The notes under the pieces: generated by a model
Databases searched by the model: none
Told to the model about the DNA's origin: nothing
What the model saw: only the letters and a program-made list of their open reading frames with translations
Position numbers and translations under genes: made by a program
DNA from: Candidatus Dadabacteria bacterium
GTDB lineage: Bacteria; Desulfobacterota_D; UBA1144; Nemesobacterales; Nemesobacteraceae
Length of the DNA stretch: 64,000 nucleotides
Direction: 5' to 3'
Assembly (NCBI GenBank): GCA_022826905.1
Contig: JAJDUA010000052.1
Coordinates: forward strand, 1-64,000
Shown: positions 1 through 64,000 of the stretch, in pieces
Layout of the letters: each line of letters begins with the position of its first letter
Numbering within the stretch: the stretch's first letter is position 1

Positions 1-75
1 TACCAGAGGTGTTTCTTAATCCCGACAACTGCAAGAGAGTAGCTTGATATGAATCAAATCAATTTGACTTGGAGA

Positions 76-348
76 CTATTGGAGGTAATCGTTAGGGCGA
101 ATGAAACATTTTATGCGACAACTACCCTGAAAAACACCGGTCTCGTTGAAAGGTTTCAACCTAAGTGCTGCATCTTCCGTAATTGCCTCCCTGCCGCGTA
201 CAAGCCGACTTGCATGTTTTGTCGTATAACCAGCGCGGTCGGCAAATTCAGATTGTGTCCAGTTCTTTTCTTCCAGAATGTCAAGAATCGTATCTCCAGG
301 CGGTGGCAACGGCCACTTCGGCTGAAACCGGTCAAGATTCTCAGTCAT
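76..348 (-). CDS. HigA-like XRE antitoxin, C-terminus abnormal
   Basis: The first 62 or so residues match the HigA/VapI antitoxin style: a lead-in with PPGDTILDILEE, then a helix-turn-helix (WTQSEFADRAGYTTKHASRLVRG) and the ITEDAALRL stretch. After that point the usual 'ERVLG-PASFW' continuation is missing and the last 27 residues resemble nothing I know, so the gene is probably a truncated or rearranged antitoxin fragment. A good ribosome site (TAGGAG, 6 nt) precedes the ATG. No HigB-like toxin is adjacent: upstream on this strand lies the end of gcvP. It may still bind DNA as a solitary regulator. Confident about the HTH, not about function. Confidence 0.5.
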   Translation of the reverse strand: MTENLDRFQPKWPLPPPGDTILDILEEKNWTQSEFADRAGYTTKHASRLVRGREAITEDAALRLKPFNETGVFQGSCRIKCFIRPNDYLQ

Positions 349-400
349 GATAGTCTCCTATATGTATAATTCCGGAAAATAAAAATCGGGTTCTCCGTAC

Positions 401-3343
401 CTACTCTTCGGCGGCGTAGGCTTCAGGAGGAAAGCATGTGCACACAAGATTTCTGTCCCCGTAGGCGTTGTCTATTCTCGACACCGGAGGCCAGAACTTG
501 TTTGTCCTCAGATATGTAAGCGGGAAAAACGCCTTCTGGCGGGAATAGGGATGTTCCCAGTCAAACGACACAAGATCCAGCACAGTGTGCGGGGAATTTA
601 CAAGCACGTTATCCCGAGGGTCCACATCGCCGTCGATTATCTCCTGGATCTCCCCGCGTATCTTTATCATCGCTTCGCAGAACCTGTCCATTTCCTCCAT
701 GGACTCGCTCTCTGTGGGTTCCACCATGAGGGTTCCCGTGACCGGCCACGACATAGTCGGGGCGTGAAACCCGTAATCCATGAGCCTCTTGGCAACATCC
801 TCAACGGTTATTCCCGCGCTTTTCCCAAGTTCTCGCAGGTCGAGTATGAACTCATGGGCAACCCTTCCGTTATCACCCTCGTAGAGAATGTCGTATTGTT
901 CCCCAAGGCGGGTCTTCAGATAATTGGCGTTCAGTATAGCGTACCGCGAGGCTTCGCTTACCCCCGACTTTCCAAGAAGCCTTATGTACCCGTAGGATAT
1001 AAGCAGTATGCTCGCGCTTCCCCAAGGAGCCGCGGACACAGCTCCGCAGGGCTTCTCACCCCCTACCCCATCCACAACGGCGTGACCGGGGAGATGCGCA
1101 GCCAGATGGGAGGCGACGCATATGGGACCCATTCCCGGACCCCCGCCCCCGTGGGGTATGCTGAAAGTCTTGTGCAGGTTTATGTGGCACACATCAACGC
1201 CGATGAGAGAGGGAAAGCAGAGGCCGACCTGCGCGTTAAGATTTGCCCCGTCCATGTATACCTGAGCGCCGTATGAATGTATTATTTCGCATATCTCCCT
1301 TATTCCGGATTCGAAAACCCCGTGAGTCGACGGATAGGTAATCATGAGACATGCCACTTTTCCTTCATTTTTCTGGCAGCGGCGACGAAGGTCATCTATG
1401 TCCACGTCTCCGTTTTTGCGGCATTTCACCACCACCACGTCCATCCCCGCCATGCGGGCGCTCGCGGGATTCGTTCCGTGCGCGGAAGAGGGAATCAGCA
1501 CCACTCGCCTTTCGTTTTCACCTTTTTCCTCAAAGTACCTGCGTATAACCATAAGTCCCGCGTACTCTCCCTGGGCTCCTGAGTTGGGCTGAAGAGAACA
1601 GGCGGAAAGCCTCGTTATCTCGCAGAGGTAGCGCTCAAGCTCAGATATCACGCGCGTGTACCCCGCCGCCTGGTCCCGGGGAGCGAAAGGATGGATTTTT
1701 GAGAATTCATCCCAGCTTACAGGGATCATCTCGGTCGTGCCGTTTAGCTTCATAGTGCAGGAACCGAGAGGAATCATCGAGTTGGCAAGCGAAAGATCCC
1801 TGCCCTCAAGGCTTTTTATGTACCTGAGCATCAGGGTTTCCGAGTGATAGCGGTTAAACACCGGCTGGGCAAGGAAATCTCCTTCCCTAAGAAGATTGTC
1901 GGGCACGGATACGATTGTGGAAACGTGCTCAGGAGCCACCGGGGACGGATCATCAAGTCCGAGGGATTCTGAGAAAATCGAAAGTATCTCGGCAACGTCC
2001 CCCTCGGTTACAGTCTCGTCAAGCGAGATGCAGACTCTCTGCTCCGGGAGGTATCTGAAATTGATTTTTCTTCCAACTGCGTTTGCGTGAAGCACCTCGC
2101 AGGCTTTTTCCCCAAACGGCGAAAGATCCACAAGCAGAGTATCGAAAAACGCCGCGTTTCGCTGCGAAACACCCAGCTCCCCAAAACCCGCATCAAGTAT
2201 TTTTGCAAGGGTGTTTATCCTCCCCGCGATGCGCCGCAGCCCGGCCGGACCGTGATAGACCGCGTACATAGAGGACATTATGGCGAGCAGGGACTGCGCC
2301 GTGCATATATTGGAAGTGGCCCTCTCCCTCCTTATGTGCTGCTCCCTTGTCTGAAGAGCCATTCTGCAGGCAGGGTTTCCATCCCTGTCAACGGACATTC
2401 CTATTATTCTTCCCGGCACCTGCCTCCTGAACTCATCCCTGGTGGCGAAGTAAGCGGCGTGGGGACCGCCGTAGCCGACCGGAACTCCGAATCTCTGAGA
2501 GCTTCCCACTACGGCGTCCGCGCCGAAGCGCCCTGGAGGCGTAACAAGCACAAGGCTCATGAGATCGGCAGCTACCGTGACCATTACGCCGTGGCTGTGA
2601 GCGTTCTTTATGAACTCTGTGTAATCCCTTACCTCTCCGAAAGTGTCGGGATACTGCAAAAGTGCGCCGAAGAAGCTTCCGTCAAGTGAAATCTCATCCT
2701 CATCCCTCTCCACGATCTTTATTCCCAAGGGCTTTGCCCTGGTCTTAAGCAGATCGATTGTCTGGGGAAAGCATCTTCGGGAGACAAAGAAACTGTCCGA
2801 ATCCGCCTTCTCTCTTCTGGTGCCAGCCAGCCTGTGAAACATTGCCATGGCTTCCGCGGCCGCCGTCGCTTCATCAAGCAACGAGGCGTTTGCAAGCTCC
2901 ATCCCCGTGAGTTCCGAGACCACTGTCTGAAAGTTAAGAAGCGCTTCAAGACGTCCCTGCGATATCTCCGCCTGATAGGGGGTGTACTGAGTGTACCAGC
3001 TCGGGTTCTCGAAAATGTTCCTTAATATGACTGCCGGGGTAACGCAGTCGTAATAACCAAGCCCTATGTACGATCTGAATATCGTGTTTTCCCGCGCAAT
3101 ACCTTTGAGGTGATCGAGATACGCGCTCTCGGTCATGGCGCCGGGAACGGCCATTTCAGCCTCTGAGAGCAGGTCGGGCGGTATTGTCTCACGCACCAGT
3201 TCAGAAAGGCTCTTCGCCCCGATGCGCGAAAGCATATGGCGCATCTCTTCCGGGGTGGGTCCTATATGGCGCGCCGGGAAAAAGTCTCCTTCTTCATAAA
3301 TGCCGTTTTCGCTTCGCAACAGTAACTCTCCAGAAAAATCCAT
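401..3343 (-). CDS. gcvP: glycine dehydrogenase (decarboxylating), P-protein
   Basis: Pyridoxal-phosphate enzyme of the glycine cleavage system: it decarboxylates glycine and passes the aminomethyl group to the lipoyl arm of GcvH. At 980 residues it is the fused single-chain form, not the split GcvPA/GcvPB type. The PLP-lysine motif (HINLHKTFSIPHGGGGPG) is intact in the C-terminal half, and the amino end carries the typical HIGP / SYIGLGYYD / YQAEISQGRLEALLNFQT signatures. It is the last gene of a minus-strand gcvT-gcvH-gcvP operon, starting 43 nt after gcvH. No frameshift or missing residue seen. Confidence 0.97.
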   Translation of the reverse strand: MDFSGELLLRSENGIYEEGDFFPARHIGPTPEEMRHMLSRIGAKSLSELVRETIPPDLLSEAEMAVPGAMTESAYLDHLKGIARENTIFRSYIGLGYYDCVTPAVILRNIFENPSWYTQYTPYQAEISQGRLEALLNFQTVVSELTGMELANASLLDEATAAAEAMAMFHRLAGTRREKADSDSFFVSRRCFPQTIDLLKTRAKPLGIKIVERDEDEISLDGSFFGALLQYPDTFGEVRDYTEFIKNAHSHGVMVTVAADLMSLVLVTPPGRFGADAVVGSSQRFGVPVGYGGPHAAYFATRDEFRRQVPGRIIGMSVDRDGNPACRMALQTREQHIRRERATSNICTAQSLLAIMSSMYAVYHGPAGLRRIAGRINTLAKILDAGFGELGVSQRNAAFFDTLLVDLSPFGEKACEVLHANAVGRKINFRYLPEQRVCISLDETVTEGDVAEILSIFSESLGLDDPSPVAPEHVSTIVSVPDNLLREGDFLAQPVFNRYHSETLMLRYIKSLEGRDLSLANSMIPLGSCTMKLNGTTEMIPVSWDEFSKIHPFAPRDQAAGYTRVISELERYLCEITRLSACSLQPNSGAQGEYAGLMVIRRYFEEKGENERRVVLIPSSAHGTNPASARMAGMDVVVVKCRKNGDVDIDDLRRRCQKNEGKVACLMITYPSTHGVFESGIREICEIIHSYGAQVYMDGANLNAQVGLCFPSLIGVDVCHINLHKTFSIPHGGGGPGMGPICVASHLAAHLPGHAVVDGVGGEKPCGAVSAAPWGSASILLISYGYIRLLGKSGVSEASRYAILNANYLKTRLGEQYDILYEGDNGRVAHEFILDLRELGKSAGITVEDVAKRLMDYGFHAPTMSWPVTGTLMVEPTESESMEEMDRFCEAMIKIRGEIQEIIDGDVDPRDNVLVNSPHTVLDLVSFDWEHPYSRQKAFFPLTYLRTNKFWPPVSRIDNAYGDRNLVCTCFPPEAYAAEE

Positions 3344-3386
3344 GCGGACCAGCCGGTCCTCTGTTCACTCAAAACGCCCGGATATA

Positions 3387-3785
3387 TCAGGCGTCCTCTT
3401 CATCTTCTATCAGCTTCTCGTAATCCGAGGGGTCAAGGAGCTTTTCGATCTCAGCTCCGTCAAGTTCCTCAGTATGGATTTTTATAATCCATCCGTCGCC
3501 GTAGGGATCGGCGTTTACAAGCTCAGGGGAATCCACGAGAAGATCGTTCACCTCGGCAACCTCCCCGGATATCGGGGCGAAAAGTTCGGAGACAGCCTTT
3601 GTCGATTCCGCTCCGCCGAAGGAATCCCCTTGGAAAAGTTCAGCTCCTTCAACCGGCAGTTCAACATAAACTATCTCTCCGAGGGCTTCCTGGGCATAAT
3701 CCGTGATTCCGATCACCGCCCTGTCCTCCTCAAACCTTACCCATTCGTGCTCTTCAGTATATTTCAAGTCTCTAGGTACACTCAT
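3387..3785 (-). CDS. gcvH: glycine cleavage system H protein
   Basis: Lipoyl carrier that shuttles the aminomethyl group between GcvP and GcvT. With the ATG start chosen here (132 residues) the lipoylation site is the lysine in GGAESTKAVSE at about residue 63, matching the position in characterised H proteins; the TEEHEWVR start motif is also present. A TTG nine bases upstream is in frame, but the ATG sits a workable distance (11 nt) from an AAGGAG ribosome site, so I prefer it. The C-terminus has a short acidic tail (LIEDEEDA). It lies between gcvT and gcvP in one operon. Confidence 0.95.
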   Translation of the reverse strand: MSVPRDLKYTEEHEWVRFEEDRAVIGITDYAQEALGEIVYVELPVEGAELFQGDSFGGAESTKAVSELFAPISGEVAEVNDLLVDSPELVNADPYGDGWIIKIHTEELDGAEIEKLLDPSDYEKLIEDEEDA

Positions 3786-3812
3786 AACTCCCAATACTCC
3801 TTTTTATAATAT

Positions 3813-4898
3813 TCAGTCTTTATGAAGCGGAAACCCTGAAGAAACCGCCTCTTTTGTCTGCCTTCGTATTTCAATTCCTATCCGGTCTCCGGGCCCGACT
3901 TCGCCCGAGGCCACCGAAGCGATACCCACGCCCACGCCAAGAACCGGCGACATCGTGCCGCTTGTAACCTCTCCTACTCTCTTCCCGTCTTTCATAACCC
4001 CGTAGCCGTGTCTCGCAATCCCCCTCTCAAGCATCTTAAAACCGATGGATTCCCTCGACGTCCCCTTTTCCACCTGCCGAGAAAGCACCTCCCTGCCGAT
4101 AAAATCCCCCTTGTCCATCTTAACGTACCTGCCCAGCCCGGCTTCAATAGGGGTTATTTTCTCATTAATCTCGTTTCCGTAAAGAGGATATCCGGCTTCG
4201 GTCCTGAGCGTGTCGCGCGCCCCAAGACCGCAGAGAGCGATCCCGGACTCACCACCGCTTTCATATAACTTCTTCCAGAGACCGACCGCGTCCCCCGCGG
4301 GCACAAACAGCTCAAAGCCGTCTTCACCCGTGTAGCCCGTCCTGGCCGCGATGACTCCCGCCGCCTCGCCCTCAAGAATCCTGAAGGAAAACCTGGGAAA
4401 ATCCCGGACGCTTTCCGCCCCGAGTGCCTTCTCCATTACGGATACCGAAGCGGGGCCCTGAACCGCGATCTGGGCGTAGGCCGAACTCGCGTCGGTCACC
4501 TCAACGTCAAGCCCTCCGCAGTTGTCGCCGATCCAGATGTAGACTTTCCCGGTGTTTGACGCGTTAACGCAGAGCAGGAAATGATCAGTCGAGAACCTGT
4601 AGGTTATAAGGTCGTCAATCGCCCCGCCGTCGGGATAGCAGAAAAGACCGTAGCGGGCCCTTCCGTCGCGAAGCTTCGCAATGTCGTTTGTGTTAAGTTT
4701 CTGACACAGCGCCTCCGCCTGAGGCCCCCTGATCTCTATTTCTCCCATGTGGCTTACGTCAAAAAGACCGCAGGCAGTCCTGACAGCCATGTGTTCCTGC
4801 CTTATACCGTCAAACTGAAGAGGAAGCTTCCACCCGGCAAAATCGACCATCCGCGCCCCGAAACTCCTGTGGGTTTCGTATAAAGGGGTGTGAGTCAT
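3813..4898 (-). CDS. gcvT: aminomethyltransferase (glycine cleavage T protein)
   Basis: Folate-dependent T protein: releases ammonia from the aminomethyl-lipoyl arm of GcvH and transfers the one-carbon unit to tetrahydrofolate. The 361 residues are full length. Family signatures include TPLYETHRSFGARMVDFAGW at the amino end, LFDVSHMGEIEIRG, TGYTGEDGFELF and GLGARDTLRTEAGYPLYG. First gene of the gcvTHP operon, so transcription should start in the 187-base gap to the divergent permease gene. That leader can form a GC-rich hairpin, but I do not see the conserved core of a glycine riboswitch. Confidence 0.96.
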   Translation of the reverse strand: MTHTPLYETHRSFGARMVDFAGWKLPLQFDGIRQEHMAVRTACGLFDVSHMGEIEIRGPQAEALCQKLNTNDIAKLRDGRARYGLFCYPDGGAIDDLITYRFSTDHFLLCVNASNTGKVYIWIGDNCGGLDVEVTDASSAYAQIAVQGPASVSVMEKALGAESVRDFPRFSFRILEGEAAGVIAARTGYTGEDGFELFVPAGDAVGLWKKLYESGGESGIALCGLGARDTLRTEAGYPLYGNEINEKITPIEAGLGRYVKMDKGDFIGREVLSRQVEKGTSRESIGFKMLERGIARHGYGVMKDGKRVGEVTSGTMSPVLGVGVGIASVASGEVGPGDRIGIEIRRQTKEAVSSGFPLHKD

Positions 4899-4962
4899 GC
4901 ATTAAATTAAACATCCAAAAAAGTGGACTGTCAAAACAGCGTCCTCCAGCAACCCGAAATCA

Positions 4963-4994
4963 CTCCGCCGCGGGGCCCTGGGCAACGCGCGGAG
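4963..4994 (-). other. GC-rich hairpin in gcvT leader
   Basis: CTCCGCCGCG at 4963-4972 pairs with CGCGCGGAG at 4986-4994 with a single-base bulge and a 13-base loop. It lies between the likely transcription start region and gcvT, inside the 5' leader on the minus strand. It could be regulatory or simply a stable fold of a GC-rich leader. The loop and flanks do not match the glycine riboswitch consensus I know. Confidence 0.3.
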
Positions 4995-4995
4995 G

Positions 4996-5024
4996 TTTAC
5001 CCGCCGGGGGTTTTCCATTATAAT
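4996..5024 (+). promoter_or_regulatory. candidate promoter for the permease gene
   Basis: TTTACC (4996-5001), a 17-base spacer and a perfect TATAAT (5019-5024) point to the permease gene 62 bases downstream. An overlapping TATAAT also reads on the minus strand (5017-5022), towards gcvT, but no matching -35 box is visible for that direction. Confidence 0.4.
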
Positions 5025-5085
5025 CGATAGTCTATCCCGGGTTTGCCAACGGTTCCTGCGGTTCCGCTCGGCCCCTCTGCAGAAC

Positions 5086-6732
5086 ATGAGAAACTTCTTT
5101 TTTCCCGCGGGCGCCCAGCCCCTTTTTTCTCTCTCGGACACCGAGGGCTTTTTCGGTCTTATGGTGGACAATCTCGTCCAGTATCTTCTGATCGTGATGC
5201 TGCTTATCGGACTTGTGGGGCTGCAGAGGGAATTTGTCGTCTCCTCGGTCCTCCCCGCCGTCGCAATATCGCTTATCATTGGGAATCTCTACTACGCCTG
5301 GCTCGCCCAGCGCCTATCGGCCGCCACGGGAAGACGTGACGTGACAGCCCTTCCCTACGGAGTTAACACGATCTCCGTATTCGCGTTTATTTTTCTGGTA
5401 ATGCTCCCGGCGAAGCTTGCGGCCCAGAGCCAGGGAGCCGCTCCGCAGGATGCGGCCCTTGTGGCCTGGCGCGTCGGGGTGGCGGCATGCTTTCTCTCTG
5501 GAATCATTGAACTTGCGGGATCCTTTGTGGCCGGGAAGATCAGAAAGGCGACCCCGCGCGCCGCTCTGCTCACATCCCTCGCCGGAATAGCCGTGGCGTT
5601 TCTCTGCATGGACTTTGCCGCGAGATGCTTCGCCTATCCTCTGGTCGCCCTTCTGCCTCTGGGAGTACTGCTGTTCGCCCTGCTCTCAAGGACAAGACTC
5701 CCGTTTGGAGTGCCCGGGGTGGGGCTGGCGCTCATCCTGGGAATATCCACGGCGTGGCTCCTGTTCGCGGCGGGATTCGGAGGGGAAACATCCGTTTCGG
5801 GACCGGCTGTGGGAGAAGCTCTCGGCGATGTGGGCTTCTACCTGCCCGTTCCCGTCGTGGGAGATATTGTCGCGGGGCTTTCAGATCCAATGGTCCGCTC
5901 AATACTTGTTCCGATCGTAATTCCGATGGGAATCTACAACATTCTCGGATCTCTTCAGAACATAGAGTCTGCAGAGGCCGCGGGAGATTCCTATCCCACG
6001 GGGCCGTGTCTTGCGGCTAACGGAGCGGGGTCTGTAGCCGCGGCTCTTTTCGGATCGTGTTTTCCCACGACCCTGTACATAGGCCACCCGGGATGGAAGA
6101 AAATGGGGGCAAGGGGAGGTTACTCGGTTATGAACGGGGTTTTCTACACAGTGGTGTCGGTTGCCGGGCTCAGCTCTCTGGCGGTAGCCCTGGTGCCAAT
6201 TGAAGCCGCCGGAGTGATACTTATATGGATAGGTCTCGCAATGACGTCCCAGGCATTTCAGACCACTCCGCGCTCCCATGCTCCAGCAATAGCTCTGGGA
6301 CTGGTGCCGTCTCTTGCGGCTTGGGCAACCGTGGTGGTTTCCCAGACGGTAGCGGCGGTGGGAGTGGCGATTTCAGACGGCTCGGCGGCCAATCGCGCCT
6401 TTGAAAATCTTAACGTGTTCGTCTCCTCCGGGCTTCAGCTTCCCGGACTCGTGGCTCTCTCCCAGGGATTCATGCTTTCGTCTGTGGTCTGGACCGCTAC
6501 GGCGGTGTGCCTCGTGGAACGCAGGCTTGTCCAGGCGGCCGCGTGGATGGGCGCGGGAGCCGTGATGGCTTTTTTCGGATTCATACACGCAGGAGAAATC
6601 TCAGCTGAAGGAAGCCTCTACTCTCTGGGATTTGCAACGGGGGCAAGATGGGCGGTCGGATACGCGCTTGCGGCGGCCTTCTTCATGATGGTCTATCATG
6701 TTGAGCGCGGACACGACACGAACTCTTCCTGA
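5086..6732 (+). CDS. NCS2/AzgA-like purine permease family membrane protein
   Basis: A 548-residue polytopic inner-membrane protein with roughly a dozen hydrophobic segments. Two blocks suggest the nucleobase:cation symporter-2 superfamily, nearest the AzgA (hypoxanthine/guanine) branch: LPYGVNTISVFAFIF after the second or third helix, and a GAGSVAAALFGSCFPTTLYIG half-helix block near residue 310, followed by GGYSVMNG. Substrate cannot be read from sequence; a purine is plausible but not shown. It stands alone, divergent from gcvTHP and convergent with the metalloprotease gene. No ribosome site is evident ahead of the chosen ATG. Confidence 0.6.
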   Translation: MRNFFFPAGAQPLFSLSDTEGFFGLMVDNLVQYLLIVMLLIGLVGLQREFVVSSVLPAVAISLIIGNLYYAWLAQRLSAATGRRDVTALPYGVNTISVFAFIFLVMLPAKLAAQSQGAAPQDAALVAWRVGVAACFLSGIIELAGSFVAGKIRKATPRAALLTSLAGIAVAFLCMDFAARCFAYPLVALLPLGVLLFALLSRTRLPFGVPGVGLALILGISTAWLLFAAGFGGETSVSGPAVGEALGDVGFYLPVPVVGDIVAGLSDPMVRSILVPIVIPMGIYNILGSLQNIESAEAAGDSYPTGPCLAANGAGSVAAALFGSCFPTTLYIGHPGWKKMGARGGYSVMNGVFYTVVSVAGLSSLAVALVPIEAAGVILIWIGLAMTSQAFQTTPRSHAPAIALGLVPSLAAWATVVVSQTVAAVGVAISDGSAANRAFENLNVFVSSGLQLPGLVALSQGFMLSSVVWTATAVCLVERRLVQAAAWMGAGAVMAFFGFIHAGEISAEGSLYSLGFATGARWAVGYALAAAFFMMVYHVERGHDTNSS

Positions 6733-6785
6733 AAAACGGCGGACCGCTTCGGAGGACAATCGGTGAACTTTCCCGCCCCGCCCTG

Positions 6786-8113
6786 TCAGTAGCCAGCACA
6801 GCTTTCATGCGGCTCCCCGTCCGGATGCTTAATCATGATCTTGACGCTAAAAGAATTGCCGCTCCGCGGCATTACGTCCCACAGTCTCAGATCAGGAGCG
6901 TCATACTCCCCACCCGGCTTAAGAACCACGTCCTTGATATCCGGATGGCCTGTATAGCCCTCTTCAGTGCGATTCGGAGACGGGCTCATATCCAGAAGAT
7001 ATGTAGTGGGTACACCCGTATCGATAACCTTGTTCACCATGATGCCCTGTCTGTTGTTCCTCATGACACTTTCGCTTTCGGGAAGATGGCCGCGACGATC
7101 CCACTTGTCCATGAAGTCCCTTACCTCAAGGTAGTATCCGCCCTCTTTTTCCGGAAGAGTTATCTTGACCGCCACGACACCATCCGCGGAGTTAATGGGA
7201 TTCACTGTGGCCGCAAAACAGCCGTAGTCTTCGATAACGGTCTTTCGATAAGGTTTGAGCCATCCCAGCCAGTCGCGATAGCCCGCGTTAAGGTTGTATC
7301 CGTAGTCGGATCTTCCCATTATATCGAAAAAATTTCCATAGCTGTTTTCCAGATTATCTCCGTTGTTAGGAATCTCCGCCTCGTAATCGAACCTGGGACC
7401 ATTGGTTCTTGAGTCCGCATGTGCCCAGATTCCAAGACCATGGATAAATTCATGAGCAAATACGCTCTGAAACCGGGTGAACGCAGCGCCGGGCCAGAAG
7501 TAGTCTTTCTGAAGAAATGTGTCCCGGGCAGGTCCTCCCGCGTCGCAGTTTCTCTTGGTGCATCCCGAAAAAAGAGGATTTACGATAACTGTCTTCTCCT
7601 TGTTGACCACTTCGCCGTTTACCCGTAATTCCCCGTAACCCGCCGGTATAGTGAGCGCAGCTTCATATGCATAGTCAGAAATACAAACAAGTCGTATCCC
7701 TCCGCGCGAAAACCGGGAATATCGATTGTACTGATGGAGAGGGCTTTCTCAGGATGATAGGGATAGAGCGACGTGAACGTGTTCTGATAAGTAAAAGGGC
7801 CGAACGAGTCAATCTCGTAGGTAAACTGTCCGTATGAAATATCATGAAAATATTCCCTGACCGCACCTTCCTCAAAATCTTTCTCAATAGCCCTTACGGC
7901 GTGGAACACAGAAGTTTCCTCGTTGTCGGGAAAATCCACCACAAACATGGCAATTCGCCTTTTAAAGACAGGCTTTTTCTCCAAAACAGGAGCTTCTTCC
8001 TCTATCAGGGGAGGGTCGTGCGGTTGAGTATAAGGCCCGGCATCTCCGCTGCCCCCTCCGCCTCCGCAGGAAACCAGCAGAAAAATAATCGCCAGCAGAA
8101 GATTTATTCTCAT
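6786..8113 (-). pseudogene. M6-type metalloprotease lipoprotein, split by a frameshift
   Basis: Two abutting minus-strand frames together make one secreted protease. The upstream part (8113 to about 7680) begins at an ATG preceded by GGAG, with a lipoprotein signal ending LLVSCGGGGG and then the RRIAMFVVDFPD start of an immune-inhibitor-A-like domain. The downstream part (about 7680 to 6786) carries the zinc motif FAHEFIHGLGIWAH and the FDIMGRSDYGYNLNAGYRDW block typical of peptidase family M6. Reading DYAYEAALTIPAGYGEL in the second frame joins smoothly to GYDLFVFL in the first, so the break is near 7675-7690. The whole is one base short of a 443-codon frame. Real mutation or sequencing indel cannot be separated here. 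Confidence 0.75.
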
Positions 8114-8210
8114 CCTCTCTCCAGACCGCCGAAGTCTCCGGTTATTGCCCACACCGTTACGCATGCTGTTATATTTAACTGATCCTCAAAACTTTGTTAT
8201 ATCGAGCGTC

Positions 8211-8879
8211 ATGAACAGCACTGAAAGAATACGAAAATTCTACTCCGCTCTTCACAGAGAGTACGGCCCCCAGAACTGGTGGCCCGCAGAAACAAGACTT
8301 GAGTGCGCCGCTGGGGCAATACTCACGCAGAACACCTCCTGGAGAAACGTGGAAAAGGCGATAGACGCGCTGAGGGATGCTTCCATGCTCTCGGCTGAAA
8401 AACTAAAGACCGTACCGAACGAACATCTCGCCTCGCTGATTCGCCCTTGCGGATATCACAACTTAAAAGCCGCAAGGCTTAAGAATTTCATAGAATTCCT
8501 TTTCAGAGACTACGAGGGAGAGATGGAGAACATGCTCGGGGAAGATACCGAAACACTGAGGGAAAACCTGCTCTCGGTAAATGGAATCGGCGAAGAGACG
8601 GCCGATTCAATACTGCTCTACGCTCTCGGAAAACCCGTGTTCGTGGTCGATAACTACACCCGAAGGATACTGTGCCGCCACCGCATGATCCCCGAGGGAG
8701 CAAGTTACTCAAGCGTGCGGAGGCTTTTCATCGAAAGCCTTGCGCCGGACGCAGAAGTTTTCGGAGAGTACCACGCCCTCATAGTGAAAACAGGAAAACT
8801 TCACTGCCGAAAAACAGCCAGCTGCGAAGGCTGCCCGCTTGAGCACGACCCGCACGATCGCGGGATAAATTCATTTTAG
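8211..8879 (+). CDS. HhH-GPD DNA glycosylase, endonuclease III-related (MagIII-like)
   Basis: Base-excision repair glycosylase of the endonuclease III-related group that includes Helicobacter MagIII (3-methyladenine glycosylase). Seen: NWWPAETRLE (paired tryptophans as in MagIII), AGAILTQNTSWRNVEKAI, the helix-hairpin-helix VNGIGEETADSIL and the catalytic aspartate in VVDNYTRRIL. The position of the endonuclease III catalytic lysine (GVGRKTA) is glutamate here (GIGEETA), which argues for a monofunctional glycosylase without lyase activity. The C-terminal cysteines (C-x5-C-x2-C) lack the fourth ligand of an iron-sulfur cluster. I start at the ATG giving MNSTERIRKFY (222 residues); earlier in-frame starts overlap the protease signal peptide. 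Confidence 0.75.
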   Translation: MNSTERIRKFYSALHREYGPQNWWPAETRLECAAGAILTQNTSWRNVEKAIDALRDASMLSAEKLKTVPNEHLASLIRPCGYHNLKAARLKNFIEFLFRDYEGEMENMLGEDTETLRENLLSVNGIGEETADSILLYALGKPVFVVDNYTRRILCRHRMIPEGASYSSVRRLFIESLAPDAEVFGEYHALIVKTGKLHCRKTASCEGCPLEHDPHDRGINSF

Positions 8880-8914
8880 TCAGAAAATGGAACAAGCCTC
8901 GGTCGGGGCGGAAA

Positions 8915-9268
8915 TCAGCCTTTTTTCGAGGTCGCGAATTCCACCACGGCCTTGAAGCTCTCCGGATTTCTCACAGCAAGCTCAGAGAGGCTTTTTCGGT
9001 CAAGCTCGACCCCCGATTTCTTGAGCGCGTCAATGAACCTGCTGTAGGAAAGGCCGAAGGGTCTTACGCCAGCATTTATCCTCATGATCCAAAGCGCTCT
9101 GAAATCCCTTTTTCTGCGGCGCCGGTCCCTGTAGGAATAGGCAAGCGCCCTGAGTATGGTTTCCTTCGCCCTTCTGAAATTGTTTTTTCTTCTGCCCCAG
9201 TACCCCTTGGCAAGTTTAAGAACTCTTTTTTTCCGTCTTCTGGAAGTGACTCCTCTTTTTATACGCAT
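8915..9268 (-). CDS. rplT: 50S ribosomal protein L20
   Basis: The 117-residue L20 protein binds 23S rRNA early in large-subunit assembly and in several bacteria represses its own operon. Recognisable throughout: [20 protein letters not shown], the [17 protein letters not shown] block, and the C-terminal [20 protein letters not shown]. Last gene of the thrS-infC-rpmI-rplT array, 23 nt after rpmI. Confidence 0.97.
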
Positions 9269-9291
9269 CGGTATTCTCCGTCTGTATCAGC

Positions 9292-9489
9292 TCACAGATA
9301 AGGAACGTAGGTCTTGATCTTCTTGGCGGCGGAACCTTCAAGGAAATCCGGTTCCAGCAGCCTCCGCATCCTCTTTGAGCTCTTCTTTACGTTTATATGG
9401 CTTTTGCCACCTTTGTTTCTTCTTATTTTCCCGCTTCCCGTAACGGAAAACCTCTTGGCCGCGCTGCGGTTCGTTTTCATCTTAGGCAT
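9292..9489 (-). CDS. rpmI: 50S ribosomal protein L35
   Basis: A 65-residue, strongly basic protein with the L35 pattern [20 protein letters not shown], followed by lysine/arginine-rich [15 protein letters not shown]. It sits 12 nt after infC and 23 nt before rplT, the conserved infC-rpmI-rplT order. Normal length; nothing unusual. Confidence 0.97.
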
Positions 9490-9501
9490 CTTGTAAATCC
9501 C

Positions 9502-10044
9502 TCACTGTTTTTTTGCCGGCACAAGAATCATTATCAGATTCTTACCCTCTATTTTGGGCTGCATGTCCACCGAGGCAACATCGGACAGTTTTTTGCGAAC
9601 ATCCTCGGCGAGTTCGCGGCCGAGTTCCGGATGAACTATTTCCCTGCCCCTGAAAAATATCCTCATCCTTGTCTTATGACCCGCTTCAAGAAAACCCCTC
9701 ATCCGGTTTACCTTGACTTCAAGGTCGTGTTCCCCTATGTTGGGTCGAAATTTTATCTCCTTTACGGTCTGATCTTTCTGCTTTTTCGCGCTCCGCTGTT
9801 TTCTAAGCTCGTACTTGAACTTCCCGTAATCCATGAGCCTGCATACGGGCGGGGTGGCGTTTGACGCGACCTCAACCAGATCGACTTCCTTCTCATCCGA
9901 AATCCGCAAGGCGTCCTCAATACTTACGACCCCCAATTGCTCGCCCTCGACATCTATAAGCCTGACCTCCTTCGCGGTAATTCTTCTGTTAACACGAGTC
10001 TCAGGAGTACGAGACCTAAAATTGTTTCTTTTCCTCCTAGCTAT
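9502..10044 (-). CDS. infC: translation initiation factor IF-3, probable AUA start
   Basis: IF-3 binds the 30S subunit and proofreads the start codon. Starting at the TTG at 9936 would remove the conserved amino end. In-frame sequence continues upstream without a stop through TPETRVNRRITAKEVRLIDV, matching the IF-3 N-terminal domain, to a codon ATA at 10042-10044. That codon overlaps the thrS stop (GCATAG) and lies 7 nt after GGAGG inside the thrS end. This gives a 180-residue protein beginning ARRKRNNFRSRTPE. No ATG, GTG or TTG gives the full domain. IF-3 genes often use rare AUU/AUC/AUA starts for autoregulation, so the AUA start is an inference with good support. The body (VCRLMDYGKFKYE, EIKFRPNIGEHD) is typical. 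Confidence 0.9.
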   Translation of the reverse strand: MARRKRNNFRSRTPETRVNRRITAKEVRLIDVEGEQLGVVSIEDALRISDEKEVDLVEVASNATPPVCRLMDYGKFKYELRKQRSAKKQKDQTVKEIKFRPNIGEHDLEVKVNRMRGFLEAGHKTRMRIFFRGREIVHPELGRELAEDVRKKLSDVASVDMQPKIEGKNLIMILVPAKKQ

Positions 10045-11966
10045 GCCTTTACCTCCATCCAGCTGTAGGGATCGTTCTCCCCGGCGACGATTTCGATAAA
10101 ATCATCCACAGGCAACGCCTCCAAGGCGTTCCCGCCGTACTTTCTGGGAGCAACCGTTCCCGTTTCGACCTCCTTGTCTCCTACAACCAGCAAGTAGGGA
10201 ATTTTCATTACCTGCGCTTCCCTAACCTTATACCCTAGCTTCTCGTTTCGCAAATCGCTGCCGACCCTGATTCCCCGGCGCCGAAGATCCTCGCAGACCC
10301 GCTCGCAGTACTCGGCCTGGTTCTGTCCCACTGATGCCACCCTCACCTGCTCGGGGCTGAGCCAGAGCGGAAACGCCCCCCCGTAATGTTCTATCAGGAT
10401 TCCGAAGAACCGCTCGATCGAGCCGAATATGGCCCTGTGTATCATTATCGGGGTATGTCTAGCGTTATCCTCACCCACAAACTCCATTTCAAACCGCTCG
10501 GGCAGGTTGAAATCTACTTGAATAGTTGAGCACTGCCAAGCCCTGCCTATCACGTCCTTTATCTTAAGATCTATTTTGGGACCGTAAAACGCTCCCCCGC
10601 CGATGTCCACTCCGTAGGGAAGACCGACATCCGAGAGAGCCTCCTCGATGGCCTCTATCGACCTCTCCCAGTTCTCCTCGCTTCCGACGAATTTCTCCGG
10701 GCGCGTCGAAAGGAAAATCTCGTAATTATCAAACCCAAAAGTTCTCAGAAAATCCAGAGTGAGGCGAAGCACCCCGGAGACCTCTTCGCGTATCTGGTCA
10801 GGTCGGCAGAATATGTGGGCATCGTCCTGGGAAAACCCCCTCACCCTCAGAAGGCCGTGAAGAACCCCCGAGCGCTCGTACCTGTAAACGGTTCCTATCT
10901 CCGCCCACCTGATCGGCAGATCCCTGTAGCTTCTCGTTTTTGATTTGTAGATCAGTATGTGGAAAGGGCAGTTCATGGGCTTTACCTGGTAATCGGAGTT
11001 TTCAACCTCCATGCACGAGAACATGTTCTGCGAGTAGAAGTCCACGTGACCGCTTGTGCGCCAGAGATCAAGCTTGGCCATGTGCGGGGTGTAGAGCAGA
11101 TCGTAACCCTTGGAGACATGCTCGCGCTTCCAGAAATCCTCTATCACGCTTCTTACCTTGGCCCCTCTCGGATGCCAGAGAATAAGGCCGGGGCCTATCT
11201 CGTCGTTCACGCTGAAAAGCTCAAGCTCCCTTCCAAGCTTGCGGTGATCCCTTTTTTTGGCCTCCTCAAGGTCGCGCAGATACTTGCGCAGATCTTTTTT
11301 GTCCCAGAATGCCGTTCCGTAAATTCTCTGGAGCATCGGGTTGTTCTCGTTTCCCCTCCAGTAAGCCCCCGCGGAACTCGTGAGCTTAAAAGCCTTTATG
11401 AGCCCGGTTGAAGGGAGATGAGGGCCCCTGCAGAGATCATACCAGTCAGTCTGATCGTATATGGTTATCTCCTCCCCTTCGGGAAGATCGTTTATTATCT
11501 CAACCTTGTAGTTCTCCTTCATCCCGGAGAAAGTGGCGACGGCCTCCTCCCTAGTGACCGATTTTCTTGTAAGAGGGCGGTTTTTCTTTGTTATCTCAAG
11601 CATCTTCGCTTCGATGTTCTCAAGGTCCTCGGGAGTAAAGCCCCTTTCGAAATCAAAGTCGTAGTAAAATCCGTTCTCTATCACGGGACCTATGGTGACC
11701 CGGGCCTCGGGGAAAAGAGACTGAACGGCTTCGGCCAGAACATGGGCCGTGGTGTGCCGCAGCAATCCCAAAGATGCTTCGGTATTGCTTTTTACGGGCA
11801 GAAGATCGCAGTCGCCCTCAAGACGGTGCCAGAAATCAACAATCTGGCCATCTACGGCGGCGCCTACAACGCGCTTGTCTCCGTCAAGTTCCGCCAGCAC
11901 TTCCCCGACGGTGATTCCCGAAGAAAACCTGCCCTGCTTCCCGTCGATATTTACCTCTATGTCCAA
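10041..11966 (-). CDS. thrS: threonine-tRNA ligase
   Basis: Class II synthetase of 641 residues with the full TGS, editing, catalytic and anticodon-binding domains. Seen: ubiquitin-like TGS domain at the start (DIEVNIDGKQGRF), the HTTAHVLAEAV metal/editing motif, zinc cysteine in MNCPFHILIY, motif 2 around WAEIGTVYRYERSG, and the C-terminal VGDKEVETGTVAPR. Start is a TTG, supported by AGAGGA eight bases upstream; the nearby ATG is out of frame. It begins 22 bases after the 3' end of tRNA-Val with no terminator visible, so the two may share a transcript. Its 3' end overlaps the probable infC start by four bases. Confidence 0.96.
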   Translation of the reverse strand: MDIEVNIDGKQGRFSSGITVGEVLAELDGDKRVVGAAVDGQIVDFWHRLEGDCDLLPVKSNTEASLGLLRHTTAHVLAEAVQSLFPEARVTIGPVIENGFYYDFDFERGFTPEDLENIEAKMLEITKKNRPLTRKSVTREEAVATFSGMKENYKVEIINDLPEGEEITIYDQTDWYDLCRGPHLPSTGLIKAFKLTSSAGAYWRGNENNPMLQRIYGTAFWDKKDLRKYLRDLEEAKKRDHRKLGRELELFSVNDEIGPGLILWHPRGAKVRSVIEDFWKREHVSKGYDLLYTPHMAKLDLWRTSGHVDFYSQNMFSCMEVENSDYQVKPMNCPFHILIYKSKTRSYRDLPIRWAEIGTVYRYERSGVLHGLLRVRGFSQDDAHIFCRPDQIREEVSGVLRLTLDFLRTFGFDNYEIFLSTRPEKFVGSEENWERSIEAIEEALSDVGLPYGVDIGGGAFYGPKIDLKIKDVIGRAWQCSTIQVDFNLPERFEMEFVGEDNARHTPIMIHRAIFGSIERFFGILIEHYGGAFPLWLSPEQVRVASVGQNQAEYCERVCEDLRRRGIRVGSDLRNEKLGYKVREAQVMKIPYLLVVGDKEVETGTVAPRKYGGNALEALPVDDFIEIVAGENDPYSWMEVKA

Positions 11967-11988
11967 CCGATTCGTCCTCTGAAATACA

Positions 11989-12063
11989 TGGTGAGCACGG
12001 CAGGATTTGAACCTGCGACCCCTTGCACGTCAAGCAAGTGCTCTGCCACTGAGCTACGTGCTC
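11989..12063 (-). tRNA. tRNA-Val (anticodon GAC)
   Basis: A complete cloverleaf reads on the minus strand. Acceptor stem GAGCACG/CGTGCTC, D arm GCTC-AGTGGCA-GAGC, anticodon stem CTTGC/GCAAG with loop TTGACGT (anticodon GAC, decoding GUC), variable loop GGGTC, T arm GCAGG-TTCAAAT-CCTGC, discriminator A and an encoded CCA at 11989-11991. It lies directly upstream of thrS. Confidence 0.96.
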
Positions 12064-12074
12064 AAAAATCCGTT

Positions 12075-12103
12075 ATTCTGTTTTAGTTGTCCCTAGTTGT
12101 CAA
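12075..12103 (-). promoter_or_regulatory. promoter of tRNA-Val (and possibly thrS operon)
   Basis: Minus-strand -35 TTGACA (12098-12103), 17-base spacer, -10 CAGAAT (12075-12080). The -10 box ends 11 bases before the tRNA 5' end, a normal distance for a short processed leader. Confidence 0.6.
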
Positions 12104-12180
12104 ATGACTGGAGAGTAATCCCATAGAAACACAAACAAGGTTAAAGAAACATTGGGCAAGATGTCCAGCGGACTCATTCG

Positions 12181-12756
12181 CTACGCCCATTCATTGAGTT
12201 TTTGCTCCGCCTCTTTTAAGGGAAGAAATTCCACACTCGAGACAAGCGGTTTCAGACAACCCATTAAATTGGATCCAATTTCATCAAATACTCGAAAATC
12301 TGAGGCAATCCCATCGGTAACTATAACCCAGAAATGAATCTCCTTATCTCCTATCAGTTTTTTCGCATCTGTGTCTTTTGAAGTTAGACGACATAAAAGC
12401 AGCAAGCTCGCATAGGCTTTTAAACGTTGTTCGTCCCTGATTTTCTCCCTGATTTTTCGGGACAAGTTTTTCCTGTCCTGATCCTTGTCCAGCATAAAAC
12501 AGAGACATTCCTCTTCCAAATTTCTCTTTACTCTTTCAAGGTTTGAGTCCTCTATTAACAGGACTTTATCTTTATTTTCTTCTGCAAGAATGTAATCACA
12601 GGAATGAAAACTTCCCATTTTAAATTGATCCTTTAGTCTGATTCCTTCTTTGCCACAAGGCTTATCAACCGCATAGGCTTGGACGGAGAACTCTTGCACG
12701 TTTTTATTTAAATGTTCGACTTCCAGTGGGCCAAAAAAATATTGTAAAGATTTCAA
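12181..12756 (-). CDS. unrecognised partner of the AAA/OLD-like ATPase
   Basis: A 191-residue, probably cytosolic protein I do not recognise. It begins two bases after the stop of the ATPase gene, so the two are almost certainly co-translated and act together. A CDYIL segment followed by KVLLIEDSNLERVK and later FWVIVTDGIASDFRVF suggests an alpha/beta fold; the D...E-x-S spacing vaguely recalls PD-(D/E)XK nucleases, but the usual lysine is absent and I would not call it a nuclease. Composition is AT-rich like its partner and unlike the flanking thrS and purC genes. By position it is the likely effector of a defence-type pair. Confidence 0.55.
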   Translation of the reverse strand: MKSLQYFFGPLEVEHLNKNVQEFSVQAYAVDKPCGKEGIRLKDQFKMGSFHSCDYILAEENKDKVLLIEDSNLERVKRNLEEECLCFMLDKDQDRKNLSRKIREKIRDEQRLKAYASLLLLCRLTSKDTDAKKLIGDKEIHFWVIVTDGIASDFRVFDEIGSNLMGCLKPLVSSVEFLPLKEAEQKLNEWA

Positions 12757-12758
12757 GA

Positions 12759-14144
12759 TTACAGACCTTCCAGGTGCAAGTCAGTAAATGGTTTGGTTAG
12801 TTCCTCTTTGATGCCCACCAGTTTGGAATCAAAATCATCATAGTCTTTAACACCGTCCGCCGAAAAATGATTCAGTGCAATGAGTTCTTTGTTTTCAGGA
12901 TGCTTTTTCACTTCTTCTTCAAGAAATTTAAGAATATCAACGCTATGGGTAGCAATCACAACGTTAACACCTGAGCGGGCCAATTCAAAAAGTGTTCTAG
13001 CCATTTTAACCTGCCAAGAAGGATGTAGATGCGCTTCCGGTTCATCAATAAAAAGAAAGGTGCCCTCATCCATAATCCTGCGCTCGATAAGCAAGGCCAG
13101 AATGCCGAGGTTGACAACTCCCATAGCAGTCAGAGACAAGGGAAAACTGCGATCGTTTTCATGAAAACCTAATTCCCCTGTTTCGGAAATCACGAGTTCT
13201 CCACCCATAACCTGTTCTGAGACCAATTTTTCATAAAGCTTCGGAAAAGCGATACTGCCAGAGCGCTTTACTTTTAAAACCCTCGCCAGATCATGAAAAT
13301 AGCCGGGAACTCCAGTCAGTGTGTCACTTTCCGCAGGATGGTAAAAATGCCGGAATTCCTCAGCCCTCTCCAGCGCCAGTTTGAGTTTCCAGTAAACAGG
13401 CGACTCCAGATAAATCACTCTGGAATAATGCTGAAGCTTTTCAAGACCAGCCACCATAATCCTATTAAGATTGACAAAATCGCCGTTTTCCAGATGAAAC
13501 TCGCCGATGCCTTCAATAGAAACTTCGGAAGGTTCTTTCGGACGCGTTCTAAGGGAGGAAAGACTAGACACCTGGAAATTGTGAATTAAATTTCGGAGAA
13601 TGCTATGTCGTATCCCATTTATAAGAAGTTTTCGATCATCCGTCTCCTTAATATTTACGCATAATTTATCAAGTGCTTCTTTTATCCCATCTAAGCCCTC
13701 CTCATATAGGTCTGGAGGAAGACCGAGTTTCTTCAACCGCTTTTTGGCTTCCGGTTCAATACGTATGAATGTCCGGGACAATTCTTCCGCATATTCAACT
13801 ACCTCCCTTAACTGTCCTTCAATTTCCTCAAGATTGTCAATGGAGCACAGCTTGATTATTTTTTCCATTTGGTCTATCTGAGTGTTTAAAATAGATAACG
13901 GAAAATCTTTATCCTCATAAGCAAACCGTATCAATCCAATCAACCTATCTCGCAAGGGTTTAGTCAAGGTATTAAAATATACCAATGCATGATTGGCATT
14001 CATCCCGTTAAAAATTGAGTATAGCAACTTTGAGACGGAACTTTTGCCAGTGTTGTTGGGTCCCGTGAATACAGTAAATTGTCCGATATGTATCTCTGCG
14101 TCGGACAATTTTCCAAAGTTTTTTATTTCAAGTTTAAACGACAT
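12759..14144 (-). CDS. AAA/ABC-type ATPase, OLD-like (AAA_15/AAA_21)
   Basis: A 461-residue ATPase of the SMC/ABC-like class seen in OLD, PARIS AriA and Septu PtuA proteins. Walker A is GPNNTGKSS (residues 28-36); near the C-terminus are the signature-like FPLSLTAMGVVNLG, Walker B FLFIDEPEAHLHPSW and the ATHSVDIL switch histidine. No TOPRIM domain follows, so a separate effector is expected, and the next gene is the obvious candidate. AT-rich composition and position between tRNA-Val and purC point to a horizontally acquired cassette. Start ATG is preceded by GGGA. The exact system name is unknown to me. Confidence 0.8.
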   Translation of the reverse strand: MSFKLEIKNFGKLSDAEIHIGQFTVFTGPNNTGKSSVSKLLYSIFNGMNANHALVYFNTLTKPLRDRLIGLIRFAYEDKDFPLSILNTQIDQMEKIIKLCSIDNLEEIEGQLREVVEYAEELSRTFIRIEPEAKKRLKKLGLPPDLYEEGLDGIKEALDKLCVNIKETDDRKLLINGIRHSILRNLIHNFQVSSLSSLRTRPKEPSEVSIEGIGEFHLENGDFVNLNRIMVAGLEKLQHYSRVIYLESPVYWKLKLALERAEEFRHFYHPAESDTLTGVPGYFHDLARVLKVKRSGSIAFPKLYEKLVSEQVMGGELVISETGELGFHENDRSFPLSLTAMGVVNLGILALLIERRIMDEGTFLFIDEPEAHLHPSWQVKMARTLFELARSGVNVVIATHSVDILKFLEEEVKKHPENKELIALNHFSADGVKDYDDFDSKLVGIKEELTKPFTDLHLEGL

Positions 14145-14371
14145 TTTCCCGCTTTGAGATAAACCCGTGGGATACTACCGTACAAAGAGCATAAAGCAAA
14201 CCCAGCATGTTCGCAAACGGTTGCTTCTCACGGCACAACCACATAACAAAAAGACAGAAATTGACCTATCTCTCTAGCATCACCAAGAACCCGCTCCGCG
14301 CATTTGAGAATAGCTCCGGTTTCGGGTAGTTTCACCATTCAGTCGAGGCATCCCGCAAAAACGGGAATCAA

Positions 14372-15273
14372 GTGACGGAACCATTCGCAAAACCATACTC
14401 AACACGGATTTCATCGAGCTGGAAGAAACAAGAAGGGGCAAGGTAAGGGATATCTACGATCTCGGCGAGTGTATCGTGATGATAGCGACCGACCGCATCT
14501 CGGCCTTCGACGTGATACTTCCAAACGGAATACCCGCGAAGGGGGAGGTGCTGAACCGTATCTCCGAATTCTGGTTTCGAAAAACAGAGGATATCATCCC
14601 GAACCACATGATTTCAACAGACCCCGGGGACTTTCCCGAGCCCTTCGGGAACCACTCCGAGACGCTCGCTGGCCGCTCCATGCTCGTGAAAAAGACAGAC
14701 CCGCTTCCCGTGGAGTGCGTCGTAAGAGGCTATATAAGCGGTTCTGGGTGGGAGGAATACAAAAAAACCGGTTCCGTCTGCGCAATACCCCTCGGGGAAG
14801 ACCTCGTTGAGTCGCAGAAGCTTCCGGAACCCATCTTCACCCCCTCGACCAAGGCCGAGCAGGGAACCCATGACGAGAACATAACGTTCGGGAGAGTGCG
14901 CGATATGATAGGCGGGGAACTCGCGGGCAGGGTACGGGACGCAAGCATTGAGATTTACGCCGCCGCCGCGGAAATAGCCGAGGACAAAGGAGTGATACTG
15001 GCCGATACGAAATTCGAGTTCGGCATAGACCGCGACTCAGGAGAGCTCATCCTGATAGACGAGGCCCTGACGCCTGACTCATCAAGGTTCTGGCCACTTG
15101 CGGACTACGCCCCCGGCGGGCCGCAGACAAGTTTCGACAAGCAGTTCGTAAGGGACTATCTCAAGCAAACGGGCTGGGACAGGAATCCCCCGGCTCCCGG
15201 GCTGCCGCCCGACATAGTGAGCAAGACAAGCGAAAAGTATCTTGAGATGCTCAGGCTTTTCTGCGGAGGATAG
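14372..15273 (+). CDS. purC: SAICAR synthetase, amino end frameshifted as given
   Basis: PurC ligates aspartate to CAIR in purine synthesis. Body motifs are clear: [57 protein letters not shown]. The reading frame has no ATG, GTG or TTG early enough to include [24 protein letters not shown] at 14372, five bases after GGGA, opens a neighbouring frame reading TEPFAK, which would join perfectly to TILNTDF if the run AAAA at 14389-14392 had one more A. The total is one base short of 301 codons, the normal length. I therefore give the coordinates of the intact gene and flag a one-base deletion, probably an assembly error. A small inverted repeat (TCCCG/CGGGA, 14351-14366) lies over the ribosome site. 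Confidence 0.85.
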
Positions 15274-15277
15274 CGCT

Positions 15278-15454
15278 TTGGGGAAAACAAGTTCTCCATG
15301 TAACGGCATATGCATAATGGACGAGGACACGGAGCTCTGCGTCGGATGTCTTCGCACAAGCGACGAGATAGCGAACTGGGAGGATTATTCAGACGAGCAG
15401 AGAGCGGAAGTCATGCGTGAAATAACGCAGCGGGAGGCGGAACAGAACCAGTGA
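15278..15454 (+). CDS. DUF1289 family small cysteine protein
   Basis: A 58-residue protein with the DUF1289 pattern: SPCNGICIMDEDTELCVGC followed by RTSDEIANW. The four clustered cysteines suggest metal or iron-sulfur binding; the function of the family is not established. I choose a TTG start nine bases after GGAGG, immediately behind the purC stop; an in-frame ATG farther upstream would overlap purC. It shares a GTGA overlap with the next gene, so purC, this gene and the dehydrogenase probably form one operon. Confidence 0.7.
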   Translation: MGKTSSPCNGICIMDEDTELCVGCLRTSDEIANWEDYSDEQRAEVMREITQREAEQNQ

Positions 15455-16263
15455 AGACCGTGAGCATCCTTGGCTGCGGCTGGCTCGGAGAGCCGTTCGC
15501 GCTCTCCCTCAAGGAAACGGGTTTTTCGGTAAGAGGGTCGGTCAGAAAACCCGAAGCAGTCCCCGCCCTTTCGGAAAAGGGGATAGAGCCTTACCTTCTA
15601 GATATAGCCCCCGAGGTAAACGCAGACAGAGCGGATGAATTTTTCTCCTCTGACATTCTTTTCATAAACTTTCCCCCCGAGCGAAGAGAAGACATCGAGA
15701 CCTATCATGAAAAGCAGATCGAAAACCTCATCGAGGCGATACCGAACCCCCGGGGGAAAATGGTCATTTTTGCCAGTTCAACCTCTGTTTATCCGAACAC
15801 AAACGGAGTTGTGAGGGAAGAGGACTCCCTTTATCCTGATAAACCGTCGGGGAAGGCTCTTCTGCGCGTGGAGAGGCTTTTAACGGATAACCCTGAATTC
15901 GACACGACCGTGATACGTTTTTCGGGACTCATAGGTTACGACAGGGCGCCAATAAAATCGATAAGAAGAAAAAAACTGGTGCTAAATCCCGACTGCCCCC
16001 TAAACCTCATACACCGCGATGACTGCATAGGAATTGCGAAAGCCATAATAAATCTCGACGTGAGAAATACGATTCTCAACGCCACCTGCGACGAGCATCC
16101 CACCAGAAGGGAGTACTATTCGCGTGAGGCCCGGAAATATGGAATCCCGCCGCCGCTTTTCGAAACGGAAAATCCCCCGCAATACAAGATAGTCTCAAAC
16201 GAAAAACTGAAAAAAACACTCGGGTACAAGCTAATTTACCCGGACCCGCTTGGCGTACCCTAA
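15451..16263 (+). CDS. YeeZ-like NAD(P)-dependent epimerase/dehydrogenase
   Basis: A 270-residue Rossmann-fold protein. The amino end SILGCGWLGEPFALSL is the dinucleotide-binding loop in the GxGxxG variant used by the YeeZ/SDR-like group, followed by a strand ending LFINFPP, an ASSTSVYPNTNG active-site-like serine region, and IHRDDCIGIAKAI near the end. Substrate unknown; members of this group are annotated only generally as nucleotide-sugar-epimerase-like. GTG start, overlapping the stop of the DUF1289 gene. Confidence 0.7.
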   Translation: MKTVSILGCGWLGEPFALSLKETGFSVRGSVRKPEAVPALSEKGIEPYLLDIAPEVNADRADEFFSSDILFINFPPERREDIETYHEKQIENLIEAIPNPRGKMVIFASSTSVYPNTNGVVREEDSLYPDKPSGKALLRVERLLTDNPEFDTTVIRFSGLIGYDRAPIKSIRRKKLVLNPDCPLNLIHRDDCIGIAKAIINLDVRNTILNATCDEHPTRREYYSREARKYGIPPPLFETENPPQYKIVSNEKLKKTLGYKLIYPDPLGVP

Positions 16264-16440
16264 AGAACGGACGGACTCCGCGGACAATCAACGTGACTTG
16301 AAAACTGTTGAGAAAAACCTTAAAAAAAGGGAAAATAAACAGAAGTGAGACGCCAAGCTGTACAGTATTGTTTTCGGGTGGATACCATAAAAATTCTAAA
16401 CGCGAAGCGTAATTTTTCCCGCGCGGCAGCCTAGGTGCCT

Positions 16441-17412
16441 ATGGACGGAATCAGGGAACTCGAACTTGAGAACATAGAAGCGGTAAAGGTCCTCTACGGG
16501 GAACTCAACTCGAATCTCAAGGAAATAGAGAGCGAATTCGACATAAGCATCCATACCCGGGGCAACAAGATCACTCTAAAGGGAAACGAGGAGAGGACTG
16601 CCGAAGCGGGCATGCTCATGGGACAGATGTACTCTCTTATAGAGAAGGGATACGTTCTCCAGCCTTCAGACATAAAGATAGCGAAGAGACTTCTCAGCCA
16701 GAAAGACGCCTCCCTCGAAGAGATATTCCTCGACACGGTCTGCATATCCGTACGGAAAAAAATAATAAGCCCCAAGACGATAAACCAGAAGCTCTACATT
16801 GACGCCATACGAAGAAACGACATGGTGTTCGGAATAGGACCCGCGGGAACGGGGAAAACCTATCTGGCGATGGCGATGGCCGTCTCTGCGTTTACGAACA
16901 AGAAGGTAAACAGAATAGTGCTCGCGCGACCTGCCGTGGAGGCGGGAGAGAAACTGGGATTTCTCCCCGGCGACCTTCAGGAAAAGGTGAATCCGTACCT
17001 GCGGCCCCTTTTCGACGCTCTTTACGACATGATGGATTTTGAGAAGGCAAACAGGCTGATTGAGAAAAACATGATTGAAATCGTCCCGATAGCCTACATG
17101 AGAGGAAGAACGCTGAATGACGCGTTTATAATTCTCGATGAAGCGCAGAACACGACGGCGATACAGATGAAGATGTTTCTTACAAGACTCGGATTCGGCT
17201 CAAAAACGGTTATAACTGGAGACATTACCCAGATAGACCTTGCCAGGGAACAGAGCTCCGGGCTGATTGAAGCCATGAACATCCTCTCCGGAATAAAGGG
17301 AATAGAGTTCGTCAATTTCTCGAAAACCGACGTCATAAGACACCCGCTTGTGATGAAAATAATAGACGCGTACGAAAAAATTAAAGACAATGTCAGCGGA
17401 CGTACCCCGTAA
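16441..17412 (+). CDS. PhoH-like ATPase (YbeZ family)
   Basis: PhoH-family protein: an N-terminal KH-like segment (LNSNLKEIESEFDISIHTRG) followed by a P-loop ATPase with Walker A GIGPAGTGKTYLAMAM, RPAVEAGEKLGFLPGDLQEK and Walker B AFIILDEAQNTT, then TGDITQIDL. YbeZ proteins act with the endoribonuclease YbeY in rRNA maturation, and usually sit next to ybeY; no ybeY is adjacent here. I use the ATG at 16441; a GTG six bases earlier is also in frame. A separate 177-base gap precedes it with no convincing promoter. Confidence 0.9.
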   Translation: MDGIRELELENIEAVKVLYGELNSNLKEIESEFDISIHTRGNKITLKGNEERTAEAGMLMGQMYSLIEKGYVLQPSDIKIAKRLLSQKDASLEEIFLDTVCISVRKKIISPKTINQKLYIDAIRRNDMVFGIGPAGTGKTYLAMAMAVSAFTNKKVNRIVLARPAVEAGEKLGFLPGDLQEKVNPYLRPLFDALYDMMDFEKANRLIEKNMIEIVPIAYMRGRTLNDAFIILDEAQNTTAIQMKMFLTRLGFGSKTVITGDITQIDLAREQSSGLIEAMNILSGIKGIEFVNFSKTDVIRHPLVMKIIDAYEKIKDNVSGRTP

Positions 17413-17425
17413 CAGGAGAAAACAG

Positions 17426-17815
17426 ATGAAAACACTTGCCGTCTTTCTTCTCGCAGCAATGCTGCTTGCTCCCTCGTGCAAAAGGTGGGAGAACCCGGCA
17501 ACTTCCATGGTGTCGGCCGACAAATCCGTAGCGGTTCTTATTCTTAACCCTTCTGTATATACGATGCAGGAAGTGCGCGTCAGAGGAAAAGTGTGGGAGA
17601 TGGAAACTATGGGAGAACCAGCAGAATCGGCGACATTTAAGCTGGCCGACAGCGACGGAAACTACATAACTGTCGTCTGGGAAGAAGAGATCTTTTTTGC
17701 CGAGGGAGACATAGTGGAAGCTGCGGGCCTTTTCGACAGCAACTTCATCTCCTCTGAGAACAGGTTTGACCCCAAGCTTGCGGCACAGACAATCAGGGTT
17801 CTGAAAGAAAACTAA
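17426..17815 (+). CDS. lipoprotein with OB-fold-like domain
   Basis: A 129-residue exported protein. The ATG follows AGGAG by seven bases. Signal peptide MKTLAVFLLAAMLLAPSCKR ends in a lipobox-like APSC, so it is probably lipidated. The remainder (VRVRGKVWEME, NYITVVWEEE, IVEAAGLFDS) has the alternating short strands of an OB-fold, as in small periplasmic nucleic-acid- or cytochrome-maturation-type domains, but no specific family is identifiable. It follows phoH by 13 bases and ends exactly against the purA stop codon on the other strand. Confidence 0.6.
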   Translation: MKTLAVFLLAAMLLAPSCKRWENPATSMVSADKSVAVLILNPSVYTMQEVRVRGKVWEMETMGEPAESATFKLADSDGNYITVVWEEEIFFAEGDIVEAAGLFDSNFISSENRFDPKLAAQTIRVLKEN

Positions 17816-20371
<2,556 letters not shown>

Positions 20372-20379
<8 letters not shown>

Positions 20380-21970
20380 CTGAAAAACTGACTTGGGTTA
20401 CAGAAATAATATTCTCTACGGTGGAAATCTCCCGGATAACTTCCTCGCTGACCTCGGCATCGACGTTCGTAAAAACTATGGCTTCCCCGCCGGCGGATCT
20501 TCTTCCAAGGTGCATCCGACCGATGTTTACGCCGTTTTTCCCGAGGACAGAACACATGGAACCTATGAATCCCGGGCGGTCGTAGTTGTGGCTCACGAGC
20601 AGAAATCCCTCGGGAACGACGTCGATCTCGACCCCGTTTACCTTGACTATCCTTCCGTGGTTCCCGCTGAAAACGCTTCCCGAAATCTCGTTGGTCGCCT
20701 CGCGGGTCGTAACGGTCACGGTAATGAGGTTCGTGTACTGACTCATGGCCGCGGATTTTGACTCCACTACCTTTATCTTCCTTTCCTCGGCTATCGACGG
20801 AGCGTTAACGTAGGTCACCGAGATATCCATTATGTGCGAGAGAAAGCCTTTCAGGACGGAAACCGTCAGGTAACTGCAGTCCACTTCGGCCGCCTCGCCC
20901 TCGTAAGTCACCTCTATTGTGCGAACCGCGCCCTTGCAGAGCTGCCCGTGAAGGCTGCCTATCTTCTCGCAGATCGACATATAAGGCTTCATGACTGCAA
21001 GCTGCTCTGTTGTAAGCGACGGCATGTTAACCGCGTTTCTGACAACCCCTTTCTGCGCGAAATCTATAAGCTGCTCCGCCATTGTGGTCCCGACCTTTAT
21101 CTGAGCTTCCTCTGTTGAAGCACCGAGATGCGGGGTAAGCACTATGTTCTCATCGATCGAGAGAACGGGATTTTCGGGATCTATGGGTTCCGAGGTGTAA
21201 ACGTCAAACGCCGCCCCTCCAACCTTGCCTTCGCGGAGAGCCTCAGACATATCCGCCTCGTTCACTATCCCCCCTCTGGCGCAGTTAATCACTATCACCC
21301 CTTCCTTCATCTTCGCAAAAGACTCAGAGTCTATAAGATCCCTAGTTTCATCCGTAAGGGGCGTGTGCACCGTTATAACGTCCGAGCGACGGAAGAGCTC
21401 ATCCAGGGAGACAAGTTCGATGCTGAGTTTCTTCGCGGCTTCCTTACTGAGATAAGGATCGTACGCGATCGCCTTCATCTTGAGGCCCATAGCCCGCTCG
21501 GCCACCAGCTTTCCTATGTTTCCGAGGCCCACAAGTCCTATTGTTTTCCCGTAGACCTCAACCCCCTTGTACTTGTTTCTCTCCCACTTGCCCGATTTTA
21601 TCGAGGAGTGGGCCTGGGGAATCCTTCTGGCGAGGGAAAGCAGCAGCGTGATGGTGTGCTCCGCAGTGGTTATCGAGTTTGACTCGGGGGTGTTCATAAC
21701 GGCTACCCCGTTTCTGGTCGCGGCGTCAAGGTCTATGTTGTCTATCCCTATTCCGGCGCGTCCTATGATCCGAAGCCTGCCGCCCGAAGCCTCTATGACT
21801 TCCCTGGTAACCTTCGTGGCGCTTCTTACCACGAGACCTTCATAGTCTTTTATTATATCAATAAGCTCGTCGGGAGAGATGCCTTTTCTCTCGTCAACCT
21901 CGACCCCTTCGGCGGCTTTAAGAAGCGCAAGGCCCTGCTTAGCAAGTCCGTCAGTTATTAGTATTTTCAA
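20372..21970 (-). CDS. serA: D-3-phosphoglycerate dehydrogenase
   Basis: First enzyme of phosphorylated serine synthesis, oxidising 3-phosphoglycerate with NAD. At 532 residues it is the long type: substrate/NAD domains with GKTIGLVGLGNIGKLVAERA and catalytic HLGAST, then an allosteric-substrate-binding segment and a C-terminal ACT domain ending DAEVSEEVIREISTVENI. I start at a TTG six bases after CGGAGG, giving LKILITDGLAKQGL; an ATG 33 bases upstream would place the ribosome site inside the gene. Serine supplies glycine for the nearby gcv system, although the genes are not linked. Confidence 0.95.
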
Positions 21971-22130
21971 GAGATTCCTCCGGGATGGCGGGATAAAAAT
22001 CACTAAGATAATAGTTAAACCAAAGACAATGTCAATCAGCCCAGCCGTGTTCTCGGAGCGGGCGGGCAGAACACGCAGGGGAGCGCAGAATTGTTAAAAA
22101 CCGCAGTTTGGGTTAACTTAACCTGCTGCA

Positions 22131-22892
22131 ATGAAAGAAGAAAGAGGCATGAATTTTATTGAGCACGCAGAAGAACTCAGAAAAAGAATCATATATTCCC
22201 TGATTCCGATACTTGTCTTCTTCATTCCCTGCTACATTTTCTCAAAAAAGCTATTTGACCTGCTCATGGGACCCATAATAAGGAGCCTGCCCGAGGGAAG
22301 CTCCCTCATATTCACGCGCCCGGCCGAAGGGTTTCTCACCTATCTCAAGGTATCGCTGTTTTTCTCTTTTTTCCTTTCCGTTCCATTCATTCTGTACAAC
22401 GCCTGGCATTTCGTTTCCCCGGCACTCTACAAGAAGGAAAGAAGGGTTGTTATTCCGCTTGTCACTTTCGGAACGATGTTTTTCATCGTCGGCGCTCTTT
22501 TCTGCTACTTCATCGCCGCTCCCCAAGGACTGCGGTTTCTGCTCGGCGAATACACGACCGAGTACGTAAAGGCGTTTCCCAGCATAAAGGAGGCCCTGTC
22601 GTTCCTCACGGCGCTTATGATAGGTTTCGGGCTCGTGTTCGAGTTTCCGCTTATAGTCTTCATCCTCTCAAGGCTCGGGCTCGTAACGTCGGGATTTCTC
22701 GCGAGGAACAGAAAATACGCGCTTTTGATAAACGCCATTCTCGCCGCCTTCATAACACCGACTACAGACGCCGTATCGATGATGTTCATGCTCATTCCTC
22801 TTTTCATCTTCTACGAGCTTGGAATAATTATCGCAAAGATATTCGGAAAGAAAAAACCCGAAACAGAACCGTCCGGAGAGGAGTTCAGTTAA
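22131..22892 (+). CDS. tatC: Sec-independent protein translocase TatC
   Basis: TatC is the membrane receptor for twin-arginine signal peptides. The 253 residues contain about six transmembrane helices, starting with the conserved MNFIEHAEELRKRIIYS and including FVSPALYKKERR, then a charged tail. The ATG six codons downstream (MNFIEH) fits the family start better and has a purine-rich AAGAGG just ahead, though very close. No tatA/B is adjacent. Divergent from serA with 160 bases between. Confidence 0.93.
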   Translation: MKEERGMNFIEHAEELRKRIIYSLIPILVFFIPCYIFSKKLFDLLMGPIIRSLPEGSSLIFTRPAEGFLTYLKVSLFFSFFLSVPFILYNAWHFVSPALYKKERRVVIPLVTFGTMFFIVGALFCYFIAAPQGLRFLLGEYTTEYVKAFPSIKEALSFLTALMIGFGLVFEFPLIVFILSRLGLVTSGFLARNRKYALLINAILAAFITPTTDAVSMMFMLIPLFIFYELGIIIAKIFGKKKPETEPSGEEFS

Positions 22893-22952
22893 ACAGAAAG
22901 ACCTGACCCTTAACCGGAAATCCCCACCGCAACGCGGAAAAGGAGAAAAAAA

Positions 22953-24659
22953 ATGGCAAGGAAAAAACCTAAAGACCTCATGCATCCCGTCACCTACAAG
23001 CGCGAGAACGGGAAATTCGACGTCAACTGGTACCTCAAGGAAGACAGGGCCGCCTGGGTGCTTCCCAAGGTGCTTCGCGAACAGGCAAAGAAGCTCGGCA
23101 AAAAGCCATTTCTTCAGTTCGGCTACAAAAAGCCCCTAAGCTTCTACCAGACAAACCGTCTCGCTAACCGCGTGGCAAACGCCCTTTGCGGTCTCGAGGT
23201 AGAGAAGGCGCAAAAAATTGCCGTCTATATGCCGAACTCAGATGACTACGTAATAACCTGGTTCGGAATCCTCAAGATGGGAGCCGTAATGGTACCCATA
23301 AACACGGCCTACAAGATGGATTTTCTTGAATACATAATCGACAGCTCGGACGCCGAGGTGCTTTTCATAGCCGAAGAGTATCTTGACCGGATGCCACCCA
23401 TAGCGAAAAAACTCTCAAAGCTCCGCCATGTCATAGTCTGGACAAGGAGCGGGGACAGGAAATTCAAAAGACACGGATACAGGTTCCGCAAGATGATCTC
23501 CTACTCAGAATTCATAAACTCGGGCTCTGGCAAAGAGCCGGGCGTCGAGGTCACTTTCATGGACTACGCGAGGCTCATGTACACCTCGGGCACCACGGGC
23601 CGTTCAAAGGGAGTCATGAGACCATCCGCGGCGGACTACAGCAGCGCGAGGAACTACGCCGAGATAATGGACGTCGGCCCTGAGGATGTGTGCTTCACGT
23701 GCCTTCCACTTTTTCATTCAAACGCCATGGTGATGACGGTCTATCCGGCGCTCATAAAGGGGGCAAAGGCAGTGGTCGAGGAGAAATACAGCTCAAGCCG
23801 CTTCTGGAAATGGATGGTCGACCACGGGGTGACGAAGTTCAACACCGTGGGAACCATGTCGTATTTTCTCTGGAACACCCCTCCCGTGCCGGAGGAGGAA
23901 CAGCACAAGATAAAGCTCGTTCTCGGCTCGCCCGCCCCCCACGACATGATAGAGGAGTTCATGGAGCGCTTCGGGATAAAGTTCATGGAGGGCTACGGCC
24001 TGACGGAAATAGGCCAGTGCACCTGGATGAGGCCCGGAGAGCCTTTCAGGGTGGGATCCTGCGGAAAGGAAGCCCCAAACTACGAGATAAAGGTCGCCGA
24101 CCCGGAGACAGACGAAGAGGTGCCGAGGGGGAGCATAGGGGAGATCATAGTGCGCCCGAGGATTCCTAACGTGATGCTTCACTACTATCACAAGATGCCC
24201 GAGAAGACCGTCGAGGACTTCAGGAATTTCTGGTTCCACACGGGCGACGCGGGAAGAATGGACAAAGACGGCTACATATATTTTGTCGACAGGGTCAAGG
24301 ACTACATAAGAAGAAGGGGCGAGAACATAAGCTCCTTTGAGGTAGAGAAAATCGTCAACTCCCACCCTAACGTCGAGGAATCGGCCGCGATAGGCATAAA
24401 GTCAGAAGCCGGGAAATACGCAGAAGACGAGCTCATGATACTCGTGATCCCGAAGAAAGGAAAAGAGATAGATCCCCCGGAACTGATGGATTACCTGCAG
24501 CCCAGAATGCCCTATTTCATGATTCCGAGATTCATAAGGTTCGTAGATTCATTCCCGAAGACGGGCACGCAGAGAACTCAGAAAAACAAGCTTCGCGAGC
24601 AGGGAGTCACTGAAGACACCTGGGACATGGTGGAGGCCGGCTACAAGCTTAAGAGATAG
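22953..24659 (+). CDS. acyl-CoA synthetase (AMP-forming), CaiC-like
   Basis: ATP-dependent carboxylate-CoA ligase of the ANL superfamily, 568 residues. Motifs: P-loop MYTSGTTGRSKGVM, GYGLTEIGQCTW, FWFHTGDAGRMDKDGYIYFV and the C-domain hinge VDRVKDYIRRRGENIS. The overall arrangement is like crotonobetaine/carnitine-CoA or medium-chain acyl ligases; substrate is not predictable. Its AUG follows GGAGAA by a normal distance. It is the last clearly housekeeping gene before the accessory island. Confidence 0.88.
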   Translation: MARKKPKDLMHPVTYKRENGKFDVNWYLKEDRAAWVLPKVLREQAKKLGKKPFLQFGYKKPLSFYQTNRLANRVANALCGLEVEKAQKIAVYMPNSDDYVITWFGILKMGAVMVPINTAYKMDFLEYIIDSSDAEVLFIAEEYLDRMPPIAKKLSKLRHVIVWTRSGDRKFKRHGYRFRKMISYSEFINSGSGKEPGVEVTFMDYARLMYTSGTTGRSKGVMRPSAADYSSARNYAEIMDVGPEDVCFTCLPLFHSNAMVMTVYPALIKGAKAVVEEKYSSSRFWKWMVDHGVTKFNTVGTMSYFLWNTPPVPEEEQHKIKLVLGSPAPHDMIEEFMERFGIKFMEGYGLTEIGQCTWMRPGEPFRVGSCGKEAPNYEIKVADPETDEEVPRGSIGEIIVRPRIPNVMLHYYHKMPEKTVEDFRNFWFHTGDAGRMDKDGYIYFVDRVKDYIRRRGENISSFEVEKIVNSHPNVEESAAIGIKSEAGKYAEDELMILVIPKKGKEIDPPELMDYLQPRMPYFMIPRFIRFVDSFPKTGTQRTQKNKLREQGVTEDTWDMVEAGYKLKR

Positions 24660-24666
24660 AAACCAT

Positions 24667-24969
24667 ATGATTGCCGGAATCGACATACCCGAAGACAAGA
24701 TCGCGGAGTTCTGCAAACGAAACGGCATACAGTGCTTGTCTCTGTTCGGTTCTGTGCTGCGCGACGACTTCACACCCAAAAGCGACATAGACGTATTGGT
24801 CGAATTCAAACCGGGAAGAACCCCAGGACTGGCGTTTTTCGGTCGAATACCCAACGACCTTTCAGAAATTCTGGGACGGCAGATAGATCTCAACACGCCG
24901 CAGTGTCTGAGTCCGTACTTTCGCCAGAAAGTTCTGGAAGAGGCGAAGATAATCTATGTCGCACCGTGA
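24667..24969 (+). CDS. MNT-type nucleotidyltransferase (MntA-like antitoxin)
   Basis: A 100-residue minimal nucleotidyltransferase with the catalytic signature GSVLRDDFTPKSDIDVLVEF (residues 28-46), i.e. GS-x-R-x-(5)-SD-x-D. Members usually pair with a HEPN RNase toxin (HepT/DUF86) and neutralise it by adding AMP. Here a tiny frame beginning MSHRDP overlaps the end, as HepT partners often do, but stops after 35 codons. The gene starts eight bases after the ligase gene. Confidence 0.82.
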   Translation: MIAGIDIPEDKIAEFCKRNGIQCLSLFGSVLRDDFTPKSDIDVLVEFKPGRTPGLAFFGRIPNDLSEILGRQIDLNTPQCLSPYFRQKVLEEAKIIYVAP

Positions 24970-25063
24970 CCCAAAAACACAGCCCACAAGCCGCCTGTCT
25001 CGCACAGACCCAGAATTTTGCTCCCAAGACAGTCTGGAACTCTCCCGACATTGCAGTCGATAA
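24956..25063 (+). pseudogene. possible remnant of HEPN (HepT/DUF86) partner
   Basis: A 35-codon frame overlaps the 3' end of the nucleotidyltransferase gene by 14 bases and begins MSHRDPK, resembling the M-x-RD start of DUF86 HEPN toxins. The rest does not align with a HEPN fold, and no R-x4-6-H motif is present. The remaining 70 bases to the next gene hold no continuation. It may be chance. Confidence 0.25.
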
Positions 25064-25103
25064 ACCCTTAGACTGCCGATTACAGTAAGGACATCATCTG
25101 CTT

Positions 25104-25130
25104 GCATGTTTTGTAAAAATAATTATCTTA
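25104..25130 (+). repeat. 27-base direct repeat, copy 1
   Basis: GCATGTTTTG(T)AAAAATAATTATCTTA, repeated at 30021-30047 with one mismatch. Here it immediately precedes the ATPase gene and lies inside an inverted repeat TTGCATG (25102-25108) ... CATGCAA (25134-25140) that spans the start codon. Confidence 0.7.
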
Positions 25131-25135
25131 TAAGC

Positions 25136-26707
25136 ATGCAAAAGCAATGGAACTTTTACGGAAGAGAGGAGGAACTGGGAAGCCTGCTTGCTCACATGCG
25201 CAGAGGATCCTGGTTCTTCGGAGCTATCCGGGGGCGTCGCCGGATCGGGAAGACCGCCCTCATCCAGCAGGCAATCAAGATGCTCTCAGAAGACCGAGCA
25301 GACGACATCCCGCCGTTTCTCGTACAGCTACCCGACAGCAATCCGTCGGATTTCACGACGGTATTTCGAAACGCGATAAGGGAAGCGGGGCTTGAAAACC
25401 ATGCAGGCGGAGCGGGATCAATCCAGGACCTTGCGGGTATAGCCTCAGCTGTAGGGACCCTCTGCAGTTCGGGAGTAACCGTGGTTCTCGACGAATTCCA
25501 GATCTGCCATCGCGGACCACTGCGCGGCTTCCCGTCTCTGCTCCAAGCGCAAGTGGACCGCATCCAGAACCAGAACCACGCAGGAGGGCTGATAGTGCTG
25601 GGTTCCGTACAGACCGAAATGGAGGCACTTCTTGAGAACCGCAAGGCACCGCTTTTCGGAAGGACAACATTTAACATGACCCTCGCACCCTGGAACCTCT
25701 CTACAGTATTTAAAGTATGTGAGAGACACGGCGCGATTGACCCGGCACGCTGTCTGACCCTGTGGACACTGTTTGGCGGCGTGCCCAAGTACTGGCGGCA
25801 TTTTGCCGAAATCGAGGGTCTTGACGGCATACCCGAATGGTCACAATGGACAAAGGAGCTTTGCGAGAGACTTTTCCTGCGCTCAGACGCCCCCCTGCGG
25901 GAAGAGGGAGAAAGTCTGCTCAGAGGTGAACTGCACTTAAACACCCTCGCCATTCTCCGTACTCTGGCGGAACGCAGAAAGTGCACTCACGCGCAACTGC
26001 GGGAAGCATTGCCGGAACATACAACACTGGGACCGTATCTGAAGAACCTGACCAAGGATCTGCGCCTTGTGGAAAAGGAGCTGCCGGTCTTTGCCGGTGA
26101 GCATTCAAGGGGCGCCCGGTATGTTGTTTCGGATCTGTTTCTCTCCGCGTGGCTCAGCGTAATTCAGTCGGCATGTCAATCAGCACGGATTCTGCCAGTC
26201 TCAGAAGTGTCAGAACGCCTTATCCCGAAGCTTCGCACACTTGAAGGACACGCTTTTGAGAGAATGATCCGCGACGCGAGCGAGGAAGCATCCCGCACGG
26301 GTGAGGCAGACTTCCCAATTACAGACCGCCTGAGAGGCTTTTGGAACCGACCGCGTAACGGACCGCAAACCATGGAAATTGATTTCATAGCCTGGAACGA
26401 CGATGACCGCCGCGTGCGGTTCGGGTCCTGCAAACGAAACCCCAAGGGGCACGACCCGAAATCGCTTCACGTTTTCAGAAACAATGTGGAGAGCTTCTTA
26501 TCCACCAGAAAAGGAAAACGCTTCAGGGAATGGGAGCACGAATTTGCGCTTTTTTCTCCGAGTTTCTCCAAAGAAAAGCGCCAAGCACTTGAGGCAGCAA
26601 GCTGGGTTTGCAGGGATCTCGGTGACTTCCGGCGTATGCTCGGCGGAAAAAAGACTGTGAGAAAAGGCACGGTCGAGGTTTCGCCCAAGATCTGCGGAGA
26701 AGAATGA
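25136..26707 (+). CDS. DUF234-like ATPase with C-terminal nuclease-like domain
   Basis: A 523-residue STAND/AAA-type ATPase related to the archaeal ATPase (DUF234) family. It opens with FYGREEELGSLL, Walker A GRRRIGKT (residues 33-40) and Walker B VVLDEF (near 116-121), has a winged-helix middle (ILRTLAERRKCTHAQLREAL), and ends with a PD-(D/E)XK-like segment: EIDFIAW with Asp416 and GSCKRN with Lys433. The position usually glutamate in ECK is serine, so nuclease activity is uncertain. I start at the ATG giving MQKQWNFYGRE; an earlier ATG is within the repeat. The stop overlaps the next gene by an ATGA, implying coupled translation. Confidence 0.75.
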   Translation: MQKQWNFYGREEELGSLLAHMRRGSWFFGAIRGRRRIGKTALIQQAIKMLSEDRADDIPPFLVQLPDSNPSDFTTVFRNAIREAGLENHAGGAGSIQDLAGIASAVGTLCSSGVTVVLDEFQICHRGPLRGFPSLLQAQVDRIQNQNHAGGLIVLGSVQTEMEALLENRKAPLFGRTTFNMTLAPWNLSTVFKVCERHGAIDPARCLTLWTLFGGVPKYWRHFAEIEGLDGIPEWSQWTKELCERLFLRSDAPLREEGESLLRGELHLNTLAILRTLAERRKCTHAQLREALPEHTTLGPYLKNLTKDLRLVEKELPVFAGEHSRGARYVVSDLFLSAWLSVIQSACQSARILPVSEVSERLIPKLRTLEGHAFERMIRDASEEASRTGEADFPITDRLRGFWNRPRNGPQTMEIDFIAWNDDDRRVRFGSCKRNPKGHDPKSLHVFRNNVESFLSTRKGKRFREWEHEFALFSPSFSKEKRQALEAASWVCRDLGDFRRMLGGKKTVRKGTVEVSPKICGEE

Positions 26708-27492
26708 TGGCAGTTGATACGCAAAAGACAAGCCAGCTGGTAGTTGAGAACGGGAACTGGGGAGCCGTGAGCCTGAGCGCGATACATGGAGTTATTGAAT
26801 CCGCGTACGCGGTGCTTGCGGAAGCATTCGGAAAAGAACCAGAGGATATTATTCACGTAACCCCGTGGAACCAGGAGTACCCCTTTGTGGTTTATGGCAG
26901 GCGTCCATATCAGATTTATCTATGTGCGCGGGACAGTTACTGGAGCCAGTATGTTTACCAGTTCTCCCATGAACTCTGTCACATACTGACTAACTTTGAC
27001 CGCACAGAACAGCACAGACACAAGTGGTTTGAGGAAAGCTTGTGTGAAATGTCGTCTCTTTTCGTCCTGCGCCAACTGGCCGAGGCCTGGGCTGAAAGTC
27101 CACCCCAGAAGGTATTTGAAGCGGCAGATTTCGCGCCGAGCCACGCAGAGTACGCCGAACACATCGAAGCGAAATACGGCATGCCTTCCAGCAAGGATAT
27201 CTCCCGGTGGTTTGCCGAGAACGTTTTCGCTCTTGAGACATCTTCTGTGGAAAGGGAACTAAACGGGGTGGTAGCAGTTGCCCTGTTGGATTACTTTCGA
27301 GAAGACCTCTCGCTTTGGAGAGAGTGCGGATGGCTTAATCACTGGGAACCGGGAAAGGACGACACTTTTCCCGAATACCTTGATTCTTGGTCCGACTGCC
27401 TGAGCACAAACGGCATTAGCAACCGGGCACCGGATATAGCGAAGAGACTGTTTTTTAACGATATCGAAAAAGAATCTTCTGAGACGCCCTAA
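26704..27492 (+). CDS. HExxH zinc-metallopeptidase-like protein, ATPase partner
   Basis: A 262-residue protein with a gluzincin-like active site: FSHELCHIL (H89, E90, H93) and, 17-22 residues on, FEESLCEMSS with glutamates suitable as the third zinc ligand. No signal peptide, so it should act in the cytoplasm, in contrast to secreted proteases. The family is not known to me; the arrangement recalls ImmA/IrrE-type regulator-cleaving peptidases, but the surrounding sequence differs. It overlaps the ATPase gene by four bases (GGAG ribosome site ahead), so a functional pair is likely. Its end overlaps the AbiEii stop on the opposite strand by four bases. Confidence 0.65.
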   Translation: MMAVDTQKTSQLVVENGNWGAVSLSAIHGVIESAYAVLAEAFGKEPEDIIHVTPWNQEYPFVVYGRRPYQIYLCARDSYWSQYVYQFSHELCHILTNFDRTEQHRHKWFEESLCEMSSLFVLRQLAEAWAESPPQKVFEAADFAPSHAEYAEHIEAKYGMPSSKDISRWFAENVFALETSSVERELNGVVAVALLDYFREDLSLWRECGWLNHWEPGKDDTFPEYLDSWSDCLSTNGISNRAPDIAKRLFFNDIEKESSETP

Positions 27493-28508
27493 ACCTCATT
27501 CGCTCTCGCCTCAATGTCGGCGCACCGTTCCATGAGATTCTCAAACGGTTCCGGGTCATTAAACAGCATGCCCGACTCGATCATGGCTTCGTAATCCTCC
27601 GCCAACAGGTCGTAGGTCTCCCCGTCCGGAACCAGCCGCAATTCTCCCCTCACGGACGCCTCGAAATCAATCCGGTTCCCCTCGGCGTCTTTCTCCGGGA
27701 AAAATATCGACTTGTGGCGGGCAACCGAGAGAGCGAGTTCGCGGTCGGCAAAAGCCTTGTCTCCATACCCAGCGTCATCCAGCCGGACCAGATCGTGCCA
27801 GTGCCTCGAGAGGCGGTTACCGCGACCGCGTCTGCGGTGACAGAACACGTGCAAGGAAGTAGCTTTTTCCCAGAAAGTGCGTTCGGCCACCATGACGGAC
27901 AGACGGGCAGAGGGAAAAACGATTTCCGGCACCAGATCGCTTATATCACATTTAACCTGTCGTTCCACCCAAGGTTCTCCTGTCGAGCGAGCGCCGAATT
28001 CCACCTTCACTTCCGGCTTGACGAAAGTTGAGTGGGCAAACATCGGTTCGTAGGCAATATAAACCTGATCATTTTCAGTGCGAAAGCTCTCAGGTTGAAA
28101 ACCGGAGAGGACAAGACCCTCCTCTATCACCGCTCGGGCCTCTTCCCGCGTCCACTCCTCAAGGCGCTTGCGGATCGTCTTTGTCCATTTCTTCTCCTGA
28201 CTCCGGTTTGGTGGAAGTGCGTCCTCCGACTTGCCCACAACATCCGGCGCGAAGGCGCGAATATCGTAGGTTATGTCAAGATCCTCGGAAAACCTCCGAA
28301 TCGCATTATATGCTTTTGAGAGAGATGTCCCCCCTTTGAAGGTCAAGTCCTTTCCAAATGGAGCGTCAAAAAGAATTTTAAGTATCTGAACTACCCAGAT
28401 ATCTTTTTCAAGCAGATAGGGATCGCCATCCGACCGGTCCGCGGCCTGCTCCAGAACATTGTACTTGTCGTCAACTGAAAGTGACTGGAATGAGATTTTA
28501 CTGGACAT
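27489..28508 (-). CDS. abiEii: AbiEii/AbiGii-family nucleotidyltransferase toxin
   Basis: Toxin component of a type IV toxin-antitoxin / abortive-infection module. Family motifs: YLLEKD (31-36), the nucleotide-binding FKGGTSLSKAY (58-67) and metal-binding RRFSEDLDI (71-79), which identify the DNA-polymerase-beta-like nucleotidyltransferase fold. The 339-residue length from the ATG is typical. It overlaps the abiEi gene by 11 bases and is transcribed after it, the normal antitoxin-first order. AbiE of streptococci is known to cause reversible growth arrest. Confidence 0.87.
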   Translation of the reverse strand: MSSKISFQSLSVDDKYNVLEQAADRSDGDPYLLEKDIWVVQILKILFDAPFGKDLTFKGGTSLSKAYNAIRRFSEDLDITYDIRAFAPDVVGKSEDALPPNRSQEKKWTKTIRKRLEEWTREEARAVIEEGLVLSGFQPESFRTENDQVYIAYEPMFAHSTFVKPEVKVEFGARSTGEPWVERQVKCDISDLVPEIVFPSARLSVMVAERTFWEKATSLHVFCHRRRGRGNRLSRHWHDLVRLDDAGYGDKAFADRELALSVARHKSIFFPEKDAEGNRIDFEASVRGELRLVPDGETYDLLAEDYEAMIESGMLFNDPEPFENLMERCADIEARANEV

Positions 28509-29097
28509 GGTTCTCAAAGGCGCTTAGCGGTTCAGTAATCCATTCCGGAAGAATTGAACGGGCAGACAAAAGTTCAGCCATATCGGCTTCCGAAAACCGA
28601 GGCAACACTTTTCCCAATGCCTCTTCAGTTTCCTGCACGCTAAGAAAAGTAAGCGCTCGTACGAGAGTGCCGGTAGGCCTGTACGGCGCTATCAACTGCC
28701 AACGCAGAGAATGACGTAAATCAACATTCCGCAAACCAAACCGGAGACGTCGATCAGGCCCGGAGGTCAAATAAATTCGGCGCATCGGAACTTGGTCCGT
28801 AAGACCGAGCACATTTGCCGCCGAACCACCGGATGGAACTATAATCTCTCCCCACAATTCCGAAAGTGCCGCAATTGCTTTATCGATACCGGGACCGCGT
28901 CTGCCGAAACGGGTCTCAATGGTTCGCATGTATACGCCCTGAAATATCCGCCTGAGCCTGTCCTGACGGGCAAGGCGGGAAAACGCCTGATGCACCGCCG
29001 GGCGGTTGCCGAGATGCAGAAAATCCTTTGGGCACAAAGGGGAACCTTCAGGCAAAGTTTCTGCGTATTCCATGATTTGTTCAGATATGCTACTCAT
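28498..29097 (-). CDS. abiEi: AbiEi-like antitoxin/transcriptional repressor (copy 1)
   Basis: A 199-residue protein with an N-terminal winged-helix (MSSISEQIMEYAETLPEG, FLHLGNRPAVHQAFSRLARQ) and the DUF6088/AbiEi-type C-terminal domain (VYLTSGPDRRL-like IYLTSGPDRRLRFG). AbiEi antitoxins neutralise AbiEii and repress their own promoter. It precedes abiEii with an 11-base overlap. A near-identical architecture is repeated 160 bases upstream as a second copy without a toxin. Confidence 0.85.
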   Translation of the reverse strand: MSSISEQIMEYAETLPEGSPLCPKDFLHLGNRPAVHQAFSRLARQDRLRRIFQGVYMRTIETRFGRRGPGIDKAIAALSELWGEIIVPSGGSAANVLGLTDQVPMRRIYLTSGPDRRLRFGLRNVDLRHSLRWQLIAPYRPTGTLVRALTFLSVQETEEALGKVLPRFSEADMAELLSARSILPEWITEPLSAFENHVQ

Positions 29098-29123
29098 AGT
29101 TACCCGACCTCTCTAGCATCAGA

Positions 29124-29152
29124 AATATAATATAAAGACTGACAGATTGCAA
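29124..29152 (-). promoter_or_regulatory. abiEi copy 1 promoter
   Basis: Minus-strand TTGCAA (29147-29152), 17-base spacer, TATATT (29124-29129), about 27 bases before the ATG. The block from 29119 to 29155 is conserved in the promoter of copy 2 (13 identical bases at one end and 15 of 16 at the other), suggesting a shared repressor site. Confidence 0.6.
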
Positions 29153-29260
29153 GCAACCAACAGTTCATTACCTTGGAATTGCGGAAATTTTACGAAATTT
29201 CGGTCAGTTAATCAAACACTCAAAACAGATTCTTAATTTGAGATTCTCGGCAACAGGAAT

Positions 29261-29857
29261 TCAGCCGCGTTTCATAAAGGCGCTCAGCGGTTCGGCTATC
29301 CACAGGGGCACCCTCGACCGCATCGAGAGAAGATCGGCGCGGTCCGCCTCGGAGAGACCGGGCACTATCAGATTCAGGGTGTTTTCAGCCTCTTCGGGAC
29401 CTACGAAAGCCAGGGCGCGGATTATGGTGCCGGCAAGCCTGCCGGGCGCGACCAGCTGCCAGGGCGGAACATGGCGCAAATCCACTTCCAAGTCGCCGAA
29501 CGACAACCGCCGGTCAGGCCCCGAGGTAAGATAAGTCGGTCGCGGAGGCACTTGGTCCGTAAGCCCGAGAGACCTGGCGGCGTCAACGTCCGAGGAAACC
29601 ATGGGCTGACTCCAAAGCCTGGAAAGCACGTCAAGCACCTTCCTCACATCCGGGGCGCGTCTGCCGGAGGGAGTCTCAAGAGTGCGCACGTATATTCCCT
29701 GGAATATCCTCATCATCCTCTCCTGCCGGGTAAGGCGCCCCAAGGCCTGATCGACTGCCGCCCGGTTTCCCAGATGCAGAAAATTTTTGGGGCCAAACGG
29801 CTGGCCTTCGGGGAAAGTCCCCGCGTATTTCATAATCCTGTCAGACAAGCTGGACAT
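29261..29857 (-). CDS. AbiEi-like antitoxin (copy 2, orphan)
   Basis: A 198-residue paralogue of the neighbouring antitoxin: same opening (MSSLSDRIMKYAGTFPEG), FLHLGNRAAVDQALGRLTRQ, LGLTDQVP, YLTSGPDRRLSFG, and the same WIAEPLSAF end. Around half the residues are identical by eye. No AbiEii follows: the next frame downstream is copy 1. It is intact and has its own promoter of the same design, so it could repress the real module, neutralise incoming AbiEii toxins, or be left over from loss of a tandem toxin gene. Confidence 0.82.
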   Translation of the reverse strand: MSSLSDRIMKYAGTFPEGQPFGPKNFLHLGNRAAVDQALGRLTRQERMMRIFQGIYVRTLETPSGRRAPDVRKVLDVLSRLWSQPMVSSDVDAARSLGLTDQVPPRPTYLTSGPDRRLSFGDLEVDLRHVPPWQLVAPGRLAGTIIRALAFVGPEEAENTLNLIVPGLSEADRADLLSMRSRVPLWIAEPLSAFMKRG

Positions 29858-29885
29858 GATGGCTTGATCTCTTTATTTTGTCAGA

Positions 29886-29914
29886 AATATAATGGTAAAC
29901 TTGACAGAATGCAA
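29886..29914 (-). promoter_or_regulatory. abiEi copy 2 promoter
   Basis: Minus-strand TTGCAT (29909-29914), 17-base spacer, TATATT (29886-29891), about 29 bases ahead of the ATG. The 37-base block 29881-29917 matches the copy 1 promoter block with about six differences. Confidence 0.6.
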
Positions 29915-30020
29915 GCAGAAGCACAGTCTGCCGCAGAGCAGCAGAAGCACATCTCCGCCGACCCGGACCCATATTTATCAATCGAAAAAACAAGTAATAG
30001 CAGGAAGTATTGAGACCTCG

Positions 30021-30047
30021 GCATGTTTTGGAAAAATAATTATCTTA
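30021..30047 (+). repeat. 27-base direct repeat, copy 2
   Basis: GCATGTTTTG(G)AAAAATAATTATCTTA, differing in one base from 25104-25130. It lies 234 bases upstream of the HipA gene and is not flanked by the perfect inverted repeat seen at copy 1. Confidence 0.7.
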
Positions 30048-30280
30048 AACCATATCCGTTTCATCATTCCCTCAGCGACTCGTCCTTCCAGAGAGAATCA
30101 GGGCAAGTGAAACCCGCCGCAATCCGGGAAAAGAAGAAACCCTCTTTGAGTGTCCCGGTTCATGGCCATGCCGCCTGAGGGAACCCGGGTTTGATTACGG
30201 GGCGGTGTATATGGTAAAAAATTCGTCCGGCGCCGACGCGGCCAAACCACCCCGGAATTCTGACGGCGGGAGAAAAACCG

Positions 30281-31534
30281 ATGACCGATTACGACACCCT
30301 AAACGTATGGAACGGACAGAGGCTTGTCGGATGTCTCAGGAGAGACTCCTCCGGCCACATAAGCTTTCGTTACGATGCCGGATGGCTCTCGGGCGGAGGG
30401 TTCGCGATCTCCCGGACTCTACCTCTCTGCCCGGACGAATTCCGGGGCGAGGACGGAGTCGCGCGCAGGTTCTTCGCCAACCTGCTTCCCGAAGGCGGTT
30501 TCCGGGAACACGTCTCCCGCGCCCTAAAGACATCGGACACGGATTTTAACCTGCTGCGAGCCATCGGCGGCGAGTGCGCGGGCGCCCTGTCCTTTCTGCC
30601 TCCGGAGCGGCGGCCTTCAGTGGAAGAGAACTACCACGCGATAAGCGACGGGGAACGGGCGGAGCTGGTTTTCCAACGCGGCCAGATGTACTTGTGGGCC
30701 AGGCAGCGGAATTGCAGGTTCTCGCTTGCGGGCGCGCAGGACAAGTTTCCGGTTCTTGTGCGGGAAGGGAAATACCTGCTGCCTCAGGGAGAATCTCCTT
30801 CAAGCCACATACTGAAATTCGAGGTTCCGGGATACCGAAACGTTCCCGCTTATGAGACCTTCACGACTATGCTAGCGGAAGCCGCCGGCCTGCCGGTGGT
30901 GAAAATCCGGATGCGGTCTGTAGACAAGAACCGTTACACGATCATGGAGCGCTACGACCGTTTCCGAAACGGGGACGGGGAGTTGACGCGGGCGCACCAG
31001 GAGGATTTCTGTCAGGTGCTCGGATACTCTCACGTACAGAAATACCAAGAAGACGGAGGGCCATCCTTCGCGCAGTGCTATGAGCTGCTTCGGGATGCAT
31101 CAAGCGACCCTGACACGGATCTTCCGAATCTGCTGCGCTGGCAAATTTTCAACGTGCTCGCCGGAAATTCCGACGGCCACGCCAAGAATTTATCCCTTCT
31201 ATATAAAGGGGACGGGGAGGTCCGGCTGGCGCCTTTTTACGATCTGGTATGCACGCGGGCAATAGAGAGAATCGATCACCGTCTGGCATTTTCGATTGGG
31301 AAGGAGAGAAACCCCGGCTCCATATTGAAACGCGACTGGGAAAATATGGCCGGACAATGCGACATCAGACCACAATACCTGCTTGGTCTTGTTGGTGAGG
31401 TTGCTGGCCGACTGCTTGAAAGCCTGAATTCAACAAGGGCTTTTTTTGAGGAGGAGTTCGGCGAATATCCAGCACTGCAACGCATAGAGCAGGTAGTAAT
31501 CAAGCAGTGTAAACGGACAGGTATACAGTATTAG
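30281..31534 (+). CDS. HipA-family serine/threonine kinase, without HipB
   Basis: A 417-residue HipA-like kinase. Seen: N-terminal couple domain (FFANLLPEGGFREHVSRAL), the autophosphorylation/P-loop region FSLAGAQDK (147-155, Ser148), HILKFE, MERYDR, HQEDFCQVLG, the catalytic loop NSDGHAKN (296-303, Asp298) and metal-binding FYDL (Asp321). All catalytic residues are present. HipA kinases inactivate GltX or similar targets and normally sit beside a HipB repressor; none is found up- or downstream. SD-like GGGAG lies upstream of the ATG. Confidence 0.87.
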   Translation: MTDYDTLNVWNGQRLVGCLRRDSSGHISFRYDAGWLSGGGFAISRTLPLCPDEFRGEDGVARRFFANLLPEGGFREHVSRALKTSDTDFNLLRAIGGECAGALSFLPPERRPSVEENYHAISDGERAELVFQRGQMYLWARQRNCRFSLAGAQDKFPVLVREGKYLLPQGESPSSHILKFEVPGYRNVPAYETFTTMLAEAAGLPVVKIRMRSVDKNRYTIMERYDRFRNGDGELTRAHQEDFCQVLGYSHVQKYQEDGGPSFAQCYELLRDASSDPDTDLPNLLRWQIFNVLAGNSDGHAKNLSLLYKGDGEVRLAPFYDLVCTRAIERIDHRLAFSIGKERNPGSILKRDWENMAGQCDIRPQYLLGLVGEVAGRLLESLNSTRAFFEEEFGEYPALQRIEQVVIKQCKRTGIQY

Positions 31535-31625
31535 CAGAAATCACAAGCAAATTAACCAGCCTGCCTGAGTCTTTTAAAGAAACCGTCCGTAATAAATTAC
31601 TTTGAAATATCAATTTTGGGTATCT

Positions 31626-31669
31626 CCAATTGGCAAAAAATTGGTTAGACTGCACATCTCGTATATTAT
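31626..31669 (+). promoter_or_regulatory. promoter and inverted repeat ahead of the DUF262 gene
   Basis: TTGGTT (31641-31646), 17-base spacer, TATTAT (31664-31669), followed by the DUF262 start 38 bases later. An inverted repeat CCAATT (31626-31631) ... AATTGG (31639-31644) overlaps the -35 box and could be an operator. Confidence 0.45.
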
Positions 31670-31707
31670 AAATATTTTTTCCGCATTTTTCTTAAGAAAC
31701 CTACGCT

Positions 31708-34023
31708 ATGTCGAAAGTTAAAGATTTATTCAAAGCTGAAGCATCTAGCCCATTGGAAATCGCTATGCTCCATAATGGCACTGTTGGCTTCGTCATCCCT
31801 GAATATCAACGACAATATGACTGGTCAAAAGACAATATTCATCGGTTGTATTTTGACATTCTGAATGGGTTTGAAAGGCTTTCTCAAGGTACCGGCGCAA
31901 GCACATTTACATTTCTTGGAACCTTAATTTTTGTAGAGCAAGACACCAAAGAACCGGATTTTTCTGGCAAATCTTTGGCCGTTGTTGACGGCCAACAACG
32001 TCTCACAACTCTAGCATTTTTTGCCTGTGCTCTTTGCGAAGCTCTAAGGCACCAATGGTCTAGCATCAATTCCTCTTCTATTGATAACACTATTTCAAAA
32101 TGGCTCAAAAAAGAAATTGAAGAGCGGCTCTACGCACTTTATACATGTGCAGTGGGTTCACAAAAGTTAACTCCGACGGAGAGTTTCCCATTTTCGAGAA
32201 TTATACGGTTGGGTGACACGCGCGGGAAATCTAAAGCTTCATCAGAATATCTATCACCAATAGGAAAATTTATTGATGGATTTACTGAATACTTTAGTAG
32301 CGAAGAAATTGAATATGTACCACCCGCAATTGGAGAAGATAAACATGCTGAGAAGCTAGCAAAAAACTATCAAATTGTTCGTCATTTAGTCAACAATCTA
32401 AATAACGAAAGTTGGTACGAAGATACAGAATGCGAACAATTTGATGTGGGACGGTTAAATCGAGCCCAATGCCGTGGCCTGCTTGAGCAGCTCCGCGATT
32501 TCGTAACAGACCAGGGTAAGATCAATAAGACCATTGAAGACATTCTTAAACTCAACGTCTTACACGATCTTGTAAGAACTTTGATGTTCGCCTCCTATTT
32601 CTGCAACTATGTTGTTTTAACCAGAGTAACAACTGAGGACGAATCCGCCGCATTTGACATTTTTGATGCACTGAATACCACAGGTGAACCACTTACCGCA
32701 CTTGAAACATTAAAACCGCGAGTCATCAATTTCGAGAGAAGTAAAACTGGGTACATCGGTTCTGAGTCAGAAACTGCTTTTGAAACACTGAACGAAAATC
32801 TTGATCAACGTTTTTCTGATACGCTACGGAAACAATCTGAAACCAAAGATCTAGTTGTCACTTTTGCCCTCTATATCGAAGGAAAAAAGCTTTCAAAAGA
32901 TCTGGCCGCACAGAGGAACTTTCTTCGAACAAGTTACGATAAAGCAGTGAGCAATAGTGAGGAATCTGCTCGACAATTTGTACGCGCACTGGCACGCACT
33001 GCTGAATTTCGACGTTTCTATTGGGGGAAAAAAGGTATTGAAGAGCTATCTCGCTTTCATGACAATAAGCATGTCGATGAAATCCAATTGCTTTCCTCAT
33101 TAATCAGTGATATGAAAACTAGCTTGATCCTGCCCATACTTTCTCGTTATTGGAAACCTGATCTAAAACAGACTGGTGATGCGCATTTTCTTCAAGCGTT
33201 AAGGGCAATCACCGCTTTTCTTGTAATAAGGCGTGCAGCAACAGGCACTACAGCAGGGATTGACAGTGATTTTAGAGCTATTATGGCCCCTAAAAAGGGC
33301 CCCGGAGCAAGTAAAAAGTTCGGCCTATGCGCTGGTATAGAACATGAAAAGGATCCTCCACATCCTAATGAATTGAAAGAAGCGTTGAAAAACCTGCTTA
33401 GGCACAAACTAAAATCACTGGATAAGAATAATTGGGTAGAAAAGGTCACTGACAACCCACTCTATGAACAATCTAGAGAACTTGTTCGCTTTATGATATT
33501 GTCTGCAGCTCATCAAGCTTTACCTTCCGAGAACTTACCTGGGACATGGCAAAGAGATGGCGTAAAATCAAGTCAAGACGAAAGAGTTTTCCTGAACTAT
33601 AAAACATGGATAGGTGCGCATTATCTCACTATAGAGCATGTAGCGCCAGAGACAGAACCGAGACGTGGTTGGCCACAGGATTTGTATAAAAATTACATTC
33701 TGCGACACACTCTTGGAAACTTAGTTCTGCTCCCCGCAAGAGAGAACACAGCTATTGGTGGCGACAGTTGGAAAAAGAAGAGAATATTCTATCTGGCTCT
33801 AACCGAGAGCACAGAGAAACAACAACATAACAGAATTGAGGAAGCAAAAGCCGCTGGTATTACTTTCTCAAAAACCATTGATGAGCTCTTGGAAAAAGGT
33901 GATCGACTACCGTTGCTGGACCCACTCCGTAATGTGGAAAAATGGAACAGAGAGGTCGTGCTACGACGCGGAAAAAATATAGCAGAACTTTGTTGGGATA
34001 TCGTTCGACCTTGGTTGGACTGA
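31708..34023 (+). CDS. DUF262/DUF1524 protein, GmrSD/SspE-like restriction factor
   Basis: A 771-residue protein with an N-terminal DUF262 domain (IPEYQRQYDW at 30-39 and VVDGQQRLTTL at 92-102, the nucleotide-binding ParB-like core) and a C-terminal DUF1524 HNH-type nuclease segment (TIEHVAPET, then LGNLVLLPARENTAIG). This is the architecture of GmrSD type IV restriction enzymes, which cut modified phage DNA, and of SspE, which acts with the Ssp phosphorothioation genes. Its position, facing a sulfur-handling operon across 108 bases, favours an SspE-like role by inference. AT-rich. Between the two domains lies a long helical region of unknown role. Confidence 0.82.
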   Translation: MSKVKDLFKAEASSPLEIAMLHNGTVGFVIPEYQRQYDWSKDNIHRLYFDILNGFERLSQGTGASTFTFLGTLIFVEQDTKEPDFSGKSLAVVDGQQRLTTLAFFACALCEALRHQWSSINSSSIDNTISKWLKKEIEERLYALYTCAVGSQKLTPTESFPFSRIIRLGDTRGKSKASSEYLSPIGKFIDGFTEYFSSEEIEYVPPAIGEDKHAEKLAKNYQIVRHLVNNLNNESWYEDTECEQFDVGRLNRAQCRGLLEQLRDFVTDQGKINKTIEDILKLNVLHDLVRTLMFASYFCNYVVLTRVTTEDESAAFDIFDALNTTGEPLTALETLKPRVINFERSKTGYIGSESETAFETLNENLDQRFSDTLRKQSETKDLVVTFALYIEGKKLSKDLAAQRNFLRTSYDKAVSNSEESARQFVRALARTAEFRRFYWGKKGIEELSRFHDNKHVDEIQLLSSLISDMKTSLILPILSRYWKPDLKQTGDAHFLQALRAITAFLVIRRAATGTTAGIDSDFRAIMAPKKGPGASKKFGLCAGIEHEKDPPHPNELKEALKNLLRHKLKSLDKNNWVEKVTDNPLYEQSRELVRFMILSAAHQALPSENLPGTWQRDGVKSSQDERVFLNYKTWIGAHYLTIEHVAPETEPRRGWPQDLYKNYILRHTLGNLVLLPARENTAIGGDSWKKKRIFYLALTESTEKQQHNRIEEAKAAGITFSKTIDELLEKGDRLPLLDPLRNVEKWNREVVLRRGKNIAELCWDIVRPWLD

Positions 34024-34131
34024 CTATTATGACAGGAAAGTCATATACCTGACTTTCCCGAAAAACCACGGAATAATCAATGGCAAGAATTGTTCTTTAT
34101 TTGTCGTATGAACAAAGATAGTCTCTATTCT

Positions 34132-35283
34132 TCAAACTGCATTAATTACAGAATTTATTGCACTTAAAGCTTTTCGGATTTCCGCTTTTGTTGTTCCACG
34201 CCCAATTCCGAAACGTACTGAACTGTTGGCTTGTTCTTTCGAGAGACCTAATGCCCGCAATACATGCGATGGTTTGGTTTCCGTTGCAGCGCAAGCAGAA
34301 CCTGTAGAAGCAGCAATTTGTGGGAGAGCTTGAAGCAGGCTGTCACTCCTGTATCCTGGAAACATGATGTTAAGGCATCCAGGAGCACGTCGCTCAGAAT
34401 CTCCGTGAAGCACTACATCCGGCTTAATTTTCTTGATTCCCTGAAAGAATATGGAAGCAAGTTCATTAATCCTAGTTGTATCTTGGATTACCTGTTCCTT
34501 AGCTATTTCCGCTGCAACTCCAAATCCGACACACAGGGGGACAGGAAGAGTCCCCGAACGAAGCCCTCCCTCTTGTCCACCTCCGAGAATTATAGGTTTT
34601 ATATGTACTTTGGGCCTTTGACGCACATAGAGACACCCGATTCCTTTGGGACCATAAGCTTTATGGGCAGAAAAAGTTGCAAGATCTAAACCAAGTTCCG
34701 ACACGTCAACAGGAATTTTGCCTAAGGTTTGAGCGCAGTCGCTGTGAAGGGCAACTCCATGCTTATGGCAGATTTGGGCAATTTCCTTTATCGGTTGAAT
34801 AACCCCCGTCTCATTGTTAACCAGCATAATCGACAATAAAAGAGTACAAGAATCAATATGCTTGCGGATAACATCTAAATCAACTATCCCATTACGGCGA
34901 ACTTTAAGCACGGAAACTCCAAATCCTGCGTCGGTCATCGCCTTTACGGGTTCTAGCACGGCTTTATGTTCGGTGGCAAGAGTAAGGATTTTATTACGCC
35001 CTCTTTTTGCCGCAGCCGCAATTCCACGGATCGCAAGATTGTTTGCTTCGGTCGCACTCCCAGTAAATACGATAGACGATGTATGACGAGCACCGATTGA
35101 CTGGGCAATCTGCACCCTAGCCGCTTCAACAGCTTCACGCGCTCGAACAGCGTAACGGTAATTATCAGTATGCGGATTATGGAAAAAGTCCTTAAAAAAT
35201 GGTTCCATTGCAGTAAGAACCCTCGAATCTATCGGTGTAGTTGCCTGATGATCCAAGTACACTATATCCAAGTGATTTTTCAT
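34132..35283 (-). CDS. cysteine desulfurase (IscS/DndA/SspA-type)
   Basis: PLP-dependent enzyme that removes sulfur from cysteine and holds it as a persulfide. Motifs: YLDHQATTP, VFTGSATEANNLAI, ATEHKAVLEP, PLP lysine in SAHKAYGPKG (about Lys208 from the ATG used) and the catalytic cysteine loop STGSACAATE (about Cys331). The protein of 383 residues is full length. A TTG nine codons upstream is also in frame and overlaps the preceding gene. It ends the six-gene operon, directly after the PP-loop gene; no isc scaffold genes are nearby, so a dedicated role in sulfur modification, as for DndA/SspA, is the likelier reading than general Fe-S assembly. Confidence 0.9.
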   Translation of the reverse strand: MKNHLDIVYLDHQATTPIDSRVLTAMEPFFKDFFHNPHTDNYRYAVRAREAVEAARVQIAQSIGARHTSSIVFTGSATEANNLAIRGIAAAAKRGRNKILTLATEHKAVLEPVKAMTDAGFGVSVLKVRRNGIVDLDVIRKHIDSCTLLLSIMLVNNETGVIQPIKEIAQICHKHGVALHSDCAQTLGKIPVDVSELGLDLATFSAHKAYGPKGIGCLYVRQRPKVHIKPIILGGGQEGGLRSGTLPVPLCVGFGVAAEIAKEQVIQDTTRINELASIFFQGIKKIKPDVVLHGDSERRAPGCLNIMFPGYRSDSLLQALPQIAASTGSACAATETKPSHVLRALGLSKEQANSSVRFGIGRGTTKAEIRKALSAINSVINAV

Positions 35284-35297
35284 GGTTTGTTTTTCTT

Positions 35298-36569
35298 TTA
35301 GTCCGTACAATCACATGGCATAGAGTCGTCTATGAAAATAGGCTGTTCTTCCTCAATATCTTCACGAAGAGATGCATATGTAGTTGGTGAATTTGCCCCG
35401 AAAAAACCAAATCGTGTTACGGAATTTCCGGTTTTTGTGCTAGCCACTCTACGTGCATACTTATCTTCAATATCTATCCACCATTCAATATCAACCGGGG
35501 TTTTTTGGTGCTTTGGCGGAAGAGAATTTTCTGATTGGTCTTTTATTATCCGTCTAAGGGTTCTTTTCCCTTTCATAAAACAGTAAACGCAGTTTGAAAA
35601 ATTTACGGAATGTGGAATTCTTAGATCCCAAGACTGTTTCTTCCAAAATTCCATTGTATCGTTTTTAGTAACTCCATGGTCAGCAAGCGGCGTGTAAATA
35701 TATTCTCCGTGAGCGAGCTTATCCGGGTTGGAATCCGAAAGGCCGCTGTTGTTTCGAGTCTTGACCCTAGCTACTCTTTGAAATTCGTCTGCTCTGAGAC
35801 CCACCAACGTTATAAAATCCACTGGATTGTCCCCTTTTAACTCAGCGGTACCACCAAAGGCCCTATTTTTAATACCAGAGTTCCTTATGCGAACGTGAGA
35901 TGCTTGTGTATAGTCCTGGAACTTTTGAGAAGATCGAGTCGTGGAAGTACTCAGGTGATAACTTACGATTCTTTCCAAGTCTTCACGTCTAAGACGGCTG
36001 ACTTTGCTCTTTCTATACCAATGGCCAAGACGCGAAGTGTGAGATTTAAAAGCAAACCAGTCTTCGAGAAAGCGGATAGTTGTCTCCAGTTTAAGATGTT
36101 GGGTACAGAGTCGCTGCAAATGGTTTGGGAGACGTTGCTTCCACGACAGCATTTCCTCAAAAACTTCTCCCTTATATCTATAGCCGTAAGGACGATTCCG
36201 CGCGAAAGGATGGTCCTTTACTAGCCTGTAACTGGGAAGGCGGGTCCAGTTACCTCTCCTAGAATCTTCATAAGTTTGAAATTCTGTCCAGAAAAATGGG
36301 ATATTATAACGTTCCTCCGTAATTCTTTTGCATATGGAGGCAAAATCATAAGTAGCCGGATACTCAGCTGATGTATTGTTAAAAATGACTACATCTCCAC
36401 GCGATGGCCTAAGACAACGGTTTTTCAGAAGGGAGAGAAGCAACATTGCGCTAGATCTTCCGCCCGAGAATTTGAATACATGGGGCCAAGTGCGATGCTC
36501 TTCCATTTCATACTGAATGGATAGATCGGGCACCTTGCGCAATCTGATTTTACTAATATTAATTCTCAT
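35298..36569 (-). CDS. PP-loop PAPS-reductase-like protein (DndC/SspD-like)
   Basis: A 423-residue adenine-nucleotide alpha-hydrolase-fold protein. PP-loop FKFSGGRSSA (32-41), then LCTQHLK with Cys155, GLRADEFQRVAR (258-267) and NCVYC with Cys327 and Cys330; these cysteines with the RxCTxxLK context are typical of PAPS-reductase-like ATP pyrophosphatases carrying an iron-sulfur cluster, such as DndC and SspD, which activate DNA for sulfur insertion. A further cysteine pair ends the protein (PCDCTD). Overlaps the preceding gene by 11 bases and lies 14 bases before the cysteine desulfurase gene, its probable sulfur donor. DndC orthology is not established. Confidence 0.78.
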   Translation of the reverse strand: MRINISKIRLRKVPDLSIQYEMEEHRTWPHVFKFSGGRSSAMLLLSLLKNRCLRPSRGDVVIFNNTSAEYPATYDFASICKRITEERYNIPFFWTEFQTYEDSRRGNWTRLPSYRLVKDHPFARNRPYGYRYKGEVFEEMLSWKQRLPNHLQRLCTQHLKLETTIRFLEDWFAFKSHTSRLGHWYRKSKVSRLRREDLERIVSYHLSTSTTRSSQKFQDYTQASHVRIRNSGIKNRAFGGTAELKGDNPVDFITLVGLRADEFQRVARVKTRNNSGLSDSNPDKLAHGEYIYTPLADHGVTKNDTMEFWKKQSWDLRIPHSVNFSNCVYCFMKGKRTLRRIIKDQSENSLPPKHQKTPVDIEWWIDIEDKYARRVASTKTGNSVTRFGFFGANSPTTYASLREDIEEEQPIFIDDSMPCDCTD

Positions 36570-37440
36570 TAACGGATTTATTTATAATCTCTTTGATAAT
36601 CTCAAAATTCTCCTCAAGTGATAATACCCCCATCATTTGGTATGCAGTTCTTTGGCCTATACGTCTCAGAAAATCCTGAATTATATTTCGGTCATTGGGA
36701 ATTGGATTCATCTCCGACAGGCAGGCAACTAAAGGAATGAATATTCTCCTATCTCCTAAAACGGTAAGTTTTTCCACTACATGACCAGTAATTTCTTCCC
36801 ATATCCTGTTTGTCCTCAACACCCTCCATACTTTTTCTTTTTCTGTTCCGATTTCCTCGTGCACTTTCTCCGTGAAATAACCCCTCCACCATGCTCTTGA
36901 AGTTCTGCAATCCTGGAAAACACTTGTATAGCCTCGTACTTCAGGCAATCCACCCATACGACGCAGGATGGTACGCACACAGTCATCCAAAGGTTTTCTA
37001 TCCTGTGAAGCAATTGCTTTTTCGATACGCGCCTGCCCAGTCTCTCTAATCTGCCCCTTGACTAGATAACTAGGCTTTATGAAGCCCACATCAATCATAT
37101 TTAGATGATAGCTCGACCAGAAAGCGTTTGATGAAGCAAGTTTTCTTGGAAGATTTCTTAAAGAATCAAAAACTGATGCTTCGGTGTCTTGTGGAGGATC
37201 AGCAAACTCATCTTCGGTTAAAGGGCTGCCCCAAAAATAAGGTGGGAGCAAATGCTTTTCTTCCATATCTTGAGTTTTACAGCGACACTTAAAATAAGCC
37301 ATAAATTTCTGATTGTCTGTGTCTATAGCAAGTTTGGCAAATTCTTTTTGTTTTCTGAAAAGCAAATCTTTATTGTCTGATTTAACAAGATCTTTTCTGA
37401 GTTCACTCAGATCGCTTGAAATCAACAAATTCTTAATCAT
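36559..37440 (-). CDS. unidentified operon protein, perhaps DUF6339-like
   Basis: A 293-residue, mostly helical and charged protein with no signal peptide. Short tryptophan-rich blocks (SNAFWSSYHLNMI, SRAWWRGYF, and WRVLRTNRIWEEITGH) and the C-terminal GDRRIFIPLVACLSEMN recall, at low confidence, the DUF6339 family often met beside GHKL ATPases in defence loci. No catalytic motif is visible. Its ATG overlaps the stop of the gene before it (ATGATTAA), and its end overlaps the PP-loop gene start, so it is firmly part of the operon. A TTG nine bases upstream is an alternative start. Confidence 0.6.
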   Translation of the reverse strand: MIKNLLISSDLSELRKDLVKSDNKDLLFRKQKEFAKLAIDTDNQKFMAYFKCRCKTQDMEEKHLLPPYFWGSPLTEDEFADPPQDTEASVFDSLRNLPRKLASSNAFWSSYHLNMIDVGFIKPSYLVKGQIRETGQARIEKAIASQDRKPLDDCVRTILRRMGGLPEVRGYTSVFQDCRTSRAWWRGYFTEKVHEEIGTEKEKVWRVLRTNRIWEEITGHVVEKLTVLGDRRIFIPLVACLSEMNPIPNDRNIIQDFLRRIGQRTAYQMMGVLSLEENFEIIKEIINKSVNEN

Positions 37441-38287
37441 TGTCGTCAATGCCGGTATTAATCACGTGGGGATGGAATTTTGCAACGGCACGGTTTGCAC
37501 TAAATTCTTCTTCTTCCCACATCTTGATTTTCTTATCATTCAGCATTTTTCGTAAGGCTCGCAAATTGTGGTGATTGCTCCACTCCTCCTCTTTTTTGAA
37601 ATCCCGACTAAGAATACCCAATCCCTCCGCAAACGCCGCTGCGTAAAGGCTATCCCTATGATTAAAAGCGTCTCCGCAATTATGTAATGAGTCAAAAAGT
37701 TTCGGATGCGCTTTGATTTCAAAATAAAAGCCTTCTTCTTCGGCAGCTTTCACTTCATAACATCCTTCGGGAAGTTCTTCTGGTTCGGCTTTCCGGATAC
37801 GAAGGATACTTTGAAGAGTGCTTTGCGACTGCCAGAAAGGGGCTATTGCCAGAAACGCACCTTTTGGAAAAGATACCTTGCTGGAACTCCATATATCATG
37901 TACTCCATCCACAAAACTTTTAAGAGTGTAGTCTTTTATCTCTTCAAGCGTTACCACAGCGGGTTGAAACAAAAGCGGAAATCTGACTCTTCCTTCATCC
38001 CAAGTTAGTTTCTGGATGTGCTCAATCTCCCGTGATTTATTCTCCACAAACACTTCGCGGTATATAGAATGAGCGGATGTTAAAGTGCATGCGAATGCTG
38101 CCCTACCCTCAGATATAAGTCTCGCTACAAGATTCCCATCTGAAACTTTATGTTCTATGGTAAAAAAGGATTTCCCCTGATTTCCGTGGCGAGTTTGTGC
38201 TGTCTCGTATCGGTACTGGGGCAAGTAGTCCAGACTGTTTTTTGCCATTACAGGATAAGGGCGGGCTCTAGGGAGTATCGGCGGCAT
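37433..38287 (-). CDS. unidentified operon protein
   Basis: A 284-residue protein I do not recognise. Basic at the amino end (PPILPRARPYPV), mixed alpha/beta thereafter, with FPKGAFLAIAPFWQSQ and a C-terminal NHHNLRALRKMLNDKKIKMWEEEEF segment. No nuclease, ATPase or methylase motif stands out. An ATG 13 codons downstream (MAKNSLDYLPQY) is a reasonable alternative start. It begins 12 bases after the GHKL ATPase gene and overlaps the next gene by eight bases. From position it should be a subunit or specificity factor of the same complex. Confidence 0.6.
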   Translation of the reverse strand: MPPILPRARPYPVMAKNSLDYLPQYRYETAQTRHGNQGKSFFTIEHKVSDGNLVARLISEGRAAFACTLTSAHSIYREVFVENKSREIEHIQKLTWDEGRVRFPLLFQPAVVTLEEIKDYTLKSFVDGVHDIWSSSKVSFPKGAFLAIAPFWQSQSTLQSILRIRKAEPEELPEGCYEVKAAEEEGFYFEIKAHPKLFDSLHNCGDAFNHRDSLYAAAFAEGLGILSRDFKKEEEWSNHHNLRALRKMLNDKKIKMWEEEEFSANRAVAKFHPHVINTGIDDND

Positions 38288-38299
38288 TAAAGTTCTTTC

Positions 38300-40234
38300 C
38301 TATTTCGATCTGCTCACCACGCTTACCTTTATAACGGCATCCTCTGAGAGTGCGTTTAACAAGGGAATAATTACTGTTTTGCTCTGATCTTTCGTTATGG
38401 ATCCTATCAGAAGTTCAAAGTCTTTCCCCTTCTCTCCTCTATAAGAATCCTCCTTCAGAGGACATCCATCCACTAAAGCTTCTCTTTTAAACTGCATGAA
38501 TCCTTCCTGAATTGGTTTCTGGCAGGAAGCATCAGCACCGTTATCAAGAGTTAGTCTAATACCTGCGTTGGTTAAGTCTTCATTGCTACGTATGGCAAGA
38601 GTTACTCGGTTGCCTTCAACTCTCGCCACAGTCAAAACATCCGCGTCCCTACCAGATCGATTAAAAGATGGGGTTCTACCCGGTTCATTTACAGGCGCAA
38701 GATTTTGATTGGTATTAGTTTTGTTCCGGTTTCCGGGCTGATAGTCACTAGCTCTTTCAGACTCAAGTAGTGAAGATGTAGATTCGTCAACTTCTTCAAC
38801 AAGAGGAATTGAGTTTTTATCTTGATCGTTTTGGTAGGATTTTTTTCGTTTAGAAGATTTAAGTCCGTCTCCGATCGGATTGATCAACATAAAATCAGAT
38901 GGTGAATATGCTTGTGCCTCTGATTTTTCAAGTCCTTCGATAACATTGCTCCTTATTTCCTCAAAAAGAATATTAAATTTCTTTCCGTCTTCGTCTTCTA
39001 GTCTCTTGACACTAATATCGAGATGTTTCTCTCCTTCTGATTTACGAATTAGCTTGAAAGCTTCTGAGGGGGGATCTATCAATACCAAGGCATTAAAGGG
39101 TTTGTAACCAGAATAATTGCTCTGTCTGTTTCTAGGAAGAGAATCTGTTATCCACATTCCGCTTCGAAATAGGTTAATACGAGTACGTTCCTGAGTGGAC
39201 TGACGAATGTATATGACGACCCTGCCGTAACTAGTTTCAACAATCCGTTCATCTGAAAGAACAAGTGTCTGATAAGCACTGTACGCTTTACTGTTGGAAA
39301 GTGGGTCACCTGTTCTTGTGTTTTTAATATTCTTGCTAATTATATCACTCAGAGAACTTTTATCTAATACTCTGACACCAGACTTCCTTTCTACACTGAC
39401 GACCAACCGCCCACTCCGTATGGAAGGAAAGAAATGCTTGGCAGCCGTGGAGAGAATGGTTTCTACACATGAATCTTCGCCAGCCTCAAGGAAGTTGTTA
39501 AAAGCGGTTATAACTACTACCGAACCGGAGCCACTATCTTTTTCTATAATATCAAGTTGTGAATCCAGAAAAGAGTGAATTTCTCCGTTGCTTGGAAATA
39601 CGTACCTGTTCCGCACGGTCGGAAGAGTATTTTTAATTAAAAAACCATCTTTTCCTCTAAGCTTGCCCTCTATCTCGTGTGATGCCAGAATGGCATGTGC
39701 AGAGGTTGTTCGTTTCAAATCGCTTGTAACTCCACCGTATAAAATAAATTGAAGATTTGATGCTGGGAACGCAGTGAAATGCCCGAGTCCGTAAGAACCG
39801 GCAGATTCCTGTTCGCTTTTGCTTGTAGTACCATCTCCCAAGAGTGAATTCATTCGTATGGTATCAAGACCTATTCCGTTGTCGATAACATTAAGGATTC
39901 TCACAGTTTGAGACTGAATGCTCTTTTCTATCCGAGAAATCTGAGCTTGGGCATTTTCGAGATGCCCTTCGTGAGTCTTCAGCGCCGCACGGAACGCTTT
40001 ACGATATTCTTCTATTCCTGGCAGGTTTTTTGTCTTAAGTTCTTCAAAAACAAAACGAACCTTAACTTGGTCTCGACCGGCAAGCTGTCCAGCGTCTAAA
40101 GAATTTTGTATCAACTCGCGCACTATTGGGCCAGGCGCTACGCTGTTTTCAGTAGCAAGCGTTTTCGAGGCAAAGCCCTCAGCGGTACTAAATCCGGTAA
40201 AGGTTAAAGAAGATTTTCTTTCTGTACTAGTCAT
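38300..40234 (-). CDS. GHKL-fold ATPase (MutL/Hsp90-type)
   Basis: A 644-residue protein whose first 160 residues form a GHKL ATP-binding domain: N box ELIQNSLDAG (40-49), the VIDNGIGL motif (116-123) and the GSYGLGHF lid (146-153). The rest, including a low-complexity linker near residues 470-530 rich in Ser, Asn and charged residues, is not assignable. Defence-associated MutL-like GHKL proteins are known, for example in the Mza system. An inverted repeat AAATTG/CAATTT at 40255-40272 precedes the start and might be an operator. It is second in the operon, 52 bases after the HNH gene. Confidence 0.8.
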   Translation of the reverse strand: MTSTERKSSLTFTGFSTAEGFASKTLATENSVAPGPIVRELIQNSLDAGQLAGRDQVKVRFVFEELKTKNLPGIEEYRKAFRAALKTHEGHLENAQAQISRIEKSIQSQTVRILNVIDNGIGLDTIRMNSLLGDGTTSKSEQESAGSYGLGHFTAFPASNLQFILYGGVTSDLKRTTSAHAILASHEIEGKLRGKDGFLIKNTLPTVRNRYVFPSNGEIHSFLDSQLDIIEKDSGSGSVVVITAFNNFLEAGEDSCVETILSTAAKHFFPSIRSGRLVVSVERKSGVRVLDKSSLSDIISKNIKNTRTGDPLSNSKAYSAYQTLVLSDERIVETSYGRVVIYIRQSTQERTRINLFRSGMWITDSLPRNRQSNYSGYKPFNALVLIDPPSEAFKLIRKSEGEKHLDISVKRLEDEDGKKFNILFEEIRSNVIEGLEKSEAQAYSPSDFMLINPIGDGLKSSKRKKSYQNDQDKNSIPLVEEVDESTSSLLESERASDYQPGNRNKTNTNQNLAPVNEPGRTPSFNRSGRDADVLTVARVEGNRVTLAIRSNEDLTNAGIRLTLDNGADASCQKPIQEGFMQFKREALVDGCPLKEDSYRGEKGKDFELLIGSITKDQSKTVIIPLLNALSEDAVIKVSVVSRSK

Positions 40235-40286
40235 TTCTTGGAACTCTGCAGTTAAATTGAAAAGGCAATTTATCCAATGATAATTG

Positions 40287-41195
40287 TTAAGTCAAAACCA
40301 GTTCAGGTTCTCTAAACACTTCTTTCCAATGCCATTCAATGTATTCCAGACTAGGAGAATATTCTGTCTTTCTCGGTAATTTTATTTTCCGTTTCTGGTA
40401 CTTTTCAACAAAATCACTTCCGCTGTTAGGACTATGTATCGATTTCGATAGGATAATACGGTAATCCTTCGACAGAGTAAAAACCCCCAAGTCGAGAAGT
40501 TTATGATGGGTAGCACAAAGAGCGATACCATTGTTCTGTGTATCTGGTCCACCAAGCTGATGCCATCTAATATGCGCTGCCTCGAGTCCTACTGGGATTG
40601 TATTTATATGGAGATCAAAACCACATATTGCACAACTGTAATCATAGGCTTTAAGAACATTCTCTCGAAACTTTTTGTCCCGCTTAGCCCTCTTAAACGA
40701 GCGCCTATCAGCAGGATATGTTTCGTAATCAAACCCTACACGCTCTAATATAATCTGGTGTAATGGTTCATCGAAATGTTGATCTAATAGCTTCCGCGCT
40801 GCCTGCCAGGCAACTTCAGGGTTGTCTCTTATCTCTTGTGCAACTTCTTTGGAAAACGAACCAGTGGCATTGTATTTTCTAAGATCTCTAACGTGTGCAT
40901 CATACGATTTAGTTTCTTTTATTCTCCCAGAAGTTTCTACTTCCCAGATGTTAATTTTCTCTTTACGTAATCGCCAGAACGGAAATTCCACATGATGTTT
41001 ACGACCGGACAAAGGTTTATAAAACTCATTTAATAACTCTCGAATATCTTTTTCTATAAGAGAAAATTCAAATTTTGCGTTTGGATCCCGCACCTGTCTA
41101 GCTAATGCGTAGATAAGAAGCAGTGGTTTGTGAGGAGCTCTTTTTCCTCCCCGTTTCCAGAGATTCAGGCTGTCTATCGCGTCAAGTAGTTTCAT
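40287..41195 (-). CDS. HNH endonuclease with sulfur-binding-domain-like N-terminus
   Basis: A 302-residue nuclease. The amino half has the pattern RAPHKPLLLIYALAR (19-33) and HHVEFPFWRL (67-76), then WEVE, which matches the sulfur-binding domain of phosphorothioate-dependent restriction enzymes (ScoMcrA/SprMcrA type). The C-terminal half is an HNH domain: Cys188-x2-Cys191, EAAHIRW (His208), NNGIALCATHHK (Asn221/222, Cys227, His230/231) and the LGVFTLSKDYRI tail typical of that family. It should cut DNA bearing phosphorothioates. It leads the operon, 48 bases after ppx on the same strand; I see no strong promoter in that gap. Confidence 0.82.
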   Translation of the reverse strand: MKLLDAIDSLNLWKRGGKRAPHKPLLLIYALARQVRDPNAKFEFSLIEKDIRELLNEFYKPLSGRKHHVEFPFWRLRKEKINIWEVETSGRIKETKSYDAHVRDLRKYNATGSFSKEVAQEIRDNPEVAWQAARKLLDQHFDEPLHQIILERVGFDYETYPADRRSFKRAKRDKKFRENVLKAYDYSCAICGFDLHINTIPVGLEAAHIRWHQLGGPDTQNNGIALCATHHKLLDLGVFTLSKDYRIILSKSIHSPNSGSDFVEKYQKRKIKLPRKTEYSPSLEYIEWHWKEVFREPELVLT

Positions 41196-41243
41196 CTGGA
41201 CTGAGGCAGAAATATTTAAAAGGTAATTGAATTCTACACGGAT

Positions 41244-42773
41244 TTAAGTTCCCCACCCAACGGTTTCATTATCTTGCTCCCGCGCGATCGTCTCGTAATC
41301 GCATCCGACAGCCTTTGCAAGGGCTCCCAGACGGCGACCGACGGTCTCGGGATGCGGGATCTGGTCAGGCATATGTAAGGTAAGCTTCTCTCCGGTCCTC
41401 TCAAGCCTCGTACTCTCAAGAATCCGCGTCACTCCCCCGGAAACTGTGTAGGCCAGGCGAAGCGCAAGCCCCGTAACTCTGGCTTCCTCAATATCATCTC
41501 CGGAAAGAAAATCCGAAACTTCCCAGCGACGGATCAGGTCTCCTATCGTCGCGTGCCTCGACGCCACGGAAAGAGCCACCCTCACCCTCTCGGGATGGGT
41601 AATTCCCACAAACGGCATCCGTAGTATCCTCAAAAACACCTGCTCTGCCCGGTATTCCGGATGCTCGGAAATCCCTATGTCGGAAAGATAGCAAGCGGCA
41701 AGTCTCAGCCTCGGATTCCCGGAGTATTCGTCAGGAATCGCCAGTTCTATCCACCTGCAGAAAGCCTCGCCGTCCCCAATCGATCTTCCCATCTTAAGCG
41801 CGATTTCCTGACACATGATAATGAGAGGATCCAAGGAACGCTGTTCCGGTAGAAGATCATCATATATGCATCCCTCCCGAAGGCCGTACGTACAAAACAC
41901 AAGATCCCTTACCCCTGTTCTTTCCAGAAGACTTTTCATAAGCGCCGCAGCGTAGGGAGCGGATTCCATCCTGTTTCTTCCTATGATCCAGAGACTCCGA
42001 AGCGAACCCGGGGATATATCAACTACCTCCCGGGTCATCTCAAGCGACCTTGAACTGGAAAGACTGTAGCCGTGAACTATTCGAAGCGGGTAGTCCTCGG
42101 TTTCCATGTGTTTTTTCGCAAGAGCGCGCCACGAACCCCCGACGGCGTAGAAGGTCTTCTTTTTTGCGTTTTTAAGCCAAGGAAGCTCTTCAAGATGGGG
42201 GGCGATCAGTTTCTTGGCGGCCTTTGCCGGACTGAGACCGCTTTCAAGAAGCGGGATAGTACCCAACGGCAACGTGGCGTGGTTTTCTATTTTTCCTTCG
42301 TGAATCTCGACCAGTTCAAGGCTTCCGCCCCCTATGTCCCCCATTACGCCGTCAGCGTCAGGGATAGCGCAGAGGGTTCCGAGAGCGGAGAGCCTCGCCT
42401 CCTCCATGCCCGAGAGCACCCGGAGCGATATCCCGCATTCACGCTCGATCGTTTTTCTGAAATCGGGACCGTTTGCGGCGTTTCTAACCGCGGCGGTGGC
42501 AACGGCCTTTATGTCGGAGACCCTCATCGAACGCGCGATATCCACAAAGCGGCTTACGGTCCGGAGAGCCATGTCCACGCTTCGCGGTGACATCCTGCCT
42601 TCTGTATCCATCCCGCGCCCGAGACCGCAGGCAACCTTCTCGTCAAATATCGGAAGCGGAGCGCGCTTCGGCCCCCCGTAGATCACAAGACGTATGGAGT
42701 TTGACCCGACGTCGATTACCGCCACGCTCGCGCTTCGGCCAAACGGAGCGGCGGACAGAGATGCTGCTGTCAT
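41244..42773 (-). CDS. ppx: Ppx/GppA-family exopolyphosphatase
   Basis: Hydrolyses terminal phosphate from polyphosphate (or pppGpp). The actin-like ATPase fold is evident: VIDVGSNSIRLVIYGG with the first phosphate loop, VMGDIGGGSLELVEI with the second, and ATAAVRNAANG between. At 509 residues it includes the C-terminal HD-like domain seen in longer members. Three bases separate its start from the ppk stop, giving a ppk-ppx operon that controls polyphosphate levels. The defence operon begins right after it on the same strand and may receive read-through. Confidence 0.9.
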   Translation of the reverse strand: MTAASLSAAPFGRSASVAVIDVGSNSIRLVIYGGPKRAPLPIFDEKVACGLGRGMDTEGRMSPRSVDMALRTVSRFVDIARSMRVSDIKAVATAAVRNAANGPDFRKTIERECGISLRVLSGMEEARLSALGTLCAIPDADGVMGDIGGGSLELVEIHEGKIENHATLPLGTIPLLESGLSPAKAAKKLIAPHLEELPWLKNAKKKTFYAVGGSWRALAKKHMETEDYPLRIVHGYSLSSSRSLEMTREVVDISPGSLRSLWIIGRNRMESAPYAAALMKSLLERTGVRDLVFCTYGLREGCIYDDLLPEQRSLDPLIIMCQEIALKMGRSIGDGEAFCRWIELAIPDEYSGNPRLRLAACYLSDIGISEHPEYRAEQVFLRILRMPFVGITHPERVRVALSVASRHATIGDLIRRWEVSDFLSGDDIEEARVTGLALRLAYTVSGGVTRILESTRLERTGEKLTLHMPDQIPHPETVGRRLGALAKAVGCDYETIAREQDNETVGWGT

Positions 42774-42776
42774 GAA

Positions 42777-44933
42777 TTATTCCTGCACAAACTCAGCCGG
42801 CATAACCGGCCTGGATTCGGCAAGCGCCTTGCCTCTTCCCGAAAGGCTGGGATTGGTCATAAAGTACTTGTGAGCCGAGAATCTGTCCCCGTTGCCCTCT
42901 AGCTTGCGGAAAGAACCGTCGGGGAGCATTTCCCAGCTGCTCTCAATGTCGTTTAAGTTGGCGACCATCACCTGCTCGACAAGCTGCTTTTTCACGGTGG
43001 CGTTTTCGATCGGAACAAGCGACTCCACCCTGCGGTCAAGATTGCGGGGCATCCAGTCGGCAGACGAGATGAAGACCTTGCAGCCGTCAGAGGGAAGCCC
43101 CTCCCCCGCGCCGAAACAGATAACCCTGCTGTGCTCAAGAAAACGTCCCACTATGCTTTTCACCCTTATGTTCTCTGAGAGCCCCGGCACCCCGGGACGA
43201 AGGCAGCATATCCCCCGCACGAAAAGCTCGACGCGCACCCCGGCACGGCTCGCCGCGTAGAGGGCGTTTATGATCTTGCTGTCAACAAGGGAGTTCATCT
43301 TGGCCCATATCACCGCGTGGCGGCCGGCCTTGGCGTGCTCGGTCTCCTCCCTTATAAGCTCAAGCGTCTTGGAGCGAAGAGTGACGGGGGAGAAGAATAT
43401 CTTCTCCATCTTCTTCGGAGTAGCGTAGCCGGTCATGTAGTTAAAAAGCTTTGCGGCGTCGCGCCCCAGCGCCTCGTCGGCAGTGAAGTAGCTGAGATCG
43501 GTGTATACCTTGGCGTTTACCGGGTGATAGTTACCGGTTCCGAAGTGGGCGTAGGTGCGGATGTCGGAACCTTCCCTTCTTACCACCAGCGACACCTTGG
43601 CGTGGGTTTTAAGATCGAGAAATCCGAACACCACCTGCACTCCCGCGTCCTCGAGGTCATGCGCCCAGCGGATGTTGGCCTCCTCGTCAAAGCGGGCATT
43701 TAGCTCCACCATGGCGGTTACGGATTTTCCGGCCTCGGCGGCCTCTATGAGACGTTTCACTATCGGGGAATCTTCCGAGGTGCGGTAAAGGGTCTGCTTT
43801 ATCGCGACCACCGCCGGGTCCGCCGCGGCCTGCTTTAAAAATTCAACGACGACGTCAAAGCTCTCGTAGGGGTGGTGGACGACGAAATCCTTCTGCCTTA
43901 TGGCCGCCATAACGTCCCCTCCGAATTCTCTTACCCTCTCGGGGTAGCGTATGCTCATGCGCTTGTAGAGAAGGTCGCTACGCTCATCGAGTATTATCTG
44001 CTTCACGCTCTCAAGCCCGAGCATCCCCTTGATTCTGAAAAAATGCGCGTTACGGGCCTCAAGCTTGTCCACTATGAAGTCGACGATCGCATCCGGCATG
44101 TCGGCGTTCACGTCAACCCTGATCACGGAACCTCCCCTGCGAAGCTTGATTGCCGTTTCAAACGTCTCGACCAGGTCTTCGGCGTCCTCGTCTATCTCAA
44201 GGAGACTGTCGCGGGTCACCTGAAAGATTCCGCTGTCCTCCACTTCAAAACCCGGAAAAAGAGATTTCATGTTGTGTTCGATAACACGCTCGATCGGGAC
44301 GAACTGGTCTTTTTTCCCTCCCGGAACCCTTATGAAGCGTTCCACCTGGGAAGGCAGCAGTATGAGACCCTTCATGCGTTTTCCGTCCTCGGCGCGGGAA
44401 AGCTGCACGGCGCACACGAGGCTTCCGTTCCGTATGAAGGGAAACGGATGCGCGGGGTCTATCGCAAGCGGGGTAAGCACGGGGAAAAGCTTTTTCGAGA
44501 ACCACTCGGAAAGCCACCTGGCTCCCGAGCGGTCGAGTTTTTCGGGAGTTATGACCTTTATTCCCGCCTTTTTGCAGAGGGAAAACAGTTCCTTTTCGCA
44601 CTCGTACTGGCTGTCAAGCAGAGAGCGGACTTTTTCCCTTATGGCTTCTAGCTGCTGGGAAGGCGTAAGGCCGTCTTTGCTGCGGTCGGTCACTCCCTCC
44701 ATCACCTGTCCCGCAAGACCCGCCACCCTTACCATGTAGAATTCATCGAGGTTGCTCGCGGAGATGGAGAGAAAGCGCACCCTCTCAAGAAGCGGAACCT
44801 TGCTGTTTGCCGCCGTCTCAAGAACCCGCAGGTTGAAGTCAAGCCAGGAAAGCTCCCTGTTAAGATACTTCTTGGAAAAACCCCTGGAGCCTCTCTTGCT
44901 CGCGATGTCCGTTATCGAAGAAGCCACCTGCAA
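42777..44933 (-). CDS. ppk1: polyphosphate kinase 1
   Basis: Membrane-associated enzyme that polymerises phosphate from ATP. Full length at 718 residues with the N domain opening LNRELSWLDFNLRVLE, the head domain, and the catalytic PLD-like histidine region FLDLKTHAKVSLVVRR with AHFGTGNYHPVNAKVYTDLS. The C-terminal half retains the second conserved block ISSADWMPRNLDRRVESLVP. First gene of ppk-ppx; a CYTH-CHAD gene lies 82 bases upstream in the same direction. Confidence 0.96.
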   Translation of the reverse strand: MQVASSITDIASKRGSRGFSKKYLNRELSWLDFNLRVLETAANSKVPLLERVRFLSISASNLDEFYMVRVAGLAGQVMEGVTDRSKDGLTPSQQLEAIREKVRSLLDSQYECEKELFSLCKKAGIKVITPEKLDRSGARWLSEWFSKKLFPVLTPLAIDPAHPFPFIRNGSLVCAVQLSRAEDGKRMKGLILLPSQVERFIRVPGGKKDQFVPIERVIEHNMKSLFPGFEVEDSGIFQVTRDSLLEIDEDAEDLVETFETAIKLRRGGSVIRVDVNADMPDAIVDFIVDKLEARNAHFFRIKGMLGLESVKQIILDERSDLLYKRMSIRYPERVREFGGDVMAAIRQKDFVVHHPYESFDVVVEFLKQAAADPAVVAIKQTLYRTSEDSPIVKRLIEAAEAGKSVTAMVELNARFDEEANIRWAHDLEDAGVQVVFGFLDLKTHAKVSLVVRREGSDIRTYAHFGTGNYHPVNAKVYTDLSYFTADEALGRDAAKLFNYMTGYATPKKMEKIFFSPVTLRSKTLELIREETEHAKAGRHAVIWAKMNSLVDSKIINALYAASRAGVRVELFVRGICCLRPGVPGLSENIRVKSIVGRFLEHSRVICFGAGEGLPSDGCKVFISSADWMPRNLDRRVESLVPIENATVKKQLVEQVMVANLNDIESSWEMLPDGSFRKLEGNGDRFSAHKYFMTNPSLSGRGKALAESRPVMPAEFVQE

Positions 44934-45015
44934 CCTCCCGAGGGCATAACATTCTGCGTCTTAACACCCTCGACCCTTGAGTTTACATAATTACCCTGCA
45001 TGTGAAAAGCCGGAC

Positions 45016-46551
45016 TCACCGCGCCGTCTCCCAAAACGGCTTAATTCTCCCGAGGCCCCTCCACTGTGGCTGCGCCGAGCGGAGACACTTTCTAACCCGG
45101 GCCTGCGACCAGTCCTGCACGAGACGGATCAGCGAGGGATCAAGTCTCCCGGGCTTGACCGCCGCGAGGATGTGGCGCGCGACTACCGCGTCGTTTGTCT
45201 TTCCGAGGCTGTCCTGAAAGCGCCCCATGAGCTTCATGAAAGGCGGAACCTCGGGACCGCCCCAGAGCGAACTGAAAAACTGCGTTGCGTAGCGGGCCTT
45301 TTTCCCCCGCTTTCTTATTTCGTGAAGATCCTCGTCCGGAAGGCGCGAAAGAGGCCTCGTATCCTCGAGAAAATAGCGCCATGTTCTCCTGAGAACGCTT
45401 CTTGCAAAAGGCTTTACGGGCTCGCCGAAAGCCCTGGAGACGACTTCCTTCTCGACAGAAGCTATCCATCGCTCGAACTGGAGCAGCAGACGGGCGTAGC
45501 GGCGGCTCTCAAGACAGGCGGCCGCGTCCCCGACGGCGCGGCGGCGCTCGGCGCGCGCGATGCGCCGAAGGCGCTCTATCGCTTTATCCTCTCCGGGAGC
45601 CGCGGAGGCTATCCTGGGAAGCGTCTCGCTTAAAAACACCTGCCAGTCGCGGGCCGGGGCCAGGCGCTGCTGGAACCAGCGGAACTCTCCGTTAAAGGCC
45701 TTTCGCTTGTCATAGGGAAGTATTTTTTTGAAAGCCCGAAGCGCCGCGCGCACGCGTCTCATCGCCACCCTCGTCTGGTGCACCCCTTCGGCCTTTCCCT
45801 CGAGGGTCGGAATCTCGTTTGCGAACATGTGCTCAAGCGCGCCCGCAATGATGAAATTAAACGCCTCTCCGACGCTCATCTCCTCTGAGAGCACAACCTT
45901 CGGGGCCTTAAGCGGTCTTGGCCGAAGGGCCGGCCTCGCAAGCGCATAGCCCCTCTGTGCCTTTGTAAGGTGGCCGAGGCGTATGTCGTAGGCCTCGCAG
46001 AGTTCAAGGGCCACGTCGAACATCCGCGCCGGGTCCCCCGAGAGCAGTTCAAACTCCGCTTCGCAGATAGGCTCCTCAACGCGCCCCCGCGGTGTTTCAG
46101 CATGAATCACCCCCTGATCCACTGCCAGTTCGAATTCGGCGCCCTTGGTCCTGATGCGAATCGCCTCGCGCTCAAAGTCCGTGGTGAATACGGGGCCGAG
46201 ACGCTTTTCGTAGCGTCGGCGGGAGAGCCCGCGAGCGAGCGCAGGATCGTCCACGGCGCGAAGATTCGGGGAGTCGCCGTTTACCGCCACGGTCCATTCC
46301 CGGAAATTCTGAAGGCCCGCGGGGCCCCGAAACGGCGCCTTTATGGTCTGCTCCCTTCCATTCCCGTTATCTCGCACCCGAAGCGCTATGTCGTATTTTC
46401 GCAGCGCGTGGCGCGGGGTATCGAAATAGGTGCTTACGAGATGGCGCTTTGTGCGGCGGCCCCTGCGAAGGGGCTTGAGCCCCTTGTAACGCAGAATCCG
46501 ATTCGCCACGGCGGGCGAAAGGGAGAGCTTTAACTCCGTTTCCTCGTACAT
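45016..46551 (-). CDS. CYTH-CHAD domain protein (polyphosphate-associated)
   Basis: The amino part (about 210 residues) is a CYTH triphosphate-tunnel domain: EETELKLSL carries the E-x-E-x-K signature, with STYFDTP, LRVRDNG and EAEFELLSG. The rest is a CHAD domain rich in Arg/His/Lys helices (VHQTRVAMRRVRAALRAFKK, LHEIRKRGKKARYATQFF), known to bind polyphosphate. Its location beside ppk and ppx supports a polyphosphate role: hydrolysing triphosphate while anchored to polymer. I use the ATG giving MYEETEL; an in-frame start 14 codons upstream would add residues unlike the family. Confidence 0.9.
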   Translation of the reverse strand: MYEETELKLSLSPAVANRILRYKGLKPLRRGRRTKRHLVSTYFDTPRHALRKYDIALRVRDNGNGREQTIKAPFRGPAGLQNFREWTVAVNGDSPNLRAVDDPALARGLSRRRYEKRLGPVFTTDFEREAIRIRTKGAEFELAVDQGVIHAETPRGRVEEPICEAEFELLSGDPARMFDVALELCEAYDIRLGHLTKAQRGYALARPALRPRPLKAPKVVLSEEMSVGEAFNFIIAGALEHMFANEIPTLEGKAEGVHQTRVAMRRVRAALRAFKKILPYDKRKAFNGEFRWFQQRLAPARDWQVFLSETLPRIASAAPGEDKAIERLRRIARAERRRAVGDAAACLESRRYARLLLQFERWIASVEKEVVSRAFGEPVKPFARSVLRRTWRYFLEDTRPLSRLPDEDLHEIRKRGKKARYATQFFSSLWGGPEVPPFMKLMGRFQDSLGKTNDAVVARHILAAVKPGRLDPSLIRLVQDWSQARVRKCLRSAQPQWRGLGRIKPFWETAR

Positions 46552-46660
46552 GACGTAAATATTTAACCACCCGTTTTGTCCGCAACAGGACACTTGAGTT
46601 TACTTGATTAAGGACCGGTTGTCATTTTCTCAAGCTACTGGATGAAACCGAAAGAAAATG

Positions 46661-46666
46661 TATAAT
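46661..46666 (+). promoter_or_regulatory. candidate -10 box for dnaE
   Basis: TATAAT directly upstream of dnaE, whose ATG is 19 bases on. No good -35 box is visible at 16-18 bases (CTGGAT is the nearest), so this rests mainly on the -10 match. Confidence 0.35.
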
Positions 46667-46684
46667 TCAATGCTGTAACCCGCG

Positions 46685-49600
46685 ATGGCAGATTCCTTCG
46701 TTCACCTACATTTACATTCGCAGTACTCGCTTCTTGACGGTTCCATAAAGTTCGACGAGCTGATCAAAAGGGCCGAGGCCCACTCCATGCCCGCAGTCGC
46801 CGTAACCGACCACGGGAACCTGTTCGGCGCGTACGAGTTTTTCGAAAAAGCAAAGGCCCGGGGCGTAAAGCCCATAATAGGCTGCGAACTCTACGTGACC
46901 CCGACGCTTAAGCTTGAAAAACCTTCCGACGGAAAGAACTACCACCTCACCGTGCTCTGCATGAACGAGCGCGGGTACAGGAACCTCTCGAGGCTCGTTA
47001 CCAAGGGATACTTCGAGGGGTTTTACCGACGTCCGCGCGTTGACCACGAGATGCTCGCCGAGCACAACGAGGGACTGATAGTGCTCTCGGGGTGCATGAG
47101 CAGCGAACTTTCCCAGGCCATTTTCAAAAAGGACCAGAAGGAGCAGGCAAGAATCGCGTCTGTATACAAGGAGATATTCGGGGACCGCTACTATCTTGAA
47201 GTGCAGGCAATCGGCCTTGAGGAACAGCGCAGGATAAACAGCGGACTGAAAAAGATCGGGAAAAATCTGGGCATAAAGCTCGCGGCGACCAACGACTGCC
47301 ATTTTCTGACAAAACAGGACTACAGATCGCACGACGCCCTTCTCTGCATCCAGACCGGGAGCATGGTGGCCAACCAGAAAAGAATGAAGTTCCCAAGCGA
47401 CGACTTCTACGTTAAGACGAGGGAGGAAATGGCGGAGACCCTTTCGGGATTTGAGGACGCGATCGAGGAATCGGTAAAAATCTCCGAGCGCTGCGACTTC
47501 GAGTTCAGAAGCGACGGGTACAGGTTCCCGGAATACGTTCCTCCAAAGGGAAAATCGCTTGACGAATTCATGCGCGAGATCTCGAGCAGAAATCTCGAGA
47601 AAATGCTCCGGGAAAACGAAATACCCCAGGAGGCTCACGATACCTACCGCGAGCGGCTTCGCTCGGAGCTTGACACCATATGCAAGATGGGATTTTCCGC
47701 GTACTTCCTCGTGGTCTCCGACTTCATATTGCACGCCAAGAAAAACGACATTCCCGTGGGCCCGGGGCGGGGAAGCGCCGCCGGCAGCCTGGTCGCCTAC
47801 GCACTCGGCATAACCGCCATCGACCCCATAAGACATAATCTCATTTTCGAGAGGTTCCTGAATCCCGAGAGGGTGAGCATGCCCGACATAGACGTCGATT
47901 TCTGCGGGGAGCACCGCGACGAGGTGATAAGATACGTCACGGAGAAATACGGGGCGGACAAGGTGGCCCAGATCGGCACCTTCGGAACCATGTCCTCGAA
48001 AGCCGTGATAAAGGACGTGGGAAGAGTGCTCGGGCTTCCCTACGCGGAAGTCGACCGGCTCTCGAAAATGATCCCCTCTTTCCGGGGAAAGGTGTTCAGC
48101 ATAGAGGAGGCCGTAAACAAGGTAAAGGAAATAAGGGAACGGCTTTCCGAGAACAAGGAACTTGCCGAAGCGGTGGAGCTTGCAAGATCGCTTGAGAACA
48201 TGGTGCGCCATTCCTCTACCCACGCGGCGGGCGTAGTGATATCGAACGAGCCGCTTGCCGACTACATCCCTCTTTACAGGGGAAGCAAAAACGAGATCGT
48301 GACCCAGTTCGACATGAACTCCATAGAGAAGCTCGGCTTCGTGAAATTCGACTTCCTCGGCCTGAAAACCCTTACCATACTGGACAAGGCGGTTAAGTAC
48401 ATAAGGGAAAACCAGGGAGAGAACGAAAAGGAATTCGACCTTGACAGGGTCCCCCTTGACGACCCGAAGGTCTACGCCCTGCTTTGCGAAGGCGAGACCA
48501 TGGGCATATTCCAGGTTGAATCCCAGGGAATGAAGGAGCTTCTGGCGAAACTGCGGCCGGCGGAATTCGAGGACATAACGGCCGCCCTGGCACTTTACCG
48601 GCCGGGACCTCTTGACAGCGGCATGGCGGAGGAGTTCACCCGGAGAAAAAACGGGGGCGCGGTCGATTTCCCGCATCCCGCGCTTCAGGAAATACTGGGA
48701 GGAACATACGGCCTCTTCGTTTACCAGGAGCAGATAATGCAGACCGCATGCGAGCTTGCGGGCTTCACCATGGGGGAGGCGGATCTTCTTCGAAGGGCCA
48801 TGGGCAAGAAGAAATCAAGCGAAATGAGGGCCCAGCGCAAAAGGTTCCAGACGGGAGCGGAGAAAAAAGGCATCGAGCGCAAAAAAGCCGCCGAGCTTTT
48901 CGACACCCTTGAAAAGTTCGCCGAATACTCCTTTAACAAGAGCCACAGCGCCGCCTACGCCATGATCACCTACCAGACAGCCTACCTCAAGGCGCACTAC
49001 CCGGCTGAATTCATGGCAGCCTTCATGTCCGTGGAGGCCCACAACGTTGACAAGGTGATCTCCGGCATAACCGAGTGCAGGAAACTCGGAATCGACGTTC
49101 TGCAACCCGACATAAACCGAAGCTGCTCCGGGTTCACCGTATCGGAAGGAAAAGTGCTGTTCGGATTCACCGCAATCAAGTACGTCGGGGACGGACTGAC
49201 CGAGGAAATAGTCAGAAGCAGGGAAAAAGACGGGGTATTCGAATCTGTCTTCGACTTCTGCGCCAGGGTGAATTCAAGAAAACTGAACAAAAAGGCGCTT
49301 GAGAGCCTGATAAAGGGAGGCACCTTCGATTCCCTCGAACCAAACAGGGCACGGCTGTTCGCTTCCTGCGAGCCCCTGCTCGGGTACAACTCCATGAAAC
49401 AGCACACGCCGGCAAACGGGCAGGGAATGCTGTTTGACCTTCCGGATTCCGTGGCCGCCCCGACGCTTGCCGAAACCGATCGGTGGGATGACCGCATCAG
49501 GCTTGAGAACGAGCTTGACGTGCTCGGGTTTTTCATATCGTCTCACCCGCTTCGGAAGTATTCTTCCGAACTTGAAAAGCACAGCCGCCTTCACGACACC

Positions 49601-50134
49601 GAATCCATAAAGCGGGCAAGAGACGGTTCCGAGGTGAGAATCGCCGGGGTGGTGAGATCGTTCGAAACCAAAAACACCCGCAGGGGAACCGGTCTCATCG
49701 GCTACTTCACCCTGGAGGATCTGAACGGTTTCACAGAAGCTATAGTGTTCAACGACACCCTGCGCACGTCCAGCTCCCTCCTAGAACAGAAGATCGAGCC
49801 CGTAATAGTAAAGGGCAAGGTCGAGATCTCAGACGACAGGGTACGTCTTCTCGCAAGCGACATCTCCTCGCTCAGGGAAACCAGGACGAATTCCGCGGTC
49901 TGCATAAGCATCGCCGGCAAATCGGCAAACGAGCAGAACATACTCGGCCTGAGGGGAATTCTCGAGAAGTTCCCGGGAGAATCGACCGTTATAATCGACA
50001 TGAAAACCGACCGCTCAGAGGCCGTCTTAAGGGTCGGAAACTGCAAGGTCGACTTCGGGGACGAGCTGATAGAAAACGTCGAGGATCTGCTCGGGGAAGG
50101 CGCGGTGACCCTCAGGGAAAGCTCATTTGCCTAG
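46685..50134 (+). CDS. dnaE: DNA polymerase III alpha subunit
   Basis: Replicative polymerase catalytic subunit, 1149 residues, single-copy DnaE1 type. Domains in order: PHP (FVHLHLHSQYSLLDGS), palm with the catalytic triad region MPDIDVDFCGEHRDEVI, PRGSAAGSLVAY-like GPGRGSAAGSLVAYAL, fingers, helix-hairpin-helix, and a C-terminal OB domain (VRIAGVVRSFETKNTRRG). All catalytic aspartates are visible. Its last 12 bases overlap the DUF2103-like gene on the other strand. Confidence 0.97.
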   Translation: MADSFVHLHLHSQYSLLDGSIKFDELIKRAEAHSMPAVAVTDHGNLFGAYEFFEKAKARGVKPIIGCELYVTPTLKLEKPSDGKNYHLTVLCMNERGYRNLSRLVTKGYFEGFYRRPRVDHEMLAEHNEGLIVLSGCMSSELSQAIFKKDQKEQARIASVYKEIFGDRYYLEVQAIGLEEQRRINSGLKKIGKNLGIKLAATNDCHFLTKQDYRSHDALLCIQTGSMVANQKRMKFPSDDFYVKTREEMAETLSGFEDAIEESVKISERCDFEFRSDGYRFPEYVPPKGKSLDEFMREISSRNLEKMLRENEIPQEAHDTYRERLRSELDTICKMGFSAYFLVVSDFILHAKKNDIPVGPGRGSAAGSLVAYALGITAIDPIRHNLIFERFLNPERVSMPDIDVDFCGEHRDEVIRYVTEKYGADKVAQIGTFGTMSSKAVIKDVGRVLGLPYAEVDRLSKMIPSFRGKVFSIEEAVNKVKEIRERLSENKELAEAVELARSLENMVRHSSTHAAGVVISNEPLADYIPLYRGSKNEIVTQFDMNSIEKLGFVKFDFLGLKTLTILDKAVKYIRENQGENEKEFDLDRVPLDDPKVYALLCEGETMGIFQVESQGMKELLAKLRPAEFEDITAALALYRPGPLDSGMAEEFTRRKNGGAVDFPHPALQEILGGTYGLFVYQEQIMQTACELAGFTMGEADLLRRAMGKKKSSEMRAQRKRFQTGAEKKGIERKKAAELFDTLEKFAEYSFNKSHSAAYAMITYQTAYLKAHYPAEFMAAFMSVEAHNVDKVISGITECRKLGIDVLQPDINRSCSGFTVSEGKVLFGFTAIKYVGDGLTEEIVRSREKDGVFESVFDFCARVNSRKLNKKALESLIKGGTFDSLEPNRARLFASCEPLLGYNSMKQHTPANGQGMLFDLPDSVAAPTLAETDRWDDRIRLENELDVLGFFISSHPLRKYSSELEKHSRLHDTESIKRARDGSEVRIAGVVRSFETKNTRRGTGLIGYFTLEDLNGFTEAIVFNDTLRTSSSLLEQKIEPVIVKGKVEISDDRVRLLASDISSLRETRTNSAVCISIAGKSANEQNILGLRGILEKFPGESTVIIDMKTDRSEAVLRVGNCKVDFGDELIENVEDLLGEGAVTLRESSFA

Positions 50135-50410
50135 AAGCTCTATAAGCTCTCTCAGGCCCTCGGGGTTCTTCGTAATAACAAATACCTCCTGCACCGAAGT
50201 GCCGCTTCTCGCTATGAGCTTGGCCCCGCTCAGGGTGCTGTACTTGTAGCTCACGGCGAGATTCTCCCCCGTGGCGCGTCCGACCTTTATCTCCCCGGGT
50301 ATGATTCCCGTCACGTGGTCAAGGTCCGAGATGTTGTCCTCGAGAAAACGCCTTAGTCCCTTTATTATCGAATGCTCGGTTTTTATCTTGTTTTTTCTGT
50401 ATTTCATCAT
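50123..50410 (-). CDS. small conserved protein, DUF2103-like
   Basis: A 95-residue basic protein starting KYRKNKIKTEHSIIKGLRRFLE, then VTGIIPGEIKVGRATG and ending NPEGLRELIELLGK. This resembles the DUF2103 group of predicted metal-binding proteins, but the resemblance is from memory of short patterns and is uncertain. No cysteine cluster is present. Two ATG codons in a row open the frame. It converges with and overlaps the dnaE end by 12 bases. Confidence 0.45.
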   Translation of the reverse strand: MMKYRKNKIKTEHSIIKGLRRFLEDNISDLDHVTGIIPGEIKVGRATGENLAVSYKYSTLSGAKLIARSGTSVQEVFVITKNPEGLRELIELLGK

Positions 50411-50536
50411 TCCTCGGGAAGATATTATACTTCCTTACAGGATCAAGGTGTAGCACGTACCCGGGCGCGGGGATTTCTCGGGCTGTCCGGTTCTCCGTTA
50501 ATATAATTCGTAACGAGACGCATAGGATGCCGCGAG

Positions 50537-52012
50537 ATGAGAAAAATAAAGGACCTTCGCTTTGAGAACGCCTACGCGGAACTGCCGCACGAGTTCTACC
50601 AGAAAAAAGATCCCGTTCCGTTCAAGAGCCCTCATATGGTGGCGTTTAACGAAACCTTGGCAAGGGAAATTGGAATAGACCCGGACGAAAAACAAAACCC
50701 CCTTCTTGCCGAGTACCTCTGCGGGAAAAGGCCCCTTGCGGGCGCAGACCCTCTGGCTATGTACTACGCCGGGTGGCAGTTCGGAGTCTACAACCCGCAC
50801 CTTGGAGACGGAAGGGCGCTTCTGCTGGGGCAGATAATCGACGAGCGAAACCGTAGATGGGACCTCCATCTCAAGGGATGCGGGGCCACCAGATTCTCAA
50901 GAGGTTTTGACGGAAGGGCCACGCTCAAGTCTTCCATAAGGGAATACCTGGGAAGCGAGGCTCTCCACCATTTGGGGATTCCGTCAACGAGAGCCCTCTG
51001 CGTGGTGGGAAGCACGGAGAAAATCGAGAGAGAAACCCGAGAACCTGCCGCGATGATGCTCCGGGTTGCGGAGACCCACGTGCGCTTCGGTTCGTTTGAA
51101 GGTTTTTACTACCGCGGTGAAAAGGGAAATATCCAGACGCTTGCCGATTACGTAATCGCCCGCCATTACCCCGAGATTCCGAGCGGGACAAAGGAAGGCT
51201 ACGAGCTTTTTCTGGTCGCAACGGCAGAAAAAACGGCAACGACCGTCGCCAAATGGCAGGCTTTCGGGTTTACCCACGGAGTAATGAACACAGACAACAT
51301 GTCCGTAACGGGTCTCACCCTTGATTACGGACCGTACGGATTTCTGGAGACGTTTGACAGGGATTACGTCTCTAACCATTCGGATCACTTCGGCAGGTAC
51401 AGCTACGGAAATCAGTCCGCGATCGCGCGCTGGAACCTTGAGAAATTCGCAAGATGCCTGGAAGCCTTGGCGGGCAAAGAACAGGCCGCCCGCGCAATTG
51501 AGATCTACAACAAGACGTTCTCTGAGACTTACAGAGAGCTCATGCTGGGCAAGTTCGGCTTTGAAAAGGAAAAGCAAGAGTCCCTTCGGTTTGTTGAAAA
51601 AACCCTCGGGATGCTGGCTGAATCCGCAATGGACTACCATATCTTTCTTAGAAATCTCTCCGACGTAAGCCGCGACGGCTCTTTTGAAGGAAATCCCTGG
51701 CTTGCGGAACTCTGCGCGGCTTCAGGGCAATGGCAAAAGTGGATCTCGGAGTACTCCGGGGAGCTTCGGGAAAATTCGCTCCCTGACCGCGAAAGAAAAA
51801 AGCTGATGGACTCCGTCAACCCCAGATATGTTCTGAGAAACCACATAATGGAGACCGCGATAAGGGAAGCCCTTGAGCGGGAGAACTACTCGGAGATAGA
51901 AAAAGTAAGGAAGATATTCGAGAGTCCCTTCTCGGAACAGCCGGAGCATGAAAGCTATGCGGGCGCCTCTCCCGAGTGGGCCAGGAACCTCGTCGTGAGC
52001 TGCCTTTCCTAG
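50537..52012 (+). CDS. selO: protein adenylyltransferase SelO (YdiU)
   Basis: Pseudokinase-fold enzyme that transfers AMP to Ser/Thr/Tyr of target proteins, linked to oxidative stress. Family blocks: LAGADPLAMYYAGWQFG, LGDGRALLLGQI, DLHLKGCGATRFSRGFDGRA, SSIREYLGSEALHHLGIPST, and GVMNTDNMSVTGLTLDYGP. The 491-residue length is typical. The C-terminus ends VVSCLS: cysteine stands where some relatives have selenocysteine. TATAAT at 50502-50507 is a possible -10 box. The end overlaps the helicase stop by four bases in convergent orientation. Confidence 0.93.
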   Translation: MRKIKDLRFENAYAELPHEFYQKKDPVPFKSPHMVAFNETLAREIGIDPDEKQNPLLAEYLCGKRPLAGADPLAMYYAGWQFGVYNPHLGDGRALLLGQIIDERNRRWDLHLKGCGATRFSRGFDGRATLKSSIREYLGSEALHHLGIPSTRALCVVGSTEKIERETREPAAMMLRVAETHVRFGSFEGFYYRGEKGNIQTLADYVIARHYPEIPSGTKEGYELFLVATAEKTATTVAKWQAFGFTHGVMNTDNMSVTGLTLDYGPYGFLETFDRDYVSNHSDHFGRYSYGNQSAIARWNLEKFARCLEALAGKEQAARAIEIYNKTFSETYRELMLGKFGFEKEKQESLRFVEKTLGMLAESAMDYHIFLRNLSDVSRDGSFEGNPWLAELCAASGQWQKWISEYSGELRENSLPDRERKKLMDSVNPRYVLRNHIMETAIREALERENYSEIEKVRKIFESPFSEQPEHESYAGASPEWARNLVVSCLS

Positions 52013-54138
52013 ACGGTGAGGAAGTTCGCGAGGATCTTTTTCACGCCGGAGCCGAAGAAATCAATCGTAGCCACCGCCTTGTCCCCTTCTCCCTCAATCC
52101 GTTTAACGACCCCGGGACCGAAAATATGGTGGGCGACCCTCTGCCCGGGTTTTAAGCTCCAGCCAGCATCCTCCGATTCATATACGTTCTCTTCAGAAGG
52201 CGAATCGGAATAACTACGGGAACCCCGTCCAGAGAGTTCTTTCTTGCGGGATTCGTAGACTACATGCTCGGGCGGAAGATCATTCAGGAAAACAGACCTT
52301 CGGGCATGATACGTCCCGCCCTGAGCATTTCCCAAGGAAGCGTAACTCAGGTAGAGCAGTCGCTTGGCGCGGGTAACCGCGACATAGAAAAGTCTTCTCT
52401 CTTCCTCAAGTCCCCCAAGAGTCTCCGCGGATCTTTTGTGCGGAAGAAGATCATCGTTTATCCCAACTACGAACACCGCCGGAAACTCAAGCCCCTTGGC
52501 CGCGTGAATCGTCATCAGGGAGACTTCTTCCTCTCCGGAGTCCCCCCTGTCCTCATCGGTCGCAAGCAAAACGAGGTCAAGAAAATCAGAAAGAGTTATA
52601 TCGCCCCACCCTTCTGCCGCATTTAAAAGCTCCTTTACGTTCTCCGCTCTCTGGTGATCATCTCCTAGGTAATCCAGATAGGCAGTGCGCGCAAGAAGAG
52701 CCTTAATCACGCGGGCCACCGGCTGACTCTCCGCTGCTGAGCCAAGCTCTTTTATGATTTCAATAAAATGGGATAGTGCGCGTAGAGCCTGCGCAGGCAG
52801 AAGATCATGTTCCTGGCAGTACTCGGCCGCTTCGAAGAGAGCGAATCCACCGGCTTGAGATGCCTCGCGGAGCTTGCGAAGCGTGACCCCTCCTATCTTT
52901 CTCGGAGGGACGTTCACTATTCTAAGGAAGCTGACATCGTCCTTCGGGTTCTGAATCAATCGCAGGTAGGCAATCACATCCTTTATCTCCGCCCTCTGGT
53001 AGAACCCGACTCCCGACACTATCCCGTAAGGTATTCTCGCGGTCCTGAGTCTCTCCTCGATTACCCTCGACTGGAAGTTGGCCCTGTAGAGAACCGCCAC
53101 ATCGCTCCACTTGAAGTCTCCGGATTTGACCAGACCCGAAATCCGCTCCGCGACAAACCGCGCCTCGTCGGCATTGTCGAGTGCCTTGAACACCAGCGCC
53201 TTTTCTCCCTCGGGATTCTCGGTCCAGAGAGTTTTTTCTTTCCTATTCTGGTTTTTTTCTATTACAGAGTTCGCAATTCCGAGTATAGTGGACGTTGAGC
53301 GGTAATTACGCTCAAGTTTCGCAATCTTTGTCCCGGAAAAGTTGCTCTCAAAATTCAAGATATTGTTTATGTCGGCTCCTCTCCACCTGTAAATTGACTG
53401 GCTGTCATCGCCCACAACAAAAAGGTTTCGGTGGCGTTGCGAGAGAGCCTTCGCAAAACGGTACTGAGGAACGTTGCTGTCCTGATACTCATCAATGAGT
53501 ACGTGAGAGAATCTGTCCTGACAGCGGGCGCAAACATCCTCGTTTTCAGAAAGAAGCTTATTTACCTGGAGAAGCAGGTCGTTAAACGTCATGGCGTTTC
53601 GCTTCACGAGCTCTTTTTTGTATAAATTATAAAGCTCACTAAGCCTGCGGCCGTAAAAATCGTCCTTAAAGGATATCTCCCGCCTGCTCTCAGCAGCGTC
53701 AAACTCGGAAAGCACACCCTTTGGCAAAAAAAGTCTCTCACCATAGTCAAGTTCCTTCAAACAGCTTTTTAAGAGGCTGAGCTGATCGTCCCGGTCGTAG
53801 ATAACGAAATCCTTCGTATAACCCTTAAGAAAATCCGCCTCTATCTTGAGAATCCGAAGACAGATTGAATGAAATGTGCCGATCCAGGCACCGTTTATCT
53901 GATCGCCCACCAGATCTGCCGCTCTTTTTTTCATCTCCGCCGCTGCTTTGTTGGTAAAGGTCACGGCCAGAACATTCCAAGGGGATACGGAAAGATCGTT
54001 AATCAAGTAGGCAATACGGTGGGCTATAACCCTAGTTTTCCCCGAACCTGGACCTGCAAATACAAGTAGGGGACCTTCTCCATGGGTTACGATCTCGATC
54101 TGGGAAGGGTTAAGTCCTTTAAGGGAATCTTTCGGCAC
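52009..54138 (-). CDS. UvrD/PcrA-type DNA helicase
   Basis: Superfamily 1A 3'-5' helicase used in repair, replication restart and plasmid replication. Motifs: LNPSQIEIVTHGEGPLLVFA, Walker A GPGSGKTRVIA, LIDEYQDSNVPQ, VGDDSQSIYRWRGAD, TIHAAKGLEFPAVFV, and VAVTRAKRLLYLS. The C-terminal Tudor-like segment (PGQRVAHHIFGPGVVKRIEG) is the RNA-polymerase-contacting element of PcrA/UvrD. The longest in-frame start lies inside tRNA-Gln; I use the GTG at 54138 giving VPKDSLKGLNPSQ, 709 residues. Whether it is PcrA or UvrD cannot be decided. Confidence 0.92.
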   Translation of the reverse strand: MPKDSLKGLNPSQIEIVTHGEGPLLVFAGPGSGKTRVIAHRIAYLINDLSVSPWNVLAVTFTNKAAAEMKKRAADLVGDQINGAWIGTFHSICLRILKIEADFLKGYTKDFVIYDRDDQLSLLKSCLKELDYGERLFLPKGVLSEFDAAESRREISFKDDFYGRRLSELYNLYKKELVKRNAMTFNDLLLQVNKLLSENEDVCARCQDRFSHVLIDEYQDSNVPQYRFAKALSQRHRNLFVVGDDSQSIYRWRGADINNILNFESNFSGTKIAKLERNYRSTSTILGIANSVIEKNQNRKEKTLWTENPEGEKALVFKALDNADEARFVAERISGLVKSGDFKWSDVAVLYRANFQSRVIEERLRTARIPYGIVSGVGFYQRAEIKDVIAYLRLIQNPKDDVSFLRIVNVPPRKIGGVTLRKLREASQAGGFALFEAAEYCQEHDLLPAQALRALSHFIEIIKELGSAAESQPVARVIKALLARTAYLDYLGDDHQRAENVKELLNAAEGWGDITLSDFLDLVLLATDEDRGDSGEEEVSLMTIHAAKGLEFPAVFVVGINDDLLPHKRSAETLGGLEEERRLFYVAVTRAKRLLYLSYASLGNAQGGTYHARRSVFLNDLPPEHVVYESRKKELSGRGSRSYSDSPSEENVYESEDAGWSLKPGQRVAHHIFGPGVVKRIEGEGDKAVATIDFFGSGVKKILANFLTV

Positions 54139-54159
54139 GGGCTCTTGAACTGTTTTTTC

Positions 54160-54233
54160 TGGCTGGGGCGGGAGGACTCGAACCCCCACTACCGGGACCA
54201 AAACCCGGTGTCCTGCCGTTAGACGACGCCCCA
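54160..54233 (-). tRNA. tRNA-Gln (anticodon TTG)
   Basis: Complete cloverleaf on the minus strand: acceptor TGGGGCG/CGCCCCA, anticodon stem CCGGG/CCCGG with loop TTTTGGT (anticodon TTG), T arm GGGGG-TTCGAGT-CCTCC-like, discriminator G and encoded CCA (54160-54162). It ends 21 bases before the helicase start. Confidence 0.96.
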
Positions 54234-54249
54234 GTCGGGAAGAAGTCTT

Positions 54250-54279
54250 ATGTTACCACATCCACGCGACTGTTAACAA
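54250..54279 (-). promoter_or_regulatory. candidate tRNA-Gln promoter
   Basis: Minus-strand TTGTTA (54274-54279), 18-base spacer, TAACAT (54250-54255), 16 bases before the tRNA 5' end. The match to consensus is moderate. Confidence 0.4.
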
Positions 54280-54328
54280 AAGACCGCGCGACAAAGCGCA
54301 GGAAAGTGGAATCCCGGCAAGAGACCGC

Positions 54329-55567
54329 TCAAGCGGCCGCCCGGCATCTTTGCCGGACAAAAACAACGGAAAAAATGGCGGATACCACAAGGAGCATGCT
54401 CAGAAGAGAGCCTTCAGTACTGTTCGCTGTACCCGAAAGAGCGCATCCTCCATCATCATCTTCTTTTTCCGATGGCTCGAGATAAAGTCCCGAACCAAAA
54501 ATATAGACAGAGGCGTCAGGATTACCCTTGTCAGACGAATGGGCTTTTGTGTAGCCAAGCTTCGGCGAATCGCCACCGGGACCGCCGTGCTGCTCCCCGT
54601 CGCCTTCAACGGCGGGGTCTTCCCAGTTATATTCCACGAATCCTCCTCCAGGCATCTTCGCCGCGTCAATGAGCCGGGCAATATCTTCCCCGACATCGGG
54701 GTCGTTGAGCAGATTGGTCTGCTCAATGTTTCTGTTCGCCCCGTTGAAAATCACGTTGCCATCTCCGTCCATTATGTAGATGTAGGTGGATATGTGTCTC
54801 CATGGCCCTCTATCAAGCCTGAAAATAGTGCGCAGCCTCACGGGATCAATATCGGGAAGAACAATAGCCCCTGAAAAGAAAAGAACTGCCTCTTCCACAA
54901 ATGTTTTAAGTTCCTGTTCGTCCATTTCGCGGGTCTCTTCGCCGCCTATCTCGAAGGCCTCCTTGCTCGGACGCGGACGTCTATCCTGAGGGATTGATTC
55001 AATCAGGTCCTCATAGGACTTTTTCTGACCTACAACTTCGGGCTCATAATCAAATCCGCCGATGAGAACAAACATGTCGGAGGAGCGTGGATTGGCGAAT
55101 GGAACAGCCGGGGCAGTGAAATGATGCGCATAGGCTTTGCCGGTACTGTAAGTCACCAGACCTCCTTTGAGAAACTCCTGTCCAACATTGTTCTTCGCGC
55201 CATCTTTAAGCTCAGACCAGTCCTGATCCTCAAGCTCTCTGTTCTTGGGGTGAACATATACCCCACCCCTGCTTGTCAGAAGAACAAGGTACGTGGAACC
55301 GTCATTCCAGTCCCCCGATTCATCCCTGAACCCATTCAGTATTTCAAGGGTTTCGGAAAAAGTAGTGGCCTCCGAAAGATGTGCCGCCGCATGCTTTACG
55401 AAATTCTCAAGAGTCTTGTCATCCGATACCGATACGTAAGAGACGGTTGTGTCGTTCACAGAGTGCTGGCTGCTATTATGGGCGGCGGCAGGAAGCGCAT
55501 GGAAGGAAACGGCGCCCAGCAATCCTATAAGGCAGAACAAAAAAATCAGATATTTGGTTTCTCTCAT
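54329..55567 (-). CDS. surface-anchored protein with two Cache-like domains
   Basis: A 412-residue exported protein: signal peptide (LIFLFCLIGLLGAVSFHA, cut near PAAA), then two Cache-like sensor repeats. The first has VYVHPKNRELEDQDWSELKD; the second, STYIYIMDGDGNVIFNGANR. The C-terminus reads GGCALSGTANS followed by a hydrophobic helix and RQRCR, a Gly-Cys plus helix plus basic-tail signal like those cleaved by rhombosortase/myxosortase-type enzymes. Cache domains usually sit on chemoreceptors or kinases; here no output domain exists, so it may be a ligand-binding surface protein. The SRCR gene is its upstream neighbour. Confidence 0.65.
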   Translation of the reverse strand: MRETKYLIFLFCLIGLLGAVSFHALPAAAHNSSQHSVNDTTVSYVSVSDDKTLENFVKHAAAHLSEATTFSETLEILNGFRDESGDWNDGSTYLVLLTSRGGVYVHPKNRELEDQDWSELKDGAKNNVGQEFLKGGLVTYSTGKAYAHHFTAPAVPFANPRSSDMFVLIGGFDYEPEVVGQKKSYEDLIESIPQDRRPRPSKEAFEIGGEETREMDEQELKTFVEEAVLFFSGAIVLPDIDPVRLRTIFRLDRGPWRHISTYIYIMDGDGNVIFNGANRNIEQTNLLNDPDVGEDIARLIDAAKMPGGGFVEYNWEDPAVEGDGEQHGGPGGDSPKLGYTKAHSSDKGNPDASVYIFGSGLYLEPSEKEDDDGGCALSGTANSTEGSLLSMLLVVSAIFSVVFVRQRCRAAA

Positions 55568-55662
55568 GGCATCTCTCCAAGCCGCAGAACCTCATGCGGC
55601 ATTAATTCAATGTCTGTTCTGGACCAAAGAACTTCAGGCGGTCAGTGCTCCGCCGCCCGGGA

Positions 55663-56865
55663 TCAGTTCGGCACGCATGTGACGCCCGCGTACTCCACGG
55701 CTGTGCAGTCGTGCACTCCTCGTCCCGCATGGTCGCATTCAAGCAGCGTGTTCTCCGTACCGTCGCACTCCACTTCATCAAGCAGGTAAAGAAGCGGTGG
55801 ATATCCAAGCCAGATTATCTCGCCATCCGCCGTTCCTCCGGCCGAATAGCCAAGCTGCCGGCACGCCACCCCCGCGTCCTGATCGTCCCAGTTGTCATCG
55901 CATACCCCCTTCCATCGCTTGCTTTGTTCGTCAAACATCTGGAGCAGCCCTTCATTTGGACCGGACACCTGGCCGGTGCCCACAGTGATTGTGGAAATCA
56001 GTCTGAGGCTGCCGTCGGGCTTGTTCGTATAGACAGGCCCCACTTCAAAGCTTTCCACCACTTCTGCGTTGCCCGCGTTATCGGTGAAACCGATCCTGAC
56101 CTTGATCCATTCTTCCTCATCGGCTTCCTGCAAGGTATAGGCAGAAGCGGTCGCTCCCGGGATTGTCGTTTCGTTCCAGAATATATCGGACCTTATCCAC
56201 TGATAGGAAAACGCGCTTGCGTCCGTGGGTTTTCCGTCCGCGTCGGTAATCCCTGAGTGATCTGCGGTCACCGTCACCCCGGTTTTGGGTTCGGTACCCC
56301 TGATCGCTATATGACCTACGGCATCATTGTTTGAGGTCGGGGCTTCGCAGGTAACTCCGAAAGCCTCTTTATTGCCGCAGTCGTTCAGCCCGCGCGGCAG
56401 GTGGTAACACTTTCCTTCGCCGAGAATTCTGTCCTCAGAACCCGAGCATTCAAGTTCATCAAGCAGGTAATACGCCGACGGGTTCGCCGCGGCACTTGAG
56501 GGAAGCGCAAGTCTGGTTATCGGCACTCCTCCCGAGAAGCCAAGCTGCCGACACGCCACACGGGCCTCCTGCCTGCCGATTACGCGGACATTGTTGTGTT
56601 CCGCTTTTCCCAGAGTTCCAAGTTTGTCATCACATATGCCCTTCCATTCGCCGGTGCCGTCGCCGTTGGGATCATCGAATATCTCAAGCCTGCCCGAGGG
56701 CGCGGTAGCCGTACTGAGATCCACCACGGTGTCCGTGCTCGCATTCACCAGTCTCAGGTCCCCGTCGGCATTTGCCTCCTGCGTATTTACGTCCGCGGGT
56801 CCACCCATGAGCACAAGCCCCAGCAGAAACCCGGCAGCCATAACCAGAACGCGCGACAGATTCAT
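55663..56865 (-). CDS. secreted protein with two SRCR domains
   Basis: Signal peptide then two scavenger-receptor cysteine-rich domains. First: GEWKGICDDK, EARVACRQLGFSGG, LLDELECSGSED, FGVTCEAP; second: KRWKGVCDDNWDDQDAGVAC, RQLGYSAGG, LLDEVECDGTENTLLEC, YAGVTCVPN. Cysteine spacing agrees with group A/B SRCR folds. An Ig/cadherin-like linker (GVTVTADHSGITDADGKPTD, VRIGFTDNAGNAEV) lies between them. SRCR is mainly an animal domain and rare in bacteria. I start at the ATG behind GGGGGAG (400 residues); an upstream ATG would add 35 residues before the signal peptide. No anchor; probably released. Confidence 0.85.
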   Translation of the reverse strand: MNLSRVLVMAAGFLLGLVLMGGPADVNTQEANADGDLRLVNASTDTVVDLSTATAPSGRLEIFDDPNGDGTGEWKGICDDKLGTLGKAEHNNVRVIGRQEARVACRQLGFSGGVPITRLALPSSAAANPSAYYLLDELECSGSEDRILGEGKCYHLPRGLNDCGNKEAFGVTCEAPTSNNDAVGHIAIRGTEPKTGVTVTADHSGITDADGKPTDASAFSYQWIRSDIFWNETTIPGATASAYTLQEADEEEWIKVRIGFTDNAGNAEVVESFEVGPVYTNKPDGSLRLISTITVGTGQVSGPNEGLLQMFDEQSKRWKGVCDDNWDDQDAGVACRQLGYSAGGTADGEIIWLGYPPLLYLLDEVECDGTENTLLECDHAGRGVHDCTAVEYAGVTCVPN

Positions 56866-57073
56866 GCCGCTCCCCCTCCCGCTATCTTTGCTGTTCAAGA
56901 GACCGTTTCTGAGTCTTTGGAATCTTTTCACCTGAACCTCCTTAATTTTTAAACTACACCCGTTTTGCAAATCCCGCCCTTACCTCCTAATTATAGTGTC
57001 GCATCCTTGTCCGTGTCAAGGTAAAACAGACGGTCGAGTGAGCTTTCGCTCAAAAACCCGGGCAGAAAGAGGC

Positions 57074-57940
57074 TCAGTCCGCAAGAAAGTGCCAGCCGCT
57101 TATCCCGCTTGCCAAAAAAACGTCAAACTCTGAAGACGTTGCCAGGTACTCGTGGATTTCCTCAGCCGCACTCCGCTTCCTGAAAACGGAAAAAACCGAT
57201 GATCCGCTTCCCGAGACAAGTACGAAGCGCGCCCCAAGCGAGCGGAAAATCTCTACTAGGGAGAGAATCTCGGGGAACAGTCTGAGCGCCGCCGCCTCAA
57301 GGCCGTTCTCAATGGGAAAATCCCCCCTGCGGAACCGCTCCGCAAGAGGACCGGGGTCGGCTTTCCCGGGCCGCCGCTGCGGGGGATCCCACATCTCGTA
57401 GACTTCCCGGGTCGAGAGGCTTTTTCCAGGGAAAAGGATAACGTAGTGAAAAAGGGGGAAATCAGAAAGCACCCTCACCCTCTCCCCCGTTCCCTCGACA
57501 AACGAAGAGGTGGATATTACGAAGAACGGAACATCGGCTCCAAGAGAGGCGGCCATCCGGAGCAGGTCCCGGTCGGTAAATTTCCTGAGGATCCTGTTCA
57601 GGCCCACCAAAACCGCCGCGGCGTTTGAGCTTCCTCCTCCGAGGCCTGCACCCAAGGGAATATTCTTTTTTATTGCTATGGAGACCTTTTTTCGAATCCC
57701 GGCCTGCTCAAGATAAAGACTGGAGGCGGCCACGGCAAGATTGTCTTTTCCGGAGGGCATTTCCCTCCCTGAGCATGAAAGACTTGACCCCTTTCCCGAT
57801 TCTACCGAAAGGCTCATCTCGTCAAAGAGGCTTACGGGCTGCAGGATTGACTGGAGTTCATGATAGCCGTCGGGGCGCTTTCGCAGAACCCTGAGAAACA
57901 AATTTACCTTCGCAGGAGAAAGAAGCTTCACAAAACTCAT
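57074..57940 (-). CDS. ispE: 4-diphosphocytidyl-2-C-methyl-D-erythritol kinase
   Basis: GHMP kinase of the MEP isoprenoid pathway. Motifs: LLSPAKVNLFLRVLRKRPDG at the start, the phosphate-binding PLGAGLGGGSSNAAAVLVGL, and the third motif LVSGSGSSVFSVF near the end. 288 residues, normal length. Its ATG overlaps the stop of the upstream lipoprotein gene by four bases. Confidence 0.94.
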   Translation of the reverse strand: MSFVKLLSPAKVNLFLRVLRKRPDGYHELQSILQPVSLFDEMSLSVESGKGSSLSCSGREMPSGKDNLAVAASSLYLEQAGIRKKVSIAIKKNIPLGAGLGGGSSNAAAVLVGLNRILRKFTDRDLLRMAASLGADVPFFVISTSSFVEGTGERVRVLSDFPLFHYVILFPGKSLSTREVYEMWDPPQRRPGKADPGPLAERFRRGDFPIENGLEAAALRLFPEILSLVEIFRSLGARFVLVSGSGSSVFSVFRKRSAAEEIHEYLATSSEFDVFLASGISGWHFLAD

Positions 57941-58677
57941 TTTCGCGCCACATCCGGCTCGAAATTCATCGTAAGCCTCACGCTTCTAAGCGGAAGCACC
58001 AGTTTTTTCAGCTTCTCTGTTTTTTCATTAAAGCTGAGAAGAAGCCTGAACACTATGTATTTCCCCTCCGGGGTTTTCTCCCGAAGCCTGTACTTGTAGA
58101 CCAAAACCCCGCCGCCTTCCTCGTTTAACTCTGCATACGGGCGACCGAGAATCTCTATCACTTCTGATAAGTTCGGGATTTCCTTGGGTTCAAGCGACCT
58201 TACGGCCGCGGTGCTTGTCTTCTCAAGCTTTTTCACTTCGGCGCCGCCCACCGAGCCCATAACCTTCCCGAGAACTTCCTTGTTTATATACTTGGTGAAA
58301 CGCTCGGGAAAGACAACCTCGCAGAGCTTTACCTGACAAAGCTTCATCCCCATGGCCAGATCGAAATTTCCGCTTTCGCTCTTTCTGCCCGGATACTTTT
58401 TCACCAGGTGATAGGTCCAAAGCTCGGTGTCCGTGGCAACGCGGGTTTTTACGGGCGGCGAGTAGACCATGAGCCACTCGATGTCTTCTGCGAGCAGTAC
58501 GGGGTTTTTGAAGGTGAGGCGGAGGCCGTCGTGGTCGCTTACGCTGAAATTCTCGCTGAAATCTCCGAGCTGGCTTTTTACCTCAAGGAACCTGAAGAGC
58601 CGACATCCTCCCACTGCCAGGCACAAGACAAGCAGAAAAGATATGAGAATTTTTCTTTGCGAAAGCGGGTTTCCCAT
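57937..58677 (-). CDS. lipoprotein of unknown function
   Basis: A 246-residue protein with a lipobox signal (ILISFLLVLCLAVGGCRLF; VGGC). The rest is alpha/beta without a recognised family: FSVSDHDGLRLTFKNPVLL, LCQVKLCEVVFPERF with two cysteines, and a final VRLTMNFEPDVARK. Transcribed just before ispE with a four-base overlap, so co-expressed, though a functional link to isoprenoid synthesis is not evident. Confidence 0.55.
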   Translation of the reverse strand: MGNPLSQRKILISFLLVLCLAVGGCRLFRFLEVKSQLGDFSENFSVSDHDGLRLTFKNPVLLAEDIEWLMVYSPPVKTRVATDTELWTYHLVKKYPGRKSESGNFDLAMGMKLCQVKLCEVVFPERFTKYINKEVLGKVMGSVGGAEVKKLEKTSTAAVRSLEPKEIPNLSEVIEILGRPYAELNEEGGGVLVYKYRLREKTPEGKYIVFRLLLSFNEKTEKLKKLVLPLRSVRLTMNFEPDVARK

Positions 58678-58753
58678 CGGTAATTCGGCATTTTCCTCCG
58701 GATGTATTATTATACCGTAAAGACAACCGGGATTTATCTCTAAACAATTTCAG

Positions 58754-59152
58754 ATGTTCGCAAGACTGCTAATTCTATTCACCGTGGTTCCGCTCATTGA
58801 GCTCGCGCTGCTCATAAAGCTCGGGAACAGAATAGGACTCTGGCCGACCATATTCATAGTCATAGCGACGGGGGTGTTGGGAGCAGCGCTTGCCAGAAGT
58901 CAGGGAACGCAGGTCATAGGCGCGATAAGAGCAGAAGTCGCCGAAGGCAGACCGCCCACGGAAAGCCTCATAAACGGTCTTCTGGTGCTCCTGGGAGGGG
59001 TTGTGCTTCTTACACCCGGACTGCTTACAGATCTCCTGGGCTTTTCCTTTCTTATTCCCTTTACCAGAAGCTGGTTCAAGAAAAAGCTCCAAAGCAGACT
59101 GAGGAAATACGCGGAGAGAAGTTCAGGCTCCGCGACCATAATAATACGCTGA
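58754..59152 (+). CDS. FxsA family membrane protein
   Basis: A 132-residue inner-membrane protein with about three helices and the FxsA opening LLILFTVVPLIELALLIKLG, GLWPTIFIVIATGVLGAALAR, and GLLTDLLGF near the third helix, ending in a basic tail. FxsA in E. coli relieves F-plasmid exclusion of phage T7; the general role is unknown. It stands alone, divergent from the lipoprotein-ispE pair. Confidence 0.85.
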   Translation: MFARLLILFTVVPLIELALLIKLGNRIGLWPTIFIVIATGVLGAALARSQGTQVIGAIRAEVAEGRPPTESLINGLLVLLGGVVLLTPGLLTDLLGFSFLIPFTRSWFKKKLQSRLRKYAERSSGSATIIIR

Positions 59153-59172
59153 AGGTCCTAACCGGCACCCGC

Positions 59173-59748
59173 TCACGACTGGAACGGTTCGTGGCTTATC
59201 TTGTGTATTATCGGCATGGAAAAACTTACTGACTCCATAAGTTTCTGTCCGTACTCAATCACCCACTCCTCGGGAGCCAGGGAGTAGAAATCCGCAAGCG
59301 TCATCCATTCCCCTCCCCTCATTATCTCCCCGTAGTCGGCGCTTACAAGAAAAGCGGTCATGTCTCCGCCGTCCATGGCGTTGAGCACAGAGCACTCCAC
59401 GTAGGAATGTATTCCCTCTAAGACGGGACAGCCGTTTCTGCCCTCGAAATGGTCTATGCCGATAAACTTTTTCTTGTCCCTGCCCGAATAAAAACCGAAG
59501 TTCCGCACAAGGGCGATCTGGTCCCTTCTGAGAAGATGAACCACGAGATTTTTGCTTTTCATTATGAACCCGTGGGTGTGATTTCCCTTCCATATCCCCA
59601 TAAGGAGCCTGGGCACGGTGTGGACTATCGAGGAGGTGACAAGCGTCACAGCCACCTGCCCGTTTATCTCATCCTCCTGCCTGCTGGTTATGATCACCAC
59701 GGGACAGTTATGCCAGAAAACCCCGGCAACCGAAGGCGCGTCGTTCAC
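59173..59748 (-). CDS. flavin-reductase-like FMN-binding protein
   Basis: A 191-residue split-barrel protein. A GTG seven bases after AAGGAG gives VNDAPSVAGVFWHNCPVVII; longer in-frame starts lack a ribosome site. Features: AVTLVTSSIVHTVPRLLMGIWKGNHTH, then LVVHLLRRDQ and YVECSVLNAMDGGDMTAFLVSADYG-like C-terminal half, matching the DIM6/NTAB flavin reductase pattern. The FMN and NAD(P)H specificity cannot be read. Convergent with fxsA. Confidence 0.6.
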   Translation of the reverse strand: MNDAPSVAGVFWHNCPVVIITSRQEDEINGQVAVTLVTSSIVHTVPRLLMGIWKGNHTHGFIMKSKNLVVHLLRRDQIALVRNFGFYSGRDKKKFIGIDHFEGRNGCPVLEGIHSYVECSVLNAMDGGDMTAFLVSADYGEIMRGGEWMTLADFYSLAPEEWVIEYGQKLMESVSFSMPIIHKISHEPFQS

Positions 59749-59794
59749 TCGAAAACTCCTTTTTATATTCCGGGCAGAAAATACCGCGGGAGAA

Positions 59795-59823
59795 TTGAAA
59801 AAACATCTCCCGTGTGCTATAGT
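59795..59823 (+). promoter_or_regulatory. promoter of the pal-like / cpoB-like genes
   Basis: TTGAAA (59795-59800), 17-base spacer, TATAGT (59818-59823); about 68 bases upstream of the OmpA-like lipoprotein start. One of the best consensus matches in the window. It overlaps the leader of the divergent flavin-reductase-like gene. Confidence 0.6.
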
Positions 59824-59890
59824 AACCCCGTCTTTCAAGTTTACCCGCTATAATGCGGCAGCACCTTTTAAACGGACTGAAATCCTGATC

Positions 59891-60664
59891 ATGAAAAAAA
59901 TAATTCCGGCGATCGCCTTTGTTTTTCTGCTCTTGGGTGTCCTGCACATCTCGGGATGCTCGAAGAAGGCTCCCCCGCCTCCTCTCTCGGCTGAAGAGCC
60001 TTTGACGGATGCTCAGGACAAGGTCATGGCAGTATCGGAGAGGCTTGAGGAAGCCCGAGCGGAGGGCGCCGAAGACACTTGGGAGTATGAAGAGGCGCAA
60101 AAGCTTTTCGAGATGGCCCAGAACCTTATAGAAGAAGGGAATCTTGAAGAAGCCGAGAAGGTCCTCTCACAGGCAGAACTAAAAGCCACTCAGGCAATCG
60201 GCACCGCCAAGGAAGATGTATTCATGGAGAGCTTTGACGAAGAAGCTCAGGAAATACGGAAATCCCTTCTGAGCGAAGCCTTCTCCAAGGAAAACCTGAT
60301 AAACCTTCCCACCTCGGACGTGTTCTTCGAATTTGACAGCGCGCAGATATCGAAAGAGGGAATGGAGATAATCGACGGCAACATAAGCGTCTTTGAAAAG
60401 AATAAAGACAGAATCAAATTCATCCTCGTCTTCGGTTTCTGCGACATCCGCGGCACAGAGGAATACAACCTCTCCCTTGGAAAGAAAAGAGCGGATGAGA
60501 TCAAGAAATACATGATCGGAAAAGGGATGTCTCCCGACATGCTGCACTCCATCAGCAAGGGAGAGACGGAAATATGGCAAGAGGGAGCATCAGATGAGGC
60601 GTACAGCCGTAACAGGCGAGGACACTTCATGGCCCTCTCTGACAATAATTCCTCAGAGAACTAA
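59891..60664 (+). CDS. OmpA-domain lipoprotein (Pal-like)
   Basis: Outer-membrane lipoprotein that binds peptidoglycan. From the ATG used: signal MKKIIPAIAFVFLLLGVLH ending in ISGC, an acidic coiled/helical region (QKLFEMAQNLIEEGNLEEAE), then an OmpA-C domain with VFFEFDSAQISKEGMEII, VFGFCDIRGTEEYNLSLGKK and RADEIKKYMIGKG. Longer in-frame upstream sequence is not coding. At 257 residues it is longer than E. coli Pal because of the helical insert. Its stop abuts the next gene's ATG (TAATG), indicating the pal-cpoB unit of the Tol system; tolABQR are not in this window. Confidence 0.85.
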   Translation: MKKIIPAIAFVFLLLGVLHISGCSKKAPPPPLSAEEPLTDAQDKVMAVSERLEEARAEGAEDTWEYEEAQKLFEMAQNLIEEGNLEEAEKVLSQAELKATQAIGTAKEDVFMESFDEEAQEIRKSLLSEAFSKENLINLPTSDVFFEFDSAQISKEGMEIIDGNISVFEKNKDRIKFILVFGFCDIRGTEEYNLSLGKKRADEIKKYMIGKGMSPDMLHSISKGETEIWQEGASDEAYSRNRRGHFMALSDNNSSEN

Positions 60665-61467
60665 TGAGAAAAAAATATCTGGCCGTCGCCGTAGTATTGT
60701 TTTCCTCCGTGTTCATGTACGGTTGCGTAGCATCGGAAGGAGATCTGGATTTTCTTTACTCGAGGCAAAGGGAAGCTGAGACGAACATCAAGAAGATGCA
60801 GAAGGATATCGACTGGCTCAAGGCAGAAGTAAAGAAACAAGAGAATATCACTGATATTAACGAAAAGACTTTCGAACTCGAGAACAAGCTTCTGGAACTC
60901 GAGCAGATAATAGGCGAGATGCATGCGCAGAGCGAAGAAAGGTTCAAAGAAATAGAAACCGGACTGTCGTCAATCGCAGAGGCAGGATCCCGGGCCGCAG
61001 TTCCGCAACCGCAGACGCAGGCCGCCCCGGTTTCCGAGCAGGATTCTGAAAGCACAAGCAAAGAACCATCCCCTGCGGAAAAGAGTCCCAAGAAGAGCTA
61101 CGACCTGGGAGTAAAGGAGTTCGCCGACGGCAACTATGAGGCCGCAAGAACGCTGCTTCGAGAGTATCTTGCCGCCGCCCCCAGAAGCGGTGAGGCCGCA
61201 GACGCGATGTTCCTCGTCGCAGATTCCTACTTCAAGGAAAAATTCTACGAGGAAGCCATACTCGAATACCAGAACATAATCGAAACCTGGCCAGCCAGCC
61301 CCAAAATCCCGCTTTGCCAGCTCAACCAAGGAATAGCGCTCTTGAAGATAGGGAAACCGAACGAGGCGAGTCTCTTTTTCGAATCGCTGATTGAAGCGTA
61401 TCCAGACTCACCCGAAGCCACAACGGCGAAAGAACACCTTAAGAACTTGTCTGCCCCGGGAGAATAA
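60664..61467 (+). CDS. CpoB/YbgF-like periplasmic TPR protein
   Basis: A 267-residue lipoprotein or periplasmic protein: signal peptide with a GC-like MYGCVAS end, a coiled-coil of about 60 residues (SRQREAETNIKKMQKDIDWL) that should trimerise, a Pro/Gln/Ser-rich linker, and TPR repeats in the second half (YDLGVKEFADGNYEAARTLL, AMFLVADSYFKEKFYEEAI). This is the CpoB arrangement, which coordinates Tol-Pal with cell-wall synthesis. Overlaps the Pal-like gene by one base. Confidence 0.85.
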   Translation: MRKKYLAVAVVLFSSVFMYGCVASEGDLDFLYSRQREAETNIKKMQKDIDWLKAEVKKQENITDINEKTFELENKLLELEQIIGEMHAQSEERFKEIETGLSSIAEAGSRAAVPQPQTQAAPVSEQDSESTSKEPSPAEKSPKKSYDLGVKEFADGNYEAARTLLREYLAAAPRSGEAADAMFLVADSYFKEKFYEEAILEYQNIIETWPASPKIPLCQLNQGIALLKIGKPNEASLFFESLIEAYPDSPEATTAKEHLKNLSAPGE

Positions 61468-61501
61468 AATCTCCGCCCGTGGTCGGCACTGAACCGTTTT
61501 C

Positions 61502-62794
61502 ATGAAAACCGCCAATTCAGAGAAGCTTTTTCGCAGGGCGAGAAACGTTCTTGTGGGCGGGGTAAACAGTCCCGTAAGATCTTTTGCGGCCGTTGGAGGC
61601 TCGCCCCTTTTTGTATCAAGAGCCGAAGGTTCCTGCGTATACGACGCCGACGGCAACAGGTTCATTGACTATGTGGCGTCATGGGGTCCGCTGATCTTGG
61701 GACACTCGCATCCCTCGGTGGTAAGTGCTGTCGGGGAGAGGCTTCCCCTAGGAACTAGCTACGGCGCCCCTTGCGAACTGGAAACGGATATTGCCACGCT
61801 GATAGCAAGGCACTTCCCCTCGATCGAGAAGGTCCGCCTCACTAATTCCGGAACCGAGGCTACAATGAGCGCCATAAGGCTTGCAAGAGCGGTCACCGGA
61901 AGGGAATACATAATCAAGTTTGAGGGATGCTACCACGGACACTCGGATTTTCTGCTAGTGAAATCCGGTTCGGGAGCCACGACTTTCGGAAATCCAAGCA
62001 GCGCCGGGGTCCCGAAATCGTTTGTGAACAGAACGCTGCTTGCTCGGTATAACGACATAGATTCCGTCAAACGGCTTTTCGAGAGGTATCCCAAAAAGAT
62101 TGCAGGAGTGATAATCGAACCCGTGGCGGGAAACATGGGGGTGGTAACTCCTGAGAAAAACTTCCTCAAGAAATTGCGCTCTGCATGCAAAAAACAGGGA
62201 GCAGTTCTCATCTTCGACGAGGTAATAACAGGGTTTCGTCTCGCCAGGGGAGGCGCGCAGGAACTCTTCGGCGTAGTCCCGGACATAACTTGTCTCGGGA
62301 AAATAATAGGAGGAGGGCTCCCGGTAGGGGCGTACGGGGCCAGCGCAGAAATAATGCAGATGGTTTCCCCCGAAGGGCCCATGTACCAGGCGGGCACCCT
62401 CTCGGGAAATCCGCTCGCCATGGCGGCGGGGATTGCGACAGTAAAAGAACTTAACCCGAGAACCTACAGGCGCCTTGAGAGCCTGACCGCCTCTCTTGTA
62501 TCTGGAATAAAAGAGATAATAGCAGAGCTTGGCATTGCCGCCACCGTAAACTCTGTTGGCTCCATGTTCACCGTGTTTTTCACCGACCAGAGGGTAACAG
62601 ACTACACAGGAGCGCTCGGATGCGATACCGCGAAGTACGCGAGATTCTTCAGAAGTCTTCTTCAAAACGGAGTCATGTTCCCGCCGTCTCAGTTCGAAAG
62701 CGTGTTCGTTTCGACCGCGCACACGAAAAAGCAGGTAGACCAGACCCTTCAGGCGGTTTATGCGTCGCTTCGGAAAATTTCCCGGGAGGAGTGA
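61502..62794 (+). CDS. hemL: glutamate-1-semialdehyde 2,1-aminomutase
   Basis: PLP enzyme making 5-aminolevulinate in the C5 tetrapyrrole pathway. 430 residues: VLVGGVNSPVRSF, NSGTEATMSAIRLARAVTGR, FEGCYHGHSDFLLV, FDEVITGFRLARGGAQE and PLP lysine in CLGKIIGGGLPVGAYG. It is transcribed towards the atp genes; the next frame overlaps its end. Confidence 0.96.
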   Translation: MKTANSEKLFRRARNVLVGGVNSPVRSFAAVGGSPLFVSRAEGSCVYDADGNRFIDYVASWGPLILGHSHPSVVSAVGERLPLGTSYGAPCELETDIATLIARHFPSIEKVRLTNSGTEATMSAIRLARAVTGREYIIKFEGCYHGHSDFLLVKSGSGATTFGNPSSAGVPKSFVNRTLLARYNDIDSVKRLFERYPKKIAGVIIEPVAGNMGVVTPEKNFLKKLRSACKKQGAVLIFDEVITGFRLARGGAQELFGVVPDITCLGKIIGGGLPVGAYGASAEIMQMVSPEGPMYQAGTLSGNPLAMAAGIATVKELNPRTYRRLESLTASLVSGIKEIIAELGIAATVNSVGSMFTVFFTDQRVTDYTGALGCDTAKYARFFRSLLQNGVMFPPSQFESVFVSTAHTKKQVDQTLQAVYASLRKISREE

Positions 62795-63023
62795 GATTAA
62801 AAATCCTAACTGGTTTTTTTTCATTGTAGTCGGAATTGAGTTCGCCTTCTCCGTCATAGCGGGGATCCTCCTCGGCAGTTACATCGACGGAAAACTTGAC
62901 ACCGCTTTCCCTTTCTTTACCCTGCTAGGTCTTGTGTGCGGAGTGATAGCGGGAATGACCCTGCTTCTGCGTACACTTAAACTGAGACAGCAGAGAAAAA
63001 ACGGAAACGATGAAAAATCTTAG
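62760..63023 (+). CDS. AtpZ-like F0F1-ATPase accessory membrane protein
   Basis: A small two-helix membrane protein (GIEFAFSVIAGILLGSYIDG, FTLLGLVCGVIAGMTLLLRT) that fits the AtpZ/AtpI assembly-protein group seen ahead of atp operons. Start is uncertain: the ATG at 62760 overlaps hemL by 35 bases, while an ATT at 62796 lies six bases after GGAGG and just behind the hemL stop, giving IKNPNWFFF at the family's usual starting point. The coordinate given is the conventional ATG. Confidence 0.65.
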   Translation: MRRFGKFPGRSEIKNPNWFFFIVVGIEFAFSVIAGILLGSYIDGKLDTAFPFFTLLGLVCGVIAGMTLLLRTLKLRQQRKNGNDEKS

Positions 63024-63351
63024 TCTCGGCGTTGAGAAACTGTCCCTGGCAGTAACGGCGCTTCTTTTCGCCGTTAATATCGCCATCGGACAAAGGGAAA
63101 TTGCGGTTGCCATAGCGGTCGCTGGAATCCTTTTTCTGCTGGATTACGTGGCCATAAAATTCGTCGTAAAGGCGCTTGCGGAGAAAAGGTATTCCCTTGC
63201 GTTTTCCATGTTCATACTGGTCATAAAGATGCTCGCGCTGCTTGGGATAATAGCGGTTTTGCTCGTATTTGCAAAACTGAATATATATGGTTTAATGATA
63301 GGCTTAACTTCCGTGGTGATAGTAATAATAGGTAAAGGTTTGAAGGGTTAG
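63010..63351 (+). CDS. ATP synthase subunit I-like membrane protein
   Basis: A 113-residue protein with four predicted helices, positioned between the AtpZ-like gene and atpB exactly where the AtpI protein is found. AtpI is thought to help assemble the c-ring or import magnesium. Sequence is weakly conserved, so the call rests on topology and position. Overlaps the upstream gene by 14 bases. Confidence 0.65.
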   Translation: MKNLSLGVEKLSLAVTALLFAVNIAIGQREIAVAIAVAGILFLLDYVAIKFVVKALAEKRYSLAFSMFILVIKMLALLGIIAVLLVFAKLNIYGLMIGLTSVVIVIIGKGLKG

Positions 63352-63353
63352 AC

Positions 63354-64000
63354 ATGGAACATTTCAGCTGGTTTTCCCTCGCCGGTCTCATAAAATACGA
63401 CCATATTCTGGGCGGAGTGCTGGTACTTCTGTTCATACTGTTTGTTGGCCTCAGGGTAACAAAGCATTACTCGAGAGAAGAGTCCGTAATCCCCGAAGAG
63501 AAACCGTCGATGAACATTTTCTTCGAACTCCTGGGGCTTGAATTCCTTTTCAACACGATTGAAAACGTTTTCGGGTCTCGCGCGAAGGCGAAGAAATACT
63601 TTCCCCTTCTAGCCGGGTCGTTTTTCTTCATACTGTTTGCGAACCTGCTGGGAATGGTCCCGGGTTTTCTTCCGCCGACCGGAAATCTGAACACCACAGT
63701 AGCGTGCTCGCTTCTCATATTCGTCATGTACAACTACTACGGAATAAGGGAGCACGGTCTCAGCTACGTCAAGCATTTTCTGGGCCCGGTAATTTTCCTC
63801 GCACCGCTTATGCTGATTATCGAGATTATAAGCCATCTGGTACGGCCTCTGTCGCTATCCCTCAGGCTTTTCATGAACATAACAGGCGATCACATGGTGC
63901 TCGGGGTGTTTACCAACCTCACGCATATACTGATTCCCATGGCTTTCGTGGGTCTCGGTATTTTCGTATCTTTTCTGCAGGCTTTTATATTCACTATACT
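63354..64000 (+). CDS. atpB: ATP synthase F0 subunit a, cut by window end
   Basis: Begins at ATG 63354, two bases after the preceding stop, and runs off the right edge without a stop. Translation gives MEHFSWFSLAGLIKYDHILG, helices including LLAGSFFFILFANLLGMVPG, and the diagnostic RPLSLSLRLFMNITGDHMVL containing the essential arginine of the proton path. Subunits c, b, delta, alpha and so on should follow. Confidence 0.93.
   Translation, partial: MEHFSWFSLAGLIKYDHILGGVLVLLFILFVGLRVTKHYSREESVIPEEKPSMNIFFELLGLEFLFNTIENVFGSRAKAKKYFPLLAGSFFFILFANLLGMVPGFLPPTGNLNTTVACSLLIFVMYNYYGIREHGLSYVKHFLGPVIFLAPLMLIIEIISHLVRPLSLSLRLFMNITGDHMVLGVFTNLTHILIPMAFVGLGIFVSFLQAFIFTI

Follow-up and report, generated by a model that had tools for sequence, protein, structure and literature searches.

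A low-GC island in a Candidatus Dadabacteria genome encodes two sulfur enzymes, a GHKL ATPase and an HNH nuclease in a single operon. This raises the question of whether the sulfur pair marks DNA and, if so, what a GHKL ATPase does beside it. The island spans 31.7-41.2 kb of the 64-kb stretch of DNA that we analysed (the window). Its features and flanking genes are as follows.

30281-31534: HipA, at one flank of the island
31600..41230, no strand: low-GC island, horizontally acquired (GC profile; borders approximate)
31708..34023, plus strand: SspE, with a DUF262 NTPase/phosphorothioate (PT) sensor (GmrSD_N) and a DUF1524 His-Me nuclease (PADLOC, Pfam, structure match, GC profile)
34132..35310, minus strand: cysteine desulfurase, DndA/SspA/IscS type, 392 aa (class-V aminotransferase; PADLOC)
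35298..36569, minus strand: PAPS-reductase/PP-loop enzyme, 423 aa (weak PAPS_reduct/SspD/BrxP matches)
36559..37449, minus strand: U2, all-helical, PDC-M33C/DUF6339 relative, 296 aa (profile matches)
37433..38287, minus strand: U1, beta-rich domain and helical tail, PDC-M33B relative, 284 aa (PADLOC PDC-M33B, 6e-12)
38300..40234, minus strand: GHKL (MutL/MORC-type) ATPase, PDC-M33A relative, 644 aa (PADLOC PDC-M33A, 3e-33; weak HATPase_c_3)
40287..41195, minus strand: SBD-HNH, predicted PT-DNA-binding restriction nuclease, 302 aa (NCBIfam NF045808, HNH_2, ScoMcrA alignment)
41244-42773: Ppx, at the other flank of the island

GC content was 0.40-0.45 inside the island and 0.50-0.61 in the flanking segments of the GC profile, and the equivalent site in the sister species carried a divergent version of the island in inverted orientation. 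The island was thus horizontally acquired. We looked for a target-site duplication or flanking repeat at its ends and recognised none.

The seven island genes comprise SspE and, convergent to it, a six-gene minus-strand operon. From the SBD-HNH gene to the desulfurase gene, the spacings were gaps of 52 nt and 12 nt followed by overlaps of 17, 11 and 13 nt. The initial annotation had described this close-packed operon (six minus-strand ORFs that overlap or lie no more than 52 bases apart), and all six genes are real. It overlooked SspE in the same island, however, and what it called an HNH nuclease does have an HNH domain but is not a plain HNH protein, as it also carries an N-terminal sulfur-binding domain. 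Two proteins that it left unassigned belong to real genes that, together with the GHKL gene, match the PADLOC candidate PDC-M33.

Sulfur enzymes and PT readers

The cysteine desulfurase matched the DndA and SspA models of PADLOC at 462 and 461 bits, scores that leave the two types indistinguishable, and shared 38% identity with the canonical DndA encoded by G001, the sister genome. Two further IscS-like genes were found on another contig of the window's genome.

The PAPS-like enzyme has an SGGRSS loop, an RxCTxxxK motif and conserved cysteines at C155, C327, C330, C419 and C421. It has SGGxxS and RxCTxxxK in common with DndC; nevertheless, it scored only about 30 bits to SspD, over short stretches, and less or no match to DndC, as compared to 638 bits for the true DndC of G001. 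By these comparisons the enzyme is a member of a family distinct from DndC, SspD and BrxP, all of which it matches weakly. Whole-genome profile searches identified homologues in six other genomes. A scan of genome contigs with a two-sequence PAPS alignment had reached the sister genome alone, because the two peptide patterns it used were too restrictive, and the profile searches added the other five. No relatives were found in viral contigs scanned with the PAPS and U2 alignments. On a Bosea plasmid, a PAPS match flanked by genes for thymidylate synthase and dihydrofolate reductase was rejected as not belonging to this system.

The SspE gene scored 1113 bits against the PADLOC SspE model PDLC02786 and matched both GmrSD_N and GmrSD_C of Pfam, and its protein matched the solved SspE structures 6jiv and 20yv over the full length. 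SBD-HNH, with its sulfur-binding domain at the N-terminus and HNH at the C-terminus, scored 312 bits against NF045808 (PT-DNA-binding restriction endonuclease; curated cut-off 180). Its residues H22, K23, F71 and P72 aligned with H116, R117, Y164 and P165 of ScoMcrA (5zmm/5zmo), and the sulfur-pocket residues H22, K23 and P72 are kept. The domain pair is that of the ScoMcrA/SprMcrA-type nucleases; however, the island protein is shorter than ScoMcrA (561 aa) and has no room for the SRA domain of the latter. On this alignment and profile evidence, SBD-HNH is assigned as a ScoMcrA-type reader of PT-DNA. Because SspE is present and the HNH protein is a predicted reader of PT-DNA, it is well supported that the sulfur pair would place its mark on DNA.

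The GHKL-U1-U2 core and its distribution

The motifs of the GHKL protein are intact in alignment (N-box E40/N44/D47, D118-NGIG and glycine box G146-G151). U1 gave a structure model with a pLDDT of 71 and no confident fold match in Foldseek; the AlphaFold2 model of U2 (pLDDT 83) had no Foldseek match in PDB or BFVD. U2 of the window scored 22.9 bits against DUF6339, just below the cut-off of 23.2, and U2 of the sister species matched PDC-M33C at 3.6e-9. The three genes are adjacent in the window in the order of PDC-M33. By homology, GHKL, U1 and U2 are therefore assigned to A, B and C of this uncharacterised candidate, C being DUF6339. We found no paper on PDC-M33 or DUF6339 in the open-licence literature, and no GHKL relative in the phage collection.

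Genes for the PAPS-like enzyme, GHKL, U1 and U2 occurred together in the window and in G001, G151, G331, G469 and G210, and the six genomes represent at least four phyla. The conserved synteny that the initial annotation proposed to look for was found for this set in five other genomes, while the full set including the HNH gene was seen only in the window. Gene orders differed, and the loci usually added a cysteine desulfurase and a DUF262 nuclease. G210 had minimal versions with no nuclease gene alongside. In G151 the DUF262 gene was interrupted by a transposon, and in G241 an intact PAPS-desulfurase-DUF262 set was present while the genome had no GHKL match. The PT-type GHKL proteins formed a single clade (support 100/100). 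Since the operon arrangement recurs across phyla, it exceeds chance.

The same core was also found with DNA methyltransferases. Six loci (L006, L007, L044, L045, L046 and Arthrobacter pAAG24-152) paired it with a C5-cytosine methyltransferase, mostly with Vsr, and one Ligilactobacillus locus with an N6-adenine methyltransferase. None of the seven island genes encodes a methyltransferase; the PAPS-desulfurase pair takes that place. The window GHKL and U1 matched their methylation-linked counterparts in hhalign at 99.8% and 99%, respectively, yet the core proteins of the sulfur version formed a separate deep clade, with 13-20% identity between the PT and methylation groups, U2 being the most divergent. 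The PAPS and GHKL trees, which have long branches, disagreed in detail. The firm part of our account is what the sequences themselves show: which genes the island contains, which of them encode PT readers, that the set is conserved across phyla, and that PT and methylation enzymes are exchanged beside one and the same core. The chemistry, the direction in which DNA is discriminated and the part played by each core subunit are inferred.

Comparison with described systems

Parts of the island resemble several known systems. SspABCD-SspE has in common with it an SspA-type desulfurase, the SspE effector and a PAPS-like enzyme; however, SspB and SspC had no match among the operon genes. A search of the window's genome with one SspC model was empty, as were its controls. 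DndABCDE and IscS-DndBCDE-DndI likewise have a desulfurase and a PP-loop enzyme, but DndB, DndD and DndE are absent from the island. The absence of DndD noted in the initial annotation extends to the window's genome (93% complete), while DndD of G001 scored 582 bits. In Dnd systems, too, nucleases that read PT are known to be encoded next to the writer, among them SBD-HNH types as in the island (PMC10853773). In type 4 BREX, a PT enzyme that resembles PAPS reductase (BrxP) similarly occurs together with further defence proteins, although PglZ, BrxC and BrxL are absent among the seven island genes. In the restriction-modification operons of Iyer et al. 2008 (PMC2292703), MORC/paraMORC GHKL ATPases accompany genes for DNA methylases, Vsr and HNH proteins; in contrast to the island, these operons are described with no mention of phosphorothioation, and the island has no SF2 helicase. 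PDC-M33 has the same GHKL-U1-U2 order and homologous proteins, but in the island a PT-type sulfur pair stands where PDC-M33 loci have a methyltransferase for modification. We found no open-licence paper that describes PT combined with GHKL/MORC in this way.

Could the island nevertheless be an ordinary, if divergent, Ssp or Dnd locus made up of known subunits? SspE and the DndA/SspA desulfurase would fit, but the family searches contradict this identity: the PAPS-like enzyme is remote, the partner subunits (SspB, SspC, DndD and DndE) are missing from the operon, and the ATPase is a GHKL protein (PDC-M33A), neither of the SspC-type AAA+ nor of the DndD-type ABC class. We consider this highly improbable. 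PP-loop and desulfurase pairs also serve tRNA thiolation, and it could be speculated that the pair in the island acts on tRNA or on a nucleotide instead of DNA. This is just as improbable, as two PT-DNA readers flank the pair in the same island, the core elsewhere stands beside DNA methyltransferases, two other desulfurases are encoded elsewhere in the genome, and the distribution is patchy and island-borne. The initial annotation, which named both possibilities as potential refutations, had likewise favoured DNA as the target. Least probable of all is that chance or decay has left unrelated defence systems next to each other and that they do not work together. The varying composition of the loci, with the split gene in G151 and the missing core in G241, is in line with such an origin; on the other hand, the genes overlap tightly, the PT-type GHKL proteins form one clade, and synteny across phyla in differing gene orders argues strongly against it. 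The pairing of sulfur enzymes with a GHKL ATPase, as initially proposed, is thus kept in other genomes.

Role of the core

To our knowledge, the ATPase of described PT-based defences is either ABC-type (DndD) or AAA+-type (SspC/BrxC). One possibility is that GHKL-U1-U2 belongs to the modification machine, replacing DndD/DndE or SspB/SspC as the ATPase and DNA-scanning subunits that place sulfur, with SspE, DUF262 and SBD-HNH as the restriction arm. Dnd and Ssp PT writers do include an ATPase and DNA-binding partners (PMC10853773), such partners are missing from the operon unless the core supplies them, G001 keeps a separate canonical DndCDE-A locus while the window's genome has no DndD, and the dedicated readers in the window already supply restriction, so that a second restriction arm may be redundant. 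However, other loci encode this core together with C5 and N6 methyltransferases, enzymes that bring their own site recognition, the sulfur set of G241 is intact without the core, and the PT locus of G210 has no adjacent nuclease gene. We therefore regard a role in writing as the less likely alternative, and the initial proposal that GHKL replaces DndD/SspC in making the mark is at best one of two options.

The other option, which we prefer at a probability of about 0.52, is that the island combines PT-based modification with restriction, and that its ATPase core acts on the restriction side and is shared with methylation-based systems. C5 and N6 DNA methyltransferases methylate without a helper, and the presence of the core beside C5 methyltransferases makes a place on the restriction side quite plausible. 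The minimal G210 loci and the G241 set without a core also count for this reading. Several points count against it: we recognised no nuclease motif in any of the three core proteins, a restriction arm is already provided by SBD-HNH and by SspE or another DUF262 nuclease, the writer partners are missing as described above, and the PAPS and GHKL trees, differing in detail, fall short of showing strict co-evolution.

In the preferred reading, the cysteine desulfurase would take sulfur from cysteine, and the PAPS-like PP-loop enzyme would activate the DNA phosphate with ATP and insert the sulfur, so that self DNA is marked. GHKL-U1-U2 would form an ATP-driven, MutL/MORC-like clamp that tells DNA apart by its mark and presumably disables DNA without the right one. 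Of the three proteins, U2 is the best candidate for the mark-specific subunit, for which its divergence between PT and methylation versions counts. SspE and SBD-HNH would be additional PT-reading nucleases, the former attacking unmarked invader DNA if PT is present in the cell and the latter cutting DNA with a foreign PT pattern.

As a phage-defence system, the combination of a sulfur mark and a GHKL-U1-U2 core appears to be of a kind not described before. More tentatively, and at somewhat less than even odds, GHKL-U1-U2 may be a modification-agnostic immune core used with 5-methylcytosine, N6-methyladenine or phosphorothioate, with U2 as its exchangeable mark reader; the sulfur version would then add a further lineage to the PT defences Dnd, Ssp and type 4 BREX, and its PAPS-like writers would be a family of their own. 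It would be architecturally new for a MutL/MORC-type GHKL core to serve in defence beside a sulfur mark, and PDC-M33 and DUF6339, uncharacterised so far, gain a testable function. As the core also occurs with methyltransferases, comparing its versions could show how one restriction engine is retargeted between DNA marks, which is of relevance to GHKL/MORC ATPases in the mark-dependent control of DNA.

The sulfur operon and its island

All six minus-strand genes placed at 34132-41195 by the initial annotation were found there. Spacers of 52 and 12 nt separate them at two junctions, and at the other three the genes overlap slightly. A seventh gene, convergent to the operon (31708-34023), encodes the phosphorothioate (PT)-sensing nuclease SspE (PADLOC, 1113 bits), which matches the solved SspE-type proteins 20yv and 6jiv over its full length. 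GC content from ~31 to 41 kb is 0.40-0.45, against flanking-window values of 0.50-0.61; SspE and the operon therefore appear to form a single acquired island, bounded by a HipA gene on one side and ppx-ppk on the other.

30281-31534, plus strand: HipA-family gene adjoining the island

No obvious HipB-like partner was seen among the ORFs just upstream of this gene (29.6-30.3 kb). HipA occupies the same site in the sister genome too.

A homologous locus lies at the same chromosomal site in a congeneric Candidatus Dadabacteria genome (G001, contig JAPOQQ010000076.1), in the opposite orientation and with a reordered gene set: the PAPS-like enzyme, the desulfurase, a 560-aa DUF262 protein, GHKL, U1 and U2. 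The flanking proteins of the two species are 75-90% identical while the PAPS-like enzymes, desulfurases and GHKL proteins share only 46%, 44% and 32%, a pattern consistent with independent acquisitions, or a replacement, at a hotspot.

The first gene was originally described as an HNH nuclease. An HNH gene is indeed present; however, that identity is too general, as the protein is of the PT-DNA-binding type (NCBIfam NF045808, “phosphorothioated DNA-binding restriction endonuclease”, 312 bits, cut-off 180). The sulfur-binding domain of ScoMcrA (5zmm, 5zmo) aligns with its N-terminus, and the sulfur-pocket positions H116, R117, Y164 and P165 correspond to H22, K23, F71 and P72; position 117 is Lys in most homologues and position 164 is variable (PMC6224610). 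Proteins joining a sulfur-binding domain to HNH are already known in dnd loci (PMC10853773).

Two motifs are shared across the PAPS-like family, the SGG-x-[ST]-S loop and RxCT-x-x-x-K; its conserved cysteines C155, C327, C330, C419 and C421 suggest an iron-sulfur cluster. The enzyme scored ~30 bits with SspD and lower with BrxP and DndC, and profile comparison with the genuine DndC of G001 was weak (E 0.018, probability 2.6%) with both motifs aligned. Judged by these weak matches, the enzyme is a separate branch, and its assignment as SspD or DndC was ruled out. PAPS-reductase-like proteins with 21-32% identity to it also occur in phage records H18-H27 (Roseobacter, Erythrobacter, Rhizobium and other phages). 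The window genome gave no match to DndD; in its SspC search, the controls gave no matches either. G001 has a canonical DndCDE-A locus elsewhere in its genome, and two PT systems may thus coexist in one sister-species cell.

Sulfur and methylation versions of the GHKL core

Compared loci (L-numbers are stretches of genomes or plasmids)
L024 (genome G241), 8517-13158: apparent three-gene set of PAPS-like enzyme, cysteine desulfurase and DUF262 protein
L050 (Arthrobacter agilis pAAG24-152), 6914-11794: core, then a Shedu nuclease gene; Dcm, Vsr and a type II restriction endonuclease upstream
L051 (Ligilactobacillus salivarius plasmid NZ_CP062072.1), 6875-10473: core immediately preceded by genes for a restriction S subunit and an N6 methyltransferase; MmeI-like, methyltransferase and helicase genes follow it
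L054 (G001:C38), 2437-7697: canonical DndC-DndD-DndE-DndA, separate from the GHKL-type sulfur system

Profile searches with the PAPS-like protein covered a small sample of ~480 distinct genomes (G000-G479) and gave strong matches in seven. The synteny check suggested in the initial annotation placed the gene beside GHKL-U1-U2 in the window and in five other genomes (G001, G151, G331, G469 and G210). The seventh, G241, has the PAPS-desulfurase-DUF262 set, and no GHKL match was found in that genome. The cluster includes a desulfurase gene in the window, G001, G151 and G210 but not in G331 or G469. The operons of G001, G151, G331 (a partial reading frame) and G469 encode a DUF262 protein; SspE takes its place in the window, and G210 has none. 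In G151 the DUF262 nuclease gene is split by a transposase pair of IS3-type appearance (L023, 11720-14661). The phyla of G151 and G210 (5 and 77 genomes in the sample) contain none of the other locus-bearing genomes, and G331 and the window have no taxonomic rank in common below domain, so the sulfur version spans at least four phyla.

U1 (37433-38287) and U2 (36559-37449), present as first annotated, can now be assigned: GHKL, U1 and U2 correspond to A, B and C of PDC-M33, an uncharacterised PADLOC candidate, and U2 is a remote DUF6339 protein. No publication on PDC-M33 was found in the open-licence literature searched. The suggested fold prediction yielded AlphaFold2 models but no confident structural relative: U2 is all-helical (pLDDT 83), and neither PDB nor BFVD gave a match to it, whereas U1, a beta-rich domain followed by a helical tail (pLDDT 71), gave only weak beta-sandwich hits.

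The core also accompanies DNA methyltransferases. It occurs with a C5 methyltransferase in G003, G106, second loci of G210 and G151, and G419 (where the third core gene falls outside the stretch examined), joined by Vsr in all but G210. On the Arthrobacter plasmid Dcm and Vsr lie a few genes upstream, and on the Ligilactobacillus plasmid the core follows an N6 methyltransferase. In the methylation-linked locus of G210 (L044, G210:C21, 9201-11062) GHKL is in two overlapping frames, a frameshift or two genes. Profile comparison related the two versions with probabilities of 99.8% (GHKL), 99% (U1) and 57% (U2, E 1e-4), and the six PT-type members formed one clade (100/100) in a tree of 14 GHKL proteins. 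Identity between the groups is 20% for GHKL, 15% for U1 and 13% for U2; since U2 is nonetheless the most conserved within the PT group, we infer that, of the three subunits, it has the closest link to the mark.

The MORC and paraMORC operons described earlier (PMC2292703) combine GHKL ATPases with genes for DNA methylases, Vsr and HNH proteins; sulfur chemistry is not part of that description. In the PT systems reviewed so far (PMC10853773, PMC12839542) the ATPases are DndD/CxC ABC or SspC/BrxC-type AAA+ proteins. The combination of the sulfur pair with the GHKL core was not described in the open-licence literature searched.

Roles of the sulfur mark and the core

Two PT-reading nucleases in the island, and the partnership of the core with DNA methyltransferases elsewhere, argue that the sulfur goes onto DNA; we put the probability that the island carries out DNA phosphorothioation at roughly 0.85.

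The core itself could write the mark. Known PT writers depend on an ATPase together with DNA-binding partners, and a restriction arm is already present in SspE; no nuclease motif was recognised in U1 or U2. On the other hand, DNA methyltransferases can methylate without such a core, neither locus of G210 includes an additional nuclease, and in G241 the writer genes persist although the core is absent. These arrangements tilt the balance slightly towards a core that would act in restriction rather than in writing.
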